This document shows, piece by piece, positions 1-64,000 of a stretch of 64,000 nt of DNA. A program made the translations under genes and the position numbers. Origin of the DNA: Pseudofrankia saprophytica (GTDB lineage: Bacteria; Actinomycetota; Actinomycetes; Frankiales; Frankiaceae). The stretch lies in contig NZ_KI912266.1 of NCBI RefSeq assembly GCF_000235425.2, positions 2,060,188 through 2,124,187 of the forward strand, given 5' to 3'. Positions within the stretch are counted from its first letter, which is position 1. Every line of letters starts with the position of its first letter. The notes below the pieces were generated by a model. It was not told where the DNA came from, did not search any database, and saw only the letters and a program-made list of their open reading frames with translations.

Positions 1-625
1 CCGGGTTCGTCGAGAAGTCGGCGAGGTCAAGATGGACCGCCTCCGCCCGGCGCAGCCCCCAGCCGTAGATCACCTTGAACATCGCCGCGTCGCGGAACGC
101 CTGCAGCCAGCCCTTGCGCCGGCTGCCCGCCAACTGCTCGACCCAGTCGTCGGCCGCGTCGAAGAACGCCTGCAGCTCGGCGCGCGTCAGCGGCCGCCGC
201 TCCGGGCGGCCCTCGTGGTCGGCGACGTGCGTCGCCATGTTCTCGTCGTGGCAGATCCGGCTCGGCGCCAGGCCGACCCGCTGCTCGCACTCGGCGACCC
301 AGCCATACCGCGGGTCGCACGCGTAGTCACAGAACATTCCGACCGCGCCCTGGTAGTTGCGCACCGTCGAGTGCGCCCAGCCACCGGCGGCGACCCAGCC
401 CTCCAGCTGCGCCGGCGTCCACGTCCACGGCCAGCTGCCGCTGGCCGCCTGGAAACGGCGCACCACCCGTTCCCGGCCGTCGATCAGCGACGAGCTCAGC
501 CGGCGGCTGACCTGCTGGCGGCGGAAACCTGCCAGCATCTCGTCGAACAGCACCGGCTCCGCCCGCAGCGGCGTCGCGCCGTCCACGAGCGCCAGCGCCG
601 CCGTGCCCGCGGTCCTCGACCGCAT
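1..625 (-). CDS. tyrosine recombinase (phage-type integrase), 3' end beyond the window
   Basis: Reading the minus strand from the ATG at 623-625 gives about 208 residues without a stop to the left edge. A GGGAGA ribosome binding site lies about 7 bases upstream of the ATG. Residues about 25-140 look like the helical SAM-like core-binding domain (FDEMLAGFRRQQVSRRL, WTPAQLEGWVAAGGW). The catalytic domain starts at RPLTRAELQAFFDAADDW and reaches the first catalytic arginine in YGWGLRRAEAVHLDLADF, where the window ends. Box II (HxLRH) and the tyrosine are outside. Function known for the family: DNA strand exchange between att sites. A second, decayed recombinase follows at 838-1394, so this edge is probably the end of an older integrated element. 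Confidence in the family is high; whether the gene is intact cannot be seen. Confidence 0.
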   Translation of the reverse strand, partial: MRSRTAGTAALALVDGATPLRAEPVLFDEMLAGFRRQQVSRRLSSSLIDGRERVVRRFQAASGSWPWTWTPAQLEGWVAAGGWAHSTVRNYQGAVGMFCDYACDPRYGWVAECEQRVGLAPSRICHDENMATHVADHEGRPERRPLTRAELQAFFDAADDWVEQLAGSRRKGWLQAFRDAAMFKVIYGWGLRRAEAVHLDLADFSTNP

Positions 626-837
626 ATCAGCGTCTCCCTACGCGTTGCGCCAGCCGCCACATCGCGGCACCGAACGCAACGTCACCAGACGCCGCAATCT
701 GTCATCGAATGCATCGAAGGAGTGATCACAGCAGGTCAGACGGCATGTCGCCCATGTCGTCAGCCCGCGCGAAGAAACCCCACTGGCACAGAAACTCCCG
801 CTCGCGGGCGATCACAGAAACTGCCGAATGTTGCATC

Positions 838-2581
<1,744 letters not shown>

Positions 2582-2624
2582 CCGTGATTGGAAGACGAAC
2601 CTGACCTCCCGAAGTTGGCATACC

Positions 2625-4850
2625 TCACTTTGGAGGCCAGAGGCCGGGCGGCGGCCATGCTCCCAGGTATCCAGGAGGTCGCGGCGGCAGCGGTTGACGA
2701 GGCTGGAGCTGCGTATGGATATCGAGCGTCGCAGTCGCAACCGTTCGGTTCTTATCCTCGACCGACGCGGTCAGTGTACGTCTTCCGGTTGAACCAACCC
2801 GGATACCTGGCGCGGGAATATTGACGGCAACTTCCGGCGAATCCGTATTGGTCCTGCCAGTAACATCGTTCCCCAGCCTCCAGATGACAGAAAGCCCACC
2901 GGGGACGTCGCAGAGAGGCATATGTAGCGAGTAGGTCACCCTGACCATCCCAGGTCCGCCGAGGAAGAACGGGATGAAGGTAGGGCCGTCAATGCTGATT
3001 GAGGGTACTGGTGCAGCCAAGCCGTGCGTTCCTCGCAGAGTGAGGCCGGAGCCACCAACCTCGCTATTAGAGTAGTTGAGGACCAATTTGAGTCCGTTAA
3101 ACAGTAGCGAGCGCGGCAGGCGGTCGGCGAACACTGCTCCGAGGCCACTCCCACTTACGTCACCGTCGCCACCGCCACCGCCACCATGGGATGTGTAAGC
3201 AGAGATAACGTTGGTCGCAATTTCAATGCCCCCAGGCACAAAGAACACGGCACCCAGGAAGGCCGCCCCAGCCCAATCTTCGCCGTTCCAATCGCGCGAG
3301 TTACTTTCCTCGATCCGTATTCTGGTTGACATCGTTCCGGCGCAGTCGCGGCTCATCCTGGTTTCGGCACCAAACTGATCGCGAATGTGATCTGTAAACC
3401 GAACCCCATAGGTGGCGCCGAATACGGGGATCAGATACACCCCTGATACATGAGTTACAACAGCCTGATGGGCAGCATCCAACTCGACATCGATTCCAGT
3501 GAGCGACACATCCCCGTCAGGATTCGGAACACCATTGGTGTCAAGTCGCTTCGGAAATCCCTCAAATACTTGCTGTGCTCCTTTTTTCAAGAATGCGAGT
3601 GAAGCGAAAAAGCCGAATGTCTCGGCGCCGGCGATGATTTTGCCATCTCCGGATGTTCGTGTCATCCACGCCCGGATTGAGTCGTCGCTCGGTGGTGCTA
3701 TCCACGCAGCAACAAGAGTCTGACCCTGCCCGACCAGGCTCTCCACCCGTAGAGGTAGCCCGGGGAATAGGTCGGAAACCAAACGACCGACAAAGGATAC
3801 AAGACCCTGAACAACCTCATCGGGGAGTTCGAAACCGGCCTGTATAGCAAGGTCCGCGACGGCGCCGTCCGGGATGCCATCGGGGTCTCCGGGGAACGAC
3901 TCTGGCATCACCCTGCCCAGAGCAACTGCAATGGCCTCGGGCCAGACTCGTCCGTTAGTCAGCCAATCGGCGATCTCCTGCGGGGAAGGGGCGCGGCCAG
4001 CATAAGCGCGTACCGCCAGTTGTGCCGCCTGTGCGCCCGCGTCCGGAGAACGCAGAAGTCGTGCGACTAGTTCGGCGCGCTGGGCGGGCTCAGCGGCCGC
4101 GGTTAGGGCGTTTGCGCTCTCCTCGGAGGTTGGCGACCGTCCCAGTAGATCTGTATAAAACGCGTTTACAACACCGGCTGGCCGAGCATAGCCTCTCCGG
4201 TCGAAGTACTCGTCGGAGGTTGCAAGCTGTGCGGTTAGAGCCGCTGTCCCTGCCGCCGCTACGATCTCAATGCCCTGCTCCAATTCAGCCTGATCGGGCA
4301 CCTTAGCGAGTAGCCGTCCGTAGACATCGCGAACAATGCGTTCTCTGAAATATTTGGTCGCCACGATCGAGTTGAGGACGGCGTCGTTCGTCTCGCCCGC
4401 AATCTCATCGAGCTCTCGGTTCCGGGCTGGCCGGCCGACAAGTCGCCGGAAGGCGCGGCAGGCAAACCTAAGACGGGAGGAACCGACGAGCGCGCTTGCG
4501 GTCGCAACGTACGTGGTGAGATCGTTGTTGCTAAGCCGGATGGTGACAACGAAGTCACCCGGTTCATCGAAGTGGTGGCTGCCGACCACCACGAAGCTTC
4601 TTACCCCAGTGGAGACAACCTTAGCCTCAGTGTCGGTGGTTCCGTCGCCCCAGTTGGCCACCGCCGAGAAAGTGGTTGCATCGCCTGCGACTTGAGCTAT
4701 GACAACATTTTCTGCACGTCTGCTGTCTTCAACAAGAATAACATTTCCAGTTACCTGCAATCCTGACATACGCCTGCCCTTCGCACCGTTTACGGCAGGG
4801 ATCGTCGGATCGTCCCGATGTAGACCGTCAGTTACATCCTGCGGCTCCAT
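2625..4850 (-). CDS. large PKD/DUF4214-like protein of unknown function
   Basis: A 741-residue protein whose codon use is visibly less GC-rich than its neighbours, suggesting recent transfer. A PKD/Ig-like stretch lies at about residues 57-118 (ANWGDGTTDTEAK, HHFDEPGDFVVTIRL). Residues about 120-330 carry repeats resembling DUF4214 (ATSDEYFDRRG followed by AFYTDLLGRSPTSEES), a domain found in secreted or surface proteins. A hydrophobic stretch (GAAFLGAVFFVPGGIEIAT) precedes a poly-glycine linker near residue 560. The C-terminal 150 residues look beta-rich (a second PKD-like segment) and end in a proline-rich tail. No signal peptide is evident at the N-terminus. The start at 4850 has GGAGGA about 12 bases upstream; an internal ATG at 4769 (MSGLQVTGN) is an alternative. 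No catalytic motif is recognised. It stands alone between two IS elements. Confidence 0.
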   Translation of the reverse strand: MEPQDVTDGLHRDDPTIPAVNGAKGRRMSGLQVTGNVILVEDSRRAENVVIAQVAGDATTFSAVANWGDGTTDTEAKVVSTGVRSFVVVGSHHFDEPGDFVVTIRLSNNDLTTYVATASALVGSSRLRFACRAFRRLVGRPARNRELDEIAGETNDAVLNSIVATKYFRERIVRDVYGRLLAKVPDQAELEQGIEIVAAAGTAALTAQLATSDEYFDRRGYARPAGVVNAFYTDLLGRSPTSEESANALTAAAEPAQRAELVARLLRSPDAGAQAAQLAVRAYAGRAPSPQEIADWLTNGRVWPEAIAVALGRVMPESFPGDPDGIPDGAVADLAIQAGFELPDEVVQGLVSFVGRLVSDLFPGLPLRVESLVGQGQTLVAAWIAPPSDDSIRAWMTRTSGDGKIIAGAETFGFFASLAFLKKGAQQVFEGFPKRLDTNGVPNPDGDVSLTGIDVELDAAHQAVVTHVSGVYLIPVFGATYGVRFTDHIRDQFGAETRMSRDCAGTMSTRIRIEESNSRDWNGEDWAGAAFLGAVFFVPGGIEIATNVISAYTSHGGGGGGDGDVSGSGLGAVFADRLPRSLLFNGLKLVLNYSNSEVGGSGLTLRGTHGLAAPVPSISIDGPTFIPFFLGGPGMVRVTYSLHMPLCDVPGGLSVIWRLGNDVTGRTNTDSPEVAVNIPAPGIRVGSTGRRTLTASVEDKNRTVATATLDIHTQLQPRQPLPPRPPGYLGAWPPPGLWPPK

Positions 4851-5006
4851 GGCTTATCTAGATCCTCCAGACAGCCGTCGCGAAAGATAGCTGGCGCTGG
4901 AGCCTTCGCGTCCGGAAGGCCCACAGTCACCAGGGTAAAGGGCGCACCCCTATTGGCCTTCGCGACACGCTGCTGAGGTCGAGTCTGGTCCCATTTACCA
5001 CGGCTA

Positions 5007-5936
5007 GAGGATGTCTGAGAAGGGTCACAGCGGCGCGCCGGTGAGCCGGTGGAGCAGGATCATGCTCATCGCGAGATAAATGGCGTTCTCGGCGGTGGCG
5101 GTCAGGTACTCGTAGTCCTTGGACAGGCGGCGGTACTTCCCCAGCCAGGCGAACGTCCGCTCAATCACCCACCGGCACGGCACCACCGCGAACGCCGGCA
5201 CCTGTCGCGGAGGTGCCCCGACCGGGGCCCAGGTATGGCGGAATCCGCCGTCGCGGCGGGAGACGATCTGGACGTCGACGCCGACCGCGTCTTCGGCCCA
5301 GTCGCAGAACTGCTGGCCGCGGTAGCCCTGATCAGCCCACACACGCCGTAGCCGGGTGAAGAGGTCCCGGGCCCGGGACAGGACCACCATCGCCGCCTCG
5401 CGGTCGTCCACGTTGGCCGGGCTGACGCAGGCCACCAGCACGGTCCCGCCAGTGTCGACGAGCAGATGGCGCTTGATACCAGGGACTTTCTTGCCGCCGT
5501 CGTAGCCGTGCAGCCCGCCCCGGTCAGTGGCGCGCACGCTCTGACTGTCCACGACGCCCGCCCCGGGGGTCGGGTCCCGGCCGCCACCGACCCGGTCGCG
5601 TTCCCGCAGCCGGGCCAGGATCTGCTCCCAGCGGCCCTCGATCCGCCAGCACCGCCAGTAGTGGTAGACCGTCTGCCACGGCGGCAGGTCATGCGGCAAC
5701 AACCGCCAGGCACACCCCGCCCGTATCCAATAGGCCAACCCGTTCACGATCTCCCGGCGCTCATGCGCCGGCGGCCGACCCCCGGGCTTGGGACCGGAAA
5801 TCAGCGGAGCGATCAACTCCCATTCGGCATCGGAGAGGTCGGTCGGATACCGCCGTCGCTCGACCATCGCCAGCCTCCTGTACCGAGGCTCCGGACACCG
5901 TCGAGCTACCCACTCTGACCCTTCTCAGACCTCCTC
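5007..5936 (-). mobile_element. IS5-family insertion sequence (930 bp)
   Basis: The ends are GAGGATGTCTGAGAAGGGTC at 5007 and, reverse complemented from 5936, GAGGAGGTCTGAGAAGGGTC, a near-perfect inverted repeat. Both flanks show TA, consistent with the 2-bp TA duplication of the IS427-like subgroup. One intact transposase gene fills the element. The sequence just right of it looks like the 3' end of an interrupted small membrane-protein gene. Confidence 0.
5025..5867 (-). CDS. IS5-family transposase, intact
   Basis: 280 residues with the layout of IS5/IS427-type DDE transposases. The N-terminal DUF4096-like region reads YPTDLSDAEWELIAPLI and AWRLLPHDLPPWQTVYHYW. The catalytic part follows: first Asp in GAGVVDSQSVRATDR, second Asp in RRVWADQGYRG, and Glu in WVIERTFAWLGKYRRLSKDY. 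The open reading frame is uninterrupted and the ends of the element are preserved, so this copy may be active. It is the only intact IS5 transposase in the window; the IS5-type copy at 25.1-27.3 kb is broken. Confidence 0.
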   Translation of the reverse strand: MVERRRYPTDLSDAEWELIAPLISGPKPGGRPPAHERREIVNGLAYWIRAGCAWRLLPHDLPPWQTVYHYWRCWRIEGRWEQILARLRERDRVGGGRDPTPGAGVVDSQSVRATDRGGLHGYDGGKKVPGIKRHLLVDTGGTVLVACVSPANVDDREAAMVVLSRARDLFTRLRRVWADQGYRGQQFCDWAEDAVGVDVQIVSRRDGGFRHTWAPVGAPPRQVPAFAVVPCRWVIERTFAWLGKYRRLSKDYEYLTATAENAIYLAMSMILLHRLTGAPL

Positions 5937-5949
5937 TATGGCGCTCGTG

Positions 5950-6088
5950 ATGGCGGGGGTTACCCGTCGTCTGCTTCGTCTCCTACCTCGCGCTGTGCGC
6001 GTTCGTCGTTGTGCGCAGCGGCAGCACCGCTGGGCTGCGCGACGTCGCCGTCGCCGTGCGGGCGTTCCGTGGCGTGATCAAGGGGTAA
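5950..6088 (+). pseudogene. 3' remnant of a small membrane-protein gene cut by the IS5 element
   Basis: Immediately right of the IS5 boundary, after an in-frame stop, the plus strand reads a hydrophobic helix (LPVVCFVSYLALCAFVVV) followed by a polar tail (AVAVRAFRGVIKG) and a TAA at 6086-6088. No start codon is available on this side of the IS. A strong terminator follows 8 bases later, as expected for the true end of a gene. Interpretation: the tail of a one-helix membrane protein whose 5' part was separated or lost by the insertion. Low to moderate confidence. Confidence 0.
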
Positions 6089-6095
6089 GGCTGAT

Positions 6096-6132
6096 GTGGG
6101 CCCGCCGGCTGACCGGCGGGCCCACTCTTTCT
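6096..6132 (+). terminator. intrinsic terminator
   Basis: A perfect 13-bp stem GTGGGCCCGCCGG with a CTGA loop is followed by TCTTTCT. It sits just after the truncated membrane-protein gene on the plus strand. Confidence 0.
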
Positions 6133-6512
6133 GGGTAGTCGCGCCGACGCCAGACGACAGCAGCGCGCCTCGGGTGGTGGCGGGACGCTGGCCCGCGACC
6201 TCGCCACAGACCCCGACGGCGCCACCGGCCACCTGGTCACACTCCAGTGCGCGCGCAGTTGGCCGCACCGAACCATCTCGTGACCACCAGCGCCGCCATG
6301 CTGCCAACCGTCCCGCTCGGGCAGCCGCACAGAGCCCTGCGGACGTCATCGCGGACAACCCGGGGACCGGGCAATCCTTCGATTACTATGTCGCGGTCAT
6401 GATCGGACCGATCCGTGCTGTGTCTCGCAATCGGGCCTGCACGTGACATAGGCGCGTACATGGCTCGCGTTACACGGCCGACCTGCGGCAACATCCTTCG
6501 GATCTTCGTGTG
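6133..6512. other. 380 bp without a recognisable gene
   Basis: Short open frames exist on both strands but none has a ribosome binding site or a recognisable protein pattern. This stretch is the 3' flank of the NB-ARC gene. The 12-bp palindrome ACGAACGTTCGT lies exactly at that gene's stop codon (about 6515-6526). Confidence 0.
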
Positions 6513-8387
6513 TCACGAACGTTCGTTACCGGACACGTTGGCTCTCGCCTGCCCCCGCCAGTAGGCGAGGTTGTTCCGGGTGGTCAGGGTGTTCGGGTGG
6601 TCGGGGCCAAGGACCCGCAGCCGGTCGGTGAGGAGCTGTTCGAAGGCGGTGGCCGCCCCGGCCGCATCCCCCGCCTCCCCTTGCCAGTAGGCCAGGTTGT
6701 GCCGGGCGGTCAGGGTGTTCGGGTGGTCGGGGCCGAAGACCCGCAGGTGGTCGGTGAGCAGCTGTTCGAAGGCGGTGGCCGCCCCGGCCGCATCCCCCGC
6801 CTCCCCTTGCCAGTAGGCGAGGTTGTGCCGGGTGGTCAGGGTGTCCGGGTGGTCGGGGCCGAAACGGTGGTGGGCGGTGTCGGCGAGGTGGTGGTAGCGG
6901 TCGATGGCGGCGGTGGCCAAGCCGGCGTTGCCCAGGCTGCTGGCGGCGCGGAACAGAACCCGGTGGGTGTCGGGCTGCCAGAGCGGGTCGGGGGCAGTGG
7001 TGTGCAGGGTGTCGGTGTTGGTACGCAGGGTCTGGGCGAGGGTGGTGTCGCGTTCGACCTCGGGCCAGACGGCCATCAGTGCGTCGGCCGCGGCCCGGCC
7101 CGCGGCGTGCTGCCCGTCGGGCGGCAAGGTTTCGCGGACGGCACGTTGCAGCAGCTGATGGATCCGCACGGTCTGGGCTGGGCTGGTGGGGTTGTGGTCA
7201 ATCAGGCTGAGTCGGTGCAGGACCCGCAGCGCGTCGCGGGCATCGTTCGCGCTGACTGGGGACAGACGCGAGCGTCGCCAACGTCGGCGACGCTTTTCGG
7301 GAACCGGCCGGCGGCTGGCCAGGTATCTCAGCGCTGGTGGGCTGGTGAGGACGATTTCGGGGATGCCGTTGGGGTCGAGCAGGGCGGCGGACTCGAGCAG
7401 GGGCCGGGCCAGGCCGACAGGGCGTTGCTGGTGGGCGCGGTCGATCGACAACGACCAGACGGCCGCGACCGGCGCCGGTTGGTCATCGGGCAGAGCGCTG
7501 GGGGCTAGGTCGGTCAGGGTTCGGCTGCGGTCGGCCAACCGGGCCCGGTAGGTCGGGGCGTCGAGGTCCAGATCGAGCAGGTAGGCGGCAGCCTGGGCTA
7601 GGGCGAGCGGCAGATGGCCCAGGTCGGCGGACAAGGCGGCGAGCTGGTCGACTGGCTCGGCGCGGCCGTGGGCGGCGAGCGTGGCGGCCAGATAGGCCAC
7701 CGCCTCGGCCTCGGTGAAAATACCGACGTCGACCCGGCGACGGCCGGGGCCGAACAGGGCCGCGTCCCGGCGACGGGTGGTGACCACAACACGACCGCCC
7801 GGCCGGTCGGGCGGCCACAGGCCGGCGAGGTCGGCGGGGTCTGCGAGATCGTCGAGCACGACCAGCCACCGCTTCTCCGTTTCGGCCAGCCAGGCAAGCA
7901 GCCTTTCGGCGGCGGCCGCCGGGTCGCCCTGATCGGCGCCGGCCACGTCGACAGCGGTGATGGTGTAGCCGGTCTGGATCTGCTCCCGGCTGCCCGCGGT
8001 TATCCAGACCAGTAGATCCACCTGCCGGCTGTCCCACATCTGGTGGGCGTAGTGGGCGGCGAGCTGGGTCTTCCCGACCCCACCCATCCCGGCCAGGACC
8101 TGGCACACCACCGCCGTCTCGCCGGCAGTGACCGCAGTCGCCAGCTGGTCGACTGGTGCCCGATGCTGGAAGCAGTCCGCCTGTCGCGGCACGACCCCGA
8201 CCCGGTGTGGCCAAGTCACCTGCGACGAACCCATGAGGAACGTGTTGTTCTGTACACCGGAGCCGACCAGCAGGGCGGTCGGGCCGGTAAAGGAGCTCCC
8301 ACTGACCGATGCCGCAGGTGTGTCCTCCGCCGGTACGTGGGCCGGCTTCTCGTCGTCAGGGTTCTCGGACGACGAGGCGGCGGCCAT
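6513..8387 (-). CDS. bacterial NLR: RHIM-like amyloid motif, NB-ARC NTPase, TPR
   Basis: A 624-residue STAND NTPase. After an acidic, disordered N-terminus, residues about 28-51 hold an amyloid-like motif (FTGPTALLVGSGVQNNTF) matching the C-terminus of the preceding gene product. The NB-ARC domain follows: Walker A GMGGVGKT at 100-107, Walker B WLVVLDD at 174-180, and the GxP-like LGHLPLALAQAAAYLL. A winged-helix/ARC region comes next, then three TPR units of the HPxTLTTRxNLA type (42-residue period) at about 515-624. Family members usually carry many more repeats, so the C-terminus (RANVSGNERS) may be truncated. The start is two bases after the upstream stop, so the two genes form an operon. 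Known for the family: ligand-driven oligomerisation that seeds amyloid templating of an effector in anti-phage cell death. The ligand here is unknown. Confidence 0.
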   Translation of the reverse strand: MAAASSSENPDDEKPAHVPAEDTPAASVSGSSFTGPTALLVGSGVQNNTFLMGSSQVTWPHRVGVVPRQADCFQHRAPVDQLATAVTAGETAVVCQVLAGMGGVGKTQLAAHYAHQMWDSRQVDLLVWITAGSREQIQTGYTITAVDVAGADQGDPAAAAERLLAWLAETEKRWLVVLDDLADPADLAGLWPPDRPGGRVVVTTRRRDAALFGPGRRRVDVGIFTEAEAVAYLAATLAAHGRAEPVDQLAALSADLGHLPLALAQAAAYLLDLDLDAPTYRARLADRSRTLTDLAPSALPDDQPAPVAAVWSLSIDRAHQQRPVGLARPLLESAALLDPNGIPEIVLTSPPALRYLASRRPVPEKRRRRWRRSRLSPVSANDARDALRVLHRLSLIDHNPTSPAQTVRIHQLLQRAVRETLPPDGQHAAGRAAADALMAVWPEVERDTTLAQTLRTNTDTLHTTAPDPLWQPDTHRVLFRAASSLGNAGLATAAIDRYHHLADTAHHRFGPDHPDTLTTRHNLAYWQGEAGDAAGAATAFEQLLTDHLRVFGPDHPNTLTARHNLAYWQGEAGDAAGAATAFEQLLTDRLRVLGPDHPNTLTTRNNLAYWRGQARANVSGNERS

Positions 8388-8389
8388 GC

Positions 8390-8809
8390 TCAGCCACCGA
8401 AGGTGTTCGTCTGCTGATTGTGGTCACCGACCTGCATCGCGGTCGGCCCGAAGAACGTGGTCCCCGAGACCGTCGCCCCGCCTGCCCGGGCAGCGGCGGC
8501 CTGCAGGTCGCGCACCGCCTGATCCAGCGCGGCGGCGAACCCGGGATCCCGCTCGGCGGCATCCTCGACGGCCCGCGCCACGCGCTGCTGGGTCCGCTCC
8601 GACAACTCCACGGCGCCAGCTTGGGCTTCCTCCTGCAGCCTTCCCAGCGCCGGATCCTCACCCAGCGCCCGGCTGACCAGCTCATGCACCCGGTCCATCC
8701 CAGCGTCCACCGCCCGGTCTACCTCGGCATCCGCCTGGGCGCCGACCCGGCGCGCCTTACGGACCGCCCAGGCGAACAGCACCCCGACCGCGACCTCGAT
8801 TCCCGTCAT
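8390..8809 (-). CDS. helical effector with C-terminal RHIM-like amyloid motif
   Basis: A 139-residue protein. I choose ATG 8809 (MTGIEVAVGVLFAWAV) because it has a GGGG ribosome binding site and matches the usual start of this actinobacterial family as I recall it; the frame stays open to 9022, with a further hydrophobic helix. The first 20 residues are hydrophobic and likely membrane-seeking. Residues about 20-105 are charged amphipathic helices (AEVDRAVDAGMDRVHELVSR). The last 25 residues contain FGPTAMQVGDHNQQTNTF, whose QVGDHN core closely resembles the mammalian RHIM tetrad region (VQVGDNN in RIPK3). Adjacent to an NLR with a matching N-terminal motif, it is probably a membrane-perforating (Bell-like) cell-death effector; that function is inferred from the architecture and gene pairing. 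Confidence 0.
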   Translation of the reverse strand: MTGIEVAVGVLFAWAVRKARRVGAQADAEVDRAVDAGMDRVHELVSRALGEDPALGRLQEEAQAGAVELSERTQQRVARAVEDAAERDPGFAAALDQAVRDLQAAAARAGGATVSGTTFFGPTAMQVGDHNQQTNTFGG

Positions 8810-8984
8810 CCCCAACCCCCCGCGACGCGTCCTTGTCGACCATGACCGTACGCGCCCAACCCACCACCTGATCACCAGACCGGCCGCCCCGGCAACCACC
8901 GCCAATTGGACCAGCCACGCCGGATCTGGCCAAGGGGGCGAGGAACTGCCGGACCGACACAGTAGGAACAGCCACGGTGCCCCG

Positions 8985-9115
8985 CCGACGGTCGTCGAGT
9001 CCCTCCGGCGGGACACCGTCACAACCGGCTGCCCTTCGTATCGGCGTCGACCTGGTGGTCGGGTTCTGGTCCGCCATCGAGACTCGCGCGTAGCCGATCA
9101 GCTTGCCGTCGGCAG
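8985..9115 (-). pseudogene. serine resolvase N-terminal remnant
   Basis: The minus strand reads KLIGYARVSMADQNP, the nucleophile-serine start of a Pin/resolvase recombinase. A frameshift follows: DHQVDAD appears in one frame and AAGCD in another, where family members read NPDLQVDALRAAGCD. Nothing of the rest of the catalytic domain remains. It lies in the 438-bp gap between the amyloid pair and the TIR-STAND gene, indicating past recombination here. Confidence 0.
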
Positions 9116-9247
9116 TGGCCGGTTGGGACGTTTGTCGACATTGAATATCGACGCGGGTTGTCAACGCCCCGAGAGGGGTCTCTAGGCCGGTCGCCGGGTG
9201 GTGTCGACAGAGGACCGTATACCGACAAGATCGAACATTACATTTGG

Positions 9248-12200
9248 CTATTGAGCGCTGGCCGGACAGGTGTTCCGGTACGGCTCGGTGGCGAGGTAGC
9301 GAGTCCATTCCTGTTTGTCCAGGCCCCGGCCGGCGCGTTGGCAGGCGACCTGGACTGCGGCGTTCCGCAGGTACTGGAGCACCCCGATATCCCACATGCG
9401 CACCGTGCCGTCGTCTCCGCCGGCGGCAAGCAGGCCGTCAGGGGCAACCGCCACTGAGTTGACCGAGGTGCGCGAGTTTGTGACGCTGGCGATCGGGTCA
9501 CCAAGTGGACGGGGCGCTCCCCGGTCACTGACGTCCCACAAGCGCACCGTGCCATCGTTTGCGCCGACGGCAAGTATGCCGTCCGGACCGAACGCCAGCG
9601 AGTAGACCGAGGCGGTGGCGCCGGTGAGTGGATCGCCGAGTGGGCGGGGCGCCTCCCGGTTGCTGATGTCCCAGAGGCGCACCGCGCCGTCGGATCCGCC
9701 GAAGGCGAGCAGGCCGTTCGGGCTGAACGCCACCGCGTTGAGCTGGTTGATCATGTAGGTGTAGCTGGGGGGCGTGGAGCTGAGCAGGTGGGGCGCGGCC
9801 CGGCCGCTGACGTCCCACAACCGGACCATGCCGAGGTCGCCTGTCGCAAGAAGGCCGTTCGGGCCGAATGCCAACGAGTGCGCCTCGCTGGAGTCGGTGG
9901 GGGCTGAGGTGCCGAGCAGGTGGGGCGCGCCCCGACTGCTGACGTCCCACAACTTCACCCCACCGTCGCCGCCTGTCGCAAGAAGGCCGTTCGGGCCGAA
10001 TGCCAATGAGCGCACCTGGCTGGAGTCGGTGGGGGCTGAGGTGCCGAGCAGGTGGGGCGCGCCCCGACTGCTGACGTCCCACAACTTCACCCCACCGTCG
10101 CCGCCTGTTGCAAGAAGGCCGTTCGGGCCGAATGCCAATGAGCGCACCTGGCTGGAGTCGGTGGGGGCTGAGGTGCCGAGCAGGTGGGGCGCGCCCCGAC
10201 TGCTGACGTCCCACAACTTCACCCCACCGTCGCCGCCTGTTGCAAGAAGGCCGTTCGGGCCCAACGCCAGCGCGTTTGGCTGCTCGGTGTCGCTGACGGG
10301 TGTGGCCCCTAGTGGACGAGGTGCTGCCCAGCCACTGATGTCCCACAGGCGGACTGTGCCATCGGAACCGCCAGAGGCAAGGAGCCCGTCCGGGCCGAAC
10401 ACCACTGAGTAGACCGGGCCGGTGTGACCTGTGAGTGGGCCGCCGAGTGCACGAGGCGTGGTCCGGTCGCTGATGTCCCACAGGCGGACTGTGCCATCGG
10501 AACCGCCAGAGGCAAGGAGCCCGTCCGGGCCGAACACGACTGAGTTGACCGAGCCGGTCCCGTTGGAGGCCCCGAGTGGGCGAGGCGTGGCCCGACCACT
10601 GATATCCCACAACCGCACTCCGCTGCCGTCGCCTGTAGCGAGTAGCCCGTCCGGGCCGGACACCGCTGAGTTGACCGAGCCGAGGCTGCGTGAGGGCGTC
10701 ACACTGAGTCGCTGCGGTGCGCCTGGGTCATTGATATCCCACAGGCGCACCTCGCCGTTCTGAGTTACAGAGGTGAGGAGGCCGTCCGGGCCGAACACTA
10801 CTGAGGCTAGGGAGCTGCCGGCGCTGATGTCGTTCGAGGGCCTGGAACCCGGTCGCCGTGGTGTGCCTGGGTCATTGACATCCCACAGGCGAACCGCGCC
10901 GTCTTGACTACCGACGGCGAGAATTCCATCTGGGCTGAACATCACTGAGTTGACCGAGCTGACCGTAGCCGTGTCGCTGGCGATGGTGGTGCGTAGGTGG
11001 GGGGTGGCGGCAAGGGTCTGGAGGAGATTGCTGCGGGCACGCGCTTGCTGGTTTTTGGGGGCGATGGTGTCAGCGGCGACGGCCAGGCGCAGCGACAGTG
11101 CCGGGTCCGTGGTGCGGGCGTTGTCGGCGAGGGTGAGGAGTTGGTCGGCTACCGCGGTGCGCCGCCCGTCTTCGGCGGTCTTGGCCTGGAGGTATGCGGT
11201 GATCCCGAGGCTGCTGGCGGCCAGGAGTAGGGCGATCAGGATGGTGATGGCGGTGGTGATGCGCCGGCGGGCGTGGCGGCGGCTGGTGGTCAGGAACTGC
11301 CGGGTTGTGGGGGTGAGCTCGTCGGGGATCAGGAGGTCGAGGGTGGAGTCGGCTCTGCTGTATCCCCACAGCTGGCCGGCTGGGCGGCCCGCCAGTTGCC
11401 AGTCGGTGGCGGCGGTTTCGGCCTGGGCGCGTTGGCGTAGCCGCTCGGCGTTGGTGGCGATCGCCTTGTTGAGCGATGGCCATGCGGTCAGCAGTCGTTC
11501 GTGGGCGACTTCCACCGTGACGGGTCCGTCGGGGGTGGCGTCGAGGACGAGCAGCCGTCGGCTGACGAACGGGAGCAGCTGGGCCCGGGTGAGGTCGGGC
11601 AGCTGGTCGAGCGGGATGCGTCGGCGGATGGGTCGGTTGTCGGTGTCGACGGTGACCAGTGCCAGCAGTCCTGCCAGGACGTCCTGCTGGCTGCGGCCGG
11701 TGGTCGTGGTGGCGTCGGTGAGGGCGGCGTCGGCTTGTTCGATGAGTGCCTGTTGGACGCCGCCGATCTGCTCGTACAGCCCGGCGGAGAGCACGTGGGT
11801 GGCGGCGGCCTGGGCGGTGAGGTGCAGGCGTTGGAGGGTGTAGGCGAGCAGGGGCAGGGCGTGGCCGTCGCCGGTGTCGGTGACCATGCGGGCGACGAGC
11901 TCGTCGTCGATGTGCAGCCCGGACATCCGCGCCGGTTCGGCGATCACCAGCGGGAGCAGGTCGCGCGAGAGCGGTAGGACCGGTTCTACCGCCACCGACA
12001 GCCCGGTGGGTGCGGCGGCTTCGAGGAGTGGGTCGAGGTATTCGGAGCGCAGCGTCGCCACGACCCGCACCCGAGCCTGGATCGTCACGGCCAGCAGGGC
12101 CAGGAACCGGTCACGGTCGGCGGGGCTGGTGCGTACGAGCAGTTCCTCGGCCTGGTCGATGACCAGCAGTAGCCACCGGGCCGGGTTGGCCGCGGCCAGC

Positions 12201-13102
12201 AACTCGCCGATGACCTGGCCGATAGCGTCCGGGTCAGCCAGCCGGCGGGTCAACGTTTCGGCGTCCCAGTCCAGGCCATGGCGCCGGCCGGCATCGGCGA
12301 GCACCACCGCCAGCGCCGCCGCTGGCTGGTCGCTAGGGGTCATCGGCAGCAGGGTCAGCCAGTCGGCCTCGCCGGCCAGCCTCGGGGTGAGGCCAGCGGC
12401 GACGAGCGAGGATTTCCCACAGCCTGACGGGCCGACCACTGCCATCAACCCGCCCGCGTCGGCGTGGGCGATCATCCGGTCCGCCAGGTGGCGGGTCTCC
12501 GGTTCCCGGCCGCGGAAGGCCCCGGCCCGGTTCGCGTCGAAGGCCGCCAGGCCCGGGAACGGCGAGAGCCTCGGCTCTCCGTCGCTGGTCTCGTGCAGGC
12601 CGGGATAGTCGGGTGCGGCGCTGGCGGGGAACGGCGGCGGGGTCGTCGGCTTCTGTCGGGCGGACGTAGCCACACCGAGCAGACGCTCGCGGGCGGCGTC
12701 GTCGCCGAGGCCGAAAAGGTCCACCCCGACCAGCGGGCGCAGCAGGCCCGGTCTCGGGCAGTCCTCGACCCGCGTCACCACCAGTCGACGTTGCGCTCCG
12801 GTCGGGTCGTCGGCCCAGATGGCCTGCCACTGCGCGGTCTCCATCGCCGAGACCAGATACGCCGACGACAGCACCGCGATCATCCGCGCCGACGTCGACA
12901 GCGCCCGCTGCGTCTCGGTGACGACGTTCGACCCGCCGGTGAAGTCCCAGGCCCGCACCAGCACCCGGTAGCCGGCGGCCTCTAATTGCCAGCCGATCCA
13001 CTCCGCCCACGCCAGGTCCGGCATCGCGTACGAGACGAAGAAATCGACAGCGGCATCGGTCCGGACAGCATCCGGCCGGTCTCCCCCCGTGACCATGCTC
13101 AT
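9248..13102 (-). CDS. TIR-STAND-WD40 receptor protein
   Basis: A 1284-residue protein. Residues about 18-145 form a TIR domain (DFFVSYAMPDLAWAEWIGW, then RRLVVTRVEDC). From about 180 there is an nSTAND1-type NTPase: PFPGLAAFDANRAGAFRGRE lead-in, Walker A GPSGCGKS at 224-231, Walker B WLLLVIDQAEELL. A predicted transmembrane helix is at about 612-635 (AITILIALLLAASSLGITA), then a helical segment rich in A-D-P, then about 12 WD40-type blades to residue about 1240 (GPDGLLASGGSDGTVRLWD). Three successive blades are almost identical at DNA level. The residue aligned with the catalytic TIR glutamate appears to be Gln91 (SAMETAQW), so NADase activity is doubtful. Stands divergent from the LGFP-lectin gene. 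Known for the family: NTP-dependent conflict or death switches. The start offers ATG 13102 or 13096, neither with a strong ribosome binding site. Confidence 0.
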   Translation of the reverse strand: MSMVTGGDRPDAVRTDAAVDFFVSYAMPDLAWAEWIGWQLEAAGYRVLVRAWDFTGGSNVVTETQRALSTSARMIAVLSSAYLVSAMETAQWQAIWADDPTGAQRRLVVTRVEDCPRPGLLRPLVGVDLFGLGDDAARERLLGVATSARQKPTTPPPFPASAAPDYPGLHETSDGEPRLSPFPGLAAFDANRAGAFRGREPETRHLADRMIAHADAGGLMAVVGPSGCGKSSLVAAGLTPRLAGEADWLTLLPMTPSDQPAAALAVVLADAGRRHGLDWDAETLTRRLADPDAIGQVIGELLAAANPARWLLLVIDQAEELLVRTSPADRDRFLALLAVTIQARVRVVATLRSEYLDPLLEAAAPTGLSVAVEPVLPLSRDLLPLVIAEPARMSGLHIDDELVARMVTDTGDGHALPLLAYTLQRLHLTAQAAATHVLSAGLYEQIGGVQQALIEQADAALTDATTTTGRSQQDVLAGLLALVTVDTDNRPIRRRIPLDQLPDLTRAQLLPFVSRRLLVLDATPDGPVTVEVAHERLLTAWPSLNKAIATNAERLRQRAQAETAATDWQLAGRPAGQLWGYSRADSTLDLLIPDELTPTTRQFLTTSRRHARRRITTAITILIALLLAASSLGITAYLQAKTAEDGRRTAVADQLLTLADNARTTDPALSLRLAVAADTIAPKNQQARARSNLLQTLAATPHLRTTIASDTATVSSVNSVMFSPDGILAVGSQDGAVRLWDVNDPGTPRRPGSRPSNDISAGSSLASVVFGPDGLLTSVTQNGEVRLWDINDPGAPQRLSVTPSRSLGSVNSAVSGPDGLLATGDGSGVRLWDISGRATPRPLGASNGTGSVNSVVFGPDGLLASGGSDGTVRLWDISDRTTPRALGGPLTGHTGPVYSVVFGPDGLLASGGSDGTVRLWDISGWAAPRPLGATPVSDTEQPNALALGPNGLLATGGDGGVKLWDVSSRGAPHLLGTSAPTDSSQVRSLAFGPNGLLATGGDGGVKLWDVSSRGAPHLLGTSAPTDSSQVRSLAFGPNGLLATGGDGGVKLWDVSSRGAPHLLGTSAPTDSSEAHSLAFGPNGLLATGDLGMVRLWDVSGRAAPHLLSSTPPSYTYMINQLNAVAFSPNGLLAFGGSDGAVRLWDISNREAPRPLGDPLTGATASVYSLAFGPDGILAVGANDGTVRLWDVSDRGAPRPLGDPIASVTNSRTSVNSVAVAPDGLLAAGGDDGTVRMWDIGVLQYLRNAAVQVACQRAGRGLDKQEWTRYLATEPYRNTCPASAQ
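9852..10261 (-). repeat. three near-identical 132-bp tandem units encoding WD40 blades
   Basis: The segment GAGTCGGTGGGGGCTGAGGT recurs at 9891, 10023 and 10155, exactly 132 bp apart, with only a few base differences between units. Each unit encodes one 44-residue blade (LGTSAPTDSS ... GGDGGVKLWD). The other blades of the same gene are much more diverged. This implies recent duplication or gene conversion inside the propeller. Confidence 0.
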
Positions 13103-13219
13103 AGAATGCCACAGGCTGTACTAGAAACCGTCACATCGTCGTATCGCCAGTCGAAGGTCCAGTGTTGGACGAACGCTGACACGAGCTAGGAACGATGCCC
13201 ATGGACCCGGTGCGAGCTC

Positions 13220-13891
13220 ATGGAAGGAACCACCGGTGAGCTTGGCTTCCCGACCTCTCCGGAGCGGGAATTGTATGAGCGCTTCGGTCGCGGGCAGATG
13301 CAGCGTTTCGAGAATGGCGCGATCCTCTACTACGACGAGTACGACGCGGTCCCGGTGACCGGAGCCGGCTGGCATCTCGTCGGCCGAGACGAGAAGGTCG
13401 GGGATAAGTGCCGGTTCCCGCTCGCCGGCCCGCAGCGCCTCCGTGATGTCTCGACCGATGTCATCCAACAGTTCGAAGGCGGCATTGTCACGGTGACGGG
13501 CGGCCGAGCCGAGTTCTGGCCGACCCCGGCGGCCAGCCGCCTGCTCCATCGTCTTGAGCCAGGCCAGGCGCTTGCCGTCCGCGAGTGCCTCTACTCCCCA
13601 GAGCAGCACCGGCTGACCCTGCGGGAGGACGGGAATCTCGTGCTCTACCGTCCCGGCCGGACCTCAGGCTCGGGCGCGCTGTGGGCCAGCGACACCGCGG
13701 GTAGGCCTGCCGAGAAGCTCATGCTCCGCAGCGACGGCAACCTGGTCCTCTGTGACGGGCAGGCCAGGAAGCACTGGGAGAGCGAGACCGCGGGCAACCC
13801 CGGAGGGGTCCTCGTGCTCCAGGCCAACGGTGTCCTCATCCTTTGCGGGGTAGATGGGACCATCCTCAGATCGTGGCCGGAGAACAGATAG
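13220..13891 (+). CDS. LGFP-repeat plus bulb-type (mannose-binding) lectin protein
   Basis: 223 residues. An N-terminal LGFP-like unit (TGELGFPTSPERE ... FENGAILYYDEYDA) and a second weaker one are followed from about residue 118 by three B-lectin strands: REDGNLVLYRPG, RSDGNLVLCDGQ and QANGVLILCGVDG, each with a tryptophan-containing turn (LWASDTAG, HWESETAG). The QxDxNxVxY sugar-binding signature is only partly kept (DGNLVLY), so ligand binding is uncertain. No signal peptide is present from ATG 13220, and an in-frame stop lies about 30 bases upstream. Divergently arranged with the TIR-STAND gene (118-bp gap). LGFP repeats are usually cell-wall associated. The role is unknown; a surface or effector component of the island is one possibility. 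Confidence 0.
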   Translation: MEGTTGELGFPTSPERELYERFGRGQMQRFENGAILYYDEYDAVPVTGAGWHLVGRDEKVGDKCRFPLAGPQRLRDVSTDVIQQFEGGIVTVTGGRAEFWPTPAASRLLHRLEPGQALAVRECLYSPEQHRLTLREDGNLVLYRPGRTSGSGALWASDTAGRPAEKLMLRSDGNLVLCDGQARKHWESETAGNPGGVLVLQANGVLILCGVDGTILRSWPENR

Positions 13892-13939
13892 CCGCGTCGG
13901 CCCACATCACAGCAGACACCGTGCCCGCAGAAGCGGACA

Positions 13940-14149
13940 TCAAGCAAGCATGACGATCTCTCGAACCGTCTTGCCGTCCTTGATCTGAATCTTGTTGCCG
14001 TTAGCGGTCTCTTCTTCGATCAGCTTGTAAATAGCAATGGCGCGCCGGATAGCCTCGGTGTTGGAGATTCCCCGCCTTTCCGTGATCTCCTTAAGGGCGG
14101 CAGCCGATTCCTGATTGATATTTACAGATAGCCGCGTGGCGTCAGGCAT
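13940..14149 (-). CDS. small ribbon-helix-helix DNA-binding protein
   Basis: 69 residues beginning ATRLSVNINQESAAALKEI, the strand and first helix of a CopG/Arc-type ribbon-helix-helix fold, followed by GISNTEAIRRAIAIY as the second helix and a charged tail. Such proteins bind DNA as dimers and are often autoregulators or antitoxins. No toxin gene is adjacent. Just upstream the sequence ATCACCCTTCGGTAGTGAT (14160-14178) has ATCAC/GTGAT arms and could be its own operator (inference). Confidence 0.
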   Translation of the reverse strand: MPDATRLSVNINQESAAALKEITERRGISNTEAIRRAIAIYKLIEEETANGNKIQIKDGKTVREIVMLA

Positions 14150-15172
14150 AGAATGGACCTATCACCCTTCGGTAGTGATTGACGGAGCGCCGGATCTCGG
14201 CGCAAATCCCTCATGGGGCGTGAATAGATCGACGCCGGACGTTCCGCACCTCGCCACTCGCGTGGCGGCACGGGCGCCGGTGGCAACGTCGCGATCCGGG
14301 AAGCTGGGGAGAGGGCGGAGTTGTCTCATGGCACACCTCCCCGTAGCGCAATCAGACATACGAACACAGAAAGTGACGATTAGTCACCGTAGGCGACTGT
14401 CATCGGCGCCTGGTCGCGGTCCTAAGTCAAGCACGCCCTGCCTCGGAGTGTCACAGCGCTACGCCACCGTTACCACATCTTTGGAGTCTGTTTCGCTCCT
14501 TTCCCCCGCCGTCTATGCGCATGCAGTGTGGGCGATCGGTGTATCAGGAGTGTGTCATTCGGTCTGTAGAGCCACACCGACGTGCGGATTCGGCGTGGCG
14601 ACACACCGCCGGCGACCGGCTACCTGCGGGGCTGGCGGCCGCTTGATGCGGCACCTTCGACGACCGGCACTGCACGTGGGTCGTGATCGGCAGTGGGTGT
14701 GAGGGTGCCCGTTGCCGTGTAGAGCGCTGCCAGATCTTGATCAGGCCAGAGGCCATGGCTACACCTGACGCGTCGCGCAGAGATGTCGACCGTGACGTAG
14801 GCGCGGCGATGACGCGTTGGGCGGGCCCGGCCCTCCCACGGTCGCCGTACTGGCATGGCCTCCGAAGGCGCCCGGCTACCAAGGGTCTACAGGATGAGCC
14901 CTCGATCCAGGCCAAACAGATCTAACGTATTTCTGTTTGGCTCGTTCACCGCGCCGTTCCGGTGACGACAGGGGCCGCGGTACTCGTCGCGTCGACGGGG
15001 TCGAGGACAGGCGGTTGGGGCCTCCGTCCCGGCTGTTCTTCGTTCCGGTCCTCGCGTTGACTGGGCCGACCGTCGGTTTCTTCGCCCACGAACACCGGAA
15101 GCCGGATCGGCGCTTATCCGCTCTCTTCTCCTGTCGGCCCGCCAGCGTGATCACAAATTCCAGAGGCCGTAG
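14150..15172. other. about 1 kb without a supportable gene
   Basis: Only short or compositionally atypical open frames occur. Visible structure: a GTGAC/GTCAC inverted repeat with a GATTA loop at about 14372-14386 and a 10-bp inverted repeat GCCAAACAGA (14911-14920) with its complement at 14932-14941. The second could terminate transcription from either side. Likely a relic of lost genes. Confidence 0.
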
Positions 15173-15472
15173 CTAGAACCTGGAACCGGCGGTGACCTTC
15201 TCACTAGTGCTGTCAATCCCAAGTGCGTGGTAGGCGTCCCTGATGAGCTCAACGGGAACGCTCACGCATGCCTCGCCGGCAGGCAAATTCGGGTGGTCGA
15301 CCGTATAGCCCTGGACGACCACGTAACCTGGCCTCGCCGATAGGAAAACCGCCGGGCAGTCGTTTGCCCCAGAGGGGCAGGTGGTGGCGATAGGGTCGTC
15401 GCTGCCGTCGTCCACACAGAACTCCTTGGTGAAGCGGGGTTCCTGTCCCCCCGACCGGGCCCCGTCCATCAT
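15173..15472 (-). CDS. small partner protein downstream of an XRE regulator
   Basis: 99 residues, four cysteines, no recognised domain (ARPGYVVVQGYTVDHPNLPA; SVPVELIRDAYHALG). It starts 24 bases after the XRE/DUF5753 gene with GAGG directly ahead of ATGATG. In actinomycetes such regulators are very often followed by a small DUF397-type protein that acts with them; this one occupies the same slot but is not an obvious DUF397 sequence. The partner role is an inference from position. Confidence 0.
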   Translation of the reverse strand: MMDGARSGGQEPRFTKEFCVDDGSDDPIATTCPSGANDCPAVFLSARPGYVVVQGYTVDHPNLPAGEACVSVPVELIRDAYHALGIDSTSEKVTAGSRF

Positions 15473-15496
15473 CCTCGATGAGGCTGCGAGACGTAG

Positions 15497-16366
15497 CTAT
15501 TCGGGTGAAACTCTGTGTAGTTTGATGTGGCGATCCAGGTACTCCCGCAACAGCGCGTCCGTGTCTGGCGTCGCCTGCTCCTCGAACTTTCTGATCATCC
15601 TGCGGTATGCCGCGAGGTGGATCGGCCGCTGGGTTCGGTGCACCGAAGTCGCGATATCGACGAGCGCCGTCGCGTCGTCGAAGATCGTAAACCCGTGTCC
15701 CCGGGGGTAGAAGGGATCGACCTCGCCCGGGATGATCACCAGATTAATGTTGGGGCGGGCCGCCATCTTCTGGAGATGCTCGATCTGCGTCGCCATCTCG
15801 ATCGGCGTCGCGATGGCGTACCGCAGAACCGTCTCCATGATCACGAAGGTGAAGCGCTTTTCCTCATAGAGGACGCGCTGACGTTCCAGCCGACGCGCAA
15901 CCTGATCAACTAGAGTGATCATGTTGTCGTACTCGAACAGGTCCGCGAACCTGGTGAACACCGCCCTGGCGTACCCGCTGGTCTGGAGGAGACCCGGGAC
16001 CAGGTCCGGCTGCCATGACTCGATCACGGTCGAGCGTTGCTCGTACTCCTGGTAGGCGCTCTGGAAGTGGCCTACCGGCTCCTCGGTGCTGGAGCCGAGT
16101 CCGAACTGTGTCTCCGCCCGCCGGCGAAACTTGGCGACGACCTCGTCGTCCTGGTCGAGGGCGCGGACGATCGCTTCTACGTCCTCGGGCGTCGGTATGA
16201 CGGCCCCGGTCTCGATCCGGGAGATCTTGGACTGGCTCATCGGGAGACGGTCCGCGAGCTGCTTGCCGGTGACCTTCTGCCTACGTCTCAGCGCGGCAAG
16301 CGCGAGACCGAGCCGACGGGTCTCGTCGGCGCGGGCCGCCGTTGGAACATCACTCGTACCGCTCAT
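15497..16366 (-). CDS. XRE-family regulator with DUF5753 domain
   Basis: 289 residues from ATG 16366 (MSGTSDVP). Residues about 18-75 are a helix-turn-helix (KQLADRLPMSQSKISRIETG). From about 105 the DUF5753 domain runs to near the end (SWQPDLVPGLLQTSGYARAVF; HLQKMAARPNINLVIIP). Family members such as WhiJ-type proteins control development or secondary metabolism and pair with a small downstream protein, as here. Repeated GCATAC/GTATGC motifs occur in its upstream region and may be operator sites. Confidence 0.
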   Translation of the reverse strand: MSGTSDVPTAARADETRRLGLALAALRRRQKVTGKQLADRLPMSQSKISRIETGAVIPTPEDVEAIVRALDQDDEVVAKFRRRAETQFGLGSSTEEPVGHFQSAYQEYEQRSTVIESWQPDLVPGLLQTSGYARAVFTRFADLFEYDNMITLVDQVARRLERQRVLYEEKRFTFVIMETVLRYAIATPIEMATQIEHLQKMAARPNINLVIIPGEVDPFYPRGHGFTIFDDATALVDIATSVHRTQRPIHLAAYRRMIRKFEEQATPDTDALLREYLDRHIKLHRVSPE

Positions 16367-16545
16367 CGTGCCGGTCCCGCCTCCACGTTCGCACCTCTGT
16401 CTGCCGCTGTCCCCTACGCGCGCCCGCGACCAAACAGGTGTCACTCTGAGGAACTGGGTTTCGGGACCAGTGGTTTCTCGGCGTGAGCCAGAGCTCGGGG
16501 TCCACCGTGACCGCCCTCATCCGTGGTGACCCGCGATGCGGAACA

Positions 16546-16566
16546 GTATGCATCGTATGCGCATAC
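16546..16566. promoter_or_regulatory. clustered GTATGC/GCATAC sites upstream of the XRE gene
   Basis: GTATGC at 16546-16551 and 16555-16560 is followed at once by GCATAC at 16561-16566; further GCATAC copies lie at 16735-16740 and 16992-16997. The last two bases of pair two and three form a GTATGCGCATAC palindrome. Position about 180 bp ahead of the XRE start suggests an operator array; inference only. Confidence 0.
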
Positions 16567-17115
16567 AGAAAGCTATCGGCATCGTGCTGCGTACCCTCTG
16601 CAGTGATGCCTCTCTACCAGCTCTTTACTGATAGTGGCCTCCGTCACAGCTAGGGCACCGCCCGTTCCGCCTTGCATCGAGCGACCCTACTCTGCATCTT
16701 CAACCCGCCCGGGAGCGTGTGGGCGGGTCCACATGCATACGCTAGCGTTGTGCGGGTAGGTGGCGGCCGGCGAGGGAAGGGTGGTGCTGTGATCGTGTCC
16801 GATCGCGCCCTTCCGGTACCCGCCGAACGGTCGGGAGGGTCGAACTGTTCCCACGAGCGCGCAAGCTGGAGCCGGACCGGTACAGTGCTTCCCACCTTCT
16901 CTTCTAGCGGTTCGGGCCGCGAGACGGGAGCCGGTCAGCCGGCATGACTCCCATCCAGGGATCTCTCCGCGGGTACCTTCCGCATGCAATTGCATACGAA
17001 CGGGTTCGGTGAATCAGCGGGATGCGTCCGAGCTGTACCGACCGGGTATCAAATGATCTTTGCTTTGTGACCGTAGCAATGCCGCTCGGTTACCCTCTGT
17101 ACCTGGAGAACCCCC
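16567..17115. other. intergenic region upstream of a possible small ORF
   Basis: No convincing gene. Contains the two outlying GCATAC motifs and the palindrome TGCAATTGCA at 16985-16994. Probably promoter DNA for the divergent XRE gene and for the ORF at 17116. Confidence 0.
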
Positions 17116-17220
17116 GTGTCGACACCTGACGATGACCCTCCCGTCACCGAGATCCTTGAGGACGAACAGCCTCAGCCCGGCCTCGGAGGCGTCTACGAGC
17201 TCCGCGAGGTGACGAGCTAA
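17116..17220 (+). CDS. possible 34-residue acidic peptide
   Basis: GTG at 17116 has a GGAG ribosome binding site 5 bases upstream and opens a frame of 34 residues (STPDDDPPVTEILEDEQPQP then GLGGVYELREVTS) to TAA at 17218-17220. It is acidic, proline-rich at the front and has a glycine break before the tail, a shape reminiscent of a leader-core peptide, but no maturation enzyme is nearby and it has no cysteine. It may be a real small gene or chance. Low confidence. Confidence 0.
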   Translation: MSTPDDDPPVTEILEDEQPQPGLGGVYELREVTS

Positions 17221-17718
17221 GCGACACCGCTTGGACATGAGAAGGAAGGGTCGGCGGTCCGGACCGGGGCGGGGACCGGCGGACCAGGTCGCCGCGGCGC
17301 GCACGGGGGCGCGCCGCGGCCAACGCCGAAACTGCCGACATCCGGTGTACCCAAGCGAGCGCGGGACAGGCGGCCGACAGTGTCGGGCGGCCACGGGGGA
17401 TCCGTCCGCACGGCCCGTCCACCGGCTGGCAGGCCGCCCGGAGCGCACGTCCCACCTCCGCCCCGACAGATTCCGATCATCGCGTCTGGGATTCGACCGG
17501 CACCTGGACCGACCTTGCCGTGCGGCTGCTGTCCGCCGCGCTGCTCGGGGAACCACGATCCCGACTCGGGCGACGCCGTCAGGCGGACAGACGAGTCGCG
17601 ACGGTGACGACGGCACCCTTGTCGACCTTGTTGATGTTCTATGACGATGGGACTATGTCCGTCTGAGTCATGGGCGTGCGACCGCCGGTGGCTGGTCAGC
17701 TGACGGGGGTGGCTGCCG
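17221..17718. other. about 500 bp upstream of the EAD-STAND gene, no clear gene
   Basis: All six frames carry open stretches because of the extreme GC content, but none has a recognised motif or a good start signal. Likely the 5' region of the gene that starts at 17719. Confidence 0.
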
Positions 17719-20277
17719 GTGCGTGGCTTGTCGGATGCGGAGGTTCGGGCATTCGCGGCCGCCTTCCCGGATGCGGCTTCGGCGCGCCCGGTGCTGAGGG
17801 CCGCGGGCCTGCCCGCGGGCCGAGATCCGTCGTGGGCTGCACGGGACGCCGAAGGTTTCTGGTTCGCGGTCGCGGAGCTGCTGGAGCACGGCGGGCTGCC
17901 AGGCGGCCGGACGGCGTTGTTCGCCGCGGCGCTGACCTGGTATCCGGACAACCCAGTACTCACGACAGGCGCGGCGGGTGGCGGCGTCGTGTGGGATGTC
18001 GGCTGGCCGCGCAATCCGCTGTTCACCGGCCGGGAGGACGAACTCTCGGCGCTGCGAGACCGGTTGGTCGGGTCGGGGTCGGCGGCCGTGCTGCCGGTAG
18101 CAGTCCACGGGCTGGGTGGCGTCGGTAAGACACAGCTGGCAGTGGAGTACTGCTACCGATTTCGCCGAGACTACGAGTTGGTGTGGTGGGTAGCGGCGCA
18201 GGACTCCGCCGCCGCGCTCGCCGGGCTCGCGCGGTTGGCGGAGCGCGTCGGAGTCGCGGTGCCGGGGGCAGCCGAGGAATCGGTGCGAGCGGTGATGGTG
18301 CTGCTGGCGTCAGGAAGCCGGTTTGGTCGCTGGCTACTGGTGCTGGACAACGCAGGCGTCCCGGCAGACCCCTTCGGAGTACTGAAGGCGGCGGAGGCCT
18401 CGGGCGGACATGTTTTGGTGACCTCAAGGGATCACCGCTGGTCGACGCTGGCCCGCCCGGTACAGGTCGATGTGCTGCCCTCGATGGACGCGATGACCTT
18501 GCTGCGCTGCCACGTTGGACAGGTCGCCGACCGAGACGCTGGCCGGATCGTGGCGGCATTGGGAAACCTGCCGCTGGCGGTCGAGCAGGCGGGAGCGTTC
18601 CTCGCGACCACCGCGATGACACCGACCGACTACGCGGGCCTCCTGTCCACACAGCTACGAGGTCTGATGAGCCGCGGCGCGCCGGCCGGGGTGACGCCGG
18701 TAGCGGCGACCTGGACAGTGACCCTCCACCAACTCGACGACCCGGCCGTGGTGATGTTGGCCCGTTTGTGGGCGCACTTCGGCCCAGAACCGATACCACT
18801 GGATCTGTTACGCACAGACGTCGCCGGGGTGCTACCCGCGCCGCTGGATCAGGCCGCGACAGACCGGATCGCGCTGGCGGAGACCGTCGGCCGACTGCTC
18901 ACGCTGGCACTGGTGCGTCGTACCGAGGACGCAGACGCGGTGGTGATGCACCGGCTGATACAGGACGTGCTTCGCGACGACACTCCCGCCGAGCTGCGTC
19001 CTGTGCTGCGAACAGCGGTCTGTCGGCTGCTCGCCCAGGGCCACCCTCCGGTGCGAGACACCCCGGATGCCTGGCCCCGCTACGCCCAGATCCACGCACA
19101 CGCTCTCGCCGCTGGACTCGTCGACGACGATGACCCTGACAGCCAGAACATGATCGCCTGGCTGGTCTGGTACCTACGAGCACGCGGCGACTACCCCAAC
19201 AGTCGACGCCTCGCGGACCAGGCACACCAACGCAGTCGAGAGATCCTCGATGCTGATCACCCCAGCACGCTCACTGCCGCGCAGCAACTCGCCGGCGTCG
19301 TAAGAGCGCAGGGCGACTACCCGACCGCGCGGGCGTTGCTCGACGACGTCCTCGCCCGATGCCGCCGCGTCCTGGGCGAGAACCACCCGTCCACGATCAA
19401 CGCCGCACATGAACTCGCAGTCGTCATGCGCGCGCAGGGCGACTACTCCACCGCGCGGGCGACGTTCGACGAGGTCCTCAGCCAATACCGACACATCCTC
19501 GGTGAGGACCATCCCTCCACCTTGACGGCCGCAGCCAACCTCGCGGGCGTCATACGGGCGCAGGGTGACAACTCGACCGCGCGGGCGTTGCTCGACGACG
19601 TCCTCGCCCGGCGCCGTCGCATCCTCGGCGAGGACCATCCCTCCACAATCAACGCGGCGCACAACCTCGCGGCCGTTGTACGGGCGCAGGGCGACGACCT
19701 GACCGCGCGGGCGTTGCTCGACGATGCCCTTGTCCGGCGCCGCCGTGTCCTCGGCGAGGACCACCTGGACACCCTCGCCGCCGCGCACAATCTCGCCGGG
19801 GTCGTACGAGCGCAGGGTGACCTCCCGGCTGCCCGGGCGATGCTCGACGATGTCCTTGTCCGGCGCCGCCGTGTCCTCGGCGAGGATCACCCAGACACCC
19901 TCGCCGCCGCGCACAGTCTCGCGGCCGTTGTACGGGCGCAGGGCGACGACCTGACCGCGCGGGCGTTGCTCGACGATGTCCTTGTCCGGCGCCGCCGTGT
20001 TCTCGGCGAGGATCACCCAGACACCCTCGCCGCCGCGCACAATCTCGCGGGGGTCGTACAGGCACAGGGCGACCTCCCGACCGCCCGGGCAATGCTCGAG
20101 GACGTTCTTGTCCGGCGCTGCCGTGTCCTCGGCGAGGACCACCCCTTCACCCACGCCGTACGTCAGGCATTGGCCGCCATGACCAACAACGAGGCGCAGT
20201 ACTGCGAGTACTCGGACCAACCCCCAGACCCTGGTCGGCCAAGACACGCTCCACCACAGGTGCGCCACTCGTCGTAG
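17719..20277 (+). CDS. EAD-STAND-TPR signalling NTPase
   Basis: 852 residues from a GTG start. Residues about 3-83 form an effector-associated (death-like) domain: FAAAFPDAASARPVLRAAGL, AGLPAGRDPSW, EGFWFAVAELLEHGGLPGG, YPDNPVL. A STAND/NB-ARC NTPase follows: FTGREDELSALRDRL, Walker A GLGGVGKT at 131-138, Walker B WLLVLD at 205-210, LGNLPLAVEQAG at 281-292. From about 478 there are eight or more 42-residue TPRs (ENHPSTINAAHELAVVMRAQ). The same EAD is found as the second domain of the membrane NHL protein at 23088. EADs work by like-with-like contacts in the Aravind-lab description of these systems, so the two proteins probably meet. Effector identity is unknown; the protein has no enzymatic domain of its own. 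Confidence 0.
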   Translation: MRGLSDAEVRAFAAAFPDAASARPVLRAAGLPAGRDPSWAARDAEGFWFAVAELLEHGGLPGGRTALFAAALTWYPDNPVLTTGAAGGGVVWDVGWPRNPLFTGREDELSALRDRLVGSGSAAVLPVAVHGLGGVGKTQLAVEYCYRFRRDYELVWWVAAQDSAAALAGLARLAERVGVAVPGAAEESVRAVMVLLASGSRFGRWLLVLDNAGVPADPFGVLKAAEASGGHVLVTSRDHRWSTLARPVQVDVLPSMDAMTLLRCHVGQVADRDAGRIVAALGNLPLAVEQAGAFLATTAMTPTDYAGLLSTQLRGLMSRGAPAGVTPVAATWTVTLHQLDDPAVVMLARLWAHFGPEPIPLDLLRTDVAGVLPAPLDQAATDRIALAETVGRLLTLALVRRTEDADAVVMHRLIQDVLRDDTPAELRPVLRTAVCRLLAQGHPPVRDTPDAWPRYAQIHAHALAAGLVDDDDPDSQNMIAWLVWYLRARGDYPNSRRLADQAHQRSREILDADHPSTLTAAQQLAGVVRAQGDYPTARALLDDVLARCRRVLGENHPSTINAAHELAVVMRAQGDYSTARATFDEVLSQYRHILGEDHPSTLTAAANLAGVIRAQGDNSTARALLDDVLARRRRILGEDHPSTINAAHNLAAVVRAQGDDLTARALLDDALVRRRRVLGEDHLDTLAAAHNLAGVVRAQGDLPAARAMLDDVLVRRRRVLGEDHPDTLAAAHSLAAVVRAQGDDLTARALLDDVLVRRRRVLGEDHPDTLAAAHNLAGVVQAQGDLPTARAMLEDVLVRRCRVLGEDHPFTHAVRQALAAMTNNEAQYCEYSDQPPDPGRPRHAPPQVRHSS
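19250..20165 (+). repeat. tandem 126-bp units encoding TPRs
   Basis: Seven consecutive 126-bp units, the last four almost identical (for example GACGATGTCCTTGTCCGGCG recurring every 126 or 252 bp). Each encodes one TPR ending RVLGEDHPDTLAAAH. The degree of identity rises toward the C-terminus, a sign of recent expansion or conversion. Confidence 0.
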
Positions 20278-20580
20278 CGGGGCCGTTTCAGGATCGACTC
20301 GGTCGCACCTTCGACGATTACGCAACGTCAAAAATGGTCACAATATATCGTCGGCGGCGCGATCGTCCGATGACGCAGGCATTCGGATCACCCTACTCGG
20401 CGATGGACCGTTAATTGACGAGACGGAGCTGGTCAGAGCACGGCCGTGGCTCAGGTCCAGCTCCTTCCCGTGATAACCGCGAGAAGTCCATAAATGTGAA
20501 CCTGCGTCCGCGAAGGTCAACAGATCGCTTCGGCTGGCTTTCCCGTGACAACGCGTCTTGTCATAGGAAAGGCGGCGGAC
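20278..20580. other. 303 bp, no gene seen
   Basis: Separates the STAND gene from the IS6 element. Relatively AT-rich patches (AATATATCG, TTAATTGACG) but no clear hairpin or open frame with a start signal. Confidence 0.
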
Positions 20581-21405
20581 GGCTCTGTTGCGTTGGCGGG
20601 GCACGGCGGTCGGGCCAGCCGCTCAGGCATGATCGACCGGTGCATCGTCGGCGTGTCCGTCCCGTGGTTCCGGCCTCCGAGTTCGCGGGGTTCCGGTTCC
20701 CGCCGGAAGCGATCACGTTGGCGGTGCGGTGGTATTTGCGCTTCGGCCTGTCCTACCGGGACGTCGAGGAGCTACTGGCCGAGCGCGGCATCGTGGTCGA
20801 TCACGTCAGCGTCTTCAGGTGGGTGCAGCGGTTCACTCCGCTGCTCGTCGACGCCGCCCGGCGGTGCCGCCACAGCCCGGGCGACAGGTGGTTCACCGAC
20901 GAAACCTACGTCAAGGTCGCCGGCCGTTGGACTTACTTCTACCGGGCGATCGACCAGTTCGGCCAGGTCATCGACGTCCTGGCCTCCGAAAGGCGAGACC
21001 TGGCGGCAGCGCGCCGCTTCTTCACCCGGGCGCTGGCCCACGGCCGCCGGCCGGTCGAGGTGACCACCGACCGCGCTGCGGCCTACCCGCGCGTCCTCGA
21101 CGAACAACTCCCCGCCGCCCACCACGTCGACGCCCGGTATGCGAACAACACGATCGAAGCCGATCACGGCCGGTTGAAGGCACGGCTGCGACCGATGCGA
21201 GGGCTCAAACAACTGCGCTCCGCCCAGGTGATCGGATCCGGGCACGCCTTCGTCCAGAACGTTCGCCGCGGGCACTACGAACTCGGCATCGACGCCGAGC
21301 CCCATCTCCGGCTCGCGGCAGCGTTCGCCGAGCTCGCTCTGGCCATCTGATCAGGCCACCAACCTGACCCTGCCGTGCCTCGGGCCTGCCCAACGCAACA
21401 GAGCC
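20581..21405 (+). mobile_element. IS6-family insertion sequence, copy 1 (825 bp, intact)
   Basis: Begins GGCTCTGTTGCGTTGGC and ends with its inverse GCCCAACGCAACAGAGCC at 21405. No 8-bp target duplication is visible, which is common for IS6 after recombination between copies. Two further full-length but broken copies occur at 36.75 and 56.56 kb, and end fragments at 40.53 and 45.09 kb. Confidence 0.
20640..21350 (+). CDS. IS6-family transposase, intact
   Basis: 236 residues from GTG 20640 (HRRRVRPVVPASEFAGF). Compact IS6/IS26 layout: N-terminal HTH (LRFGLSYRDVEELLAERGI, VSVFRWVQRFTPLL), then the DDE core with first Asp in RWFTDETYVKVAGRW, second Asp in VTTDRAAAYPRVLDEQL and Glu in NTIEADHGRLKARL. 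Of three full-length copies in the window only this one is uninterrupted, so it could supply transposase in trans to the others. Confidence 0.
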   Translation: MHRRRVRPVVPASEFAGFRFPPEAITLAVRWYLRFGLSYRDVEELLAERGIVVDHVSVFRWVQRFTPLLVDAARRCRHSPGDRWFTDETYVKVAGRWTYFYRAIDQFGQVIDVLASERRDLAAARRFFTRALAHGRRPVEVTTDRAAAYPRVLDEQLPAAHHVDARYANNTIEADHGRLKARLRPMRGLKQLRSAQVIGSGHAFVQNVRRGHYELGIDAEPHLRLAAAFAELALAI

Positions 21406-21499
21406 GTTATCTTGGGCCACGACCTGCGTCACGGAAACGTCCGCAAAACAATAGCCATAACTGGCGCCGCGGCTAAGACCCACCATGATCGACATGGCG

Positions 21500-22333
21500 C
21501 TACAGGGTCATGTAGTCGAGCTGGTGTTCCCTGCCACCCAGGAGGTCATGGAGCGGCAGCCTGCGGAGGATTCCACCATTGTGGTGGGTCCACAGCGAAT
21601 ACACCTCGATGGCGCGATAGTCCGCCGCGTTGACCGCGGAGACGGCCACGACATGACTGAGCGGTGTTCCCAGCTGCTTCTTCGGCAGATAGGTGACGAT
21701 GATCTGGCCGCGCTGGATCGCGTTCGCCCCAGGAATCTGTTCCGTATGATGAATCGTGCCCGCGACGCCGTTATGAGCGAGAACGGTCTCCACTGACCGC
21801 TGGTTTGCGTACATGGCTGCCACGGTGGCCGCGGTGATGAGGCCGGCATCGACAGCAGTGACCAGCATGGCCTCCCAGCAGTTCATCGCCGTGTCGAGGC
21901 TGAGCGGAGCCGCGAGCGGGTTGGGGCCGCTGACCCACTGGGAAACAGCGCCTCCCATGGTGCTAACCCAGGTATAGGCGCCGCGCCGCATCTCGAGGAG
22001 CGCCAGGAAGCGGTCCAGGGCGGTCACGGGCGCGGGACCGCCCGGCACGAGCGCCGCGGTGGAGGGCAGCCCGAGCGCGGCCTCCCGGCCCGTAATGGCC
22101 TGCCGGACGACCGCCGTCGTGATCCGCCCGCCCGCGGCGGCGTCGATGACGGCCACGGATGCGGTGATCAGGTTCTCGGGAACGACCCCGGGCGCATAAC
22201 GCCGCCCGATCTCGGCGATGAAGATGTTTGTGTGCTCGCGATTCCGCCAGTCCGCTTCCGGAGCCGTCGCTCCGATCGACGTCCGCCGGACCCCGTCCAA
22301 CAGGACTTCGACGATGTTCCCCTCGATGGTCAT
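21500..22333 (-). CDS. putative papain-like (NlpC/P60-type) cysteine peptidase
   Basis: 277 residues, start ATG 22333 with a GAAAGG site. The C-terminal half has the order of a papain-like or NlpC-like fold: a cysteine at a helix start (LDTAMNCWEAMLVTAVDAGL), then a strand pair RGQIIVTYL, then a histidine strand LSHVVAVSA and a polar third position in VYSLWTHHNGG. The N-terminal half is helical with no recognised domain. Proteins with the NCWEA...HVA...YTFW pattern recur among toxin-like peptidases. It has no signal peptide, so it probably acts inside the cell. Lying between two EAD proteins, it is a candidate effector, though it carries no EAD itself. Family assignment is moderate, role inferred. 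Confidence 0.
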   Translation of the reverse strand: MTIEGNIVEVLLDGVRRTSIGATAPEADWRNREHTNIFIAEIGRRYAPGVVPENLITASVAVIDAAAGGRITTAVVRQAITGREAALGLPSTAALVPGGPAPVTALDRFLALLEMRRGAYTWVSTMGGAVSQWVSGPNPLAAPLSLDTAMNCWEAMLVTAVDAGLITAATVAAMYANQRSVETVLAHNGVAGTIHHTEQIPGANAIQRGQIIVTYLPKKQLGTPLSHVVAVSAVNAADYRAIEVYSLWTHHNGGILRRLPLHDLLGGREHQLDYMTL

Positions 22334-22554
22334 GGAGTCCGACCTTTCTCAGGATCCGGGAACGCCTGACCAGGCGAGCGTGCGCGCCCGGCGGCTGGTG
22401 CCCGGTCACGATCCCACACCGACAACGAAACTTCCGCCGTTCCGTAAAGCAGGCAAGACCGCTCCGCACGCCGCCGGCCACACCGCCGATCTGTCGCCCA
22501 GTACGTCATCACGTTGCGCCATTGAATAGGTGGAGAACTGGTCTGGTGGAGGCC

Positions 22555-22990
22555 GCCGACTCTGTTTTGGCACGCGTCCGCCGCGGCTGCCATGGCCACG
22601 TCGGCCAGAGCGAGAGCGATCCACGGCGGCGTTCCCGCCCGGCGGCGTCGAGCATGACGCCGCCGGTCAGGGAGCCAACCCCGATGCCGAGGTCGGACGT
22701 CGGTGGTCCGTACCGACGTGGCGAGGTCTGCCTTCTGCGCACCGCGGGCGTTGACGACGGCCGCCCCCGCCGTCGGGGCCGCGCCAAGCGCCGTGCCCCC
22801 ACGCGGCGACCGAGACGAGGAGGACCGCGGGCTCGCGCCCGGACGGTCCCAGCACGGGCATCGCCCGCGTCACCCCGGCCACCGCGCCGGCTATCAGGCG
22901 GACGACGGCGCCCAAACGGGCAACTGCGCACATGTCCTCGGTTGGCGACCCTCCTCGGCACGGATTCGCTAATGTCACGACATACGGCGC
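22555..22990 (-). pseudogene. decayed MFS drug-efflux transporter, C-terminal part
   Basis: Minus-strand frames patch together the last helices of a Bcr-type major facilitator: RLGAVVRLIAGAVAGV and PAVLLVSVAAWG, then VVNARGAQKADLATSVRTTD, GIGVGSLTGGVMLDAAGRE and WIALALADVAMAAA. Each piece is in a different frame and no N-terminal half is present. It fills most of the gap upstream of the NHL gene. Confidence 0.
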
Positions 22991-23087
22991 GGCTCGGGGC
23001 GGTCACGGCCATTACTTTCTCCCGCGGGCCAGTTTCGGGACCGCCGACGTCCCCTGCCCATGGCGTCGGTACCAGGGGGGATGGCCA

Positions 23088-25112
23088 GTGGCCGGGCTTG
23101 ATGAGGCGAAGGTCGCGGCTATGACCGGCGCGCAGCGGCAGACAGTCCTGCGCGCGCTCGAGGCCGCCTTTCCGAGCCGGGACCGGCTCGAGGCGCTGCT
23201 CGACGGGCTGGACAAGTCCCTGGGCCGCTATGCCGCCGAGTCCGTGCCGTTGGAGACCGCCGTGTTCAAGGTCGTCGCGGGAGCGAGGGCGGAGGGCTGG
23301 CTGCCGCGGCTGCTGGCCGAGGCCGCCGTGGTGAATCCCGGCAACCCCCAGTTGGCCGAGGTGATGCGTCAGTACCAGCTCACCAGGCCCGTTACGCGAC
23401 CTGGTGGGAATCTAGGCGCCGCGTCTTCTAGGACACACGGCGGGCAGGCTCTACGCCCCTTCGCCCCGGCCCGCGCCCCCGCGTCCCCGCCCACGCCGCT
23501 GGCCGGGCCGCCGTCGGACGAGGACGTCATCACGACGCTGGCCAACGAGTTCCCCGTCCCCAACGTCGCGCAGGGCCTCGTCGGGCGGGCGGGGCTCCCG
23601 GCCGGGCGCCAGCCAAGCTGGAACGTCTCCAACGCGGAGTCGTACTGGCGGGCGGTCCGCGACCTGTTCGCCGGCGGCGCCGTGGAGGGTGGCTGGGCGG
23701 ACCTGCTGCACGCGGCCTACGACGCCCGGCCCGGGAACGCCGTGCTCGCCGCCGCCGCGAAGGCCGCCGGCGTGGCCGGCGCGCCGGCCCCGAGAACCGA
23801 CCACAGAAGAACCAGCCCGCCACCCGCCGGACCGCTCATCCCCGCGGCGGGCCGGATAGTCCGGATCGATGGGCCAGGCACCCAAGGGCCCGCCGTCAAG
23901 GCGGAAGTGCAGCTTCCGAACACCGAGCGGCGCTCCGACCCGCCACCCACCGGACCGCTCGCCCCCGCGACCGACGAGGCACAGCCGCCACAGGTACCGA
24001 CACGCGCAGTCGACGAACCTCGCCGCCGTCGCCGACGGCGGACCGTACTCGTCGCCGCGCCGATCGCGGTCGTCGTCATCGTCCTCATCGCCAGTCTGGC
24101 CGACCGATGTTCCAGCGAGCACCCCTATGGGACCCCGGCGGGGGTCGCGGTCGCCGCCGACGGCACGGTGTACTTCACGGACACCCACCACGACCGGGTC
24201 AAGAAAATCGACAAGGCTGGGGTGGTCAGCGACTTCGCGGGGACCGGCGTGTCCACGTTCTCGGGTGACGGCGGGCCGGCCATCCGGGCCCAGGTCGGCT
24301 TCCCGAACGGCGTGGCGGTCACCGACGACGGCACGGTCTACATCGACGACAACCACAACGACCGGATCAGGAAGATCGACCCATCGGGCACGATCCGCAC
24401 CATCGCCGGCATCGGTACTGGTGACGGCCACGGCACCTTCTCCGGAGACAACAGCGCAGCCACCAAAGCCGGCCTGAACTCCCCACAAGGGATCGCGGTC
24501 ACCTCCGATGGCACCGTCTACATCGCCGACACCGCGAACAACCGGGTGCGGAAGATCGACCCATCATCGGGCACGATCACCACCGTTGCCGGCACCGGCG
24601 CCTCTACCGGAAGTGTTTCCGACGATGACGGCGGCTTGGCGACCCAGGCCGATCTGAGCGCTCCCGCCGACGTGGCTGTCGGTCCTGGCGGGGCGCTGTA
24701 CATCGTCGACACGGGCCACGACCGGATCAGGAAGGTCGACGCGCAGGGGCGAATCACCACCGTCGCCGGCACCGGCGAGCCGGGCCTCGCCGGCGATGGT
24801 CGCCTCGCTGTCGAGACCCAGCTTGACAACCCGCTCGGCGTCGCGGTCGCCGCCGACGGCACCCTGTACATCGCGGAGTACCACGGCAACCACATCAGAA
24901 AGGTCGACCCGTCGGGCAAGATCAGCACCTTCGCCGGCACCGGCGACTGGGGCTTCTCGGGAGACGGCGGCCTCGCCGCCGAGGCCAAGCTCAACGGCCC
25001 GGTGGGGGTGGACGTCGGCCCCGACGGCTCCCTCTACATCGCCATCTTCGACGGCGAGGCCCCCCGGCTCCGGAAAGTGGATCCGGCCGGGAGGATCAGC
25101 ACTCTCACCTAG
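23088..25112 (+). CDS. membrane sensor: two EADs, one TM helix, NHL beta-propeller
   Basis: 674 residues from GTG 23088, chosen because AGGGGGG lies 7 bases upstream and EAD1 begins at once. Residues about 5-95 match effector-associated domain 1 (AFPSRDRLEALLDGL ... NPGNPQLAEVM). Residues about 143-225 are a second EAD (LVGRAGLPAGRQPSW, ESYWRAVRDLFAGG, RPGNAVL), the same type as the N-terminus of the STAND protein at 17719. A Pro-rich linker and an Arg8 run (311-318) precede a single transmembrane helix at about 319-338. From 347 to the end are five or six NHL repeats (GVAVAADGTVYFTDTHHDRV, RIRKIDPSGTIRTIAGIG). The positive-inside rule puts the EADs in the cytoplasm and the propeller outside. 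Likely a receptor that recruits EAD partners; its ligand is unknown. Confidence 0.
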   Translation: MAGLDEAKVAAMTGAQRQTVLRALEAAFPSRDRLEALLDGLDKSLGRYAAESVPLETAVFKVVAGARAEGWLPRLLAEAAVVNPGNPQLAEVMRQYQLTRPVTRPGGNLGAASSRTHGGQALRPFAPARAPASPPTPLAGPPSDEDVITTLANEFPVPNVAQGLVGRAGLPAGRQPSWNVSNAESYWRAVRDLFAGGAVEGGWADLLHAAYDARPGNAVLAAAAKAAGVAGAPAPRTDHRRTSPPPAGPLIPAAGRIVRIDGPGTQGPAVKAEVQLPNTERRSDPPPTGPLAPATDEAQPPQVPTRAVDEPRRRRRRRTVLVAAPIAVVVIVLIASLADRCSSEHPYGTPAGVAVAADGTVYFTDTHHDRVKKIDKAGVVSDFAGTGVSTFSGDGGPAIRAQVGFPNGVAVTDDGTVYIDDNHNDRIRKIDPSGTIRTIAGIGTGDGHGTFSGDNSAATKAGLNSPQGIAVTSDGTVYIADTANNRVRKIDPSSGTITTVAGTGASTGSVSDDDGGLATQADLSAPADVAVGPGGALYIVDTGHDRIRKVDAQGRITTVAGTGEPGLAGDGRLAVETQLDNPLGVAVAADGTLYIAEYHGNHIRKVDPSGKISTFAGTGDWGFSGDGGLAAEAKLNGPVGVDVGPDGSLYIAIFDGEAPRLRKVDPAGRISTLT

Positions 25113-25248
25113 CGGTGAAGAGGGTATTAGAGCTTGTCTTATGTGGGGTGTGGGAGCTTCTTCCAGCAGGTGATCGCGGCGGCGAGGCTGAGGAACCCGA
25201 GGAAGTTACGGCCGTTGCGTTCGTAGCGGATGGATGCTCCTATGGATG

Positions 25249-26322
25249 TCAAGCGGCCATCGGAAGATCTTTTGGTGTGCTGGGGGCTGTGAGGATCGTG
25301 TAGATCTCCCGGGCCACGTAGCGCTTGAGGCAGCGGATGATCTCTTTCTTGGACTTGCCTTCGGCCGTGCGGCGCTCGATGTAGGCCCGGGTGGCCGGGT
25401 CCCAGCGCAGCCGGCAGAGCACGACGCGGTAGAGCGCGGCGTTGGCCTGGCGGTCCCCACCGCGGTTGAGTCGGTGGCGGTTCGTCTTCCCCGAGGAGGC
25501 GGGCAGCGGGGCGACGCCGCAGAGCATCGCGAAAGCGGTCTCGGAGCGTAGCCGGTCGGGGTTGTCGCCGGCGCTGACGAGCAGCTGGCCAGCGACGTCG
25601 GGGCCGACGCCGTTCCCCGCGACCAGCTTCGGGGCTAACTCGCGGACGAGACGGTCTATGATCTTGTCGAGTTCCTTGATCTCGGTCGACAGGTGCTGGT
25701 AACGGCGGGCCAGGCTGCGCAACGCCAGGCGGACCGCGACCGCGGGGTCGCCGGCCCGCGCGGCCGGGACGTCGGCCTCGACACAGACGGCGACCAGGCG
25801 GGCGTTGGCCAGGGCGGACAGCTCGGCGCGCACCGGCTCGGGCGCGGTGACGAGCAGCGCCTTCATCTGTTTGATCACGACGGCGCGGTGGGCGACCCCA
25901 CCGCGGCGGGCGACCCGCAGCGAGCGCAGCGCCTCGACCTGGCCGTCGCGGCCCTTCGGGACGCCGGTCCGCCGGCCCGCGAGCGCCGCCCGGGCGGCCG
26001 CCTCCGCGTCGACCGGGTCGGACTTGCCCTGCCAGCGCCGCGCCCTGCGGTCGGGCCGGTCGATCTCGACCACCTCGACGCCGGCCGCGGCCAGGTGGCG
26101 GGCCAGGCCGGCGCCGTAGGCACCGGTCCCCTCGACCCCGACCAGGACCAGCGCGCCGAAGCCGCGCAGCCAGTCGAGCAACTGGCCGTAGCCGGCCGCG
26201 GTCGCGCCGAACCGCGCCGACCCGAGCAGCCGCCCGGCGCTGTCGAGCGCCGCCGCGGTATGGCTGTCCTTGTGGGTGTCGACGCCACCGGTGACCTCGA
26301 TCGCCTGCAGGTGCTGTGTCAT
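25249..26322 (-). CDS. IS110-family DEDD transposase/recombinase
   Basis: 357 residues from ATG 26322 (MTQHLQAIEVTGGVDTHKDS). N-terminal RuvC-like DEDD catalytic domain: Asp in GGVDTHKDSHTAAAL, Glu in VLVGVEGTGAYG, Asp pair in KSDPVDAEAAARAAL. C-terminal Tnp20 domain with the serine region: GNGVGPDVAGQLLVSAG, FAMLCGVAPLPASSGKTNRH, RLNRGGDRQANAALY. The reading frame is intact and could be active. Known for the family: RNA-guided seamless insertion using a bridge RNA encoded at the element's end. Confidence 0.
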   Translation of the reverse strand: MTQHLQAIEVTGGVDTHKDSHTAAALDSAGRLLGSARFGATAAGYGQLLDWLRGFGALVLVGVEGTGAYGAGLARHLAAAGVEVVEIDRPDRRARRWQGKSDPVDAEAAARAALAGRRTGVPKGRDGQVEALRSLRVARRGGVAHRAVVIKQMKALLVTAPEPVRAELSALANARLVAVCVEADVPAARAGDPAVAVRLALRSLARRYQHLSTEIKELDKIIDRLVRELAPKLVAGNGVGPDVAGQLLVSAGDNPDRLRSETAFAMLCGVAPLPASSGKTNRHRLNRGGDRQANAALYRVVLCRLRWDPATRAYIERRTAEGKSKKEIIRCLKRYVAREIYTILTAPSTPKDLPMAA

Positions 26323-26548
26323 CGTGAAAACAGCCGTCCCTTCACCTCGACTGACAGGGGCGGCACGCACCAGCCGGGCGACGGACAAGACAGTGAAGGG
26401 GCCTCTGGCCAGGCTCCTATAAGGTCACCCGCCCGTCCGGTGAGTGCACACGAGCCCCGCACCGACACAGCCGGCAGATCCCGTTAAGGACACACTGGTC
26501 AGTCAGGCGGTGGGCCAGGCCGGCCGGTGCGGGGCTCACGCACATCCT
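26323..26548 (-). ncRNA. candidate IS110 bridge-RNA region
   Basis: Non-coding 226 bp between the transposase start and the element's end. Elements with the noncoding stretch on the 5' side of the gene are known to express the bridge RNA from it. I can see local inverted segments but cannot assign the two binding loops by eye. Placement is by family knowledge. Confidence 0.
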
Positions 26549-27283
26549 CACTGTCAGGCGGCGGTAGCCGCCGAGCCAGGCGAGCGTCCTCTCGATCTTC
26601 CACCTGTGCCGGCCGAGACGGTCGGCGCGCTCGACACCACGCCGCGCGATGCGGGGGTGATGTGGCGTCGGCGCAGGTAACGGCGCAGTTCCGGGAAGTC
26701 GTAGCCCTTGTCGGCCCGCAGCTTCGCCGGCCGCCGCCGGCGGGGGCCGTGGCGGGACCGGATCGACGGGATGCTGGCGACCAGCGGGAGCAGGACCTGG
26801 CTGTCGTGCAGGTTCGCCCCTGTGACCGCGACGACCAGCGGCAGCCCGGCCGCGTCGGCCAGGACATGGATTTTCGACCCTTTCTTTCCGCGATCGACCG
26901 GGTTCGGACCGGTCAGAGATCCCCTTTTTTCGCGCGCAGGCTGGCCGCGTCCACGATCACCGACGACCAGTCGAGCCCGCCGGCCTCGCCGTGGGCGTCC
27001 AGGACCTTCTGGTGCAGCCGGGACCAGACCCGTGCCCGGGTCCCAGTCCTGGAACCGGCGGTGTGCCCGTGGGCACCGCCACCCCGAACTCGGCGGGCAG
27101 ATGCCGCCAGGCGCAGCCCGCGGTCAGCACGTAGACGACCGCGGTGAACACCGCCCGGTCCTCGACCGGCGCGGTCCCGCCGCCCTGCGGGCGGACCTCG
27201 AACCGCAGCAGCAGCGGTTCCACCAGCTCCCACAGATCGTCAGGGACCAGCCGTAGAGCCAGGCTGTTCTCCATAACATCCAT
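26549..27283 (-). pseudogene. broken IS5-type transposase (5' part; 3' end at 25130-25228)
   Basis: Starts MDVMENSLALRLVPDDLWEL at 27283, reading ECF-typical IS5 helices (TAGCAWRHLPAEFGV). The frame is lost near 27070. The core continues in other frames: KIHVLADAAGLPLVVAVTG, LRADKGYDFPELRRYLR, and the glutamate signature WKIERTLAWLGGYRRLTV. There the IS110 element begins. Beyond it, at 25130-25228, the tail resumes as RYERNGRNFLGFLSLAAAIT and stops. At least two frameshifts plus the insertion. Confidence 0.
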
Positions 27284-27509
27284 GATCAGAGATGTACCCG
27301 AACTACCACACGAGACACGCTCTAAGTCACGTCCCCGCTCGGTGGCCTCAACCCGAAGGAAGCCAGCCACTTACGCACGGTCGTCTCCTGCTCTGTTAGG
27401 ACGGTCAAGACGGGCTCGCCGCCCCAGGGTCCCGGATCCGGTGCAGCTAAGTCTTGAGATCCAAGGCGAGTTCTGGCACCCCTGGCGTCCCGTCGGCTCA
27501 CTGCGACGG

Positions 27510-28463
27510 TCAGGTGCGGAGTTTGGTGGCGAAGACGGCAGCCTGGGTGCGGCTTTCGAGGCCGAGTTTGGAGAGCATGCTGGCGACGTAGTTCTTCACG
27601 GTCTTTTCGGCGAGGTACATGCGGTTCGCAATCTGGCGGTTGGTCAGGCCCTCGGCGATGAGCGCCAGGATGCGTCGTTCCTGGTCGTTGAGGCCGACGA
27701 GGCGCCCGTCCTCGGCCGGACCCTGGCGCAGCCGGTAGAGGACGCGGGGGGCCACCTCGGGGTCGAGCAGCGACTGGCCGGCGGCGACGCGGCGGACGGC
27801 GTCGACGAGCGCCGCGCCGCGGATCTGCTTGAGCACGTACCCGGCGGCGCCGGCCATGATCGCAGCGAACAGGGCCTCTTCGTCGTCGAACGACGTCAGG
27901 ATCAGGCAGGCGATGGTGGAGTCGTTGGAGCGGACCTGGCGGCAGACCTCGATGCCGCTGCCGTCCTGCAGCCGGGCGTCGAGGACGGCGACATCCGGAC
28001 GCAGCGCCATGATCTGCTCGAGGGCCTCGTCGGCGCGGCCGGCCTCGCCGACGATCTCGACGTCCGGCTCGTGGGAGAGCAGGTCGCGCACGCCGCGGCG
28101 GACGACCTCGTGATCGTCGAGCAGAAAGGTGCGGATTGTGCGGCTCGGCAGCGGCGGGTCGTCCGCCGGCACGGTCGCCGTGTCGGAAGGGATCTGCTGG
28201 GTCTGGGCGGCCTCTTGGTTGCTACGGTTGGGGAACAGGGCGGCTAGCCGATGGGCGGCGTGTCTGTCTCCGACATCGACACGGTCGCGCAGACCGTCAA
28301 GGTCACCGTGTTGGGCGAGCAGGTCGGCCACAAGGGACGCGACCTCGTCCACCTGGGCCGGCGGGGTGCGCTCGCGCAACTCGCGTCCACCTGCGCTGCC
28401 CAGCGAGGACTGCTCGATGAGTGCGTCAATCTGACCGTCATCAGACCCGTTCGATCGTGTCAC
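27510..28463 (-). CDS. NarL/DevR-type response regulator with a helical N-terminal extension
   Basis: 317 residues from GTG 28463, overlapping the stop of the upstream gene (GTGA). Residues 109-225 are the receiver: acidic pocket LLDDHEVVRRG, phospho-acceptor Asp162 in VAVLDARLQDGSG, Lys in YVLKQIRGAAL. Residues about 250-310 are a LuxR HTH (GLTNRQIANRMYLAEKTVKN). The first 108 residues are unusual for the family. They include VADLLAQHGDLDGLRDRVDV and GDRHAAHRLAALF, resembling the short helical repeats found in some Frankia regulators, probably for protein contacts. No histidine kinase is nearby. The coupled sigma-like gene suggests they act in one circuit. Confidence 0.
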   Translation of the reverse strand: MTRSNGSDDGQIDALIEQSSLGSAGGRELRERTPPAQVDEVASLVADLLAQHGDLDGLRDRVDVGDRHAAHRLAALFPNRSNQEAAQTQQIPSDTATVPADDPPLPSRTIRTFLLDDHEVVRRGVRDLLSHEPDVEIVGEAGRADEALEQIMALRPDVAVLDARLQDGSGIEVCRQVRSNDSTIACLILTSFDDEEALFAAIMAGAAGYVLKQIRGAALVDAVRRVAAGQSLLDPEVAPRVLYRLRQGPAEDGRLVGLNDQERRILALIAEGLTNRQIANRMYLAEKTVKNYVASMLSKLGLESRTQAAVFATKLRT

Positions 28464-29323
28464 TTCTGGTCACCCTCTTGCCCATCCCGACTTTTTTCTC
28501 TGATCCGCCATCGGTACAGCGCACCCTCAACGGCCCGGACTGACACTCCCAGCAGTTCGGAGATCGCTCGCTGGCTGTAGCCGTCGATGGTCAGGGCCGC
28601 GATCATCCCGGTCCGAGGATCGACCCGTCGGAGGTCCTCGAGAACCTGGTGGTTGCCAAGCATGCGCACCGCCGGGTCGGCGCCGGGATCGGCGGTCGGC
28701 TCGCTTGTCCGCGCCACGGCGCGTTGGGCACGCGCCCATTTCTCCTGTTCGACCCGCCGCTTGCGGAACTCGTTGGGGAAGACGTAGAGGCAGGAACCCA
28801 TGAAATAGGTCGTCAGGCTCGCACCGCCCTCGACGCGCCATCCGCCACCAAGGAGCGCACGTTCCCTGAAACGACCCAGCGCGACGGCGATGGTGATCGT
28901 CGCCAACTCATCCCGGGCGTCCCGGTCCCGGAAGAGTTCGTCTAGCTCACGGTCATTCGGATGCAGGGGGAAGCCGCGGTCTGCGACGAGCTGGAATACA
29001 TACCCGGAGTGCATCCAGGACCGCAGCACCGCCAAGCCGTAGCGGGCGAGTTCGGTCTCGAAGCGCTGGTACTGGCGGCCGGTGAAGTTCGAGCGAGCCA
29101 GCGCGTCTCGCAACTGCTGGTCCGCGAGGCGGCGCTCCAGGTTCTCCGCGTCACGACACGTGTCCTCGACGTGGTCCTTTCCGACTCCGCGGAGGACCTC
29201 CGTCAAAGGCACTGGCGCCTCAAGGACGTCGTCAGGCGTTTTTCGGGGTTGTACTCCCTGAGCGGAGGCGGGCGCGGCGGGCCTAAAGGCCACTGCCTGC
29301 CCCTCGTCGCTCATCGCCGTCAC
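28460..29323 (-). CDS. sigma-factor-like protein with C-terminal region-4 HTH
   Basis: 287 residues. The middle part (YVFQLVADRGFPLHPNDREL; ITIAVALGRFRERALLGGGW; YFMGSCLYVFPNEFRKRRVE) resembles a diverged ECF sigma region 2. The C-terminus (TIDGYSQRAISELLGVSVRA then VEGALYRWR) is a sigma-70 region 4 helix-turn-helix. It overlaps the response regulator start by 4 bases, so translation is coupled. It may act as an alternative sigma factor or as a DNA-binding relative. In-frame ATGs at 29323 and 29314 are both possible. Moderate confidence in family, low in role. Confidence 0.
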   Translation of the reverse strand: MTAMSDEGQAVAFRPAAPASAQGVQPRKTPDDVLEAPVPLTEVLRGVGKDHVEDTCRDAENLERRLADQQLRDALARSNFTGRQYQRFETELARYGLAVLRSWMHSGYVFQLVADRGFPLHPNDRELDELFRDRDARDELATITIAVALGRFRERALLGGGWRVEGGASLTTYFMGSCLYVFPNEFRKRRVEQEKWARAQRAVARTSEPTADPGADPAVRMLGNHQVLEDLRRVDPRTGMIAALTIDGYSQRAISELLGVSVRAVEGALYRWRIREKSRDGQEGDQK

Positions 29324-29567
29324 GCATCCGATCTTCTCGTCGTGCGGAGCCCTGGCTACTGCCCACTCGCACTCCGCGCCGGTTCGAGGAGACAGATGCG
29401 GCGCCTCGTAGGTGCACCGCCCCCGGGTACCCCACGGCGATTCTCAAGATTTTTTCAAGCCGATCGACCAGCCGGCACTGACGGGCTCCTTCGCAAGCCA
29501 GGCGTGGGGATCGGCGCGCTTCTCGACGTACCAACGGCGTCCGCTCGTCACCCGTCGGAGGTCTCGC

Positions 29568-29759
29568 ATGCCGCCCTCGCAACCTGGTCCGCTGCTCACC
29601 GTTCGCGCAGCCCTGGTGATGCTGCTGGCGTTGGTCGTAGGCGTGCTGGCCGGCGGTCTGTCCTACCTTGCCGATCCGTCCCTACCCTCCGCCATCCTCG
29701 TCGGCGGAGGGGCCGCCGGAGGCGGCCTGCTGCTGTTTCATGCCGTGATCGGCACATGA
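29568..29759 (+). CDS. small two-helix membrane protein
   Basis: 63 residues from ATG 29568, with an ideal GGAGG 7 bases upstream. Two transmembrane segments are obvious: VRAALVMLLALVVGVLAGGL and AILVGGGAAGGGLLLFHAVI. Such short proteins are common hypothetical genes in actinomycetes. It diverges from the sigma-like gene. Function not known. Confidence 0.
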   Translation: MPPSQPGPLLTVRAALVMLLALVVGVLAGGLSYLADPSLPSAILVGGGAAGGGLLLFHAVIGT

Positions 29760-29805
29760 CGAGACTCGAAACGCCAGCCGCGTCGGCGCGTCCCGACCGC
29801 GTACC

Positions 29806-31042
29806 TGCCGAAAAGTACGTCCGGGCAGGTCAGGCTGCATGCTCGTACTCGTGCAGGATCCCGCCGAGCCGGTCGTGTCGGTGGATGGTGAGGTGGGTGA
29901 GCCGGTTCGGGTCGGTGATCGGTTCGGGCAGCGGGCGCCGTGGTCTGGCGTTGGCGATGCCCTGGTGTGGTCGGTGCGTGTTATAGAACGCCTCGTATGT
30001 ACGGAGTGCGTGCAGAAGATGGCGCTGGTTCCAAATCAGGGTCTGGTCGAGCAGTTCTCGGCGGCAGGTCCGTACCCACCGTTCCATGATCGCGTTTATC
30101 CGTGAGGCTTGAACACCGCCTCGCACGACCGTGATTCCGGCGTCGGCGAGGATCGCATCGAACAGGGCTGGGTATTTGCCGTCGCCGTCGCGGATGAGGA
30201 AACGGGCGGTCGAGGCGGCGTCGTGGAGGTCCATGGCGAGGTTGCGGGCGGCCTGGGTCACCCAGGCGGCGGTGGGATGCGCGGTGGCGCCCAGGATCCG
30301 GATGCGCCGGGTGGAGTGTTCGATCACCGCGAGGATGTAGAGGCGTGTCCCGGTCAGGGTCACGGTCTCGAAGAAGTCGGCGGCCAGCAGGGCGTGCGCC
30401 TGGGTGCGCAGGAAGTCGGCCCAGGTGGTGACGGTCCGGTTGGGCGGGGTCGATGCCTGCCTCGCGCAGGATCTCCCAGACCGTGGACGGGGCGACCTTG
30501 ATGCCGAGGACCAGGAGCTCGCCGTGTATCCGTCTGTAGCCCCACCCGCTGTTCTCCCGGGCCAGACGCAACACGAGGGCACGGATCGAGGCCACAGTGT
30601 GGGGCCGGCCGCGCCGCTTGGGGCGGGAGGCGGCGGCGTGGTGGCGGGCGATCAGATTGCGGTGCCAGCGTAGGACGGTCTCCGGGCGCACGAGTAGCCG
30701 CAGGCGGTGCAGTGTTGGCCGCGGCAGCGCGTGCAGGAGTGCCGCGAGCAGGGCGCGGTCGGTGGACTGGAACTGGATCCTTTGGCCGTCGAGCTGGCGT
30801 TGGAGCACGGCGATCTGGTGTCGCAGGGTGAGGATCTCGATGTCCTTGTCGCGGTCACCGCGGGGCAGCAGGCGCAGCAGCGCGAAGACGTTCGCGACAC
30901 CGAGGTAGGTCAGCCGAAGCACCATGAACCGGCATCCTCGCCCAGCACCCGGTCCTGCCGGACGAGGGCCCGACGCTGGGAGGGCCACGATCGGTCCCGA
31001 CGGCTGCGACCGCCCTGACCAGGGCGGATGGCATATTCGGCA
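29806..31042 (-). mobile_element. 1237-bp insertion sequence, copy 1
   Basis: Left end TGCCGAAAAGTACGTCCGGG and the reverse complement of the right end TGCCGAATATGCCATCCGCC form imperfect inverted repeats. The length, 1237 bp, is identical to the copy at 48711-49947. It interrupts the gene at 31043-31941. No target duplication seen. Confidence 0.
29830..30925 (-). pseudogene. integrase-core transposase of the 1237-bp IS, frameshifted
   Basis: Starts MVLRLTYLGVANVFALLRLL at 30925 and reads the HTH region (NSGWGYRRIHGELLVLGIKV) to about 30450. There the sequence GACCCCGCCCAACCGGACC is two bases shorter than the equivalent in copy 2, and the frame changes. The catalytic part continues in the other frame: LAADFFETVTLTGTRLYI, FLIRDGDGKYPALFDAIL, INAIMERWVRTCRRELLD, ending GGILHEYEHAA. 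Not functional as read. Confidence 0.
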
Positions 31043-31941
31043 GGCACAGGGTTGTTCGCACCACGGCGTGGTGGGCGCGACTTTCGCGGGCGGGGTGGTT
31101 CGGCGCGTGCGGCGGTGGCGGTGAGGGCGTCAAGGAGCCGGGGCATCCCTTCGCTCCCGGCGACATCGACGGCCATCCCGGCGAGGTCGTCGTGCAGGAG
31201 CAGGGCCTGGAGCGGGTCGGCGGTGTTGGCGACCAGGCTCCAGCCGTCGCCGGCCGCTTGGATGAGGTGTCCGCCGCCGGAGGCTCGGCGGGATCGCACG
31301 GAGCCCGGGGGCGGGTGCTCAGCGCTGGCGAGCAGCCAGACGTCTCGCAGGGCTCGGGTCACGGCCGGATGGTCCGATGCCTGCGTCCGGGGTAGCAGGT
31401 CGGTGTAGCGGATGGGTGATTCGAGGTCGGTGTCGCCCCAGTTGTACTGGTCGAACTGTCGATCGAGCCGGTTGCGGGTGTCGGACAGGTCCTCGGCGAG
31501 CCGGTCGGCCATGCGTCGCCTCCCTGTCTTCGCCCAGCCCTCGGCCGCGTGGAGTACCGGGCCGGCGCTGGTCGGGTCGTGCGGCGCCGGCCTGTCGGCG
31601 AGTGCCAGGTCGCATCCGATCGGCCAGCCGGGGTGGGTCGCGGTGATGTCGTCTGGGTCGACGTCAAGGCTGGCTTCGTTTCCCATGTGCCAGATCGACA
31701 GGACGGCCGCGACCTGTTCGACGTCGGTGCAGACCTGGGTCCAGCGCGCGCCGTCGCGGTCTTGGCCGAGTAGGAGGGCGTAGCCGTCAGAGTGGGCGGG
31801 CAGGCCGAGGGTGGCACAGGCGGTGGGGTAGTTGTCGCCGAGTTCGCCGGGAAACTCGACGGGGTTACACAGCGCCGCGGTGACTGTCACGAACCCGGCG
31901 GGCGGTGTCTGCGCCGGAGTGCTCCGCTGCGTCTGCGTCAT
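31043..31941 (-). pseudogene. unknown protein, 3' end removed by the 1237-bp IS
   Basis: Start ATG 31941 (MTQTQRSTPAQTPPAGFVTV) with GGGGAG 5 bases upstream. About 299 residues are left before the IS boundary; beyond it the frame runs on into IS sequence. Recognisable only as soluble, tryptophan-containing sequence (DGARWTQVCTDVEQVAAVLS; DRQFDQYNWGDTDLESPIRY; GWSLVANTADPLQALLLHDD). No family identified. The C-terminal part just before the IS is basic (RPRKSRPPRRGAN), so only a little may be missing. Confidence 0.
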
Positions 31942-32386
31942 GGATCTCCCCTTGGTATCGGGTCTGGGCGACACCTGCCCCTCGTCGCAGGATCTCCCTC
32001 CCTTGGGGCAGGCGACACCTGGACGCAGCTCCCGGTGCGTCCGTGTGGACGGCCTGCCGGTGTTCGCCCCGTTCGGACCGGCGACCAGCTCCGTTGCGTC
32101 TTGGCGAAGTACCTTGACCCACGTCAGTTCCGGGCATCGGCTGAATTTGATCTCAAATGAGAATCATCCGGCCCGTGGCGAGACGATGCCCGTACGACGG
32201 AATTGCTCGCCGGTCGGGCTGGGTAGGAGGCTTGAGAATCGGCCTTCCGGTGGATGAGAAGTGTCCTGGTATGCCACGGCTAGTCGCGTCCCGATCTTTG
32301 ATCTACACTCTGCACTCCGCTTCGGTGGCCGGTAGGCGCACCCCCGTCGCCCACCGGCGCCGAAGCGTCCCAGGTTGACGGCCCCG
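31942..32386. other. 445 bp, no clear gene
   Basis: Upstream of the truncated gene at 31941. The decamer GGCGACACCT occurs twice (about 31971 and 32018), which may be a regulatory repeat; otherwise no structure or start signals recognised. Confidence 0.
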
Positions 32387-32818
32387 TTACTGCCGGGGAG
32401 CCCGAGGCGGCTCCGGGCTTCGGGGCGACGTCTGGTCGAGGACAGCTTCTGTGAGGGCCGCGCGGTGTTCCCGCAGGCCGTATCGGGGTGCAGGTCCGGC
32501 GCAGATTTCCAGGAGTCGTTCGACCGGCCAGCTGACGCCGATTCCTTGCCTGGTCAGGTACAGCGCCAGATGGCGGGGCTCCGGTTCGGCGTGGTCGGTG
32601 AGTAGGCCGGCGACCAGTCGGCGCAGTAGCGGCAGGGCCTCGTTCGGGTTGGTGAGCGCGGTCAGGTCGGTCGTCGTGTGGAAGGTGAGCAGGGTGTCGG
32701 CCACGAGCGCGTCCGGTCCCGCGCCAGCCATGCCGCCGGCGAGGACCAGGCCGCTGGCCCCCCGAGCGCGCAGCCGGAAGGAGGTCACATCAGCCTGATG
32801 ATCGCAGCCGGTCGCCAA
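32387..32818 (-). CDS. hypothetical protein
   Basis: 143 residues with plausible codon use: a gly-rich strand (ASGLVLAGGMAGAGPDALVA), then helical sequence (ALPLLRRLVAGLLTDHAEPE; GVSWPVERLLEICAG) and a proline-rich end. No family recognised and no strong ribosome binding site ahead of ATG 32818. The same orientation as the truncated gene at 31941 suggests they belonged together. Low to moderate confidence. Confidence 0.
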   Translation of the reverse strand: MATGCDHQADVTSFRLRARGASGLVLAGGMAGAGPDALVADTLLTFHTTTDLTALTNPNEALPLLRRLVAGLLTDHAEPEPRHLALYLTRQGIGVSWPVERLLEICAGPAPRYGLREHRAALTEAVLDQTSPRSPEPPRAPRQ

Positions 32819-33279
32819 TAGTCGATCATCAGGGGGCCAGATCGATCACAAGATCAGTCTGGATCCAAGACTCGCTGCCAGAGCCACTGGAGGGTAGCTG
32901 TCTGCTGGGAGCCCGAAAATCTGTCCCCGCTGTACTAGACATCCGGCGGCGTCCTGGGTACAGTTCCTCTCGTAGCCAAGGGAGTCGATGGTCGTGGCAG
33001 ACAGGAACTGCCGCGAGCAGGATGGTGGCCAGGGCAGGCCGTCGAGCATCACCGCAACAAGTTCGGCAGAACCCAGTCAGGTGACCCATGAGGAGAGGGG
33101 AGCAGGCACCATCAGGATCGCCCGGGCGATGGTCATGTTCGCTCGGACGCCGCGCAGGCCCCGGATTGGAAGGTGGTCCCCGGTCACGCATATGCGATCC
33201 CCGCACCCCCGCCCTCTCGGGTGGGCAGGCGGGTTCCAGAACCCGGCGCGTCTTGGCCGGTAGATGGTGGTGAACCCTC
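32819..33279. other. about 460 bp without a supportable gene
   Basis: Upstream flank of the MerR gene. Only overlapping GC-rich open frames without recognisable protein sequence. Confidence 0.
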
Positions 33280-33309
33280 GGGGCCCGGTGCCAGATGGCA
33301 CCGGGCCCC
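33280..33309. terminator. 13-bp stem-loop ahead of the MerR gene
   Basis: GGGGCCCGGTGCC with an AGAT loop and a perfect complement. It has no T-run, so it may be a terminator, an attenuator in the MerR leader, or a processing structure; it ends 22 bases before the MerR start codon. Confidence 0.
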
Positions 33310-33331
33310 TCGACGTGTCCCGAGAGGCGCG

Positions 33332-33685
33332 ATGACCCCTGAAAGCCCATCCAGGCCGGCCGACAGTCTCGACGACGACGACTACCCCGCCTACACCATG
33401 GGCCGCGCGGCCGCGATGCTCGGCACAACGCCGGCCTTCCTGCGGACCCTCGGCGAAGCCCGCCTGATCACTCCGCTGCGCTCCGAAGGCGGCCACCGCC
33501 GCTACTCCCGCTACCAGCTACGCATCGCCGCCCGCGTCCGCGAGCTCGTCGACCAGGGCATGGCGATCGAGGCCGCCTGCCGCATCGTCATCCTCGAAGA
33601 CCAACTCGCCGAAGCCCACAAGATCAACCAGCAACTACGCGACAACCAGCCGACCAGCCAGCCGTCGACCGCCGAAACCCCCTGA
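33332..33685 (+). CDS. MerR-family regulator
   Basis: 117 residues from ATG 33332 with GAGAGG upstream. N-terminal winged helix: YTMGRAAAMLGTTPAFLRTL, then the wing LITPLRSEGGHRRYSRYQL, then a dimerisation helix (VRELVDQGMAIEAACRIVIL). There is no C-terminal ligand domain, as in HspR-type members. Its position near Hsp20 suggests control of the small heat-shock gene; HAIR-like operator sites were not found by eye. Stress role inferred. Confidence 0.
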   Translation: MTPESPSRPADSLDDDDYPAYTMGRAAAMLGTTPAFLRTLGEARLITPLRSEGGHRRYSRYQLRIAARVRELVDQGMAIEAACRIVILEDQLAEAHKINQQLRDNQPTSQPSTAETP

Positions 33686-33832
33686 CACACAAACCGGCGA
33701 CACGAGCGGCCCGACATGGGGACCCGCCCTTCTCCCGAAGCGAGGATTGAACGCGACGCCGTAGGTCACCCGCCGTAGACCCGAGACGACACAGTCACGG
33801 CAGGACAGCGTCGATGTTGTCGCCCCGAGGGG

Positions 33833-34255
33833 TCAGTCGAGTTCGACCCAGACGCGTTTACCGGCGCCATGGGTCTCGACTCCCCACCGGGCGGTGAGCA
33901 CATCGACGATGTGCATCCCACGGCCCCGCTCATCGGAATCGACGATCTCCCGAGCCATCGGCCGCACCGACGACCCATCAGCGAGCTCCAGACGCAACAC
34001 CGCACCAGTGACCCGAAGCTCCAACCGCAGCTGCCCCCGTTCACCGGCGTGCTGCACAGCGTTCGTCACCAGCTCCGACACCACCACCACCGCGGCATCG
34101 TCAGGCCAGCAACAACCCCCGCAGCACCTCCCGAGCAGCGCCCACGGAACGCGCATCGAACGGGAGATCCACACTGGCCGACCAGCCCCTGTCGCGCACC
34201 GCGACCAACCCCTCACCCCGCCGATCATGTCTCTCGCCGGCCCTCCTGCCCACCC
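33833..34255 (-). pseudogene. RsbW-like ATP-binding regulator (HATPase_c_2), frameshifted
   Basis: The C-terminal part is a clear anti-sigma-type GHKL ATPase: VVVVSELVTNAVQHAGERGQ (N box), LRLELADGSSVRP (G1) and ERGRGMHIVDVLTARWGVE (G2). The N-terminal part SVDLPFDARSVGAAREVLRG lies in another frame and hits TGA at GCCTGACG. If TGGCC were repeated once more there (TGGCCTGGCC), the frame would be restored as LLLAWPDDAAV, so a 5-bp slippage deletion is the simplest explanation. Probably inactive unless the deletion is a sequencing error. Confidence 0.
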
Positions 34256-34651
34256 ATGGACTCAACGAACCGCGCCCGCGGGCGGCCCCTCCGCGTAGCC
34301 CACCACCGCGTCAAGCGGATCTTCACCGCTCCTGCCAACCCGGCCCCCGCCGGCGCGCTGCCGGCCTGCGGGTCCAGCAGCCTGCTGGGCTGGTCCTCGT
34401 CGTCGCGTCCACCACGACAGCCGGTCCTAGGCCTGGACGCGACGGCCTTACTACTGAGCCGTACACCCCCTGGGCAGGGTCGCCATCGGACGGTCTCACG
34501 GGGCGCCTTCGGGGATTCCGCCTGGACGGCCGACCGGGGTCTTGCCTCAGATGTGTCGCCGGTGCTATAAAAAATCTGGGTCAGCCAACACAGATAAGTG
34601 GTGACCCAACGCTCTGATCGACAAGATCGTGATCGTGGAGGTGGAGTTCCG
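34256..34651. other. about 400 bp between the ATPase remnant and hsp20
   Basis: No gene recognised. The last 80 bp, unusually AT-rich for the window (CTATAAAAAATCTGG at about 34564), are the likely promoter area of the Hsp20 gene. Confidence 0.
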
Positions 34652-35083
34652 ATGTTGGTGCGCACCGACCCGTTCCGGGAGCTGGACCGGCTCAGCCAGC
34701 AGGTGCTCGGCACCCTGGGCACGGTGGCCCGTCCGACCGGGATGCCGATCGACGCCTGGCGCGAGGGCGAGGAGTTCGTAGCGGAGTTCGACCTGCCCGG
34801 GGTGGACCCCGCCACCGTTGACCTGGACGTCGAACGCAACGTGCTGACCGTGCGCGCGGAACGTCCGGCGCTGAAGGGGAACGGCGAGGTCCTGGTCGCC
34901 GAGCGGCCCCGCGGAGTGTTCAGCCGCCAGCTGATCCTCGGCGACAACCTGGACACGGAGAAGATCACCGCCAGCTACCACGCCGGGGTGCTGACCCTGC
35001 GAATCCCGGTCGCCGAGAAGGCCAAGCCCCGCAAGATCGCGATCGACACGTCCAGCGACGACCGCCGGGCCATCCACGCCTGA
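34652..35083 (+). CDS. Hsp20/alpha-crystallin small heat-shock protein
   Basis: 143 residues from ATG 34652 behind GGAGGTGGAG. The N-terminus [20 protein letters not shown] is the usual start. The alpha-crystallin domain spans about 35-130: [50 protein letters not shown], and the conserved [20 protein letters not shown]. Role known for the family: ATP-independent holdase that binds unfolding proteins in oligomers. Followed 15 bases later by a small gene, likely in the same transcript, with a terminator at 35475. Confidence 0.
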
Positions 35084-35098
35084 CCCGGGGCGGGACCG

Positions 35099-35383
35099 AT
35101 GACGACCCCGCAGGGGGCGGCGCCGGTCCGGCCGGTCGAGGCGCAGCTGGCCGACCTGATCTGCTCCGACCCCGACCTGCTGCAAGCCGAGTTCGACGCG
35201 ATCATCTCGGCCGGGTGGGACAGCGACGTCCCGACAGGCGGGCCGAGACAGCCAGCCACGCCGAGACCAGCATCGCCGAGACCACCACGCACCGCGTGCT
35301 GTCCCCACCCGCACCCATCCGGGCCGCCGGTTACCCGACGACTCCAACGCAGAGCCGGACAGCGGGCGCCGCCCAACAGCTGA
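35099..35383 (+). CDS. small hypothetical protein downstream of hsp20
   Basis: 94 residues. The first half (VEAQLADLICSDPDLLQAEF then DAIISAGWDSD) resembles a short conserved actinobacterial motif (L-C-x-D-x-x-L-V-x-A-E-F-D-A-I-I-A). The second half is proline/arginine-rich and looks like shifted frame or disordered tail. GGGGCGGGAC precedes the ATG. Function unknown; position suggests co-expression with Hsp20. Confidence 0.
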   Translation: MTTPQGAAPVRPVEAQLADLICSDPDLLQAEFDAIISAGWDSDVPTGGPRQPATPRPASPRPPRTACCPHPHPSGPPVTRRLQRRAGQRAPPNS

Positions 35384-35474
35384 ACCATGACATCGAGCCA
35401 GCGGCACGGCGAAGGGAGACATAGCCTCACCACTCACGACCCCAGGGAACGCCCATCAGCACGTCGTGTCGCGC

Positions 35475-35517
35475 GCAGGTCTGGCCCCCGGCCGCCCCTA
35501 CCGAGGGCCAGACCTGC
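35475..35517 (+). terminator. stem-loop after the hsp20 operon
   Basis: A perfect 13-bp stem GCAGGTCTGGCCC with complement at 35505-35517 and a 17-base loop. No T-run; placed 92 bases past the small gene. It may serve both strands. Confidence 0.
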
Positions 35518-35707
35518 CCGACGAGTCCGCGGACGGGAAAGTCACCTTCTCACTGATCTCCAGGAACCTGGTCACAAACTCGTCGATCTCCGAGCCACTC
35601 AGATTGGTCGTCCCCAACCCCGCGCCGAGGCGGAACGCCTGGTACGACGCCAGAAAGTCCGCGCCCGCGAACCGCTTCCCCGTCCCGGCCATTACCTGCA
35701 CCGACAC
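35498..35707 (-). CDS. weak ORF, possible gene remnant
   Basis: From GTG 35707 (or ATG 35695) 69 codons reading KRFAGADFLASYQAFRLGAG and LSGSEIDEFVTRFLEISEKV. The sequence looks protein-like rather than a GC shadow, but no family, start signal or partner was recognised, and its end overlaps the hsp20 terminator. May be the tail of a lost gene. Low confidence. Confidence 0.
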   Translation of the reverse strand: MSVQVMAGTGKRFAGADFLASYQAFRLGAGLGTTNLSGSEIDEFVTRFLEISEKVTFPSADSSGRSGPR

Positions 35708-36069
35708 CGTCGGCTGGCATGACGCCCAACGTCACAGCACCGCGGGTCAGCCCTTGGTATGCCAGTAGGGCTTGACTTTCGGCGAGTACCGGGATGACCC
35801 AGTCGGTATCTACGCGCCGATCGCTCGGAAGCGGTGGCCACCGCGGCCGATGACGCTGGCGGTGAGACTCGGGTTCTCGCGTCGCCGTGGCTAGGGCGCC
35901 GTGCGCGGCGGCCCGTCGCCCGGTCACGCGGCGGCCGAACGGAAGTCGGCGAAGCGGATGGCCCGGGCGGCGATGGCTCGCTTGCGGGCATCCGAAGAGG
36001 CTCAGGACACGGACGGGAAAGCGCCCGAACGCGCACGGGCACGGGAGGCCTGACCGGGGTTCTGCTGCG
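35708..36069. other. 362 bp without a recognised gene
   Basis: Open frames on both strands are arginine/proline-rich shadows of high GC content; no start signals or structures beyond the terminator at its right end. Confidence 0.
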
Positions 36070-36105
36070 GGCGGGGGCACAGACAACGGCGTCTGTGCCC
36101 CCGCC
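36070..36105 (-). terminator. intrinsic-type terminator of the coiled-coil gene
   Basis: A perfect 15-bp stem GGCGGGGGCACAGAC with loop AACGGC, 55 bases beyond the stop of the minus-strand gene at 36160. Confidence 0.
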
Positions 36106-36159
36106 TCCATGTCCAGGGTGCCAGCGGACCCGATCCGCTCAGGCGGCACCGGGACGGGG

Positions 36160-36588
36160 CTAGCGGCTCTTGGCGAGTTCGTCGGCGTCGGCGCGCGTGA
36201 TAATCGCGTCGGCGATCGCGTACTCGGCCTCGTCGAGGACGAAGAGCGCCAGATCGATCGCGTTGACGGCGTCCTGCTCCGCCACGTCAGCATGGAGCTC
36301 CGCCTTTCGGGCATCCCAGTCCTTGCGGCGCTCCTCAGCGTCTGCGCGCATCTCGGCGAACCGCTGGTTCACGGAGGAGCGCACGGCGTCCCAGTGCTCC
36401 TTCATGCCGGCCTTCGCCCCGGCGGCGTCCTCCTTGACCTTGGCCCTACCTCTCTCGACGGAGGTCTTCAGCTCGGCGCGCTGCGCCTCCAGCCGCTCGC
36501 GGTTCCTGTCCCGCGCCGCGGCAACAACGTCCTCGATCTTCCGCGTTCCCTCGGACAGCTCGTTGAGCTGCTCAGTCAGTGTCGTCAT
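36160..36588 (-). CDS. coiled-coil protein, function unknown
   Basis: 142 residues, almost wholly helical and highly charged: TEQLNELSEGTRKIEDVVAA, RNRERLEAQRAELKTSVERG, ERRKDWDARKAELHADVAEQ, ending in a hydrophobic helix pair NAIDLALFVLDEAEYAIADA. Heptad-like spacing suggests a long coiled coil. Similar proteins occur beside small heat-shock genes in actinomycetes as far as I recall. GGGAGTCAGGG precedes the ATG. No enzymatic motif. Confidence 0.
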   Translation of the reverse strand: MTTLTEQLNELSEGTRKIEDVVAAARDRNRERLEAQRAELKTSVERGRAKVKEDAAGAKAGMKEHWDAVRSSVNQRFAEMRADAEERRKDWDARKAELHADVAEQDAVNAIDLALFVLDEAEYAIADAIITRADADELAKSR

Positions 36589-36751
36589 CCCTGACTCCCT
36601 GCCCCTCGATCATGGTCGTTGGTCCGTTCTGGCTGACAGGTCAGCACCTGGTGTCCATACCCTGACCGTAGGTGTAGGACACGGACGCATCTGCCACCGT
36701 CGGAACCGTCCCTACATACGGAGAGTCAGGCACCTGGCCTGGGCGTCGGCA

Positions 36752-37572
36752 GGCACTGTTGCACGGGCTGGGGCCGCGGCTCGGATCGGTAATCGAGGCA
36801 TGATCGAGTGATGCTTCGCCGCCCTCGTCCACCGGTCCCGGTCTCGGAGTTCGCGGGGTTCCGCTTCCCTCCTGAGGTGATCGTGCTGGGCGTCCGGTGG
36901 TATCTGCGGTACGCGCTGTCGTACCGGGATCTCGAGGAGCTGCTGGCCGAGCGTGGCGTCGAGGTCGACCACGTCACAATCTTCCGCTGGGTGCAGCGGT
37001 TCACTCCGCTGCTGATCGACGCGGCCCGGCCCTGCCGCCACAGCCCTGGTGACAGGTGGTTCTGCGATGAGACCTACGTGAAGGTCGCCGGACGGTGGAC
37101 ATACCTCTACAGGGCCATCGACCAGTTCGGCCAGGTCATCGACGTGCTCGCCTCCAAGAAGCGGGACCTGGCCGCGGCGCGGCGGTTCTTCACCCGGGCG
37201 CTGTCTCACGGCTGCCGACCGGTCGAGGTGACCACCGACCGGGCCGCGGCCTACCCACGGGTCCTCGATGAGCAGCTCCCCGCCGCCCACCACGTTAACG
37301 TCCGCTATGCGAACAACCCGATCGAGACCGATCACGGACGACTCAAAGCCCGGCTGCGGCGATGCGCGGGTTGAAACGCCTCCGATCGGCCCAGGTGATC
37401 GGCTCCGGTAATGTCTTCGTCCAGAACGTCCGCCGCGGCCACTACGAACTCGCCACCACCATCGATCCCCGGCGTCGACTCGCGGCAGCATTCGCCGAGC
37501 TCGCTCTGGCCGTCTGACCAGGGCAGCAACCCGTATCCGCCACGCCTTGCCTCGGCCGAATGCAACAGCGCC
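36752..37572 (+). mobile_element. IS6-family insertion sequence, copy 2 (821 bp)
   Basis: Left end GGCACTGTTGCACGGGCTGG; the right end, reverse complemented, is GGCGCTGTTGCATTCGGCCG. Same family as copy 1 but clearly diverged at its ends. Transposase frameshifted. Confidence 0.
36811..37517 (+). pseudogene. IS6 transposase with a single-base deletion
   Basis: Begins MLRRPRPPVPVSEFAGFRF and carries both aspartates (WFCDETYVKVAGRW, VTTDRAAAYPRVLDEQL) and the glutamate region NPIETDHGRLKARL. At about 37362 CGGCTGCGGCGATG lacks one base relative to copy 1 (CTGCGACCGATG), giving an early stop. The lost C-terminus (LKRLRSAQVIGSG; LAAAFAELALAV) is readable in the next frame. Confidence 0.
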
Positions 37573-38026
37573 TTGAGCTAAGCCAGCCGATCTTGACCGT
37601 AGATCTTCTTGCGATCACGCCGTCCAGAGGCTCGGCCGGTTGCTCTCAGGGTTCCCGTTGCCCCTTCTCGAGACCTCGAGGTCGAAAGATTTACAGCCAA
37701 GATCACTCGTCTTGGCTCGATGCAACACTGCACGTGGCCATTTGGCGGAGGTATCGCTGGGTTCGCGCGGTCCTGCCCCGCGCCGGTTACTTGTGCAGTG
37801 TCACCGCAGGTAACCGGATTCAACCCGCCCGGATCGGCGGTTGACGACGCGCCGCAACCGGCCGTGACTGTAGGGCAGAACGGTCATCGGTGGCCGACGT
37901 GTGCTCATTGTGCGTACGGACGGCGCGGCATTTCCCGGCACCAGGAAACCCGCCGCAACACCTATCGTGGCCGCGACGTGGACCAATCGGTATTTCCTGA
38001 TATTGGACGGCAGCAGTAAACACGGG
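37573..38026. other. left flank of the first tRNA-like repeat
   Basis: No gene. Contains GTGTGCTCATTGTGCGTACGG at 37899-37919, a motif repeated in the same place 127 bp ahead of the second tRNA-like repeat. Probably an att-site arm. Confidence 0.
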
Positions 38027-38101
38027 AATGGCCGTCTTGTAATCGGGCGGTTAGGGGTTCGAGTCCCCTCGTCGGCTCGATCAACATCCCGCTGACCTGC
38101 G
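38027..38101 (+). repeat. att-like direct repeat 1: 3' half of a tRNA
   Basis: 75 bp that recur at 47388-47462 with two mismatches. The sequence holds a tRNA T-arm, AGGGGTTCGAGTCCCCT, an acceptor strand CGTCGGCTC and an anticodon loop CTTGTAA, which would be tRNA-Thr (TGT). The 5' half of a tRNA is absent, so this is an attachment-site copy, not a gene. An integrase gene follows 0.9 kb to the right. Confidence 0.
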
Positions 38102-38146
38102 TTTTTATCATTATCGATCTTGTGAAAGATATAGATTTTTAGGTGT

Positions 38147-38172
38147 TTGTGTGCTCATCGATGAGCACACAA
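38147..38172. promoter_or_regulatory. perfect 26-bp palindrome beside att-like repeat 1
   Basis: Half-site TTGTGTGCTCATC followed by its exact complement. The TGTGCTCAT core recurs near both tRNA-like repeats (37900, 47261, 47510, 47519). Likely a recombination-protein or regulator binding site 46 bp beyond the core. Confidence 0.
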
Positions 38173-38692
38173 GTGGAGCGCTCCCTTCCCTGATCGATCC
38201 GTGGCACCGTTCCTCGTCGTCCTACTTGCAGCCGCTGGGGCCCGCGCGGACGCGTGTTGAGGGGATATATCCGTCTCGGCGTAGGCTCGCTGTGTGTGCG
38301 GTCTTGACTTTTGGTGTCGGGCTCGTGTTTTCATGCGGGAAATTCGCGGTGTGGGTAGGGGCGGGCAATAGCGCAGGATCCCCGATCGAGGTCCTCCGCA
38401 TACTCCAACATCGTGATCATGACCAGCCGAGCCGTGGACCTGTCAGACACCTAAGCCCGGTGGTAGTCCCTTGCTCCCGGGCCTTCAGGGAGCCAGGCCC
38501 GCCCGCCGTGTCGCCGTCCTGGGAGGGAGTTCTCAGCGGCCGTCTCGGTGCGGGGACCGGCCGTTACCCACCTTGACCTGCGGGTTGGTCCTTGCTGCCG
38601 GCGCGGGCGAACTTGGGGCTGCGCATGCTCTCCGGCGCAGGATGGGTGGCGGTCTGCGTCGCCCGTGTCTCTTCCGAGACAGAGGAGTCATC
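38173..38692. other. 520 bp upstream of the integrase region
   Basis: No convincing gene; GC-rich frames lack start signals until GAGGAG at 38682, which precedes ATG 38693 (MKIPMAVEFHGPDIAVRIRT). That ATG is in frame with the integrase and could start a longer integrase or a separate short peptide. Confidence 0.
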
Positions 38693-39013
38693 ATGAAGAT
38701 TCCGATGGCGGTCGAGTTCCACGGGCCGGACATCGCGGTCCGCATTCGGACCGCCAAGAAGATCCACGGTATTGCCTGGTCGAGGAGTTACCTCGTCGCT
38801 CGCCGTGGCGGGTACCCGTTCGCGGTCTTGGGAATCGCAGGTCATCCCCATATCCGCAGGGTCGGTGGCACCGCGTTGATGGGAATTGGAGAACAGCCAG
38901 GAAACGCGTCTGATGGAGACGGGGGTGAGTGGAGCGCGATTCCTGGAAGCCTGGTCACCCGCCCGATTTCACATCGGGACCGGGGACTGTGCTCGAGGGA
39001 CCTCCCGGGCGCC

Positions 39014-40473
39014 ATGAGCGGGACGGTGTCCAAGCGCTGCTCGTGCCGGGGCGCCAACGGCCGCCAGCTGGGTTCCCGATGCCCGAAGCTGCGACACGAG
39101 GACGGTGACTGGCGGTCCGAGCACGGCACCTGGGGCTACCAGATAGACCTACCGCCGACGGCGGACGGCCGTCGGCGCCAGATTCGCCGAGGCGGGCTGG
39201 CCAGCGACACCGACGCTCACGACGCACTCGGCCAGATCCGCACGCTACTCGCTGATCCCGCCGACGCCGCCGAACGTGAGCAGGCTGCAGCCCTCATCGT
39301 CGAGACGTTGCGCGCGGGCGGCCCGCTGCCCGAGGTCGACGACCTCCGTCACCGCTCTCACCGCCGCGACGGCGTCGATCCTCGGATCAGCGTGGCAGCC
39401 TGGCTCCAGACCTGGCTGGCCGGCCGGCGACGGATCAGCGAGTCGACCAGAGCCGGCTACCAGACCAACATCCGTCTCCACCTGAACCCGGCGATCGGCC
39501 ATCTGCGCCTCGACCGGCTCAGCGTCGCCGATCTCGATGACCTTTTCGACGGGATCGAAGTCCACAACGAGACCATCCGCCGCCTCCGCGCCACCGGCAC
39601 TCCCGAGGAGAAGCAGGCGATCCACGGACGGAGAGCGATTGGCGCGGCGAGCAAACAGCGGATCCGCGCCACCCTGCGGGCCGCGCTCAACCACGCGATC
39701 CGCCTCGGACTGATCACCCACAACCCCGCGTCCTACGTCGAGCTGCCCACTGGTAGACCCCCACGGGCGTTGCTGTGGACCGAGGCGCGGGTGACCCGCT
39801 GGCGCGAGACAGGCGAAATCCCCTCGCCGGTCATGGTCTGGACCCCGGCCCAGCTCGGCGCGTTCCTCGACCACGCCGAACCCGACCCGCTCTACCCGCT
39901 GTTCCACCTCGTAGCCCACCGCGGCCTACGCCGCGGCGAGGCCTGCGGTCTGCACTGGGCCGACGTCGACCTCGCGACCGCCACGCTGACCGTCCGCTGG
40001 CAGATCGTCCGGAACGGCGCGGCCACTGAGCTGAAGAAACCCAAGTCCGACGCCGCAGACCGCCAGATCCCCTCGACGCCGGCACCGTGGCCGTTCTGCG
40101 TGAGCACCACGCCCGCCAGAACACCGACCGGCTCAAAGCCGGACCCGCCGGGCCGAACACCGACCTCGTTTTCCTCAACTCCGACGGCGCCTCCCCGTAC
40201 CCCGCAAAGATCAGCGGCCGTTTCCGTGACCTATGGACAGGCGCCGGCCTGCCCCCGGTCCGACTCCACGACCTCCGCCACGCCGCCGCGACCCTGGCGC
40301 TCGCCGCCGGCGCCGACCTCAAGACCGTCCAGGAACTCCTCGGCCACTCCACGATCACGATCACCGCCGATACCTACACCCACGTCTTGCCAGAACTCGC
40401 CCGCGACCTCGCCGAAAACGTCGCCCGCCTCATCCCACGCACCGCCCGACCACACCGCCAAACCGCCGGCTGA
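39014..40473 (+). pseudogene. tyrosine integrase of the att-flanked element, frameshifted
   Basis: ATG 39014 (SGTVSKRCSCRGANGRQLG) with GAGGGA upstream; an in-frame ATG at 38693 with a better site could extend it. Layout: N-terminal arm-binding region with KR-rich, Cys-containing start, core-binding domain (SVAAWLQTWLAGRRRISEST), catalytic domain with Arg in LVAHRGLRRGEACGLHWADV. Near 40070 CAGATCCCCTCGAC has one C fewer than needed for IPLDAGTVAVLREHH, and the frame shifts. The rest reads in the next frame: HDLRHAAATLALAAG (box II), LLGHSTITITADTYTHV with the nucleophile tyrosine. A one-base C-tract loss may be a real mutation or a sequencing slip; if the latter, the gene is complete. Confidence 0.
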
Positions 40474-40526
40474 CCCGCCAGATCTCCAAGGGTTCGGGCC
40501 GGGCCAGAGACGGCGACGATGTTGCC

Positions 40527-40750
40527 CGGAGGCCGTTGCGTCGGCCGATGCAACAGCGCCGTCACCGCCGGGGAGCAGACGCAGCAGCGCGAACGCGTTC
40601 GTGACACGGAGGTAGGTGAGGCGAAGCGGCACGAACCGGCATCGTCCCGCAGCCACCGACCCCAGCGGACGAGGGCCCGGACCTGGCTGGTCTCACGATC
40701 GGCAGCCACTGCTGCGAGCGCCCTGAACAGGGCGGATGACATTTTCGGCA
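40527..40750. mobile_element. fused end-fragments of an IS6 element and of the 1237-bp IS
   Basis: GCGTCGGCCGATGCAACAGC (40530-40561) is the right end of an IS6 copy. It joins directly to about 190 bp matching the right end of the 1237-bp IS, which on the minus strand reads PLRLTYLRVTNAFALLRLLP and finishes with the terminal repeat ATTTTCGGCA at 40750. Deletion between two ISs is the likely origin. Confidence 0.
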
Positions 40751-41344
40751 AGCAGTGCGACACGAACACGAAGGAGGGCTCCGATGTAGACGGAGACCGT
40801 TCTGGAGCGGTGCTGTGCGGGAGATGGAGGTGGATCCTCCGTGGTCGGCCATGCAGGGGCTGGCCGCAAACCACCGCAGGGTGCGTCGGTTAAGGGCCGG
40901 GGTGCTGAGCGCTGCGGAAAAGGCGTGCCGGTGAGTGCGTCAGGTGTGGGCCAGGAAGGCGAGCGAAAGCGAACCGCTGATGACGTGTCGAAAGAAATAT
41001 GATGGCATCGAAACCAGGGTCGTGCTTGTGCTCTGGGATGAGTTCGGGGGCTGCCTGCGTGCTGCCCGGATGGTGCCCGGCATGGAGGCGGCGCGAGCCT
41101 GGTCTGGGCTCTCGTGCGGAACGTGTGAACCTGTCGCTCCAGCGCTGCGGCCTCTGGTCGAGGTCGTGGGAGGGAGAACTTCAAGCGGTGGATGCCGCGA
41201 GGGGAGAGTACCGAGTCGTTGGAGAACGGGGGCGGACCGCCTCGTAGTAGTGGTGAACCCTGGTAATGCGGGGGGAGCGAAGGGGGCGGGTTGTCCAGGC
41301 CCGCGGGCCGGTCAACCGTCATGGTCTGATGGTGGGAGGAGCCG

Positions 41345-42610
41345 GTGGTAGTTGATGCACCTCGCGGGTCGAAGCCATTTGCTATTTCCAAGCATGCGGT
41401 GTGGGAGGCGTGGAAGAGAGTCAAGGCGAACAAGGGGGCGGCGGGCGTCGACGAACAGTCGATTGCCCAGTTCGAGCAGGACCTGAAAGGGAACCTGTAT
41501 CGGCTGTGGAACCGGATGTCGTCGGGATGTTATTTCCCGTCGCCGGTACGCGCTGTGGAGATCCCCAAACGGGGTGGTGATGGGGTCAGGGTTCTCGGCG
41601 TGCCCACGGTGACGGACCGGGTGGCGCAGACCGTGGCGGTGATGTACCTGGAGCCAGCGGTGGAACCAATCTTCCATCAGGACTCGTACGGGTACCGGCC
41701 GAACCGGTCGGCGCTCGATGCTGTCGGGGTGTGCCGTGAACGCTGCTGGCGCAGTGACTGGGTCATTGATCTCGACATCCGGTCGTTCTTCGACAGCATC
41801 GACCACGATCTGCTGCTTCGTGCGGTGGAACGCCACACCGACCAGCGCTGGATCCTGCTGTATGTGCGGCGGTGGCTGGTTGCCCCGTTGCGGCAGCCGG
41901 ACGGAACGCTGGTCGAACGCGATCGCGGAAGTCCTCAGGGCTCTGCGATCTCACCGTTGCTCGCGAACATTTTTCTGCACTATGCGTTCGACGCCTGGAT
42001 GACCCGGGAGCATCCGAGTGTGCCCTTCGAGCGTTACAGTGACGATGTTATCGTGCACTGCCGGACCGGCCGGCAGGCGCAATACGTTCGGGACGCGATC
42101 GCGGCTCGGCTGGCGGATGTGGGCTTGGAACTCAACGAGACCAAGACCCGTATCGTGTACTGCAAGAGCACGTACCGTTCAGGTTCTTACGAGCATGAGC
42201 GGTTCGATTTCCTCGGGTACACGTTCCGGCCACGGCTGGCAGTTAACAGTCGGGGTATGGGTTTCGTCGCCTTCTCGCCCGCGGTCTCAGATTATGCCGC
42301 CAAACGGATGCGGCAGGAGATGCGCCGCTGGCGGTTACATCTTCGTTCCGGGCAGACTCTCCTCGACCTGGCACAGACGGTCAACGCTGTTATCCAGGGC
42401 TGGATCAACTATTACGGACGCTTCCGTAGGTCCGAGCTGGTCCGGGTCTTCTCCTACCTCAACGACCACCTTGCCCGGTGGGCCATGCGGAAGTACAAAC
42501 GGCTGCACCGCAGCTGGCGACGGGCACGCAGACTCCTGGGACAGGTCGCACGACGCGACCCAGGGCTGTTCGCCCACTGGCAGCTCGGACTGCGGCCGAA
42601 GGCTGGATGA
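41345..42610 (+). CDS. ltrA: group II intron reverse transcriptase/maturase
   Basis: 421 residues from GTG 41345 with GGGAGGAGCC upstream. RT blocks are in order: KRVKANKGAAGVDEQSIAQF, VRVLGVPTVTDRVAQTVAVM, GYRPNRSALDAVGVC, VIDLDIRSFFDSIDHDLLL, GSPQGSAISPLLANIFLHYA, and the catalytic YSDD (FERYSDDVIVHC, with Ser instead of the usual Ala). Domain X/maturase follows: LAQTVNAVIQGWINYYGRF. There is no HNH endonuclease at the C-terminus, so the intron would rely on replication-fork priming or on reverse splicing into single strands. Needed for splicing and retrotransposition of its own intron. Reading frame intact. Confidence 0.
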   Translation: MVVDAPRGSKPFAISKHAVWEAWKRVKANKGAAGVDEQSIAQFEQDLKGNLYRLWNRMSSGCYFPSPVRAVEIPKRGGDGVRVLGVPTVTDRVAQTVAVMYLEPAVEPIFHQDSYGYRPNRSALDAVGVCRERCWRSDWVIDLDIRSFFDSIDHDLLLRAVERHTDQRWILLYVRRWLVAPLRQPDGTLVERDRGSPQGSAISPLLANIFLHYAFDAWMTREHPSVPFERYSDDVIVHCRTGRQAQYVRDAIAARLADVGLELNETKTRIVYCKSTYRSGSYEHERFDFLGYTFRPRLAVNSRGMGFVAFSPAVSDYAAKRMRQEMRRWRLHLRSGQTLLDLAQTVNAVIQGWINYYGRFRRSELVRVFSYLNDHLARWAMRKYKRLHRSWRRARRLLGQVARRDPGLFAHWQLGLRPKAG

Positions 42611-42680
42611 CGGGAGCCGGATGAGGCGAGAGTCTCACGTCCGGATCTACGAGCGCCGAGGGGTGAGACTCCCCTCGGCG
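42611..42680 (+). ncRNA. group II intron domains V and VI
   Basis: Directly after the RT stop: GAGCCGGATGAGGCGAGAGT pairs with CTCACGTCCGGATC, the catalytic domain V hairpin. It is followed by the domain VI stem CGCCGAGGGG/CCCCTCGGCG at about 42655-42680. Confidence 0.
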
Positions 42681-42710
42681 ACTCACCCAGGCGTCGGATC
42701 GACGCTCGGC

Positions 42711-42740
42711 TTGACATCTTATGATTGGTCTATCAATAAT
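42711..42740 (+). promoter_or_regulatory. promoter of tetR with overlapping operator
   Basis: TTGACA at 42711-42716 and AATAAT at 42735-42740 with 18-bp spacing. Transcription would start about at the ATG (42747), giving a leaderless mRNA. ATTGGTCTATCAAT, an imperfect palindrome between the boxes, is a likely TetR operator. A related AGGTCAATCAATCAA lies at 43313 ahead of the MFS gene. Confidence 0.
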
Positions 42741-42746
42741 GGGTTC

Positions 42747-43286
42747 ATGGCCACTGAGCGAGTCCATGAGCGGCGCCTCTCGATGGAGGAGCGCCGCGAG
42801 CAGGTGTTGACGGCCGCGGTGGCCGAGTTCGCCGAGAACGGTTACCACGCGGCGCGTACCGCGGCGATCGCGGCTCGGGCCGGGATCTCTCAGCCCTACA
42901 TCTACGCGTTGTTCGAGAACAAGAAGGTGTTGTTCCTTGCCTGCCAGGACCAGGTGCATGAGCGGATCCGGGGGGTCTTCGCTGCGGCGCTGCGCCCGGC
43001 GGAGTCGCCGGCCGAGTCTCTGCGCCTGCTGGGTCGGGCCTACCAGGTCCTGCTTGCCGACGAGGACCTGATGCGGTGCCGGATGCAGGGCTTCGCCGCG
43101 GCCGCCGACCCGGAGATCCGAGCGCATGTGCACCGCTGCTTCGTCGAGCTGTTCGACGCGGTGAAGGAGATGACGGGCGCCGACCAGGAGCAGGTCGCCC
43201 GGTTCTTCGCCACCGGGATGCTGCTGACCATCGGCGTCACGATCGACCTGCCACGCTCCTACGCGTTCGCCCCGCCCGCCCACTGA
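42747..43286 (+). CDS. TetR-family repressor of the efflux gene
   Basis: 179 residues from ATG 42747. N-terminal HTH: MEERREQVLTAAVAEFAENG, TAAIAARAGISQPYIYALFE. The C-terminal ligand-binding helices are typical (RLLGRAYQVLLADEDLMRCR; ARFFATGMLLTIGVTIDLPR). No ribosome binding site is present ahead of the start, in keeping with the leaderless promoter. The MFS transporter starts 57 bases downstream, so this is a drug-sensing repressor/efflux unit. Expression is expected to be self-repressed. The inducer is unknown. Confidence 0.
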   Translation: MATERVHERRLSMEERREQVLTAAVAEFAENGYHAARTAAIAARAGISQPYIYALFENKKVLFLACQDQVHERIRGVFAAALRPAESPAESLRLLGRAYQVLLADEDLMRCRMQGFAAAADPEIRAHVHRCFVELFDAVKEMTGADQEQVARFFATGMLLTIGVTIDLPRSYAFAPPAH

Positions 43287-43342
43287 TCGTCTTTTTTTTC
43301 GCCGTTAATTTATAGGTCAATCAATCAAGAGAGGTTCCTGGC

Positions 43343-44950
43343 ATGACCACCATCCACACTCCTTCCCGCACCCGTCCCTCCCGTCCGAGCGCCCCGGCGA
43401 CTCCCGCCTCCCTCGGCGCCCGGCCCGCCCCGTTCCGCCGCCGGTGGGCGACCCTCGCCGTGCTCTGCCTGAGCCTGCTGGTGATCGTGGTCGACACCAC
43501 GATCGTCAACGTGGCCCTCCCGACCCTGTCCCGCGACCTGCATCCCACCGCGAGCGGCCTCGCCTGGATCGTCGACGCCTACACCCTGGCCTTCGCCGCC
43601 CTGCTGCTACCCGCCGGCGCCCTCGGCGACCGCTACGGCCGACACCGCGCCCTCGCCGCCGGGCTGATCGTGTTCGGCGCCGGCTCGCTCGGCGCGGCGC
43701 TGACCACCACCACCGCACAGCTGATCGCGCTACGTGCCGTGATGGGCGCGGGCGCCGCGTTCGTCATGCCCGCCACGCTGTCGATCCTCACCAGCGTGTT
43801 CACCGACCCCGCCGAACGCGTCAAGGCGATCGGGCTGTGGTCCGGAGTCAGCGGGCTCGGTGTCGCGATCGGCCCGACCGCCGGCGGCTGGCTTTTGGCC
43901 CACTTCTCCTGGGGGTCGATCTTCCTGGTCAACCTGCCCGTCGTCGCGGTCGCCCTGACCGCCGGGACACTGCTGGTACCCGCCTCCCGCGCACCGCGCC
44001 CGGTCCGGCCCGACCTCGCCGGCGCGCTGCTGTCGATCGCCGGCCTGGGCACGCTGACCTACACCCTCATCCAAGCCCCCGCCGCCGGCTGGACCTCGAC
44101 CACCACCCTGGCCCGCGCCGCCGCCACCGCGGCCCTGCTCGCCGCTTTCATCGGCTGGCAGCTACACAGTGACCACCCGATGGTCGACGTCACCGTGTTC
44201 CGCAACCCCCGCTTCACCGCCGCATCCGCCGCGATCATGACAATGTTCTTCGCGCTCACCGGCGTGACGTTCCTACTCACCCAGATCTACCAGTTCGTTC
44301 TCGGCTACTCCCCGCTCGGCGCCGGCGTCCGCGCCCTGCCCTCCGCGCTCGCCCTAGCCATCGCCTCCCAGTTCGGCGCCCACCTCGCCACCCGGCTCGG
44401 GACCAGGGCCACCGTGGCCGGCGGCCTACTCGTCATGGCCGGCGGGCTCACCTTCTTCGCCACCGCCACCACCGCGTCCACCTACCCGCACTACCTGATC
44501 GCCACCGTGGTGATGTCCACCGGCCTGGGCCTGGCGATGGCACCCGCCACCACATCGATCATGAACGCGCTGCCCCCCGCCAAGACCGGCGTGGGCTCGG
44601 CGATCAACGACACCACCCGCAACCTCGGCAGCGTGCTCGGCATCGCCATCCTCGGCAGCATCGCCACCACCGCCTACACCCACACCCTCACCAACCAGCT
44701 GCCCGCCGCCACCGCGCCCACCGCGGGACAGTCCATCGGCGCCGCCACCGCGATCGCCCACCACACCCCCGGCCCGGCCGGACAAGCCATCGCCCACACC
44801 GCCGCCAGCGCCTTCATCCACGGCACCAGCCTCGCCCTCACCGCCGCCACCGCCACCCTGCTCGCCGCCGCCGCCATCGCCCTGCGCTACCTGCCCGCCC
44901 GGACAGCCGCGGCACCCCAGCTCCAGACCGAACCCGAGCCGGCGGCCTGA
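43343..44950 (+). CDS. MFS drug efflux transporter, DHA2 (14-helix, EmrB/QacA-type)
   Basis: 535 residues. Motif C and A regions are clear: VDTTIVNVALPTLSRDLHPT, GALGDRYGRHRALAAG, GVSGLGVAIGPTAGGWLLAH, with about 14 hydrophobic segments and a Pro/Glu tail. AGAGAGG precedes ATG 43343. DHA2 transporters exchange protons for hydrophobic drugs or cations across the membrane. With the upstream TetR it forms a small resistance cassette carried between the att-like repeats. A strong terminator follows. The sequence is richer in GC at third positions than the neighbouring element parts, which may mean separate origin. Confidence 0.
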   Translation: MTTIHTPSRTRPSRPSAPATPASLGARPAPFRRRWATLAVLCLSLLVIVVDTTIVNVALPTLSRDLHPTASGLAWIVDAYTLAFAALLLPAGALGDRYGRHRALAAGLIVFGAGSLGAALTTTTAQLIALRAVMGAGAAFVMPATLSILTSVFTDPAERVKAIGLWSGVSGLGVAIGPTAGGWLLAHFSWGSIFLVNLPVVAVALTAGTLLVPASRAPRPVRPDLAGALLSIAGLGTLTYTLIQAPAAGWTSTTTLARAAATAALLAAFIGWQLHSDHPMVDVTVFRNPRFTAASAAIMTMFFALTGVTFLLTQIYQFVLGYSPLGAGVRALPSALALAIASQFGAHLATRLGTRATVAGGLLVMAGGLTFFATATTASTYPHYLIATVVMSTGLGLAMAPATTSIMNALPPAKTGVGSAINDTTRNLGSVLGIAILGSIATTAYTHTLTNQLPAATAPTAGQSIGAATAIAHHTPGPAGQAIAHTAASAFIHGTSLALTAATATLLAAAAIALRYLPARTAAAPQLQTEPEPAA

Positions 44951-44996
44951 CCCACACCCCGAAGACACACCCCAGCACAGAGGCAAAAGCCTGTCG

Positions 44997-45043
44997 ACAG
45001 GTGGAGCCGGCCGACCCCACACGGGCCGGCCGGCTCCACCTGT
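44997..45043 (+). terminator. terminator of the tetR-MFS unit
   Basis: A perfect 16-bp stem ACAGGTGGAGCCGGCC with complement at 45028-45043 and a 15-base loop, 46 bases after the MFS stop. Confidence 0.
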
Positions 45044-45086
45044 CCCGGCATCCCGGTCGCCGACCCCCGAAGACGTCCACGCTGAC

Positions 45087-45209
45087 GCCTGAACTCGACG
45101 CCGAACCCCATCGCCGACTCGCGGCAGCGTTCACCGAGCGGCTATGGCGATCTGATCAGGCCACCAACCTGGCCCCTGCCATGCTTCGAGCCGGCTCAAT
45201 GCAACAGAA
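45087..45209 (+). mobile_element. IS6 right-end remnant
   Basis: Reads LDAEPHRRLAAAFTERL, the transposase C-terminus, then the terminal sequence ending GGCTCAATGCAACAGAACC. Only about 120 bp survive. Confidence 0.
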
Positions 45210-45546
45210 CCGCACCTGGTCATGGTCCGCGAGCTGGGGGCTGAGGTCCGCACGGAGATCGACCGTGTTCACGCGATCGCCGACTGGTCCGGCGGGATGT
45301 CGCTCTCTCCGCCGCTTCCTTGGCCCGCTGCCGCGCCTTCTGCGCCGCCGCCACGTCTAGGCCGTCCGCAGGGCCAGCCCGGGTCGTGTCCGGTGGACTG
45401 ATCCGGCGGAGGGGTGGACCGGGCGTCAAGTTTGGGTATTTTATGCGGTTGGTAACACTTTCGTCCGGCCTAGCGACCGGCTCTGTGGGACTCGTGGCTG
45501 GGGGGCCCGTATCCGTCGAAACCGACAGGACTCCCAGGAGCGACAG
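45210..45546. other. 337 bp between the IS6 remnant and the glycosidase gene
   Basis: No gene recognised; the right part must hold the glycosidase promoter. TTGGGTATTTTATGCGGTTGG at about 45431 is the most AT-rich patch. Confidence 0.
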
Positions 45547-46806
45547 ATGAGGCTAACGTCAGCCGTGCCCACCCGAGATCGCCGGACGGTGCGCCGCCGC
45601 CCTTCGGCCCGGCGAGCCTGGGTGCTCGGGGTCGCGTGCGCCGCCGCGGTGGCGGTCGCCGGCTGCGAACCGATCGCACCCGGCTCATCCGGGCCTGTCA
45701 TCACGCCGAACCCGACCGTCACCTCCGCGGTGCCGACGACACCGGGCGCCTCTACCTCGACGACCTTCTCCAGCAGTCCGTCACCCACCGCGCCCCCAGC
45801 CACCTCGACCGCCACGCCGTCGGCTTCCGCCGCCGGCACCGGGACCGGGAACGGAAGCGGGTTGCGGGTCTCCGGCACCTCCATCGTCGACGCCTCAGGG
45901 TCGCAAGTTCGGCTGCTCGGGGTGGACCGGTCCGGTACCGAGTACGCCTGCATCCAGGGTTGGGGGCTGTTCGACGGACCTAGCGACGACGCCTCGGTGG
46001 CGGCCATCGCATCCTGGAAGGCCAACGTCGTGCGGGTCCCGCTGAACGAGACGTGCTGGCTTGGGATCAACGGCGCGCCCTCGCAGTACTCCGGTCAGGT
46101 GTACCGGCAGGCGATCGTCGATTACGTCGGCCGGCTGAACGCGCACGGCATGGCCGCCGTCCTCGACCTGCACTGGTCCGCTCCGGGAACGGAGAAGGCC
46201 ACCGGCCAGCGGCAGATGGCCGACGCCGACCACGCACCCGACTTCTGGCGGTCGGTCGCCATGACGTTCAAGGGCAACTCGTCCGTCCTGTTCGACCTTT
46301 ACAACGAGCCGCACGACATTTCGTGGCCCTGTTGGCGCGACGGCGGCGACTGCGGCACCGGTTACCAGGTGGCCGGGATGCAGGACCTGATCGATGCGGT
46401 GCGTGGCACGGGAGCAACGAACATCGTCCTCGCGACCGGCAACGGATGGGGTGGCGACCTCACCGGCTGGTTGGCGAACAAGCCCTCGGACCCGACCGGC
46501 AACCTGGCCGCCGGCTGGCACATGTACGACTTCGGCGGGTGCACGACGCTGTCCTGCTTCGACACCCAGATCGCGCCAGTGTCGGCGGTCGTCCCGCTGG
46601 TCGCCGGTGAGTTCGGGGATACCGACTGCAACCATAATTTCAGCGACCAGACGATGAACTGGCTCGACAGCCACGGCGACAGCTACCTGGGGTGGGCCTG
46701 GGACACCTTCGACTGCGGAAGTTTCCCAGCGTTGATCAAGGACTACTCGGGCACGCCGACCGCCTACGGCGAGGGCTTGCGCGCTCACCTAACCTCCGTC
46801 CGGTGA
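45547..46806 (+). CDS. secreted GH5-family glycosidase (cellulase-like) lipoprotein
   Basis: 419 residues from ATG 45547 with CAGGAG 7 bases upstream. Signal peptide with lipobox VAGC (Cys40), then a Ser/Thr/Pro linker to about residue 98. The TIM-barrel GH5 domain follows: VRLLGVDRSGTEYACIQGWG, VVRVPLNETCWLG, AAVLDLHWSAPG, the acid/base Glu254 in DLYNEPHD and nucleophile Glu355 in PLVAGEFGDTD, then YLGWAWDTFDCG. Cysteine pairs suggest disulfides, fitting export. Expected to cleave beta-1,4-glucans or related polysaccharides at the cell surface. Carried inside the att-flanked region; possibly of interest for plant contact, which is inference. Confidence 0.
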   Translation: MRLTSAVPTRDRRTVRRRPSARRAWVLGVACAAAVAVAGCEPIAPGSSGPVITPNPTVTSAVPTTPGASTSTTFSSSPSPTAPPATSTATPSASAAGTGTGNGSGLRVSGTSIVDASGSQVRLLGVDRSGTEYACIQGWGLFDGPSDDASVAAIASWKANVVRVPLNETCWLGINGAPSQYSGQVYRQAIVDYVGRLNAHGMAAVLDLHWSAPGTEKATGQRQMADADHAPDFWRSVAMTFKGNSSVLFDLYNEPHDISWPCWRDGGDCGTGYQVAGMQDLIDAVRGTGATNIVLATGNGWGGDLTGWLANKPSDPTGNLAAGWHMYDFGGCTTLSCFDTQIAPVSAVVPLVAGEFGDTDCNHNFSDQTMNWLDSHGDSYLGWAWDTFDCGSFPALIKDYSGTPTAYGEGLRAHLTSVR

Positions 46807-46904
46807 CGAGCCACCGGACGGCGTCGTCGGCCGCGTCGCCCGCGGCCTGACGCAGCGGAGGCCCGGCGCGGCGGGCCACGACTGTGGGGCTCCAGAACTC
46901 CGAT

Positions 46905-47145
46905 TTGGGCGTTGAGCTGCACGTTTGCGTGTCGGCGGCGCCCGTGTCGGGCAGGCTGGCCGGCATGGTGTGGTCCTTGCTCTACGGTCTGGCGCGCAAC
47001 GTCCTCGGGCTGGTGGTGCTGCGGGTCCGCGGGACAGCGCGAAGGAGGTGGAGATCCTTGTCTTGCGCCACCAGCTCGGGGTCCTAGGCATCGGTACACC
47101 TCGTCCGACCGGATGCTGCTGGCCTGTTTGGCCCAGCTCCTTTCC
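46905..47145 (+). mobile_element. N-terminal remnant of an integrase-core IS
   Basis: VWSLLYGLARNVLGLVVLRV then (frameshifted) KEVEILVLRHQLGVL and YTSSDRMLLACLAQLL, the opening of a transposase related to those at 1471 and 48.7 kb. No catalytic core follows. Confidence 0.
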
Positions 47146-47387
47146 CGTTTAGGTTGGTCTCGCCGGCAAGGTTGGGAGGACGGCTACGCACCGCAATCGC
47201 GGTCGGCGATGGGTCGGCGTGGCCATTGCGGCTGGATGGCTATCGCCGGCAGGGCCGATGTGTGCTCATTGTGTGTACGGACGTCGGGGCGCGATGCGGC
47301 ATTCCGGAACCTTAGATGACAGCAAAATCGGCCGTGACGTGGACGAATACGCAACGCGCGGCACGCGCAAACACGGAGAAATGCAAA

Positions 47388-47462
47388 AATGGCCGTCCTG
47401 TAATCGGGCGGTTAGGGGTTCGAGTCCCCTCGTCGACTCGATCAACATCCCGCTGACCTGCG
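47388..47462 (+). repeat. att-like direct repeat 2: 3' half of a tRNA
   Basis: 73 of 75 bases identical to 38027-38101 and in the same orientation, 9361 bp away. Differences: CCTGTAA for CTTGTAA in the anticodon loop and CGACTC for CGGCTC in the acceptor strand, so neither copy need be functional. Flanked, like repeat 1, by TGTGCTCATTGTG 127 bp before it (47261) and TGTGCTCAT twice just after it (47509-47530). Confidence 0.
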
Positions 47463-47937
47463 GGTTTGCAAGTTTGATCCAGTCTTTTGACGTCGATGAT
47501 CGTCGGCGTGTGCTCATTGTGTGCTCATTCCGTGCGGCCGCGCCATGGATCATGATCGTCTAGGGCTGAGGGCTCTTGACGCTCCGTAATCGTCGCTCGT
47601 GGGTGGTCGTCCGTGGTGCGTCTGCCCCGTGCCTGCCTTGACCGGTCGAGGAGCCGTTGCAGGCTGGGACGTATTCGCTGCCCTCGGTCTCGGTCGGGGC
47701 GAGCTCGCGGTTCTGGGCCTTCGCGTTCACCAGGGAATTTGGCCGCTGGTGCGTGAGAAAGCGGCGGTTCTGGTGTGCCTGCCGGCTTGCCCTTCTGTGG
47801 CCGGGCGGTACGGAGGTCCGGGGTTTCCGGTGGGCGGCCGTCAGGCCGCGAGGCGGGGCCGAGGGTTTGGGGCTCAGGCCACGGTGAACATGGGGTGAGG
47901 CCGTGGGCGCCGGGCGTGGCGCCCACGGCCCCTGCGC
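47463..47937. other. 475 bp, no gene; att arm motifs at its left end
   Basis: Begins with the repeated GTGTGCTCATTGTGTGCTCA (47507-47526). The rest carries long proline/arginine-rich open frames on the minus strand without recognisable protein. Confidence 0.
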
Positions 47938-48330
47938 TCAGCAGTTGCGCAGCGTCGGCGACTGGTTGAGCAGCTGGCCACGGGGTGAGATGAATGCCTG
48001 GTAGCGGTCGCCGCCGACGGCGGCGAGGCGGAACGCGGCGACCCGGTGGCAGTTCTGGAATGCCAGTTTCACGCCGAAGTGCCGCTCCAGACCGCCGCGG
48101 ATCGCGTCGCTGGCCAGCGCCCGCAGCAGCTGCCCCCGCTCCGCCTCGCTCGGTGGCGGAACCTCGTGGTCGGCGAACTCCCCGTCGCCCGTATGCAGAT
48201 CGGCGGCGACCTGGCTGACGACGCTCCAGGCATACGGCAGGGACAGCCGGACGCAGTCGACGAACTCGGTGTCGGGCACCTGGCCCGACTCGGCCTTCTC
48301 CAGCAGAGCGGTGGGGACAGCGAGCGACAT
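47938..48330 (-). CDS. SCO5389-family protein
   Basis: 130 residues from ATG 48330 behind AGGAGGAATGCC. Matches the conserved actinobacterial SCO5389 family as I recall it: ALLEKAESGQVPDTEFVDCV, RLSLPYAWSVVSQVAADL, PPPSEAERGQLLRALASDAI, GLERHFGVKLAFQNCHRVAA, SQ-type end LLNQSPTLRNC. Function unknown; small soluble protein with conserved cysteines (FVDCV, FQNCH, terminal RNC). It looks complete and chromosomal, which places the right edge of the integrated region left of it. Confidence 0.
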   Translation of the reverse strand: MSLAVPTALLEKAESGQVPDTEFVDCVRLSLPYAWSVVSQVAADLHTGDGEFADHEVPPPSEAERGQLLRALASDAIRGGLERHFGVKLAFQNCHRVAAFRLAAVGGDRYQAFISPRGQLLNQSPTLRNC

Positions 48331-48710
48331 GGCATTCCTCCTGGGTGTGTGGACGGTTCGTGTCTCGCGAGCGCGCAGGGTCAGGTGCTCGCGCGTGTCG
48401 GGCGAAGGGCCAGTGGGACCGCCGACGTCCCGCCATGCCCGGCCGTGGGAGGGGGTCAGGCCTCGGAGCGCGCAACGGCCGGCCGGCCGCCGGGGCGGCC
48501 CTCACCGGCGGGATCGCCGCTGCAGCCCTGTCGGTGGGGTAGCGGAAACGAGAGGTCATGGCGACGTTGCCGAGTCGAGCTATCCGACATCGTAACGACA
48601 ACCATTTTCATTAGTGTGCGGCGCGCCGGCACCTCGGGCCGTAGGTCCCGAACACCCCGCGTCCCACACCACGCCGTACCTCAGACCACCACGAACCGTG
48701 ACCGTGTGCT
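48331..48710. other. 380 bp upstream of the SCO5389-family gene
   Basis: Presumed promoter region; no supportable gene. A moderately AT-rich patch CGTAACGACAACCATTTTCA lies at about 48591. Confidence 0.
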
Positions 48711-49947
48711 TGCCAAAAATTGCGTCCGGGCTGGTCAGGCGGCGTGTTCGTACTCGTGGAGGATGCCGCCGAGCTGGTCGCGTCGGCGGATGTCGAGGTG
48801 GGCGAGCCGGTCCGTATCGATGATCGGTTCGGGTAGCGGCTGGAGCGGTCTGGCGTTCGCGATGCCCTGGTGGGGCCGATGTGAGTTGTAGAACGCCTCG
48901 TATGCACGGAGGGCGTGCAGAAGATGCCGCTGGTTGTAGATCAAGGTTCGGTCGAGGAGTTCCTTGCGGCAGTTCCCACCCACCGCTCCATGATGGCGTT
49001 CATGCGAGGGACTCGGACGCCGCTGCGGACAACCTTGATCCCTGTGTCGGCGAGGATCGCGTCGAACAGCACCGGGTATTTTCCGTCTCGGTCGCGGATG
49101 AGGTAACAGGCGGTCGAGCCGGTGTCCTGGAGGTCCATGGCGAGGTTGCGGGCGGCCTGGGTCACCCACGCTGCGGTGGGGTGCGCGGTGGCGCCGAGGA
49201 TCCGGATCCGGCGGCTGGAGTGTTCGATCACAGCGAGGATGTACAGGCGTGTCCCGGTCAGGGGCACGGTTTCGATGAAGTCGGCGGCGAGGATCGCGTG
49301 GGCTTGGGCGCGGAGGAAGTCGGCCCAGGTGGTCGCGGTCCGCTCGGGTGCGGGGTCGAGTCCCGCCTGGTGCAGGATTTCCCAGACCGTGGACGGGGCG
49401 ACTTTGATGCCGAGGACGAGGAGTTCGCCGTGGATCCGGCGGTAGCCCCAGCTGCTGTTTTCCCGGGCCAGGCGCAGCACGAGGATGCGGATCGAGGCCA
49501 CGGTGCGGGGCCGGCCCCGCCGTCTGGGACGGGAGGCGGCGGCGTGGCGGCGGGCGAGCAGGGCGCGGTGCCAGCGCAGGACGGTATCCGGGCGCACGAG
49601 TAGCCGCAGTCTGTGCAGGGTTGGCTTCGGCAGCGTGCGCAGGAGCGCGGCAAGCAGGGCGCGGTCGGCGGGCTGGAACTGGATGCGTTGGCCGTCGAGC
49701 TGGCGGTACAGCACGGCGATCTGGTGTCGCAGGGTGAGGATCTCGATGTCCTTGTCGCGGTCACCGCGGGGCAGCAGGCGCAGCAGCGCGAACGCGTTGG
49801 TGACGCCGAGGTAGGTCAGCCGAAGCAGCACGAAGCAGGATCCTCACGCAGCAGCGGGCCTCGATGGGAGAGGGCCGGGCGCTGGCGCGCCACGCTCGGT
49901 CCCGACGGCTGCGACCGGCCTGACCAGGGCGGACGGAATTTTCGGCA
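48711..49947 (-). mobile_element. 1237-bp insertion sequence, copy 2
   Basis: Left end TGCCAAAAATTGCGTCCGGG and reverse-complemented right end TGCCGAAAATTCCGTCCGCC. Same length and gene layout as copy 1 at 29806-31042; terminal repeats differ by a few bases. Confidence 0.
48735..49831 (-). pseudogene. integrase-core transposase of the 1237-bp IS, frameshifted near its end
   Basis: Starts MLLRLTYLGVTNAFALLRLL. HTH region NSSWGYRRIHGELLVLGIKV, first Asp in LAADFIETVPLTGTRLYI, second in YLIRDRDGKYPVLFDAIL. The frame breaks at about 48978 right after MNAIMERWVGT, where one base is missing compared with copy 1, so the Glu-containing end (KELLDRTLIYNQRHLLHAL; FYNSHRPHQGIANARP) is in another frame. 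Damage is at a different place from copy 1. Confidence 0.
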
Positions 49948-50167
49948 GGGACACCGTCGCCGCGAACGGACGGGCAGACCCTCCGAGGCCCGTGCCCGTT
50001 TCAGACCCGGCGTACCAGGGCAGCCGCGGAGGCCTGATCCCTCCCAGCAACGACGCCCAGCGCGCAGCCCGCGTGCCGTAGGCGGAAACCTCGCCGACCT
50101 GCATGCGAAGACGGCCTGGTCGAATTCGGCGACCTCGATCAGCTCTGCCGGGCGACCCGGCGCCGGA

Positions 50168-51442
50168 TCAAGCCCGGTCACCGGCAATCGGCGAGGTTCC
50201 GCCGGCTGCGCGTTCCTTGACCAGTATGCCCAGTCGCAGGTTCTCGACCTTGTTTTCCTGGACGAAGGGAATCCATCGTGGTTCCTGGAGGAGCTCGATC
50301 TCGTCGCATCGTTCGACGAAGACGGCGAGCGCCTCTTCGATGGTCGCTCGGGACATGGCGTGGCCGAGACAGACGTGGGGGCCGATGCCGAAGCTCAAGG
50401 AGGCGTTTTGGGGGTCGCGTCGAATGTCGAAGTGTTCGGCGTCGTCGCCCCAGTGGCGCGGGTCGCGGTTCACGGCGCCCACGACGACGGTGATGTGAGT
50501 GCCGGCGGCGAAGTCCCTGTCGAAGGCGTGGGTGTGGTTTGCGGCCTTTTGGCCGATGGCGTTGATCGCGGGTCGGTAGCGCAGCGACTCCTCGCTGGCG
50601 CCCTTCTTCCACGCGTCGGGGTTGCTGCGCAACAGCTGGGCCTGCTCGGGATGGCGAGCGAGCTCCGCCATCCCGCTGGCGATGATGCTCGCCGTGCTTG
50701 TCCCGGAGCCGAAGATGGACGAGAAGAGGGTGATCAGTTCGCCCTCGGTGAGTCGGCCTTCTTCGTTCTGAGCTTGGACGAGGTGGGTGAGTAGGTCATC
50801 GCGTGGTTGCTGACGGCGCCGGTCGTAGAGCATCGCCGTGTGATCCATGGCCGCCTGGATGTACGTGTTGACCATTGCCCTGGTTTGTTCGGTCATCTCG
50901 CCCGGTCCGAAGGCGTCGATCACCGTGGAGCCGCCGGCAGGGTTCATGGTGTTGCCAAGCTCGTCCTCGTCAACACCAAGGAAGTCCATCATCACGAGAC
51001 GAGGCAGCAGGTAGGCGTAGTCGAGTCGTCCTTCGATCTCGCGGACGCCCAGCTTGGCGTCGAGCAGCGCGTGGGCGTGGTGGCGGATGAGGGGCCGCAG
51101 GTCGTCCGTCTTCCGCTTCGACAGCGCCCACGCCGCCAGTGATCGGACGCGGCGGTGGTGTTCGCCTTCCATCACGCCGATGCGGCTGCTGCCCCAGGTG
51201 TGTAACGGATCTCCCGGCTGGAACCCACGCGCCTCGAGCACCTCGATGCCGTGCTGGATGAACTGCGTGCCCCGCACGGTCTCGAACGCGTCATCCCAGC
51301 GCAGCAAGGCGGGCAGGCCCTGGGGCGTTCTGGCTAACCGGTGCCGCTCGCGAAGCTCGCGCAGCACCGGGTACGGGTCCTGCCACCACGCCGGGTCGTC
51401 CATCGGAATCGTCGGCAGGTCCTCGACCTCGACCGTCACCAT
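50168..51442 (-). CDS. cytochrome P450
   Basis: 424 residues. I take ATG 51442 (MVTVEVEDLPTIPMDDPAWW) because AAGAGG lies 6 bases upstream; the ATG at 51448 overlaps that site. ExxR is in ASEESLRYRPAI; the heme-thiolate motif SFGIGPHVCLGHAMSR places the ligand at about Cys358. The I-helix reads FSSIFGSGTSTAS: the Thr is kept but the usual acid (AGxE/DT) is Gly, so proton delivery may be unusual. Soluble bacterial CYP with no fused reductase; needs ferredoxin partners, not seen nearby. Divergent from a TetR gene 84 bp away, which likely controls it. Substrate unknown; the neighbours suggest steroid, terpenoid or aromatic catabolism. Confidence 0.
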   Translation of the reverse strand: MVTVEVEDLPTIPMDDPAWWQDPYPVLRELRERHRLARTPQGLPALLRWDDAFETVRGTQFIQHGIEVLEARGFQPGDPLHTWGSSRIGVMEGEHHRRVRSLAAWALSKRKTDDLRPLIRHHAHALLDAKLGVREIEGRLDYAYLLPRLVMMDFLGVDEDELGNTMNPAGGSTVIDAFGPGEMTEQTRAMVNTYIQAAMDHTAMLYDRRRQQPRDDLLTHLVQAQNEEGRLTEGELITLFSSIFGSGTSTASIIASGMAELARHPEQAQLLRSNPDAWKKGASEESLRYRPAINAIGQKAANHTHAFDRDFAAGTHITVVVGAVNRDPRHWGDDAEHFDIRRDPQNASLSFGIGPHVCLGHAMSRATIEEALAVFVERCDEIELLQEPRWIPFVQENKVENLRLGILVKERAAGGTSPIAGDRA

Positions 51443-51473
51443 TCGCATCCTCTTGGCTCGTCGACCCAGAACC

Positions 51474-51507
51474 TGCCGGACCTGGCAATCTTGCCGTATC
51501 CGGCAGC
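51474..51507. promoter_or_regulatory. operator between P450 and tetR
   Basis: CTGCCGGA (51474-51481) and TCCGGCAG (51500-51507) form an exact inverted repeat around an inner GGCAATCTTGCC pair. It sits 20 bp ahead of tetR and about 32 bp ahead of the P450 start, the usual place for TetR control of divergent genes. Confidence 0.
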
Positions 51508-51526
51508 TTTCCCTAGGGTGGGGGCC

Positions 51527-52216
51527 ATGTCAACGGCCGGGCTGCGGGAACGGAAGAAGGCGGCAACCAGGTTGGCGCTGAGCCAGGCAGCCCTGTCGCT
51601 GATGCTCGAGCGCGGGCTCGACGCCGTCACCGGCGACGCCATCGCCGAAGCCGCCGGCGTCGCTCCCCGGACGTTCCGTAACTACTTCTCCAACAAGGAG
51701 GAGGCGGTGCTGTTCGTCCTGGAACGAGCGCAGAGCGACTACGTCGAGACATTCCTGCTCCGCGACCCCAACGAACCCGTCCTCGACTCACTCGAGGCGG
51801 CCGCCATTGGCCTGGTCGAAGCCACCGACTCCCTCGAGCAACTCATCGCCGCCACCCGCCTCACGGCGCGCAACCCTGCACTTGTCGTCCACCGTGCAGC
51901 CTCGCGCGACCAGGCAACGACGGATCTCCTGCGTGAAGTCGCGGTCCGCACGGGCACAGACCCCCACCGCGACCTCTATCCGCGACTCGTCGTCCACGCC
52001 GCCGACGCCGCGGTCCTGTCCGTCGTCGGGCTGTACGCCAGCAAGCAGGTGCCCCGGTCCGAACTGGCCCACCTCATCCGAGCCGGATTCGACCAGCTCC
52101 GCCTAGGGCTCGCACTCCGTAACGGCCCTGCGAATCGCGGGAACGATATTGCTGACGAACATGAAGACCAACATCGAAAACAAGGGTCACACGATGACGA
52201 GGGAGCCTGGGAGTGA
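51527..52216 (+). CDS. TetR-family regulator, coupled to a binding protein
   Basis: 229 residues from ATG 51527. HTH: LRERKKAATRLALSQAALSL, AIAEAAGVAPRTFRNYFSNK. C-terminal helical ligand domain (EQLIAATRLTARNPALVVHR) and a hydrophilic tail. Its stop overlaps the GTG of the next gene (GTGA), so regulator and binding protein are translated together. Probably senses a substrate related to the P450/uptake function. Confidence 0.
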   Translation: MSTAGLRERKKAATRLALSQAALSLMLERGLDAVTGDAIAEAAGVAPRTFRNYFSNKEEAVLFVLERAQSDYVETFLLRDPNEPVLDSLEAAAIGLVEATDSLEQLIAATRLTARNPALVVHRAASRDQATTDLLREVAVRTGTDPHRDLYPRLVVHAADAAVLSVVGLYASKQVPRSELAHLIRAGFDQLRLGLALRNGPANRGNDIADEHEDQHRKQGSHDDEGAWE

Positions 52217-53568
52217 CGAGGCACGGTCTCGCGACCGAGGGCGGGTCGCCAGTGGCGTCGCGCGGAGCGGCTCACGGGGCGACGAAGGCCGCGGGCCGGG
52301 GTCGGCTGCGCGCCCACACGGCGGCCTCGGCCGCGTTTCTGGTCGCCGCGTCGACCGTGATGGGCTGCAGTTCCTCATCGTCCAACGCGACGGGTAGCCA
52401 CTCGTCGTGCACGACCGGGGTGCCTGGCGTGACGGGTGACTCCATCAAGATCGGACTCGTCCTGCCCGACACCGGCGGCGCTGTCGCTGAGGCCTTCCGG
52501 CCGGCGCGCGGGGCGGTGGAGGCGCGCATCGACAAGGAGAACGCCGCTGGCGGCGTGTACGGCCGCAAGATCGATCTCACCTGGCAAGACGACGAGGCGA
52601 ACGTGAACGTGTTCACCAATGCCGTGCAGCACCTCGTCACGGCCGACCAGGTCTTCGGCCTGATCGCGCAGACGGTCAGCCTCACCGACGAGTCCGCGAG
52701 CTGGCTCCAGACGAAGGGTGTCCCGATGGTGGGCCTCCCCTCCAGCCCGATCTGGAGTAACTACAGCAACCTGTTCCACTTCGGCTCGCTGTACAACAAG
52801 GGCGGCGCTGTCGACACGTTTGGCCGCTACATCAAGGCCCAAGGTGGCACCAAGGCACTCCTCGTGATCGACCCGACCTCGCAGACCTCCGCGGACCTCG
52901 CCGGCCAGTTGGTCGCCAGCGTGCGCAGCCAGGGGATCGCCGTCGTGGGGGAGACGCCCTACACGCAGGACGTCTCCGACCCGGCCAAGGTGGCGACCCA
53001 GCTGCGCCAGGACGGGGCCGACACCCTGATCGGCGCGACTCAGGCCGATGCCTTCATCGACATCTATGCCGCCGCCAAGGCCGCCGGTGTCAACCTCAAG
53101 GTCGCGCTCAGCTCCAGCAACTACGGCCCCACCGAGATCCAGCAGCGGGGTAAGGATATGGCTGGCATGTCGATGACCATGGCCTTCCAGTCGTACACGA
53201 CGAACTCGCCGGCCATCCAGGCCTATCGCGATGCCATAACCACCTATTCCCCGGAGACGACGAGCCCGTTCGACGACGTCGCGATCGTTTCCTACGCGGC
53301 GGCGGATGAGATGATCAAGGGCCTGCAGCTGGCCGGCCCGTGCCCCACGAGACAGTCGTTCATCACCAACCTGCGGAAGGTGACCAGCTACGACGCAGGC
53401 GGCCTGCTCGCTCCGACCAACCTGAGCCGGCCACACGACCCGGTGTCCTGCTTCAACTTCCTCAAGGTGAACGCGACGGGCGACGGCTACGCGACGGTGC
53501 CGGGCAACACTCCGACCGGTTTCTGGTGCGGCAACCCGGTCCCCGCCTCCACGGCCACCGGCTCCTGA
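52213..53568 (+). CDS. LivK-type substrate-binding lipoprotein
   Basis: 451 residues. GTG start overlapping tetR. N-terminus with signal peptide and lipobox-like VMGC (AFLVAASTVMGCSSSSSNAT), then a type I periplasmic-binding (Peripla_BP_6) fold: SIKIGLVLPDTGGAVAEAF, DKENAAGGVYGRKIDLTWQD, TKALLVIDPTSQTSADLAGQ, ADTLIGATQADAFIDIYAAA. Expected to capture a small organic ligand for an ABC importer or to act as a sensor. A paralogue lies at 57396. No permease or ATPase gene is linked. A strong terminator follows. Confidence 0.
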   Translation: MTRHGLATEGGSPVASRGAAHGATKAAGRGRLRAHTAASAAFLVAASTVMGCSSSSSNATGSHSSCTTGVPGVTGDSIKIGLVLPDTGGAVAEAFRPARGAVEARIDKENAAGGVYGRKIDLTWQDDEANVNVFTNAVQHLVTADQVFGLIAQTVSLTDESASWLQTKGVPMVGLPSSPIWSNYSNLFHFGSLYNKGGAVDTFGRYIKAQGGTKALLVIDPTSQTSADLAGQLVASVRSQGIAVVGETPYTQDVSDPAKVATQLRQDGADTLIGATQADAFIDIYAAAKAAGVNLKVALSSSNYGPTEIQQRGKDMAGMSMTMAFQSYTTNSPAIQAYRDAITTYSPETTSPFDDVAIVSYAAADEMIKGLQLAGPCPTRQSFITNLRKVTSYDAGGLLAPTNLSRPHDPVSCFNFLKVNATGDGYATVPGNTPTGFWCGNPVPASTATGS

Positions 53569-53573
53569 AACAC

Positions 53574-53622
53574 GCGGCCGTCGAGGGGGTGGGCTGAGGA
53601 CGGTCACCCCCTCGACGGCCGC
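53574..53622 (+). terminator. terminator after the binding-protein gene
   Basis: Stem GCGGCCGTCGAGGGGGTG with complement ending at 53622, loop of about 13 bases, 6 bases after the stop codon. Confidence 0.
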
Positions 53623-53718
53623 CCTCTTCGTCCGCCGCGGTAGCGGTCAGCGTTCTATGCCGCCCGTTGGCGCACGACGACTCCACCATCCAGAGTTCCG
53701 TTGCGGAGGGCATTCCTC

Positions 53719-54882
53719 GTGGTCACGCGATCACTGTTCACGGCGCTCGGCCTTGGCATGGCCATGACGGAGGCCGTTCGGGCAGGTCTCGATCGGGCGC
53801 TGCCCGGCGGCGCGTCGGTCCCGCTCCGGGCGCACCAGGCCAACACGCGATGGTTGGAGGCCGCGTTCGGCTTGGCGCCGGGAACGGTCCGGTCGGTCAG
53901 CGTCATCGACGAACACTCAGGAACCGCCGCGCGCGCCCGCCTCGCCGTGGACTCCGATGCGACCGAGGTACCCGGCCATCTGTTCCTGAAGTTCACGCCT
54001 CACCACTACAGCCAGCATGTGCTGATGAACGTTTTCGGACTCGGCGCCCGGGAGGTCCTTGCCTACCACGCGCTGGGGGAACGCCCGCCAGTCCTCACCC
54101 CGCGGTGTTACGCCGCCAGCGTCAACCGGTTCAGAGGGCGCGCCGTTGTGTTGCTGGAGGACCTGTCCTCCACGGCGCGATTCCGGACAGTCCGCGACTC
54201 GGTGACGCCCGCCGAGGCCGAGGCCGTTGTCGACGCGCTGGCCGACCTGCACATCGCCTTCTGGGAGACCACTCGTTTCAGCGGCGACCTCAAGGCGTTG
54301 GTCGGGCGCGCGCCGGCCGCTGACCGCCTCGGGGATCTCATCCGCCGTCGTCTCCTCGGCACCATGAAAGGCCAGGCCGCCGACCTTGTTCCCGAGTCCA
54401 TGAAGCGGCAGTGCCGCATGTTCTTCGAACGCAGCCGGGACATCGACGGGTTCTGGGCCGCCCTGCCACAGACTCTGATCCACGCCGACCCGCACCTCGG
54501 GAACCTCTTCTTCAAGGGCGGCTCCCCGGGACTGTTGGACTGGCAGAACGCGATGTCCGGCGCCGGCATACGCGACGTCGCGTACTTCGCGGCGGCCTCG
54601 GTCGAGCCCGAGGTGCTCCGCAAGATCGAACGAGGGCTGGTCGAGCGGTACGCGGCGTGGCTGGACGCGGCGAACATCCGCGCCGACCTCGACGACCTGT
54701 GGGTGTGGTACGGCGCCGCCATGACCGAATTCTTCCTCGCGGCCGTCTGCACCGCCGAAGCCGGCGACACCATGCAGCCGTTCGAGATCTCCCGGGTCGG
54801 CGTCGAGCGATGCGTCGCCGCCGTCGCCGCACACGACAGCTTCACACTGCTGACCAAGCTCGTCGACGCCAAGCACGCGTGA
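53719..54882 (+). CDS. APH/ecdysteroid-kinase-like phosphotransferase
   Basis: 387 residues from GTG 53719, which has GGAGGG about 9 bases upstream (in-frame TTG 53701 and ATG 53758 are alternatives). Kinase-like fold of the APH superfamily: VPGHLFLKFTPHH, AVVLLEDLSSTARFRTV, the catalytic HADPHLGNLFF (HxDxxxxN) and the metal-binding LLDWQNAMSGAGIRDVAYF. Members of this branch phosphorylate small hydroxylated metabolites; in catabolic clusters they may act on sterol- or terpenoid-like compounds. Antibiotic resistance is possible but not suggested by the context. Lies between two binding-protein genes on the same strand. Confidence 0.
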   Translation: MVTRSLFTALGLGMAMTEAVRAGLDRALPGGASVPLRAHQANTRWLEAAFGLAPGTVRSVSVIDEHSGTAARARLAVDSDATEVPGHLFLKFTPHHYSQHVLMNVFGLGAREVLAYHALGERPPVLTPRCYAASVNRFRGRAVVLLEDLSSTARFRTVRDSVTPAEAEAVVDALADLHIAFWETTRFSGDLKALVGRAPAADRLGDLIRRRLLGTMKGQAADLVPESMKRQCRMFFERSRDIDGFWAALPQTLIHADPHLGNLFFKGGSPGLLDWQNAMSGAGIRDVAYFAAASVEPEVLRKIERGLVERYAAWLDAANIRADLDDLWVWYGAAMTEFFLAAVCTAEAGDTMQPFEISRVGVERCVAAVAAHDSFTLLTKLVDAKHA

Positions 54883-54964
54883 CACCTTCAAGTCTCTCGG
54901 CGGCGCAACCGCTGTCGGAAGCCACCCGTCGCGTCCAGACGTTCTCCAAGAATAGAGAAGACCT

Positions 54965-56356
54965 GTGATCTTGTTGCGTTCACGTCGGGCGCGGGCCGGG
55001 TTGGCCGGCGTCGCGGCGCTGGTGGCCGCGGTCACGTTCGCCTCGTGTAGCTCCACCACCGACAACGGCACCTCCTCGGCACCCGTGGACCTGGGTAAGC
55101 CGATGGACGCCGCCGCGGCCAGCAAGCTGGCGATCGAGAAGGCGGGGCCGATCGAGTTCGCGACCGGCGACACGGTCCGCGGCGTGAACGGCAAGGTCAT
55201 CACGATCGGTGGCGTCGCCGACGTCAAGGACACGACCGGTATCGAGAACTTCCCGGGCGTGTGCGACGGCGCGAAGGCGCGGTTCGAACGTGCCAACCGC
55301 GAGGGCGGGGTGAACGGCTACACCTTCTCCTACGCGGGCTGTACCGACAGCGGTGCCGATCCCACGACGTCCAAGGACGCCGTGACCGAGATGGTCGAGG
55401 ACAAGAAGGTCTTCGGTCTGGTGCCCTTCACCGCGACGGTCTCCACCGTCGGGGACTACCTCAACGACAAGCACGTGCCCTACTTCGGCTGGGGCATCTC
55501 GAACGACTACTGCGGCTGGAACAACCGCCAGTTCGGCTTCTCCGTCACCCAGGCGATCGCCTGCGCGGGTGTGCTGCCCGGGCAGACGTTCTACTCGTCC
55601 GCCGGTCTGGAGAGCTACCTGACGGGCTCGGGCAAGAAGCCGGCTGACGTGAGTGCCGCGTTCATCGGGTCGAGCGTCGCGGCCGGGGCGAGCTCCGTGA
55701 AGAGCTTCGCGAAGATGGCCGTCGGGCTGGGGATGAAGGCCCCCTACGCCAAGACCCCGATCCCGGGGCCCGGGGCGCCGCCGCTGTCGGACTACACGCC
55801 GATCGCCCGCGACATCATCGCCAGCGGCGCGAACCTGGTCGCGTCGACGACCCCGCCGGCCCAGATCTTCCCGCTCGTGGCCGCGCTGCGGTCGTCGGGC
55901 TACACCGGCGACGTCCTGATCTACTTCGCCGACCCGCGACTCGCGCCGCTGGCCGACCAGCTCGACAAGGCGTACGCGATGACGCCGAACTTCGGCTCGG
56001 GCGTCTTCCCGAGCGACACCTTCAAGCAGATCGACGCCGACCTGAAGGCCGTCGGCTCGCAGGCGGACGCCAGCGCCTCCGGGACGCTGACCTCCTACGG
56101 TGCCGCGGACCTGTTCCTCAAGGCCTTCGCGAAGATCAACGGCTCGGTCACCACCGAGGCCCTCGCCAAGGTCCTCAACTCCGGCTTCGACTACCCCGCG
56201 CTGGGCAACGCGCTGTGCGGCTCCACCTGGCCCGCCGGGCGCGTCCTGGGCAACGACTGCGCCGCGCTCGTCCGGTTCGACGGGGCGAAGAAGGCCATCG
56301 TCCCCATCAAGGACCTCCAGACCTTCGGCCACGAATATCTCTTCTCCCTGACCTGA
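54965..56356 (+). CDS. LivK-type substrate-binding lipoprotein, second type
   Basis: 463 residues from GTG 54965. Lipoprotein signal: AGVAALVAAVTFASCSSTTD. Type I binding fold: VITIGGVADVKDTTGIENFP, ARFERANREGGVNGYTFSYA, AAALRSSGYTGDVLIYFADP. Several cysteine pairs (CDGAK, AGCTDSG; DYCGW, AIACAG) suggest disulfides. Only distantly related to the 52213 and 57396 proteins, so probably a different ligand. Ends at a strong terminator. Confidence 0.
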   Translation: MILLRSRRARAGLAGVAALVAAVTFASCSSTTDNGTSSAPVDLGKPMDAAAASKLAIEKAGPIEFATGDTVRGVNGKVITIGGVADVKDTTGIENFPGVCDGAKARFERANREGGVNGYTFSYAGCTDSGADPTTSKDAVTEMVEDKKVFGLVPFTATVSTVGDYLNDKHVPYFGWGISNDYCGWNNRQFGFSVTQAIACAGVLPGQTFYSSAGLESYLTGSGKKPADVSAAFIGSSVAAGASSVKSFAKMAVGLGMKAPYAKTPIPGPGAPPLSDYTPIARDIIASGANLVASTTPPAQIFPLVAALRSSGYTGDVLIYFADPRLAPLADQLDKAYAMTPNFGSGVFPSDTFKQIDADLKAVGSQADASASGTLTSYGAADLFLKAFAKINGSVTTEALAKVLNSGFDYPALGNALCGSTWPAGRVLGNDCAALVRFDGAKKAIVPIKDLQTFGHEYLFSLT

Positions 56357-56369
56357 TTACCTCCACGCA

Positions 56370-56416
56370 CGGCCGAAGGCGGTGCGACCGATCCCCGGTC
56401 GCACCGCCTTCGGCCG
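56370..56416 (+). terminator. strong terminator
   Basis: A perfect 21-bp stem starting CGGCCGAAGGCGGTGCGACC with loop ATCCC, 14 bases past the stop. No T-run. Confidence 0.
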
Positions 56417-56559
56417 TCTGGAGGTCGCAACGCCCGGCGAGGCACTGCGAAGCGCCAAAACGGTGCCGCCGGCAGCGATAGGGAGGCCGGGGATGTGGGC
56501 TTTCTACGCAAATGCGGCCCCGTGGCCTGGTCGGATGGCCCGGGGGATCGCACCCGGGC

Positions 56560-57377
56560 GGCTCTGTTGCGTTCGCGGATGCGGTGGTCGGGTCCGGCGG
56601 CCAGGCATGATCGGATGGTGGCTCGCTGCCGTCCTTGTCCGCCGGTGCCGGTCTCGGAGTTCACCGGCTTCCGGTTCCCGCCGGAGGTCATCGTTCTGGG
56701 AGTTCGCTGGTATCTGCGGTTCGCGCTGTCGTACCGGAATGTCGAGGAGCTGCTGGCCGAACGCGGCATCGCCGTCGATCACGTCAGCGTCTACAGGTGG
56801 GTGCAGCGCTTCACTCAGCTGCTGGTCGACGCCGCCCGGCCGTGCCGGCACAGCCCGGGCGATAGATGGTTCGTCGACGAGACGTAATGGGTGGGCAGGT
56901 GGTGCTACCTGTACCGAGCGATCGACCAGTTCGGCCAGGTCATCGATGTACTGGCCTCCGAGAAGCGAGACCTGGCTGCGGCCCGCCGGTTCTTCACCCG
57001 GGCGCTGGCCCACGGCCGCCGTCCGGTCGAGGTGACCACTGACCGGGCCGCGGCCTACCCGTGGGTCCTCGACGAGCAGCTGCCTGCTGCCCATCACATC
57101 GATGCCAGGTATGCCAACAACCCGATCGAGGCCGATCACGGACGGTTGAAAGCCTGGTTGCGACCGATGCGAGGGCTCAAACGCCTCCGCTCCGCCCAGG
57201 TCATCGCCTCAGGGCACGCGTTCGTTCAGAATCTTCGCCGCGGCCACTACGAACTCGCCGTCGAGGCCGAACCCCACCGCCGACTCGCGGACGCCTTCAC
57301 CGAGCTCGCCCTGGCCCTGTGACCAGCGCAGTAACCCGCATCCGCCATGCCTCGCCCCGGCCCAACGCAACAACGCC
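56560..57377 (+). mobile_element. IS6-family insertion sequence, copy 3 (818 bp)
   Basis: Left end GGCTCTGTTGCGTTCGCGG; right end reverse complemented GGCGTTGTTGCGTTGGGCC. Lies 18 bp past the stop of the binding-protein gene at 57396. Transposase carries an in-frame stop. Confidence 0.
56615..57322 (+). pseudogene. IS6 transposase with a premature stop
   Basis: ATG 56615. The frame is continuous, but where copies 1 and 2 read DETYVKVAGRW this one has GACGAGACG then TAA (56885) and a short deletion, continuing VGRWCYLYRAIDQFGQ. All later motifs (VTTDRAAAYPWVLDEQL, NPIEADHGRLKAWL) are readable. Inactive unless the stop is read through. Confidence 0.
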
Positions 57378-57395
57378 GTTCCAACAGGGGTCAGT

Positions 57396-58679
57396 TCAGG
57401 GCGGTGCCGCACCAGTAGCCGTCGCGGGCGAGTGCGGCGGGCGGCGGGCGGCGGGCGGCGGTAGCACGACCAGGTTCTTCCCGGTCGGGTCGACGGTCAG
57501 GAAGTTCTCGCAGAGCGTCGGCTGCCTGGGTCGGCTGACGTCGATAGGGGCGATCAGGCCGCCGGCCGAGTACTTGGTCACCGAGCGGAGGGCGTCGATG
57601 AAGCCCTGTCGCGTCGGGCAGGCGCCCGCGAGCCGCAGGCCATTGATCATCTGGTCGGCGGCGACGTAGCCGCCGATGGCGAGCTCCTCGGTCGGGTCGA
57701 CCGCCTCCGGTGCGTAGGTGCTCATCGCCTCCACGTAGGCGGCCCTGGCCGGGGAGTCCGGGGCGGCGATCGTGGACAGCACAGTCATGCCGGCCATGTC
57801 ACCGCCGCGCTGGGCGAGCAGGTCGGGGCTGATGCCACTGGACGCCAGCGCCACGCGCAGCCGGACGCCGGCTGCCTTGGCCGCCGCGTAGACGTCGATG
57901 AACGACTCGGTCTGGGCGGCGCCGATCAGTGTGTCCGCGCCCGAGTTCTTGATGCGCGCGACGAGGCTCGCCGGGTTCGTGATGCCTTGCGTGTAGGAAA
58001 GCGTGTCGACGACGGTGACTCCACGGCTCTGCAGACTCGGCGCAAACTTCGCCGCGAGATTCTGCGTGGCCGAGAGGTCTCGGTCGGTGACGAGGATCGC
58101 CTTGGTGCCGCCCCTCGCCTTGACGAAGTCGCCGATCACCGAGGTGTCGCCCGGGTTGTACCGGTTCCCGAAGTGGAAAAGGTTGGGGTACTCGCTCCAG
58201 ACCACGCTGCTGGCGGTGCCGGTGACCGGAACGTCTTCCTGCGCGAGCCAGCCGACCGCCTTGTCCACGACCACGGAGTTCAGGACCAGGCCGAAGACCT
58301 TCTCGGAGTCGACCAGGCGGTGCGCGGTCAGCAGGAACGCGTCCGGGTTGGACTGGTCGTCACCCCAGACCAGATCGATACGACGACCGTTGACGCCGCC
58401 CTGGTCGTTCTGCTGGTCGATGCGGGCGGAGGCGCCGGCACGAGCGCCTCTGAAGACGGTCGTGAGCGCCGCGGGCCCGGTGTCGGGATAGATGTATCCG
58501 ATCTTGACCGATGTGGCGGTTACGCCGGGAATATTTGTCGAACAGGTTTGGCCTGGCCCCGAGTTCGTATCCGGCGACGCCGCGCACCCAGCGATGGCGG
58601 CAGGTAACGCCAGGAGCACGGCCATCACCGACCGGATCCAGGCAGCCACGACGCCTGTCCACGCTCGGCACGCCGACAT
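57396..58679 (-). CDS. LivK-type substrate-binding lipoprotein with a repeat-altered C-terminus
   Basis: 427 residues, paralogue of the 52213 protein. Signal peptide with lipobox IAGC (MAVLLALPAAIAGCAASPDT). Binding fold: SVKIGYIYPDTGPAALTTVF, DQQNDQGGVNGRRIDLVWGD, ADTLIGAAQTESFIDVYAAA, LRLAGACPTRQGFIDALRSV. The C-terminus ends PPPAARRPPHSPATATGAAP because four 7-bp units GCGGCGG shift the frame; with one unit more it would end DGYWCGTALN, like the paralogue's GFWCG. Follows a TetR gene on the same strand (37-bp gap), the mirror image of the tetR-binding-protein pair at 51.5 kb. Confidence 0.
   Translation of the reverse strand: MSACRAWTGVVAAWIRSVMAVLLALPAAIAGCAASPDTNSGPGQTCSTNIPGVTATSVKIGYIYPDTGPAALTTVFRGARAGASARIDQQNDQGGVNGRRIDLVWGDDQSNPDAFLLTAHRLVDSEKVFGLVLNSVVVDKAVGWLAQEDVPVTGTASSVVWSEYPNLFHFGNRYNPGDTSVIGDFVKARGGTKAILVTDRDLSATQNLAAKFAPSLQSRGVTVVDTLSYTQGITNPASLVARIKNSGADTLIGAAQTESFIDVYAAAKAAGVRLRVALASSGISPDLLAQRGGDMAGMTVLSTIAAPDSPARAAYVEAMSTYAPEAVDPTEELAIGGYVAADQMINGLRLAGACPTRQGFIDALRSVTKYSAGGLIAPIDVSRPRQPTLCENFLTVDPTGKNLVVLPPPAARRPPHSPATATGAAPP
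57434..57461. repeat. four 7-bp tandem repeats inside the binding-protein gene
   Basis: GCGGCGG repeated four times without mismatch. Seven is not a multiple of three, so gain or loss of a unit changes the reading frame of the last 15-20 codons. Confidence 0.
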
Positions 58680-58716
58680 ACCGGTCGGCTGCCGAAGGCC
58701 CCGTGCGCCGCTCCGG

Positions 58717-59352
58717 CTATGCCAGGCGGGTGCGGTCGAAGAACATCCCCTGGATGAGCAGTTTCAGGGCGCGGACGGTGTCGTGGTACTCGTCGGCTGG
58801 CGTGGTCAGCGCATGCTCGTAGAGGCCCATGAGCAGGACGTGGATCGCGTTCGTGGCGGCGTGGACGTCGATGTTGTCCGTGAGGGCGCCCTGGTCGCTG
58901 GCCTGGTGCAGGACGTCAGCGACCACGCCGTGGATGGAGGCGACGATGGTGTCGCTGTCTTCGGCCAGGTGCAGGTCCGAGGCGCTCTGCACCCGGATCG
59001 CGCGGTCGAAGGGGACCGCGTAGGGGTTGTCGCGCACCATCCGGTCGGCCTCGTCCAGGATGGCCATGAGCTTGTTGAGGACACCGTCGGTGGCCGCAAC
59101 GGCGACGGTGAACCGGGGGACCGTGTGCTGGGCGAGGTCGCGGAAGGTCTCCTTGACCAGTTCGGCCTTGTTCGGGAAGTAGTGGTAGAGGCTGCCGCTG
59201 GTCATGCCCGCTGCCCGGGCGATCTCGCGGATGGTGGCGCGCGCGTAGCCGACGTCGGCGACACAGCGCAGGGTCGCCTCGAGAATGCGCTGCCTTGACT
59301 GGTCGCCGTGGGAGCCGACCGGCCGGCCCAGCAGCGACGGGGTGCCCGCCAC
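58717..59352 (-). CDS. TetR-family regulator
   Basis: 211 residues. HTH: GDQSRQRILEATLRCVADVG, TIREIARAAGMTSGSLYHYF. C-terminal ligand domain includes KLMAILDEADRMVRDNPYAV and NAIHVLLMGLYEHALTTPAD. GAGAAACC precedes ATG 59352. Placed between the binding protein (downstream) and the CMD-like gene (upstream), all on the minus strand. The 16-bp palindrome at 62425 is a candidate target. Confidence 0.
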   Translation of the reverse strand: MAGTPSLLGRPVGSHGDQSRQRILEATLRCVADVGYARATIREIARAAGMTSGSLYHYFPNKAELVKETFRDLAQHTVPRFTVAVAATDGVLNKLMAILDEADRMVRDNPYAVPFDRAIRVQSASDLHLAEDSDTIVASIHGVVADVLHQASDQGALTDNIDVHAATNAIHVLLMGLYEHALTTPADEYHDTVRALKLLIQGMFFDRTRLA

Positions 59353-59466
59353 GGTTTCTCCTGGTTGTCGTCGTCCCCGAGTTTCGCACGCACCCGTCCG
59401 GCGAACGGCGTGGTGCCTCGCCGGGCGGCGTGGGCCGTACCGGCGCGGCAGGGTGCTGGCCGGGGG

Positions 59467-60039
59467 TCACGACGGGTCCATGGAGTCGTCGGGCTCGATC
59501 CCGAACGAGCGCAGCATGGCCGACACCGTCTCGTAGGCGCCGATGGTGAAGATGACGTCGAGCATCTGCTGGGTGTCTAGCGCGGAGGCGAGTGCCGACC
59601 AGGTGCCGTCGGTCAACACCCCGTCGGTGACGATTTCGTCGACGGCGCGTAACAGCGCCGTGTCTATCGGGTTGAAGAACGGCGCTCCCGGGTCCGACGT
59701 GATCCGGGCTACCTCCTCGGCGGTGAGCCCTGCCTCCTTGGCAAGGTGGGCGTGCTCGGCCCACAAATAGCCACAGGCGCGTCGCGCGGCGACCCGCAGA
59801 ACAAGGATCTCGCGCTGTCGGGGTGACAGGGTCGTCGCGAGCAGCACCTGACCGTTGAAGGTGAAGAACGCTCGCGCGAGCTGGGGGTGGTGCGCGAAGG
59901 TTCCGAGCATGCCCAGCGCCTTGGGTCGCCCTTCGGCATTCGGCATGGGATAACGCGGCTCCGGTGGGACCATGGCCGCCAGCGCCGCGCGCATCCGCGG
60001 CGGGAACTGGTGGGGTCGCAGCGGTTCGACTCGCGCCAT
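59467..60039 (-). CDS. carboxymuconolactone decarboxylase-like (AhpD fold) protein
   Basis: 190 residues from ATG 60039 with AAGGGA 8 bases upstream. Core motif LVLRVAARRACGYLWAEHAH resembles the CMD/PcaC-type ELxxLRVA...YxWxxH box; one Cys only, so peroxidase-type CxxC chemistry is unlikely. The N-terminus MARVEPLRPHQFPPRMRAAL and the region LARAFFTFNGQVLLATTLSP are typical of the family members found in catabolic clusters. Substrate unknown; likely a lyase or isomerase step downstream of the oxygenase. Confidence 0.
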   Translation of the reverse strand: MARVEPLRPHQFPPRMRAALAAMVPPEPRYPMPNAEGRPKALGMLGTFAHHPQLARAFFTFNGQVLLATTLSPRQREILVLRVAARRACGYLWAEHAHLAKEAGLTAEEVARITSDPGAPFFNPIDTALLRAVDEIVTDGVLTDGTWSALASALDTQQMLDVIFTIGAYETVSAMLRSFGIEPDDSMDPS

Positions 60040-60244
60040 GCAGGCGTTCCCTTCTCGCGGTTTGGCTTCCGAGCTGCGCACCCGCGCCAGTCCGCAGGGC
60101 GCGGGTGGCGAGAAGGTGCGGTCCGCGCACGTGGCCGGCTGGCCGGACCGGCCGCCGACGATCCGGTCGCACCGACGGCCGGCCCAGGACCCGGACCCGG
60201 ACATCCTTGCGGTCCGCGCCGAGCCTGCTGACCGGTCCGGCGGC

Positions 60245-60721
60245 TCACTCGGTGATCTGGATGCCGTCGTAGCTCGTGAGCAGGTCGGGGTCCGGTAACG
60301 GCATCTGCAGGTAGACAGCCAGGTGCACGACCTTGCCGGCGGCGTCGAACTCGTAGGTGGTCGCCGAGTTCACCGCGTTGCTGTAGCCGGCAACCGTGCT
60401 GCGCTCCTCCAGCTCGAGTAGCACCAGGGTGTCCACCTCGGTGACCCGCTTGAACGAGCACTCCCACTCGGAGGTCTGCGCCCACTGGGTGAGGAACGCC
60501 GCGTACTCCGGCCAGTTCATGACCTCCTTGAACGGGCCGACCCGCTCGAAGGAGTCGACGGCGACCAGCTCGGCTACCGGCGCCCAGCTTTCCGCCGAGA
60601 AACCGGGCTGTTTGCCCGCGCTGACCAGCTTCTTCATCAGCTGGGTGTACTCCAGTGCGACCCGTGAGAGGCCCGTGTAATCGCCGATGACCTCGTCGAG
60701 GTCGCGCAGCGCGAGCGCCAT
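60245..60721 (-). CDS. SnoaL/NTF2-like protein
   Basis: 158 residues. Cone-shaped alpha+beta fold suggested by DLDEVIGDYTGLSRVALEYT, VDSFERVGPFKEVMNWPEYA, EDVDT-like strand TEVDTLVLLELEERS, and a closing strand pair VVHLAVYLQMPL. Members are cyclases, dehydratases, isomerases or oxygenase accessory proteins. GGGAG precedes the ATG. 99 bp from the Rieske gene and in the same direction, so probably one operon 62200 to 59467. Confidence 0.
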   Translation of the reverse strand: MALALRDLDEVIGDYTGLSRVALEYTQLMKKLVSAGKQPGFSAESWAPVAELVAVDSFERVGPFKEVMNWPEYAAFLTQWAQTSEWECSFKRVTEVDTLVLLELEERSTVAGYSNAVNSATTYEFDAAGKVVHLAVYLQMPLPDPDLLTSYDGIQITE

Positions 60722-60820
60722 AAGCCTGCTCCCATAGGTGAGATGGTGGATTCGAAGACACGCTCGCCCAGGCCGCGGCAGATCCCGCGTGGCGGACCGG
60801 TCACGGGCCGCGGGAAAGCG

Positions 60821-62200
60821 TCAGGACCGGGCGCCGGCCAGGTAGCGGTCGAGGACGCGGTGGAAGTTCGCGACGACGATCTCCTCACGGGTGATCGTCT
60901 CGTGCTCCAGGCGGCTGTTGCGAAGCCCGGCCTGCTGGCGCTGCATCTGCTCCCAGTCCTGCTGGAGCGCCTCGAAGTAGGTGTGGCTGCCCGGCTCGTC
61001 GACGACGGTCAGGTCCACCTTTGCCGCCGCTGCCAGTTCGTCCGGCAGGTACATGTAGCTGGCGACGTGCCAGACGCACTTGTTCGGGTCACCAGACGGG
61101 TGCGGAGTGGGCATGGTGATGTGGCATTCGCCCGCGCGGACCGTCATGAAGAAGTTCGGGAAGAGCACCCAGCCCTGGTTGTCCGTCATCTGATCGTCCG
61201 TCAGCCTGCTCACGTCCAGGCCCATGCCGGTGAGCGTGTCGCGGGTGGCCTGCTGTAGCAGCGTGCGGGCGGTGACGCCTTCCGGGAATTCCAGCATCCC
61301 GTTCTCGTCGCGGTAGGTCGCGACGAGCTCCTCGAAACGGGGCAGCATCAGCGGGACCGCGGGGAAGGTTTCCGGGAGCTTGCGGATCCCGGCGACCTGC
61401 TCCTCCGGGCCGAAGTGCTCACCCCTGGGCACGTCGAACGGCGTGGTCGCGACGCTGTGGTCGCCGAGGAACCAGTAGCGGCCCTTCTCCGGGTCCGGGT
61501 AGATCACGTTCAGCAGCTGCGGATGCACACCCCAAAGGTGGTAACCCTCCTGGAAAGCGTCCATGACGACCTTCCAGTTGCACTCGAGGGCCTCCTGGAC
61601 GTCCATGACGGTAACGAACCGGTCCATCTCGTACGGCCTGAGCAGCTCGATCACCTCGGATCCGAGGTACTCGGCCAGCGGTTTCGCGTCCGGGTCCGGG
61701 TTGAGGAAGATGAACCCGCCGGACGTCTCCACGGGCACGGACAGCAGCGAGACGTCGCTCTTGTCGATACCCGAGAGGTTCTCGCGCAGGATGCCGCGGC
61801 AGTTGCCCTCCAGGTCGTAGGACCACAGGTGGTATTGGCAGAGGAACTGCCGTGAGGTGCCCGTGCGCTCGGCGCACAGCAGGTTGCCACGGTGACGGCA
61901 CGCGTTGACGAAGCCGCGGATGACGCCGTCCCGGCCGCGCACCACGATGAAGGACTGGTCGAACAGCTGGTAGGTCTTCCAGTCGCCAGTCTTCGCCAGC
62001 TCGCTGACCCGGCCGACGACCTGCCAGGTCCTCTTCCAGATCAGCTCGCGTTCCTGCGCGGCGGTCTGGGGGGAGGTATACCGCGCTGTTGGGATCTTCC
62101 ATCGGAACCCGTCCGGGTCGCAGTCCAGGCCCGACAAGCCGATCTTGGCGTCGTCGAGCCATTCTCCGGGCAGTGCGGCCCGTGTCGCTTCGATCGTCAT
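60821..62200 (-). CDS. Rieske non-heme iron oxygenase, large subunit
   Basis: 459 residues from ATG 62200 with AAGGAG 10 bases upstream. Rieske [2Fe-2S] ligands: CRHRGNLLCAE and CQYHLWSYDLEG. Mononuclear iron site: DAFQEGYHLWGVHPQ with the later carboxylate ligand not placed. The fold order (Rieske then catalytic domain) matches ring-hydroxylating alpha subunits; no beta subunit is nearby, so it is probably of the alpha-only type. Needs a reductase/ferredoxin encoded elsewhere. Hydroxylation of an aromatic or terpenoid/steroid ring is the likely reaction. First gene of the operon running to the CMD-like gene. Confidence 0.
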   Translation of the reverse strand: MTIEATRAALPGEWLDDAKIGLSGLDCDPDGFRWKIPTARYTSPQTAAQERELIWKRTWQVVGRVSELAKTGDWKTYQLFDQSFIVVRGRDGVIRGFVNACRHRGNLLCAERTGTSRQFLCQYHLWSYDLEGNCRGILRENLSGIDKSDVSLLSVPVETSGGFIFLNPDPDAKPLAEYLGSEVIELLRPYEMDRFVTVMDVQEALECNWKVVMDAFQEGYHLWGVHPQLLNVIYPDPEKGRYWFLGDHSVATTPFDVPRGEHFGPEEQVAGIRKLPETFPAVPLMLPRFEELVATYRDENGMLEFPEGVTARTLLQQATRDTLTGMGLDVSRLTDDQMTDNQGWVLFPNFFMTVRAGECHITMPTPHPSGDPNKCVWHVASYMYLPDELAAAAKVDLTVVDEPGSHTYFEALQQDWEQMQRQQAGLRNSRLEHETITREEIVVANFHRVLDRYLAGARS

Positions 62201-62424
62201 CAGTCCAGTTCTCCTTGAGCAGGGCGAAACAGTGGGTCGGAGGCCTCCGCGCGCACGGGACGCGCAGGGGGCCGGTGGCATGCCGTCGGAGGCACTGAGG
62301 AGGGTCTGTCCACCGTGACGCGAACGCGCCGAGGTGGCGGGCGTCCGACGGTGGGCGATCGCGGGAGCCCCGTCCGTGCCACGCCAGCACCGGACGCCAG
62401 GCGGTCAGCACCCTCACTCGAGTA

Positions 62425-62440
62425 AATCAATCGATTGATT
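62425..62440. promoter_or_regulatory. 16-bp perfect palindrome upstream of the Rieske operon
   Basis: AATCAATCGATTGATT in the 308-bp gap between the divergent Rieske and SDR genes, in an AT-rich patch that also fits a promoter. Shape and size suit a TetR-family operator; the regulator at 58717 is the nearest candidate. Confidence 0.
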
Positions 62441-62508
62441 AATAGCATGATGCGCGCCACACTCGGGCACTGTCAAGGCACCCTCCACCGACGGAAGGAC
62501 GGACACGC

Positions 62509-62790
62509 ATGCCCTTCGAGGGGACCACCGCGATCGTGACCGGCGGGGCGTCAGGCCTGGGACTCGCGATCACCGAGGCACTCGCGGCCCGGGGAACCAA
62601 GGTCGCGGTCTTCGACGTCCAGGCCGAGCTGCTCGACACCGAAGTCGCGCGCATGCAGAAGCATGGCGACGCCGTCCACGGCTACGTCGTCGACGTCTCC
62701 AACCGTGCCCAGGTCACCGCGGCCCGTCGCGCAGGTCCGCGCGGACTTGGGGCCCGCCACTCCCTTGAGCGCTATCCCCGAGCCTGGGTT
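62509..62790 (+). pseudogene. truncated short-chain dehydrogenase
   Basis: ATG 62509 gives a good SDR start: TTAIVTGGASGLGLAITEAL (NAD-binding TGxxxGxG) and KVAVFDVQAELLDTEVARMQ, then VVDVSNRAQVTAA. At about 62722 an extra C shifts the frame; the next frame continues VAQVRADLGPATPL and then the match ends where NNAG and the catalytic Ser-Tyr-Lys should follow. So frameshifted and mostly deleted. Divergent from the Rieske gene, hence probably once part of the same pathway. Confidence 0.
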
Positions 62791-62830
62791 CCAGAACTCG
62801 GCCGCCTGCGTCAAGCCAGGCGGCACGACG

Positions 62831-63184
62831 GTGCTTGTTGACGGACTGGCCCGACGTGGAGGCACGAGCGACGCCACATCTCGCGGCACTGTTCGGGAGT
62901 GGTCGAACGAGGACGGCTGGGGAGTCATCGACTCGCTGGAGACTCCCGGTGGTTGCTGGATCCACTTCAGCCACCTGTTGATCGCTGGCTACCGCGGCCT
63001 GCGGGCCGGAGAGCAGGTCGAGCTGGACTGGGAGACGCCTGGCCAGGACGGGTATCCCTACCGCGCCGTGCGTACCTGGCCGGCGGGACAGCAACCCGTC
63101 GAACCACTGATCACCAGCCGGGGTGAGGGCGGCTTCAGGAGCACCCTCACAATCAGCTGGGATGACGACTCGGGTTCGACCTGA
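62831..63184 (+). CDS. cold-shock-domain-like protein
   Basis: About 117 residues from GTG 62831 (the start is uncertain; the frame is open further upstream through the SDR remnant). Residues about 20-85 form a CSD-like barrel: RGTVREWSNEDGWGVIDSLE, GGCWIHFSHLLIAGYRGLRA, GEQVELDWETPGQDGYPYRA. It has WGVID in place of the GFGFI of classical Csp and keeps the HFS motif. Related sequences are common in actinomycetes as predicted cold-shock proteins. Probable RNA or single-strand DNA binding. Confidence 0.
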   Translation: MLVDGLARRGGTSDATSRGTVREWSNEDGWGVIDSLETPGGCWIHFSHLLIAGYRGLRAGEQVELDWETPGQDGYPYRAVRTWPAGQQPVEPLITSRGEGGFRSTLTISWDDDSGST

Positions 63185-63318
63185 CATCACAGCGCTCCGG
63201 CGAGACCGATCGCATGCCGGGAAAGCCGGCAAACTAGCCGCCGCCTACCAGGCGCGCTGAGCCTGTCGAGCCGACGGCCGCCGCGTTTGCGGCTCGGCGA
63301 ACGATCGACAATGTCGTC

Positions 63319-63990
63319 GTGGATGACGCTTCCCTGGTAGCCCGCTCCTGGTCACGGATCGAGCGCTGGCTCGCCGAGCACGCGCCCGTCAGCCACGGGC
63401 AGCTGAACCCGCCGGCGGAGAGGTCGGCGATCGCTGAGGCGGAGCGTGCGCTTGGTGTGGCGTTTCCTCCGAGCCTTGTCACGCTGCTCGGCCTGCACGA
63501 CGGCGTCGACGACTGGAAGAAGGACGGCGCATACGTGCTGCGGGCGAAGTTCCTGCCCGGCAACTATCGGCTGCTACCCCTTGCCGACATCGTGCGCCAC
63601 GGCCAGATGCTGACCGAGATTGTCCTGAGCAGCGAGGAGAAGACGGGCACCGACCAGGTCGGCTGGTGGTGGCACCCGTCCTGGGTGCCGTTCGCGGACG
63701 CGGTCTGGGCCGGCTGTCTGTTCACCGACCAGCGGGACGGCGGCGAAGGGCCGGTCGGCGTACATGACAAGGAGGGTGCGTCCAGCATGGCCCGGTGGCC
63801 GTCGCTGGCCGCGATGCTGACCCAGTTCGCGGACGCGGTAGAGGCCGGCGGTGACGTGGGCGACTACCGCCCTCGGGTCGTCGACGGCGGGCTGGAGTGG
63901 GAAAACACGTTCACATGGCCTGACTCGCCGCCGCATAACGCCCGGTTGGACGCGTTCGGGGCACCGAGGTCGGATCCGTATCGAGAATGA
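63319..63990 (+). CDS. SUKH (SMI1/KNR4) domain protein
   Basis: 223 residues from GTG 63319. Core SUKH pattern: NPPAERSAIAEAERALGVAF, PPSLVTLLGLHDGVDDW, YRLLPLADIVRHGQMLTEIV, WHPSWVPFADAVWAGCLFTD, and a closing helix WPSLAAMLTQFADAVEAG. SUKH proteins are best known as immunity proteins to polymorphic toxins and as general glucan-synthesis regulators in fungi. No toxin gene is next to it here, so it may be an orphan immunity protein. Complete within the window. Confidence 0.
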   Translation: MDDASLVARSWSRIERWLAEHAPVSHGQLNPPAERSAIAEAERALGVAFPPSLVTLLGLHDGVDDWKKDGAYVLRAKFLPGNYRLLPLADIVRHGQMLTEIVLSSEEKTGTDQVGWWWHPSWVPFADAVWAGCLFTDQRDGGEGPVGVHDKEGASSMARWPSLAAMLTQFADAVEAGGDVGDYRPRVVDGGLEWENTFTWPDSPPHNARLDAFGAPRSDPYRE

Positions 63991-64000
63991 CGGAGGGGTC

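What the first reader, a model, noticed from the sequence alone, without database searches (positions are those of the whole stretch)
9852..10261. Near-identical WD40 blade duplications
Three 132-bp units are almost the same at DNA level whereas other blades are much diverged. As in fungal NLR and HET-E genes, such homogenised repeats mark sensors under rapid, concerted evolution of ligand specificity.
Basis: partly seen in the sequence, partly recalled or inferred. Interest (0 to 1): 0.55.

Follow-up and report, generated by a model that had tools for sequence, protein, structure and literature searches.

The report
Freshly copied blades in bacterial immune-like receptor
A soil actinobacterium carries an immune-receptor-like gene whose ligand-sensing wheel recently grew by copying one blade about twice; this kind of repeat growth is already known, but related genes show selection at the same four positions as fungal self/non-self receptors.

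Summary
In a 1284-aa TIR-nSTAND1-TM-WD40 gene (9248-13102, minus) a 132-nt blade is repeated 3.2 times at 9838-10261, with 5 differences in 292 compared bases. Blades 7 and 8 differ by one silent base. Identical protein with random codons would give about 78% identity, so this is recent DNA duplication.

No good copy of the unit was found elsewhere in the genome, unlike the between-gene exchange of Podospora HET-D/E. Homologues differ sharply: one is a deletion relic, one is split between two frames.

At family level, close blade pairs from 13 ORFs show dN/dS about 2 at the four codons reported for HET-D/E and about 0.3 elsewhere. The window gene alone cannot prove this: blades 8 and 9 differ at two of the four. 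A wider replication was underpowered. The TIR carries Gln where most relatives have the presumed catalytic Glu.

Locally repetitive WD40 propellers, and amplified ones in STAND proteins, are described (PMC9218822): a new member of a known kind. The codon-level selection in bacteria is the part worth following.

The parts
9248..13102 (-). TIR-nSTAND1-TM-WD40 receptor-like gene, 1284 aa, intact frame
12677..13042 (-). TIR_2 domain (aa 21-142); aa 91 is Gln where 36 of the 46 other aligned TIR rows have Glu
11381..12562 (-). nSTAND1 NTPase (aa 181-574); Walker A GPSGCGKS (aa 224-231), Walker B LLLVIDQAEEL (aa 311-321)
11195..11251 (-). hydrophobic, probably transmembrane segment (aa 618-636, mean hydropathy 2.24) preceded by RRHARRR
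9389..11017 (-). twelve WD40 blades (aa 696-1238)
9838..10261 (-). near-identical 132-nt array, 3.21 copies, 5 mismatches in 292 compared bases
10076..10207 (-). blade 7; one silent difference from blade 8
9944..10075 (-). blade 8
9812..9943 (-). blade 9; 90% identical to blade 8, changes at its codons 20-23 and 36-41
10335..10558 (-). second, more diverged duplication, blades 4/5, lag 135; tract of 89 compared bases with 3 mismatches
9251..9388 (-). C-terminal tail after blade 12; similar tails at 73-83% DNA identity lie elsewhere in the genome

Best explanation
The gene encodes an NLR-like sensor: an N-terminal TIR, an nSTAND1 NTPase switch, a probable membrane-spanning segment and a twelve-blade WD40 sensor. 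Shown: one blade was recently copied in tandem inside this gene (about 3.2 copies of 132 nt), besides a more diverged copying of another blade (4/5). Shown: no good copy of the unit was found elsewhere in the genome, and the homologues examined lack it; one of them is reduced to a relic and one has its blades in two frames. Inferred: unequal crossing-over or slippage between blades adds or removes 132-nt units in frame, keeping the fold while changing the size and face of the sensor. Copies then diverge under selection on four codons per blade that lie on the top face in the fungal model; this is supported across the family, not proven in this gene. Inferred from the family: ligand binding to the propeller drives NTP-dependent assembly of the STAND and activates the N-terminal domain. 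Here that domain may not be a normal NADase, because the presumed catalytic Glu is Gln.
For: Domains. Array and recency. Privacy of the unit. Blade-number variation (7 in 21 of 50 ORFs, 13-16 in 9 of 50, 12 here). Homologue turnover: deletion relic at 79-85% DNA identity, frame-split homologue. Selection: omega 1.90-2.25 at the four codons against 0.30-0.37 elsewhere; 2dlnL 8.2, 23.6 and 29.4 against omega 1. Exactly these four of 46 columns have omega above 1 with 2dlnL above 3.84 in the full set.
Against: In the window gene only 3 close blade pairs exist. Of 7 amino-acid changes between blades 8 and 9, two fall on the four codons (P 0.11), and four of the seven lie at the diverged edge of the array. 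The wider replication gave 3 pairs in 2 of 27 ORFs and was not significant. The presumed TIR Glu is replaced, so the effector may be dead. No ligand is known, and PADLOC gives only weak hits to a TIR stretch and a P-loop. The propeller arrangement could not be modelled (pTM 0.46).
Confidence: 0.66

Rival explanations
1. Neutral local amplification in a decaying gene: blades are copied and lost by replication or recombination error with no adaptive value, and this gene is on the way to becoming a relic like its counterpart in a sister species.
For: TIR Glu-to-Gln; relic and frame-split homologue; 12 blades, not a multiple of 7; too few amino-acid changes in this gene to show selection.
Against: The 1284-codon frame, Walker A and Walker B are intact. 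Family-wide omega is about 0.3 outside and about 2 at the four codons, which neutrality does not give.
Confidence: 0.2
2. Gene conversion between old blades, not new duplication, made blades 7-9 alike.
For: The copies keep an exact 132-nt register and the interior differences are clustered. Some other genes have near-identical non-adjacent blades, e.g. blades 2 and 6 of L086 and 3 and 11 of L089.
Against: The near-identical tract runs continuously through three adjacent units and ends once on each side, as expected from tandem duplication. No good donor was found elsewhere in the genome.
Confidence: 0.1
3. Assembly error: the true number of copies differs.
For: The CN3 genome is a 454/Illumina draft (PMC3622958, whole text read). 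PMC12222747 (passages) reports that such domains are not accurately reconstructed from Illumina-based assemblies.
Against: The copies are distinguishable (one silent difference, then clustered differences). The 424-base array is near one 454 Titanium read in length (read length recalled); an 8-kb paired-end library was made, and gaps and misassemblies were edited and resolved by PCR.
Confidence: 0.07

Closest known systems
Highly repetitive WD40 beta-propellers, locally repetitive class; WRAP of Nostoc punctiforme Npun_R6612 (PMC9218822, passages)
   Same: Near-identical WD40 blades in a STAND protein, recent amplification, relatives disrupted by frameshifts or stops, Actinobacteria named among groups with high incidence; the paper's class 'locally repetitive' (few alike blades beside divergent ones) fits.
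   Different: WRAP has 14 near-identical blades; here about 3 of 12. There the TIR sits on a neighbouring protein; here it is on the same chain.
Podospora anserina HET-D/HET-E receptors (PMC1805685 and PMC12222747, passages)
   Same: STAND-type NTPase plus WD40 sensor, near-identical repeats of variable number, four codons in two pairs flanking conserved sites under diversifying selection (same 2-16-2 spacing found here at family level).
   Different: HET instead of TIR, NACHT instead of nSTAND1; Podospora repeats are exchanged between family members, whereas no good copy of this unit was found in another gene.
Prokaryotic highly-repetitive WD40 proteins (PMC5587647, passages)
   Same: Reports highly repetitive blades that are conserved at most sites but diverse at predicted interaction hotspots.
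   Different: 'Positive selection' and 'STAND' occur 0 times in its main text; the passages seen hold no dN/dS test.
PkwA of Thermomonospora curvata, WD40 domain (PDB 5yzv)
   Same: Best sequence match among solved structures, E 1.1e-43.
   Different: Named as a Ser/Thr protein kinase, not TIR-STAND.

Membership tests
Bacterial TIR-STAND-WD40 (NLR-like) receptor | N-terminal TIR domain | tested here: met
   TIR_2, E 4e-27, aa 21-142
Bacterial TIR-STAND-WD40 (NLR-like) receptor | STAND NTPase with Walker A and B | tested here: met
   nSTAND1 E 1.6e-77; motifs at aa 224 and 311
Bacterial TIR-STAND-WD40 (NLR-like) receptor | C-terminal WD40 sensor | tested here: met
   12 blades
Bacterial TIR-STAND-WD40 (NLR-like) receptor | catalytic Glu of NADase TIRs, if the domain is to be a NADase (position inferred from alignment and recalled motif spacing; not a requirement of the architecture) | tested here: not met
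   Gln at aa 91; of the 46 other aligned rows 36 have Glu, 4 Gln
Bacterial TIR-STAND-WD40 (NLR-like) receptor | anti-phage or cell-death activity | not testable with these tools
   needs experiment; PADLOC gives only weak partial hits
Locally highly repetitive beta-propeller (PMC9218822) | consecutive blades of high identity (paper's cut-off 60%) beside divergent blades | tested here: met
   blades 7/8/9 at 84-100% protein identity, most other pairs 35-65%
HET-D/HET-E-type diversifying WD40 receptor | repeats exchanged between family members | tested here: not met
   best-scoring other place in own genome 74% over 98 bases; blades 7-9 at most 0.68 identical to blades of the other fetched own-genome ORFs
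HET-D/HET-E-type diversifying WD40 receptor | four codons per repeat under diversifying selection, family level | tested here: met
   58 pairs, 13 ORFs: omega 1.90, 2dlnL 29.4; columns 20, 22, 38, 40
HET-D/HET-E-type diversifying WD40 receptor | the same in the window gene alone | tested here: inconclusive
   3 pairs only. Blades 8/9: columns 20 and 22 changed, 38 and 40 without amino-acid change; P 0.11 for 2 of 4 among 7 changes, 0.018 for 2 of 3 interior changes, which are one cluster. Blades 4/5 also differ at columns 20 and 22
HET-D/HET-E-type diversifying WD40 receptor | repeat-number polymorphism within the species | not testable with these tools
   collections hold one genome per species

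The most novel reading that the evidence does not exclude
Frankiaceae keep a large set of WD40 receptor-like genes whose freshly duplicated blades are driven apart by diversifying selection at the very four codons used by Podospora HET-D/HET-E. Bacteria would thus run the same 'copy a blade, then edit four surface residues' recognition engine as fungi, with copying mostly confined within genes; the window gene is the most recent copying event seen here.
Probability: 0.45. Interest if true: 0.65.

Novelty: new member of a known kind. Interest (0 to 1): 0.42.

Why it matters
Highly repetitive WD40 domains in bacterial STAND proteins have been suspected of rapid recognition evolution. The codon-level result here points to the same four positions as in fungal allorecognition genes, so the suspicion can be tested: those four residues per blade predict the ligand face, and repeat number in same-species strains predicts specificity. 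The window gene offers a recent, three-copy starting point.

Tried and rejected
Exchange of blades between genes was sought and rejected for this unit. Across 274 blades of 42 fetched own-genome ORFs, 117 have their nearest neighbour in the same gene; the best cross-gene pairs listed are position-for-position blades of two neighbouring ORFs in L082.

Structure: AlphaFold2 of aa 660-1284 with a 4-row alignment gave pLDDT 65.9 and pTM 0.46. Foldseek's top 50 included tandem WD40 propellers (Gemin5) and Apaf-1 with low TM-scores. Whether 12 blades form one ring, 7+5 or another arrangement is left open.

A wider replication of the selection test used 27 loci from a class-wide search: 10 from the same family and 17 from other families. 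Only 2 of 27 ORFs had blade pairs of 80% or more (3 pairs), and one of the two (L130) is from G001, the same genus. Omega at the four codons was 2.2, 2dlnL 3.6, not significant. It neither refutes nor replicates, and these loci are short stretches.

Limits of the selection test: I had seen the per-column counts before I took the four codons from PMC1805685 and mapped them to columns, so the choice was not blind. Podospora codons 7, 9, 25 and 27 were mapped to columns 20, 22, 38 and 40 by the paper's text (pairs flanking conserved codons 8 and 26) and equal spacing; its figure was not seen. Top-face location is the paper's, not computed here. Pairs are minimum-spanning-tree edges within ORFs; the model is pairwise, MG94-type with F3x4. 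The fit uses fixed branch lengths and an omega grid and overstates 2dlnL (40.0 against 29.4 in the joint fit). Two of the 13 ORFs (L070) belong to one frame-split gene. In ungapped blades (65 of 400; 14 pairs, 4 genes) column 19 joins the four, and at the 85% cut (12 pairs) column 38 drops out.

Conserved gene order around the relic in G001 was sought and not found: in its 19-kb stretch only the gene itself matched the window; in the 18-kb stretch before it (L114) only window 52-59 kb matched, and the 18 kb after it (L115) gave none (E up to 1e-8).

Print check: searches listed no paper on codon-level selection in bacterial STAND WD40 blades; only titles and abstract starts were seen for most, lists were capped, and subscription papers are missing. 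Dunin-Horkawicz 2014 was seen only as cited in PMC9218822.

Full report
WHAT IS THERE. The window lies at C1:2060188-2124187 of a genome of 9,978,592 bp in 2 contigs. This equals the published size and scaffold number of Frankia sp. CN3 (PMC3622958, whole text read), now filed as Pseudofrankia, probably P. saprophytica (assignment recalled; the name exists). The gene 9248-13102 (minus) encodes 1284 aa: TIR_2 at aa 21-142, nSTAND1 at 181-574, intact Walker A and B, a strong hydrophobic segment at 618-636 preceded by RRHARRR, twelve WD40 blades at 696-1238 and a C-terminal tail.

THE REPEAT. At a lag of 132 bases the coding strand matches itself over 292 positions with 5 mismatches, i.e. 3.21 copies at window 9838-10261. 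Blades 7 and 8 differ by one silent base. The other four mismatches fall in codons 20-23 of blade 9 and change QVRS to EAHS. A second, more diverged duplication joins blades 4 and 5 (89%, lag 135). Re-encoding the same protein with the gene's own codons gives at most 90.2% identity in 5000 draws, so the likeness is of DNA, hence recent.

IS IT UNUSUAL? I took 40 stretches (33 of this genome, 7 of relatives) plus the window: 50 ORFs had blade hits and 46 had enough blades to compare. The window gene has the highest best-pair identity (0.992), followed by 0.978, 0.969, 0.957, 0.941, 0.926 and 0.911. It is the top of a continuum, not a thing apart. The stretches were chosen by similarity to this gene, so this is no census.

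PRIVATE, NOT SHARED. In its own genome the best-scoring match of the 401-base array outside the gene is 74% over 98 bases; a second is 67% over 209; the rest have E above 0.1. In the loci then held, the best-scoring match of the unit outside the gene is 75% over 101 bases, in a relic of the same gene in another species; a 52-base match at 79% lies in L079, own genome. This differs from Podospora, where repeats are exchanged between genes (PMC1805685, passages).

TURNOVER. In G001 (8.8 Mb, same genus; recalled as P. inefficax EuI1c) about 460 bases hold the upstream end and first codons (79% over 179 bases), one blade, and the C-tail (85% over 209 bases), with the N- and C-parts in different frames. 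A third homologue (L071, another genus) is cut by a contig end and says nothing about repeat number. No match to the window's unit at E up to 1e-5 was found in the last two. Blade counts by HMM are 7 in 21 of 50 ORFs and 13-16 in 9 of 50; the window gene has 12.

SELECTION. I aligned 400 blades from 50 ORFs to one 46-column model and took minimum-spanning-tree pairs within ORFs. From PMC1805685 I took codons 7, 9, 25 and 27, which flank conserved codons 8 and 26, and mapped them by spacing to columns 20, 22, 38 and 40, flanking V21 and D39; I had seen the counts by then. A pairwise codon model with codon-position base frequencies gave omega 2.24, 2.25 and 1.90 at the four codons and 0.37, 0.32 and 0.30 elsewhere, for identity cut-offs 0.90, 0.85 and 0.80 (14, 32 and 58 pairs; 7, 12 and 13 ORFs). 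Against omega = 1, 2dlnL is 8.2, 23.6 and 29.4. Column by column, exactly these four of 46 have omega above 1 with 2dlnL above 3.84. The 25 other sets of the same spacing do not. Own-genome pairs without the window gene (28) give 2.2 and relatives' pairs (27) give 1.7. In 100 of 100 gene bootstraps the best grid value is above 1 (branch lengths fixed). In ungapped blades (14 pairs, 4 genes) the four give omega 3 and column 19 joins them. The window gene contributes 3 pairs only: columns 20 and 22 change between blades 8/9 and between blades 4/5, columns 38 and 40 change no amino acid. The result is about its family. The class-wide replication was underpowered.

MECHANISM. Shown: recent tandem copying of one blade, in an intact receptor-like frame, with no good copy elsewhere; broken and reduced homologues; family-level diversifying selection on four codons that are top-face in the fungal model. 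Inferred: misaligned recombination between blades adds and drops in-frame units; copies diverge on the ligand face; ligand binding triggers NTP-dependent assembly as in other STAND proteins (PMC7159879, passages). Against a standard NADase output, aa 91 is Gln; of the 46 other aligned rows (61 hits before duplicates and short pieces were dropped) 36 have Glu and 4 Gln. That this column is the catalytic Glu follows from the recalled spacing in NADase TIRs.

KNOWN OR NEW. PMC9218822 (passages) describes locally repetitive propellers, recent amplification in a STAND protein, frameshifted relatives and high incidence in Actinobacteria. PMC5587647 (passages) notes diversity at hotspot sites in highly repetitive WD40 proteins. 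The finding is therefore a new member of a known kind. The codon-level match to HET-D/HET-E in bacteria was not seen in the searches named in Tried and rejected; it is the part that could matter.

Noticed in passing
8390-9022 (-) and 6513-8387 (-): A 210-aa protein ends in VSGTTFFGPTAMQVGDHNQQTNTFGG and the adjacent NB-ARC/TPR protein has VSGSSFTGPTALLVGSGVQNNTF near its start. This looks like an effector/NLR pair sharing a RHIM-like bacterial amyloid signalling motif (BASS3-type, by eye; a Frankia BASS3 peptide is mentioned in PMC8086366, passages).
   Followed up: partly
6513-6923 (-): The same NB-ARC protein carries two 126-nt TPR units 93% identical at DNA level, then stops inside a third, degenerate unit: a second recent repeat copying, possibly in a truncated gene.
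   Followed up: partly
17719-20277 (+): EAD1-NB-ARC-TPR protein with a 126-nt array of 7.2 copies (80% matches); NCBIfam names it FxSxx-COOH system TPR protein, 652.6 bits against cut-off 300.
   Followed up: no
22932-25112 (+): Protein with EAD1 (two stretches) and NHL/teneurin-type propeller repeats, with a 168-nt repeat at 24726-25042: another receptor-like gene with repeats in the same window.
   Followed up: no
12830-12832 (-), aa 91 of the gene: Gln replaces the Glu found in 36 of the 46 other aligned TIR rows; 4 others, including a gene of G001 (L016), also have Gln.
   Followed up: partly
G000 C1:7866918-7867106, C1:7990525-7990903, C2:1396480-1396815, C1:3271742-3272218, C1:2053339-2053695: Matches to the last blades and C-tail of this gene (49-75% aa identity). 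Two contain in-frame stops and may be remnants of dead relatives; the last two lie in open frames of 305 and 470 aa and may belong to other genes.
   Followed up: partly
5025-5867 (-), 20415-21350 (+): An IS4/5-family transposase and an IS240-type DDE transposase lie among the receptor-like genes.
   Followed up: no
L033:865-1506 and 2655-3317: Beside the Frankia nepalensis homologue lie 150-nt tandem arrays (85% and 81% matches), possibly RCC1-like repeats (recalled look, not tested).
   Followed up: no
2625-4850 (-): 741-aa protein with only a weak Pfam hit (PBS_linker_poly, below cut-off), in a stretch of lower GC (0.61 for 2001-4000).
   Followed up: no
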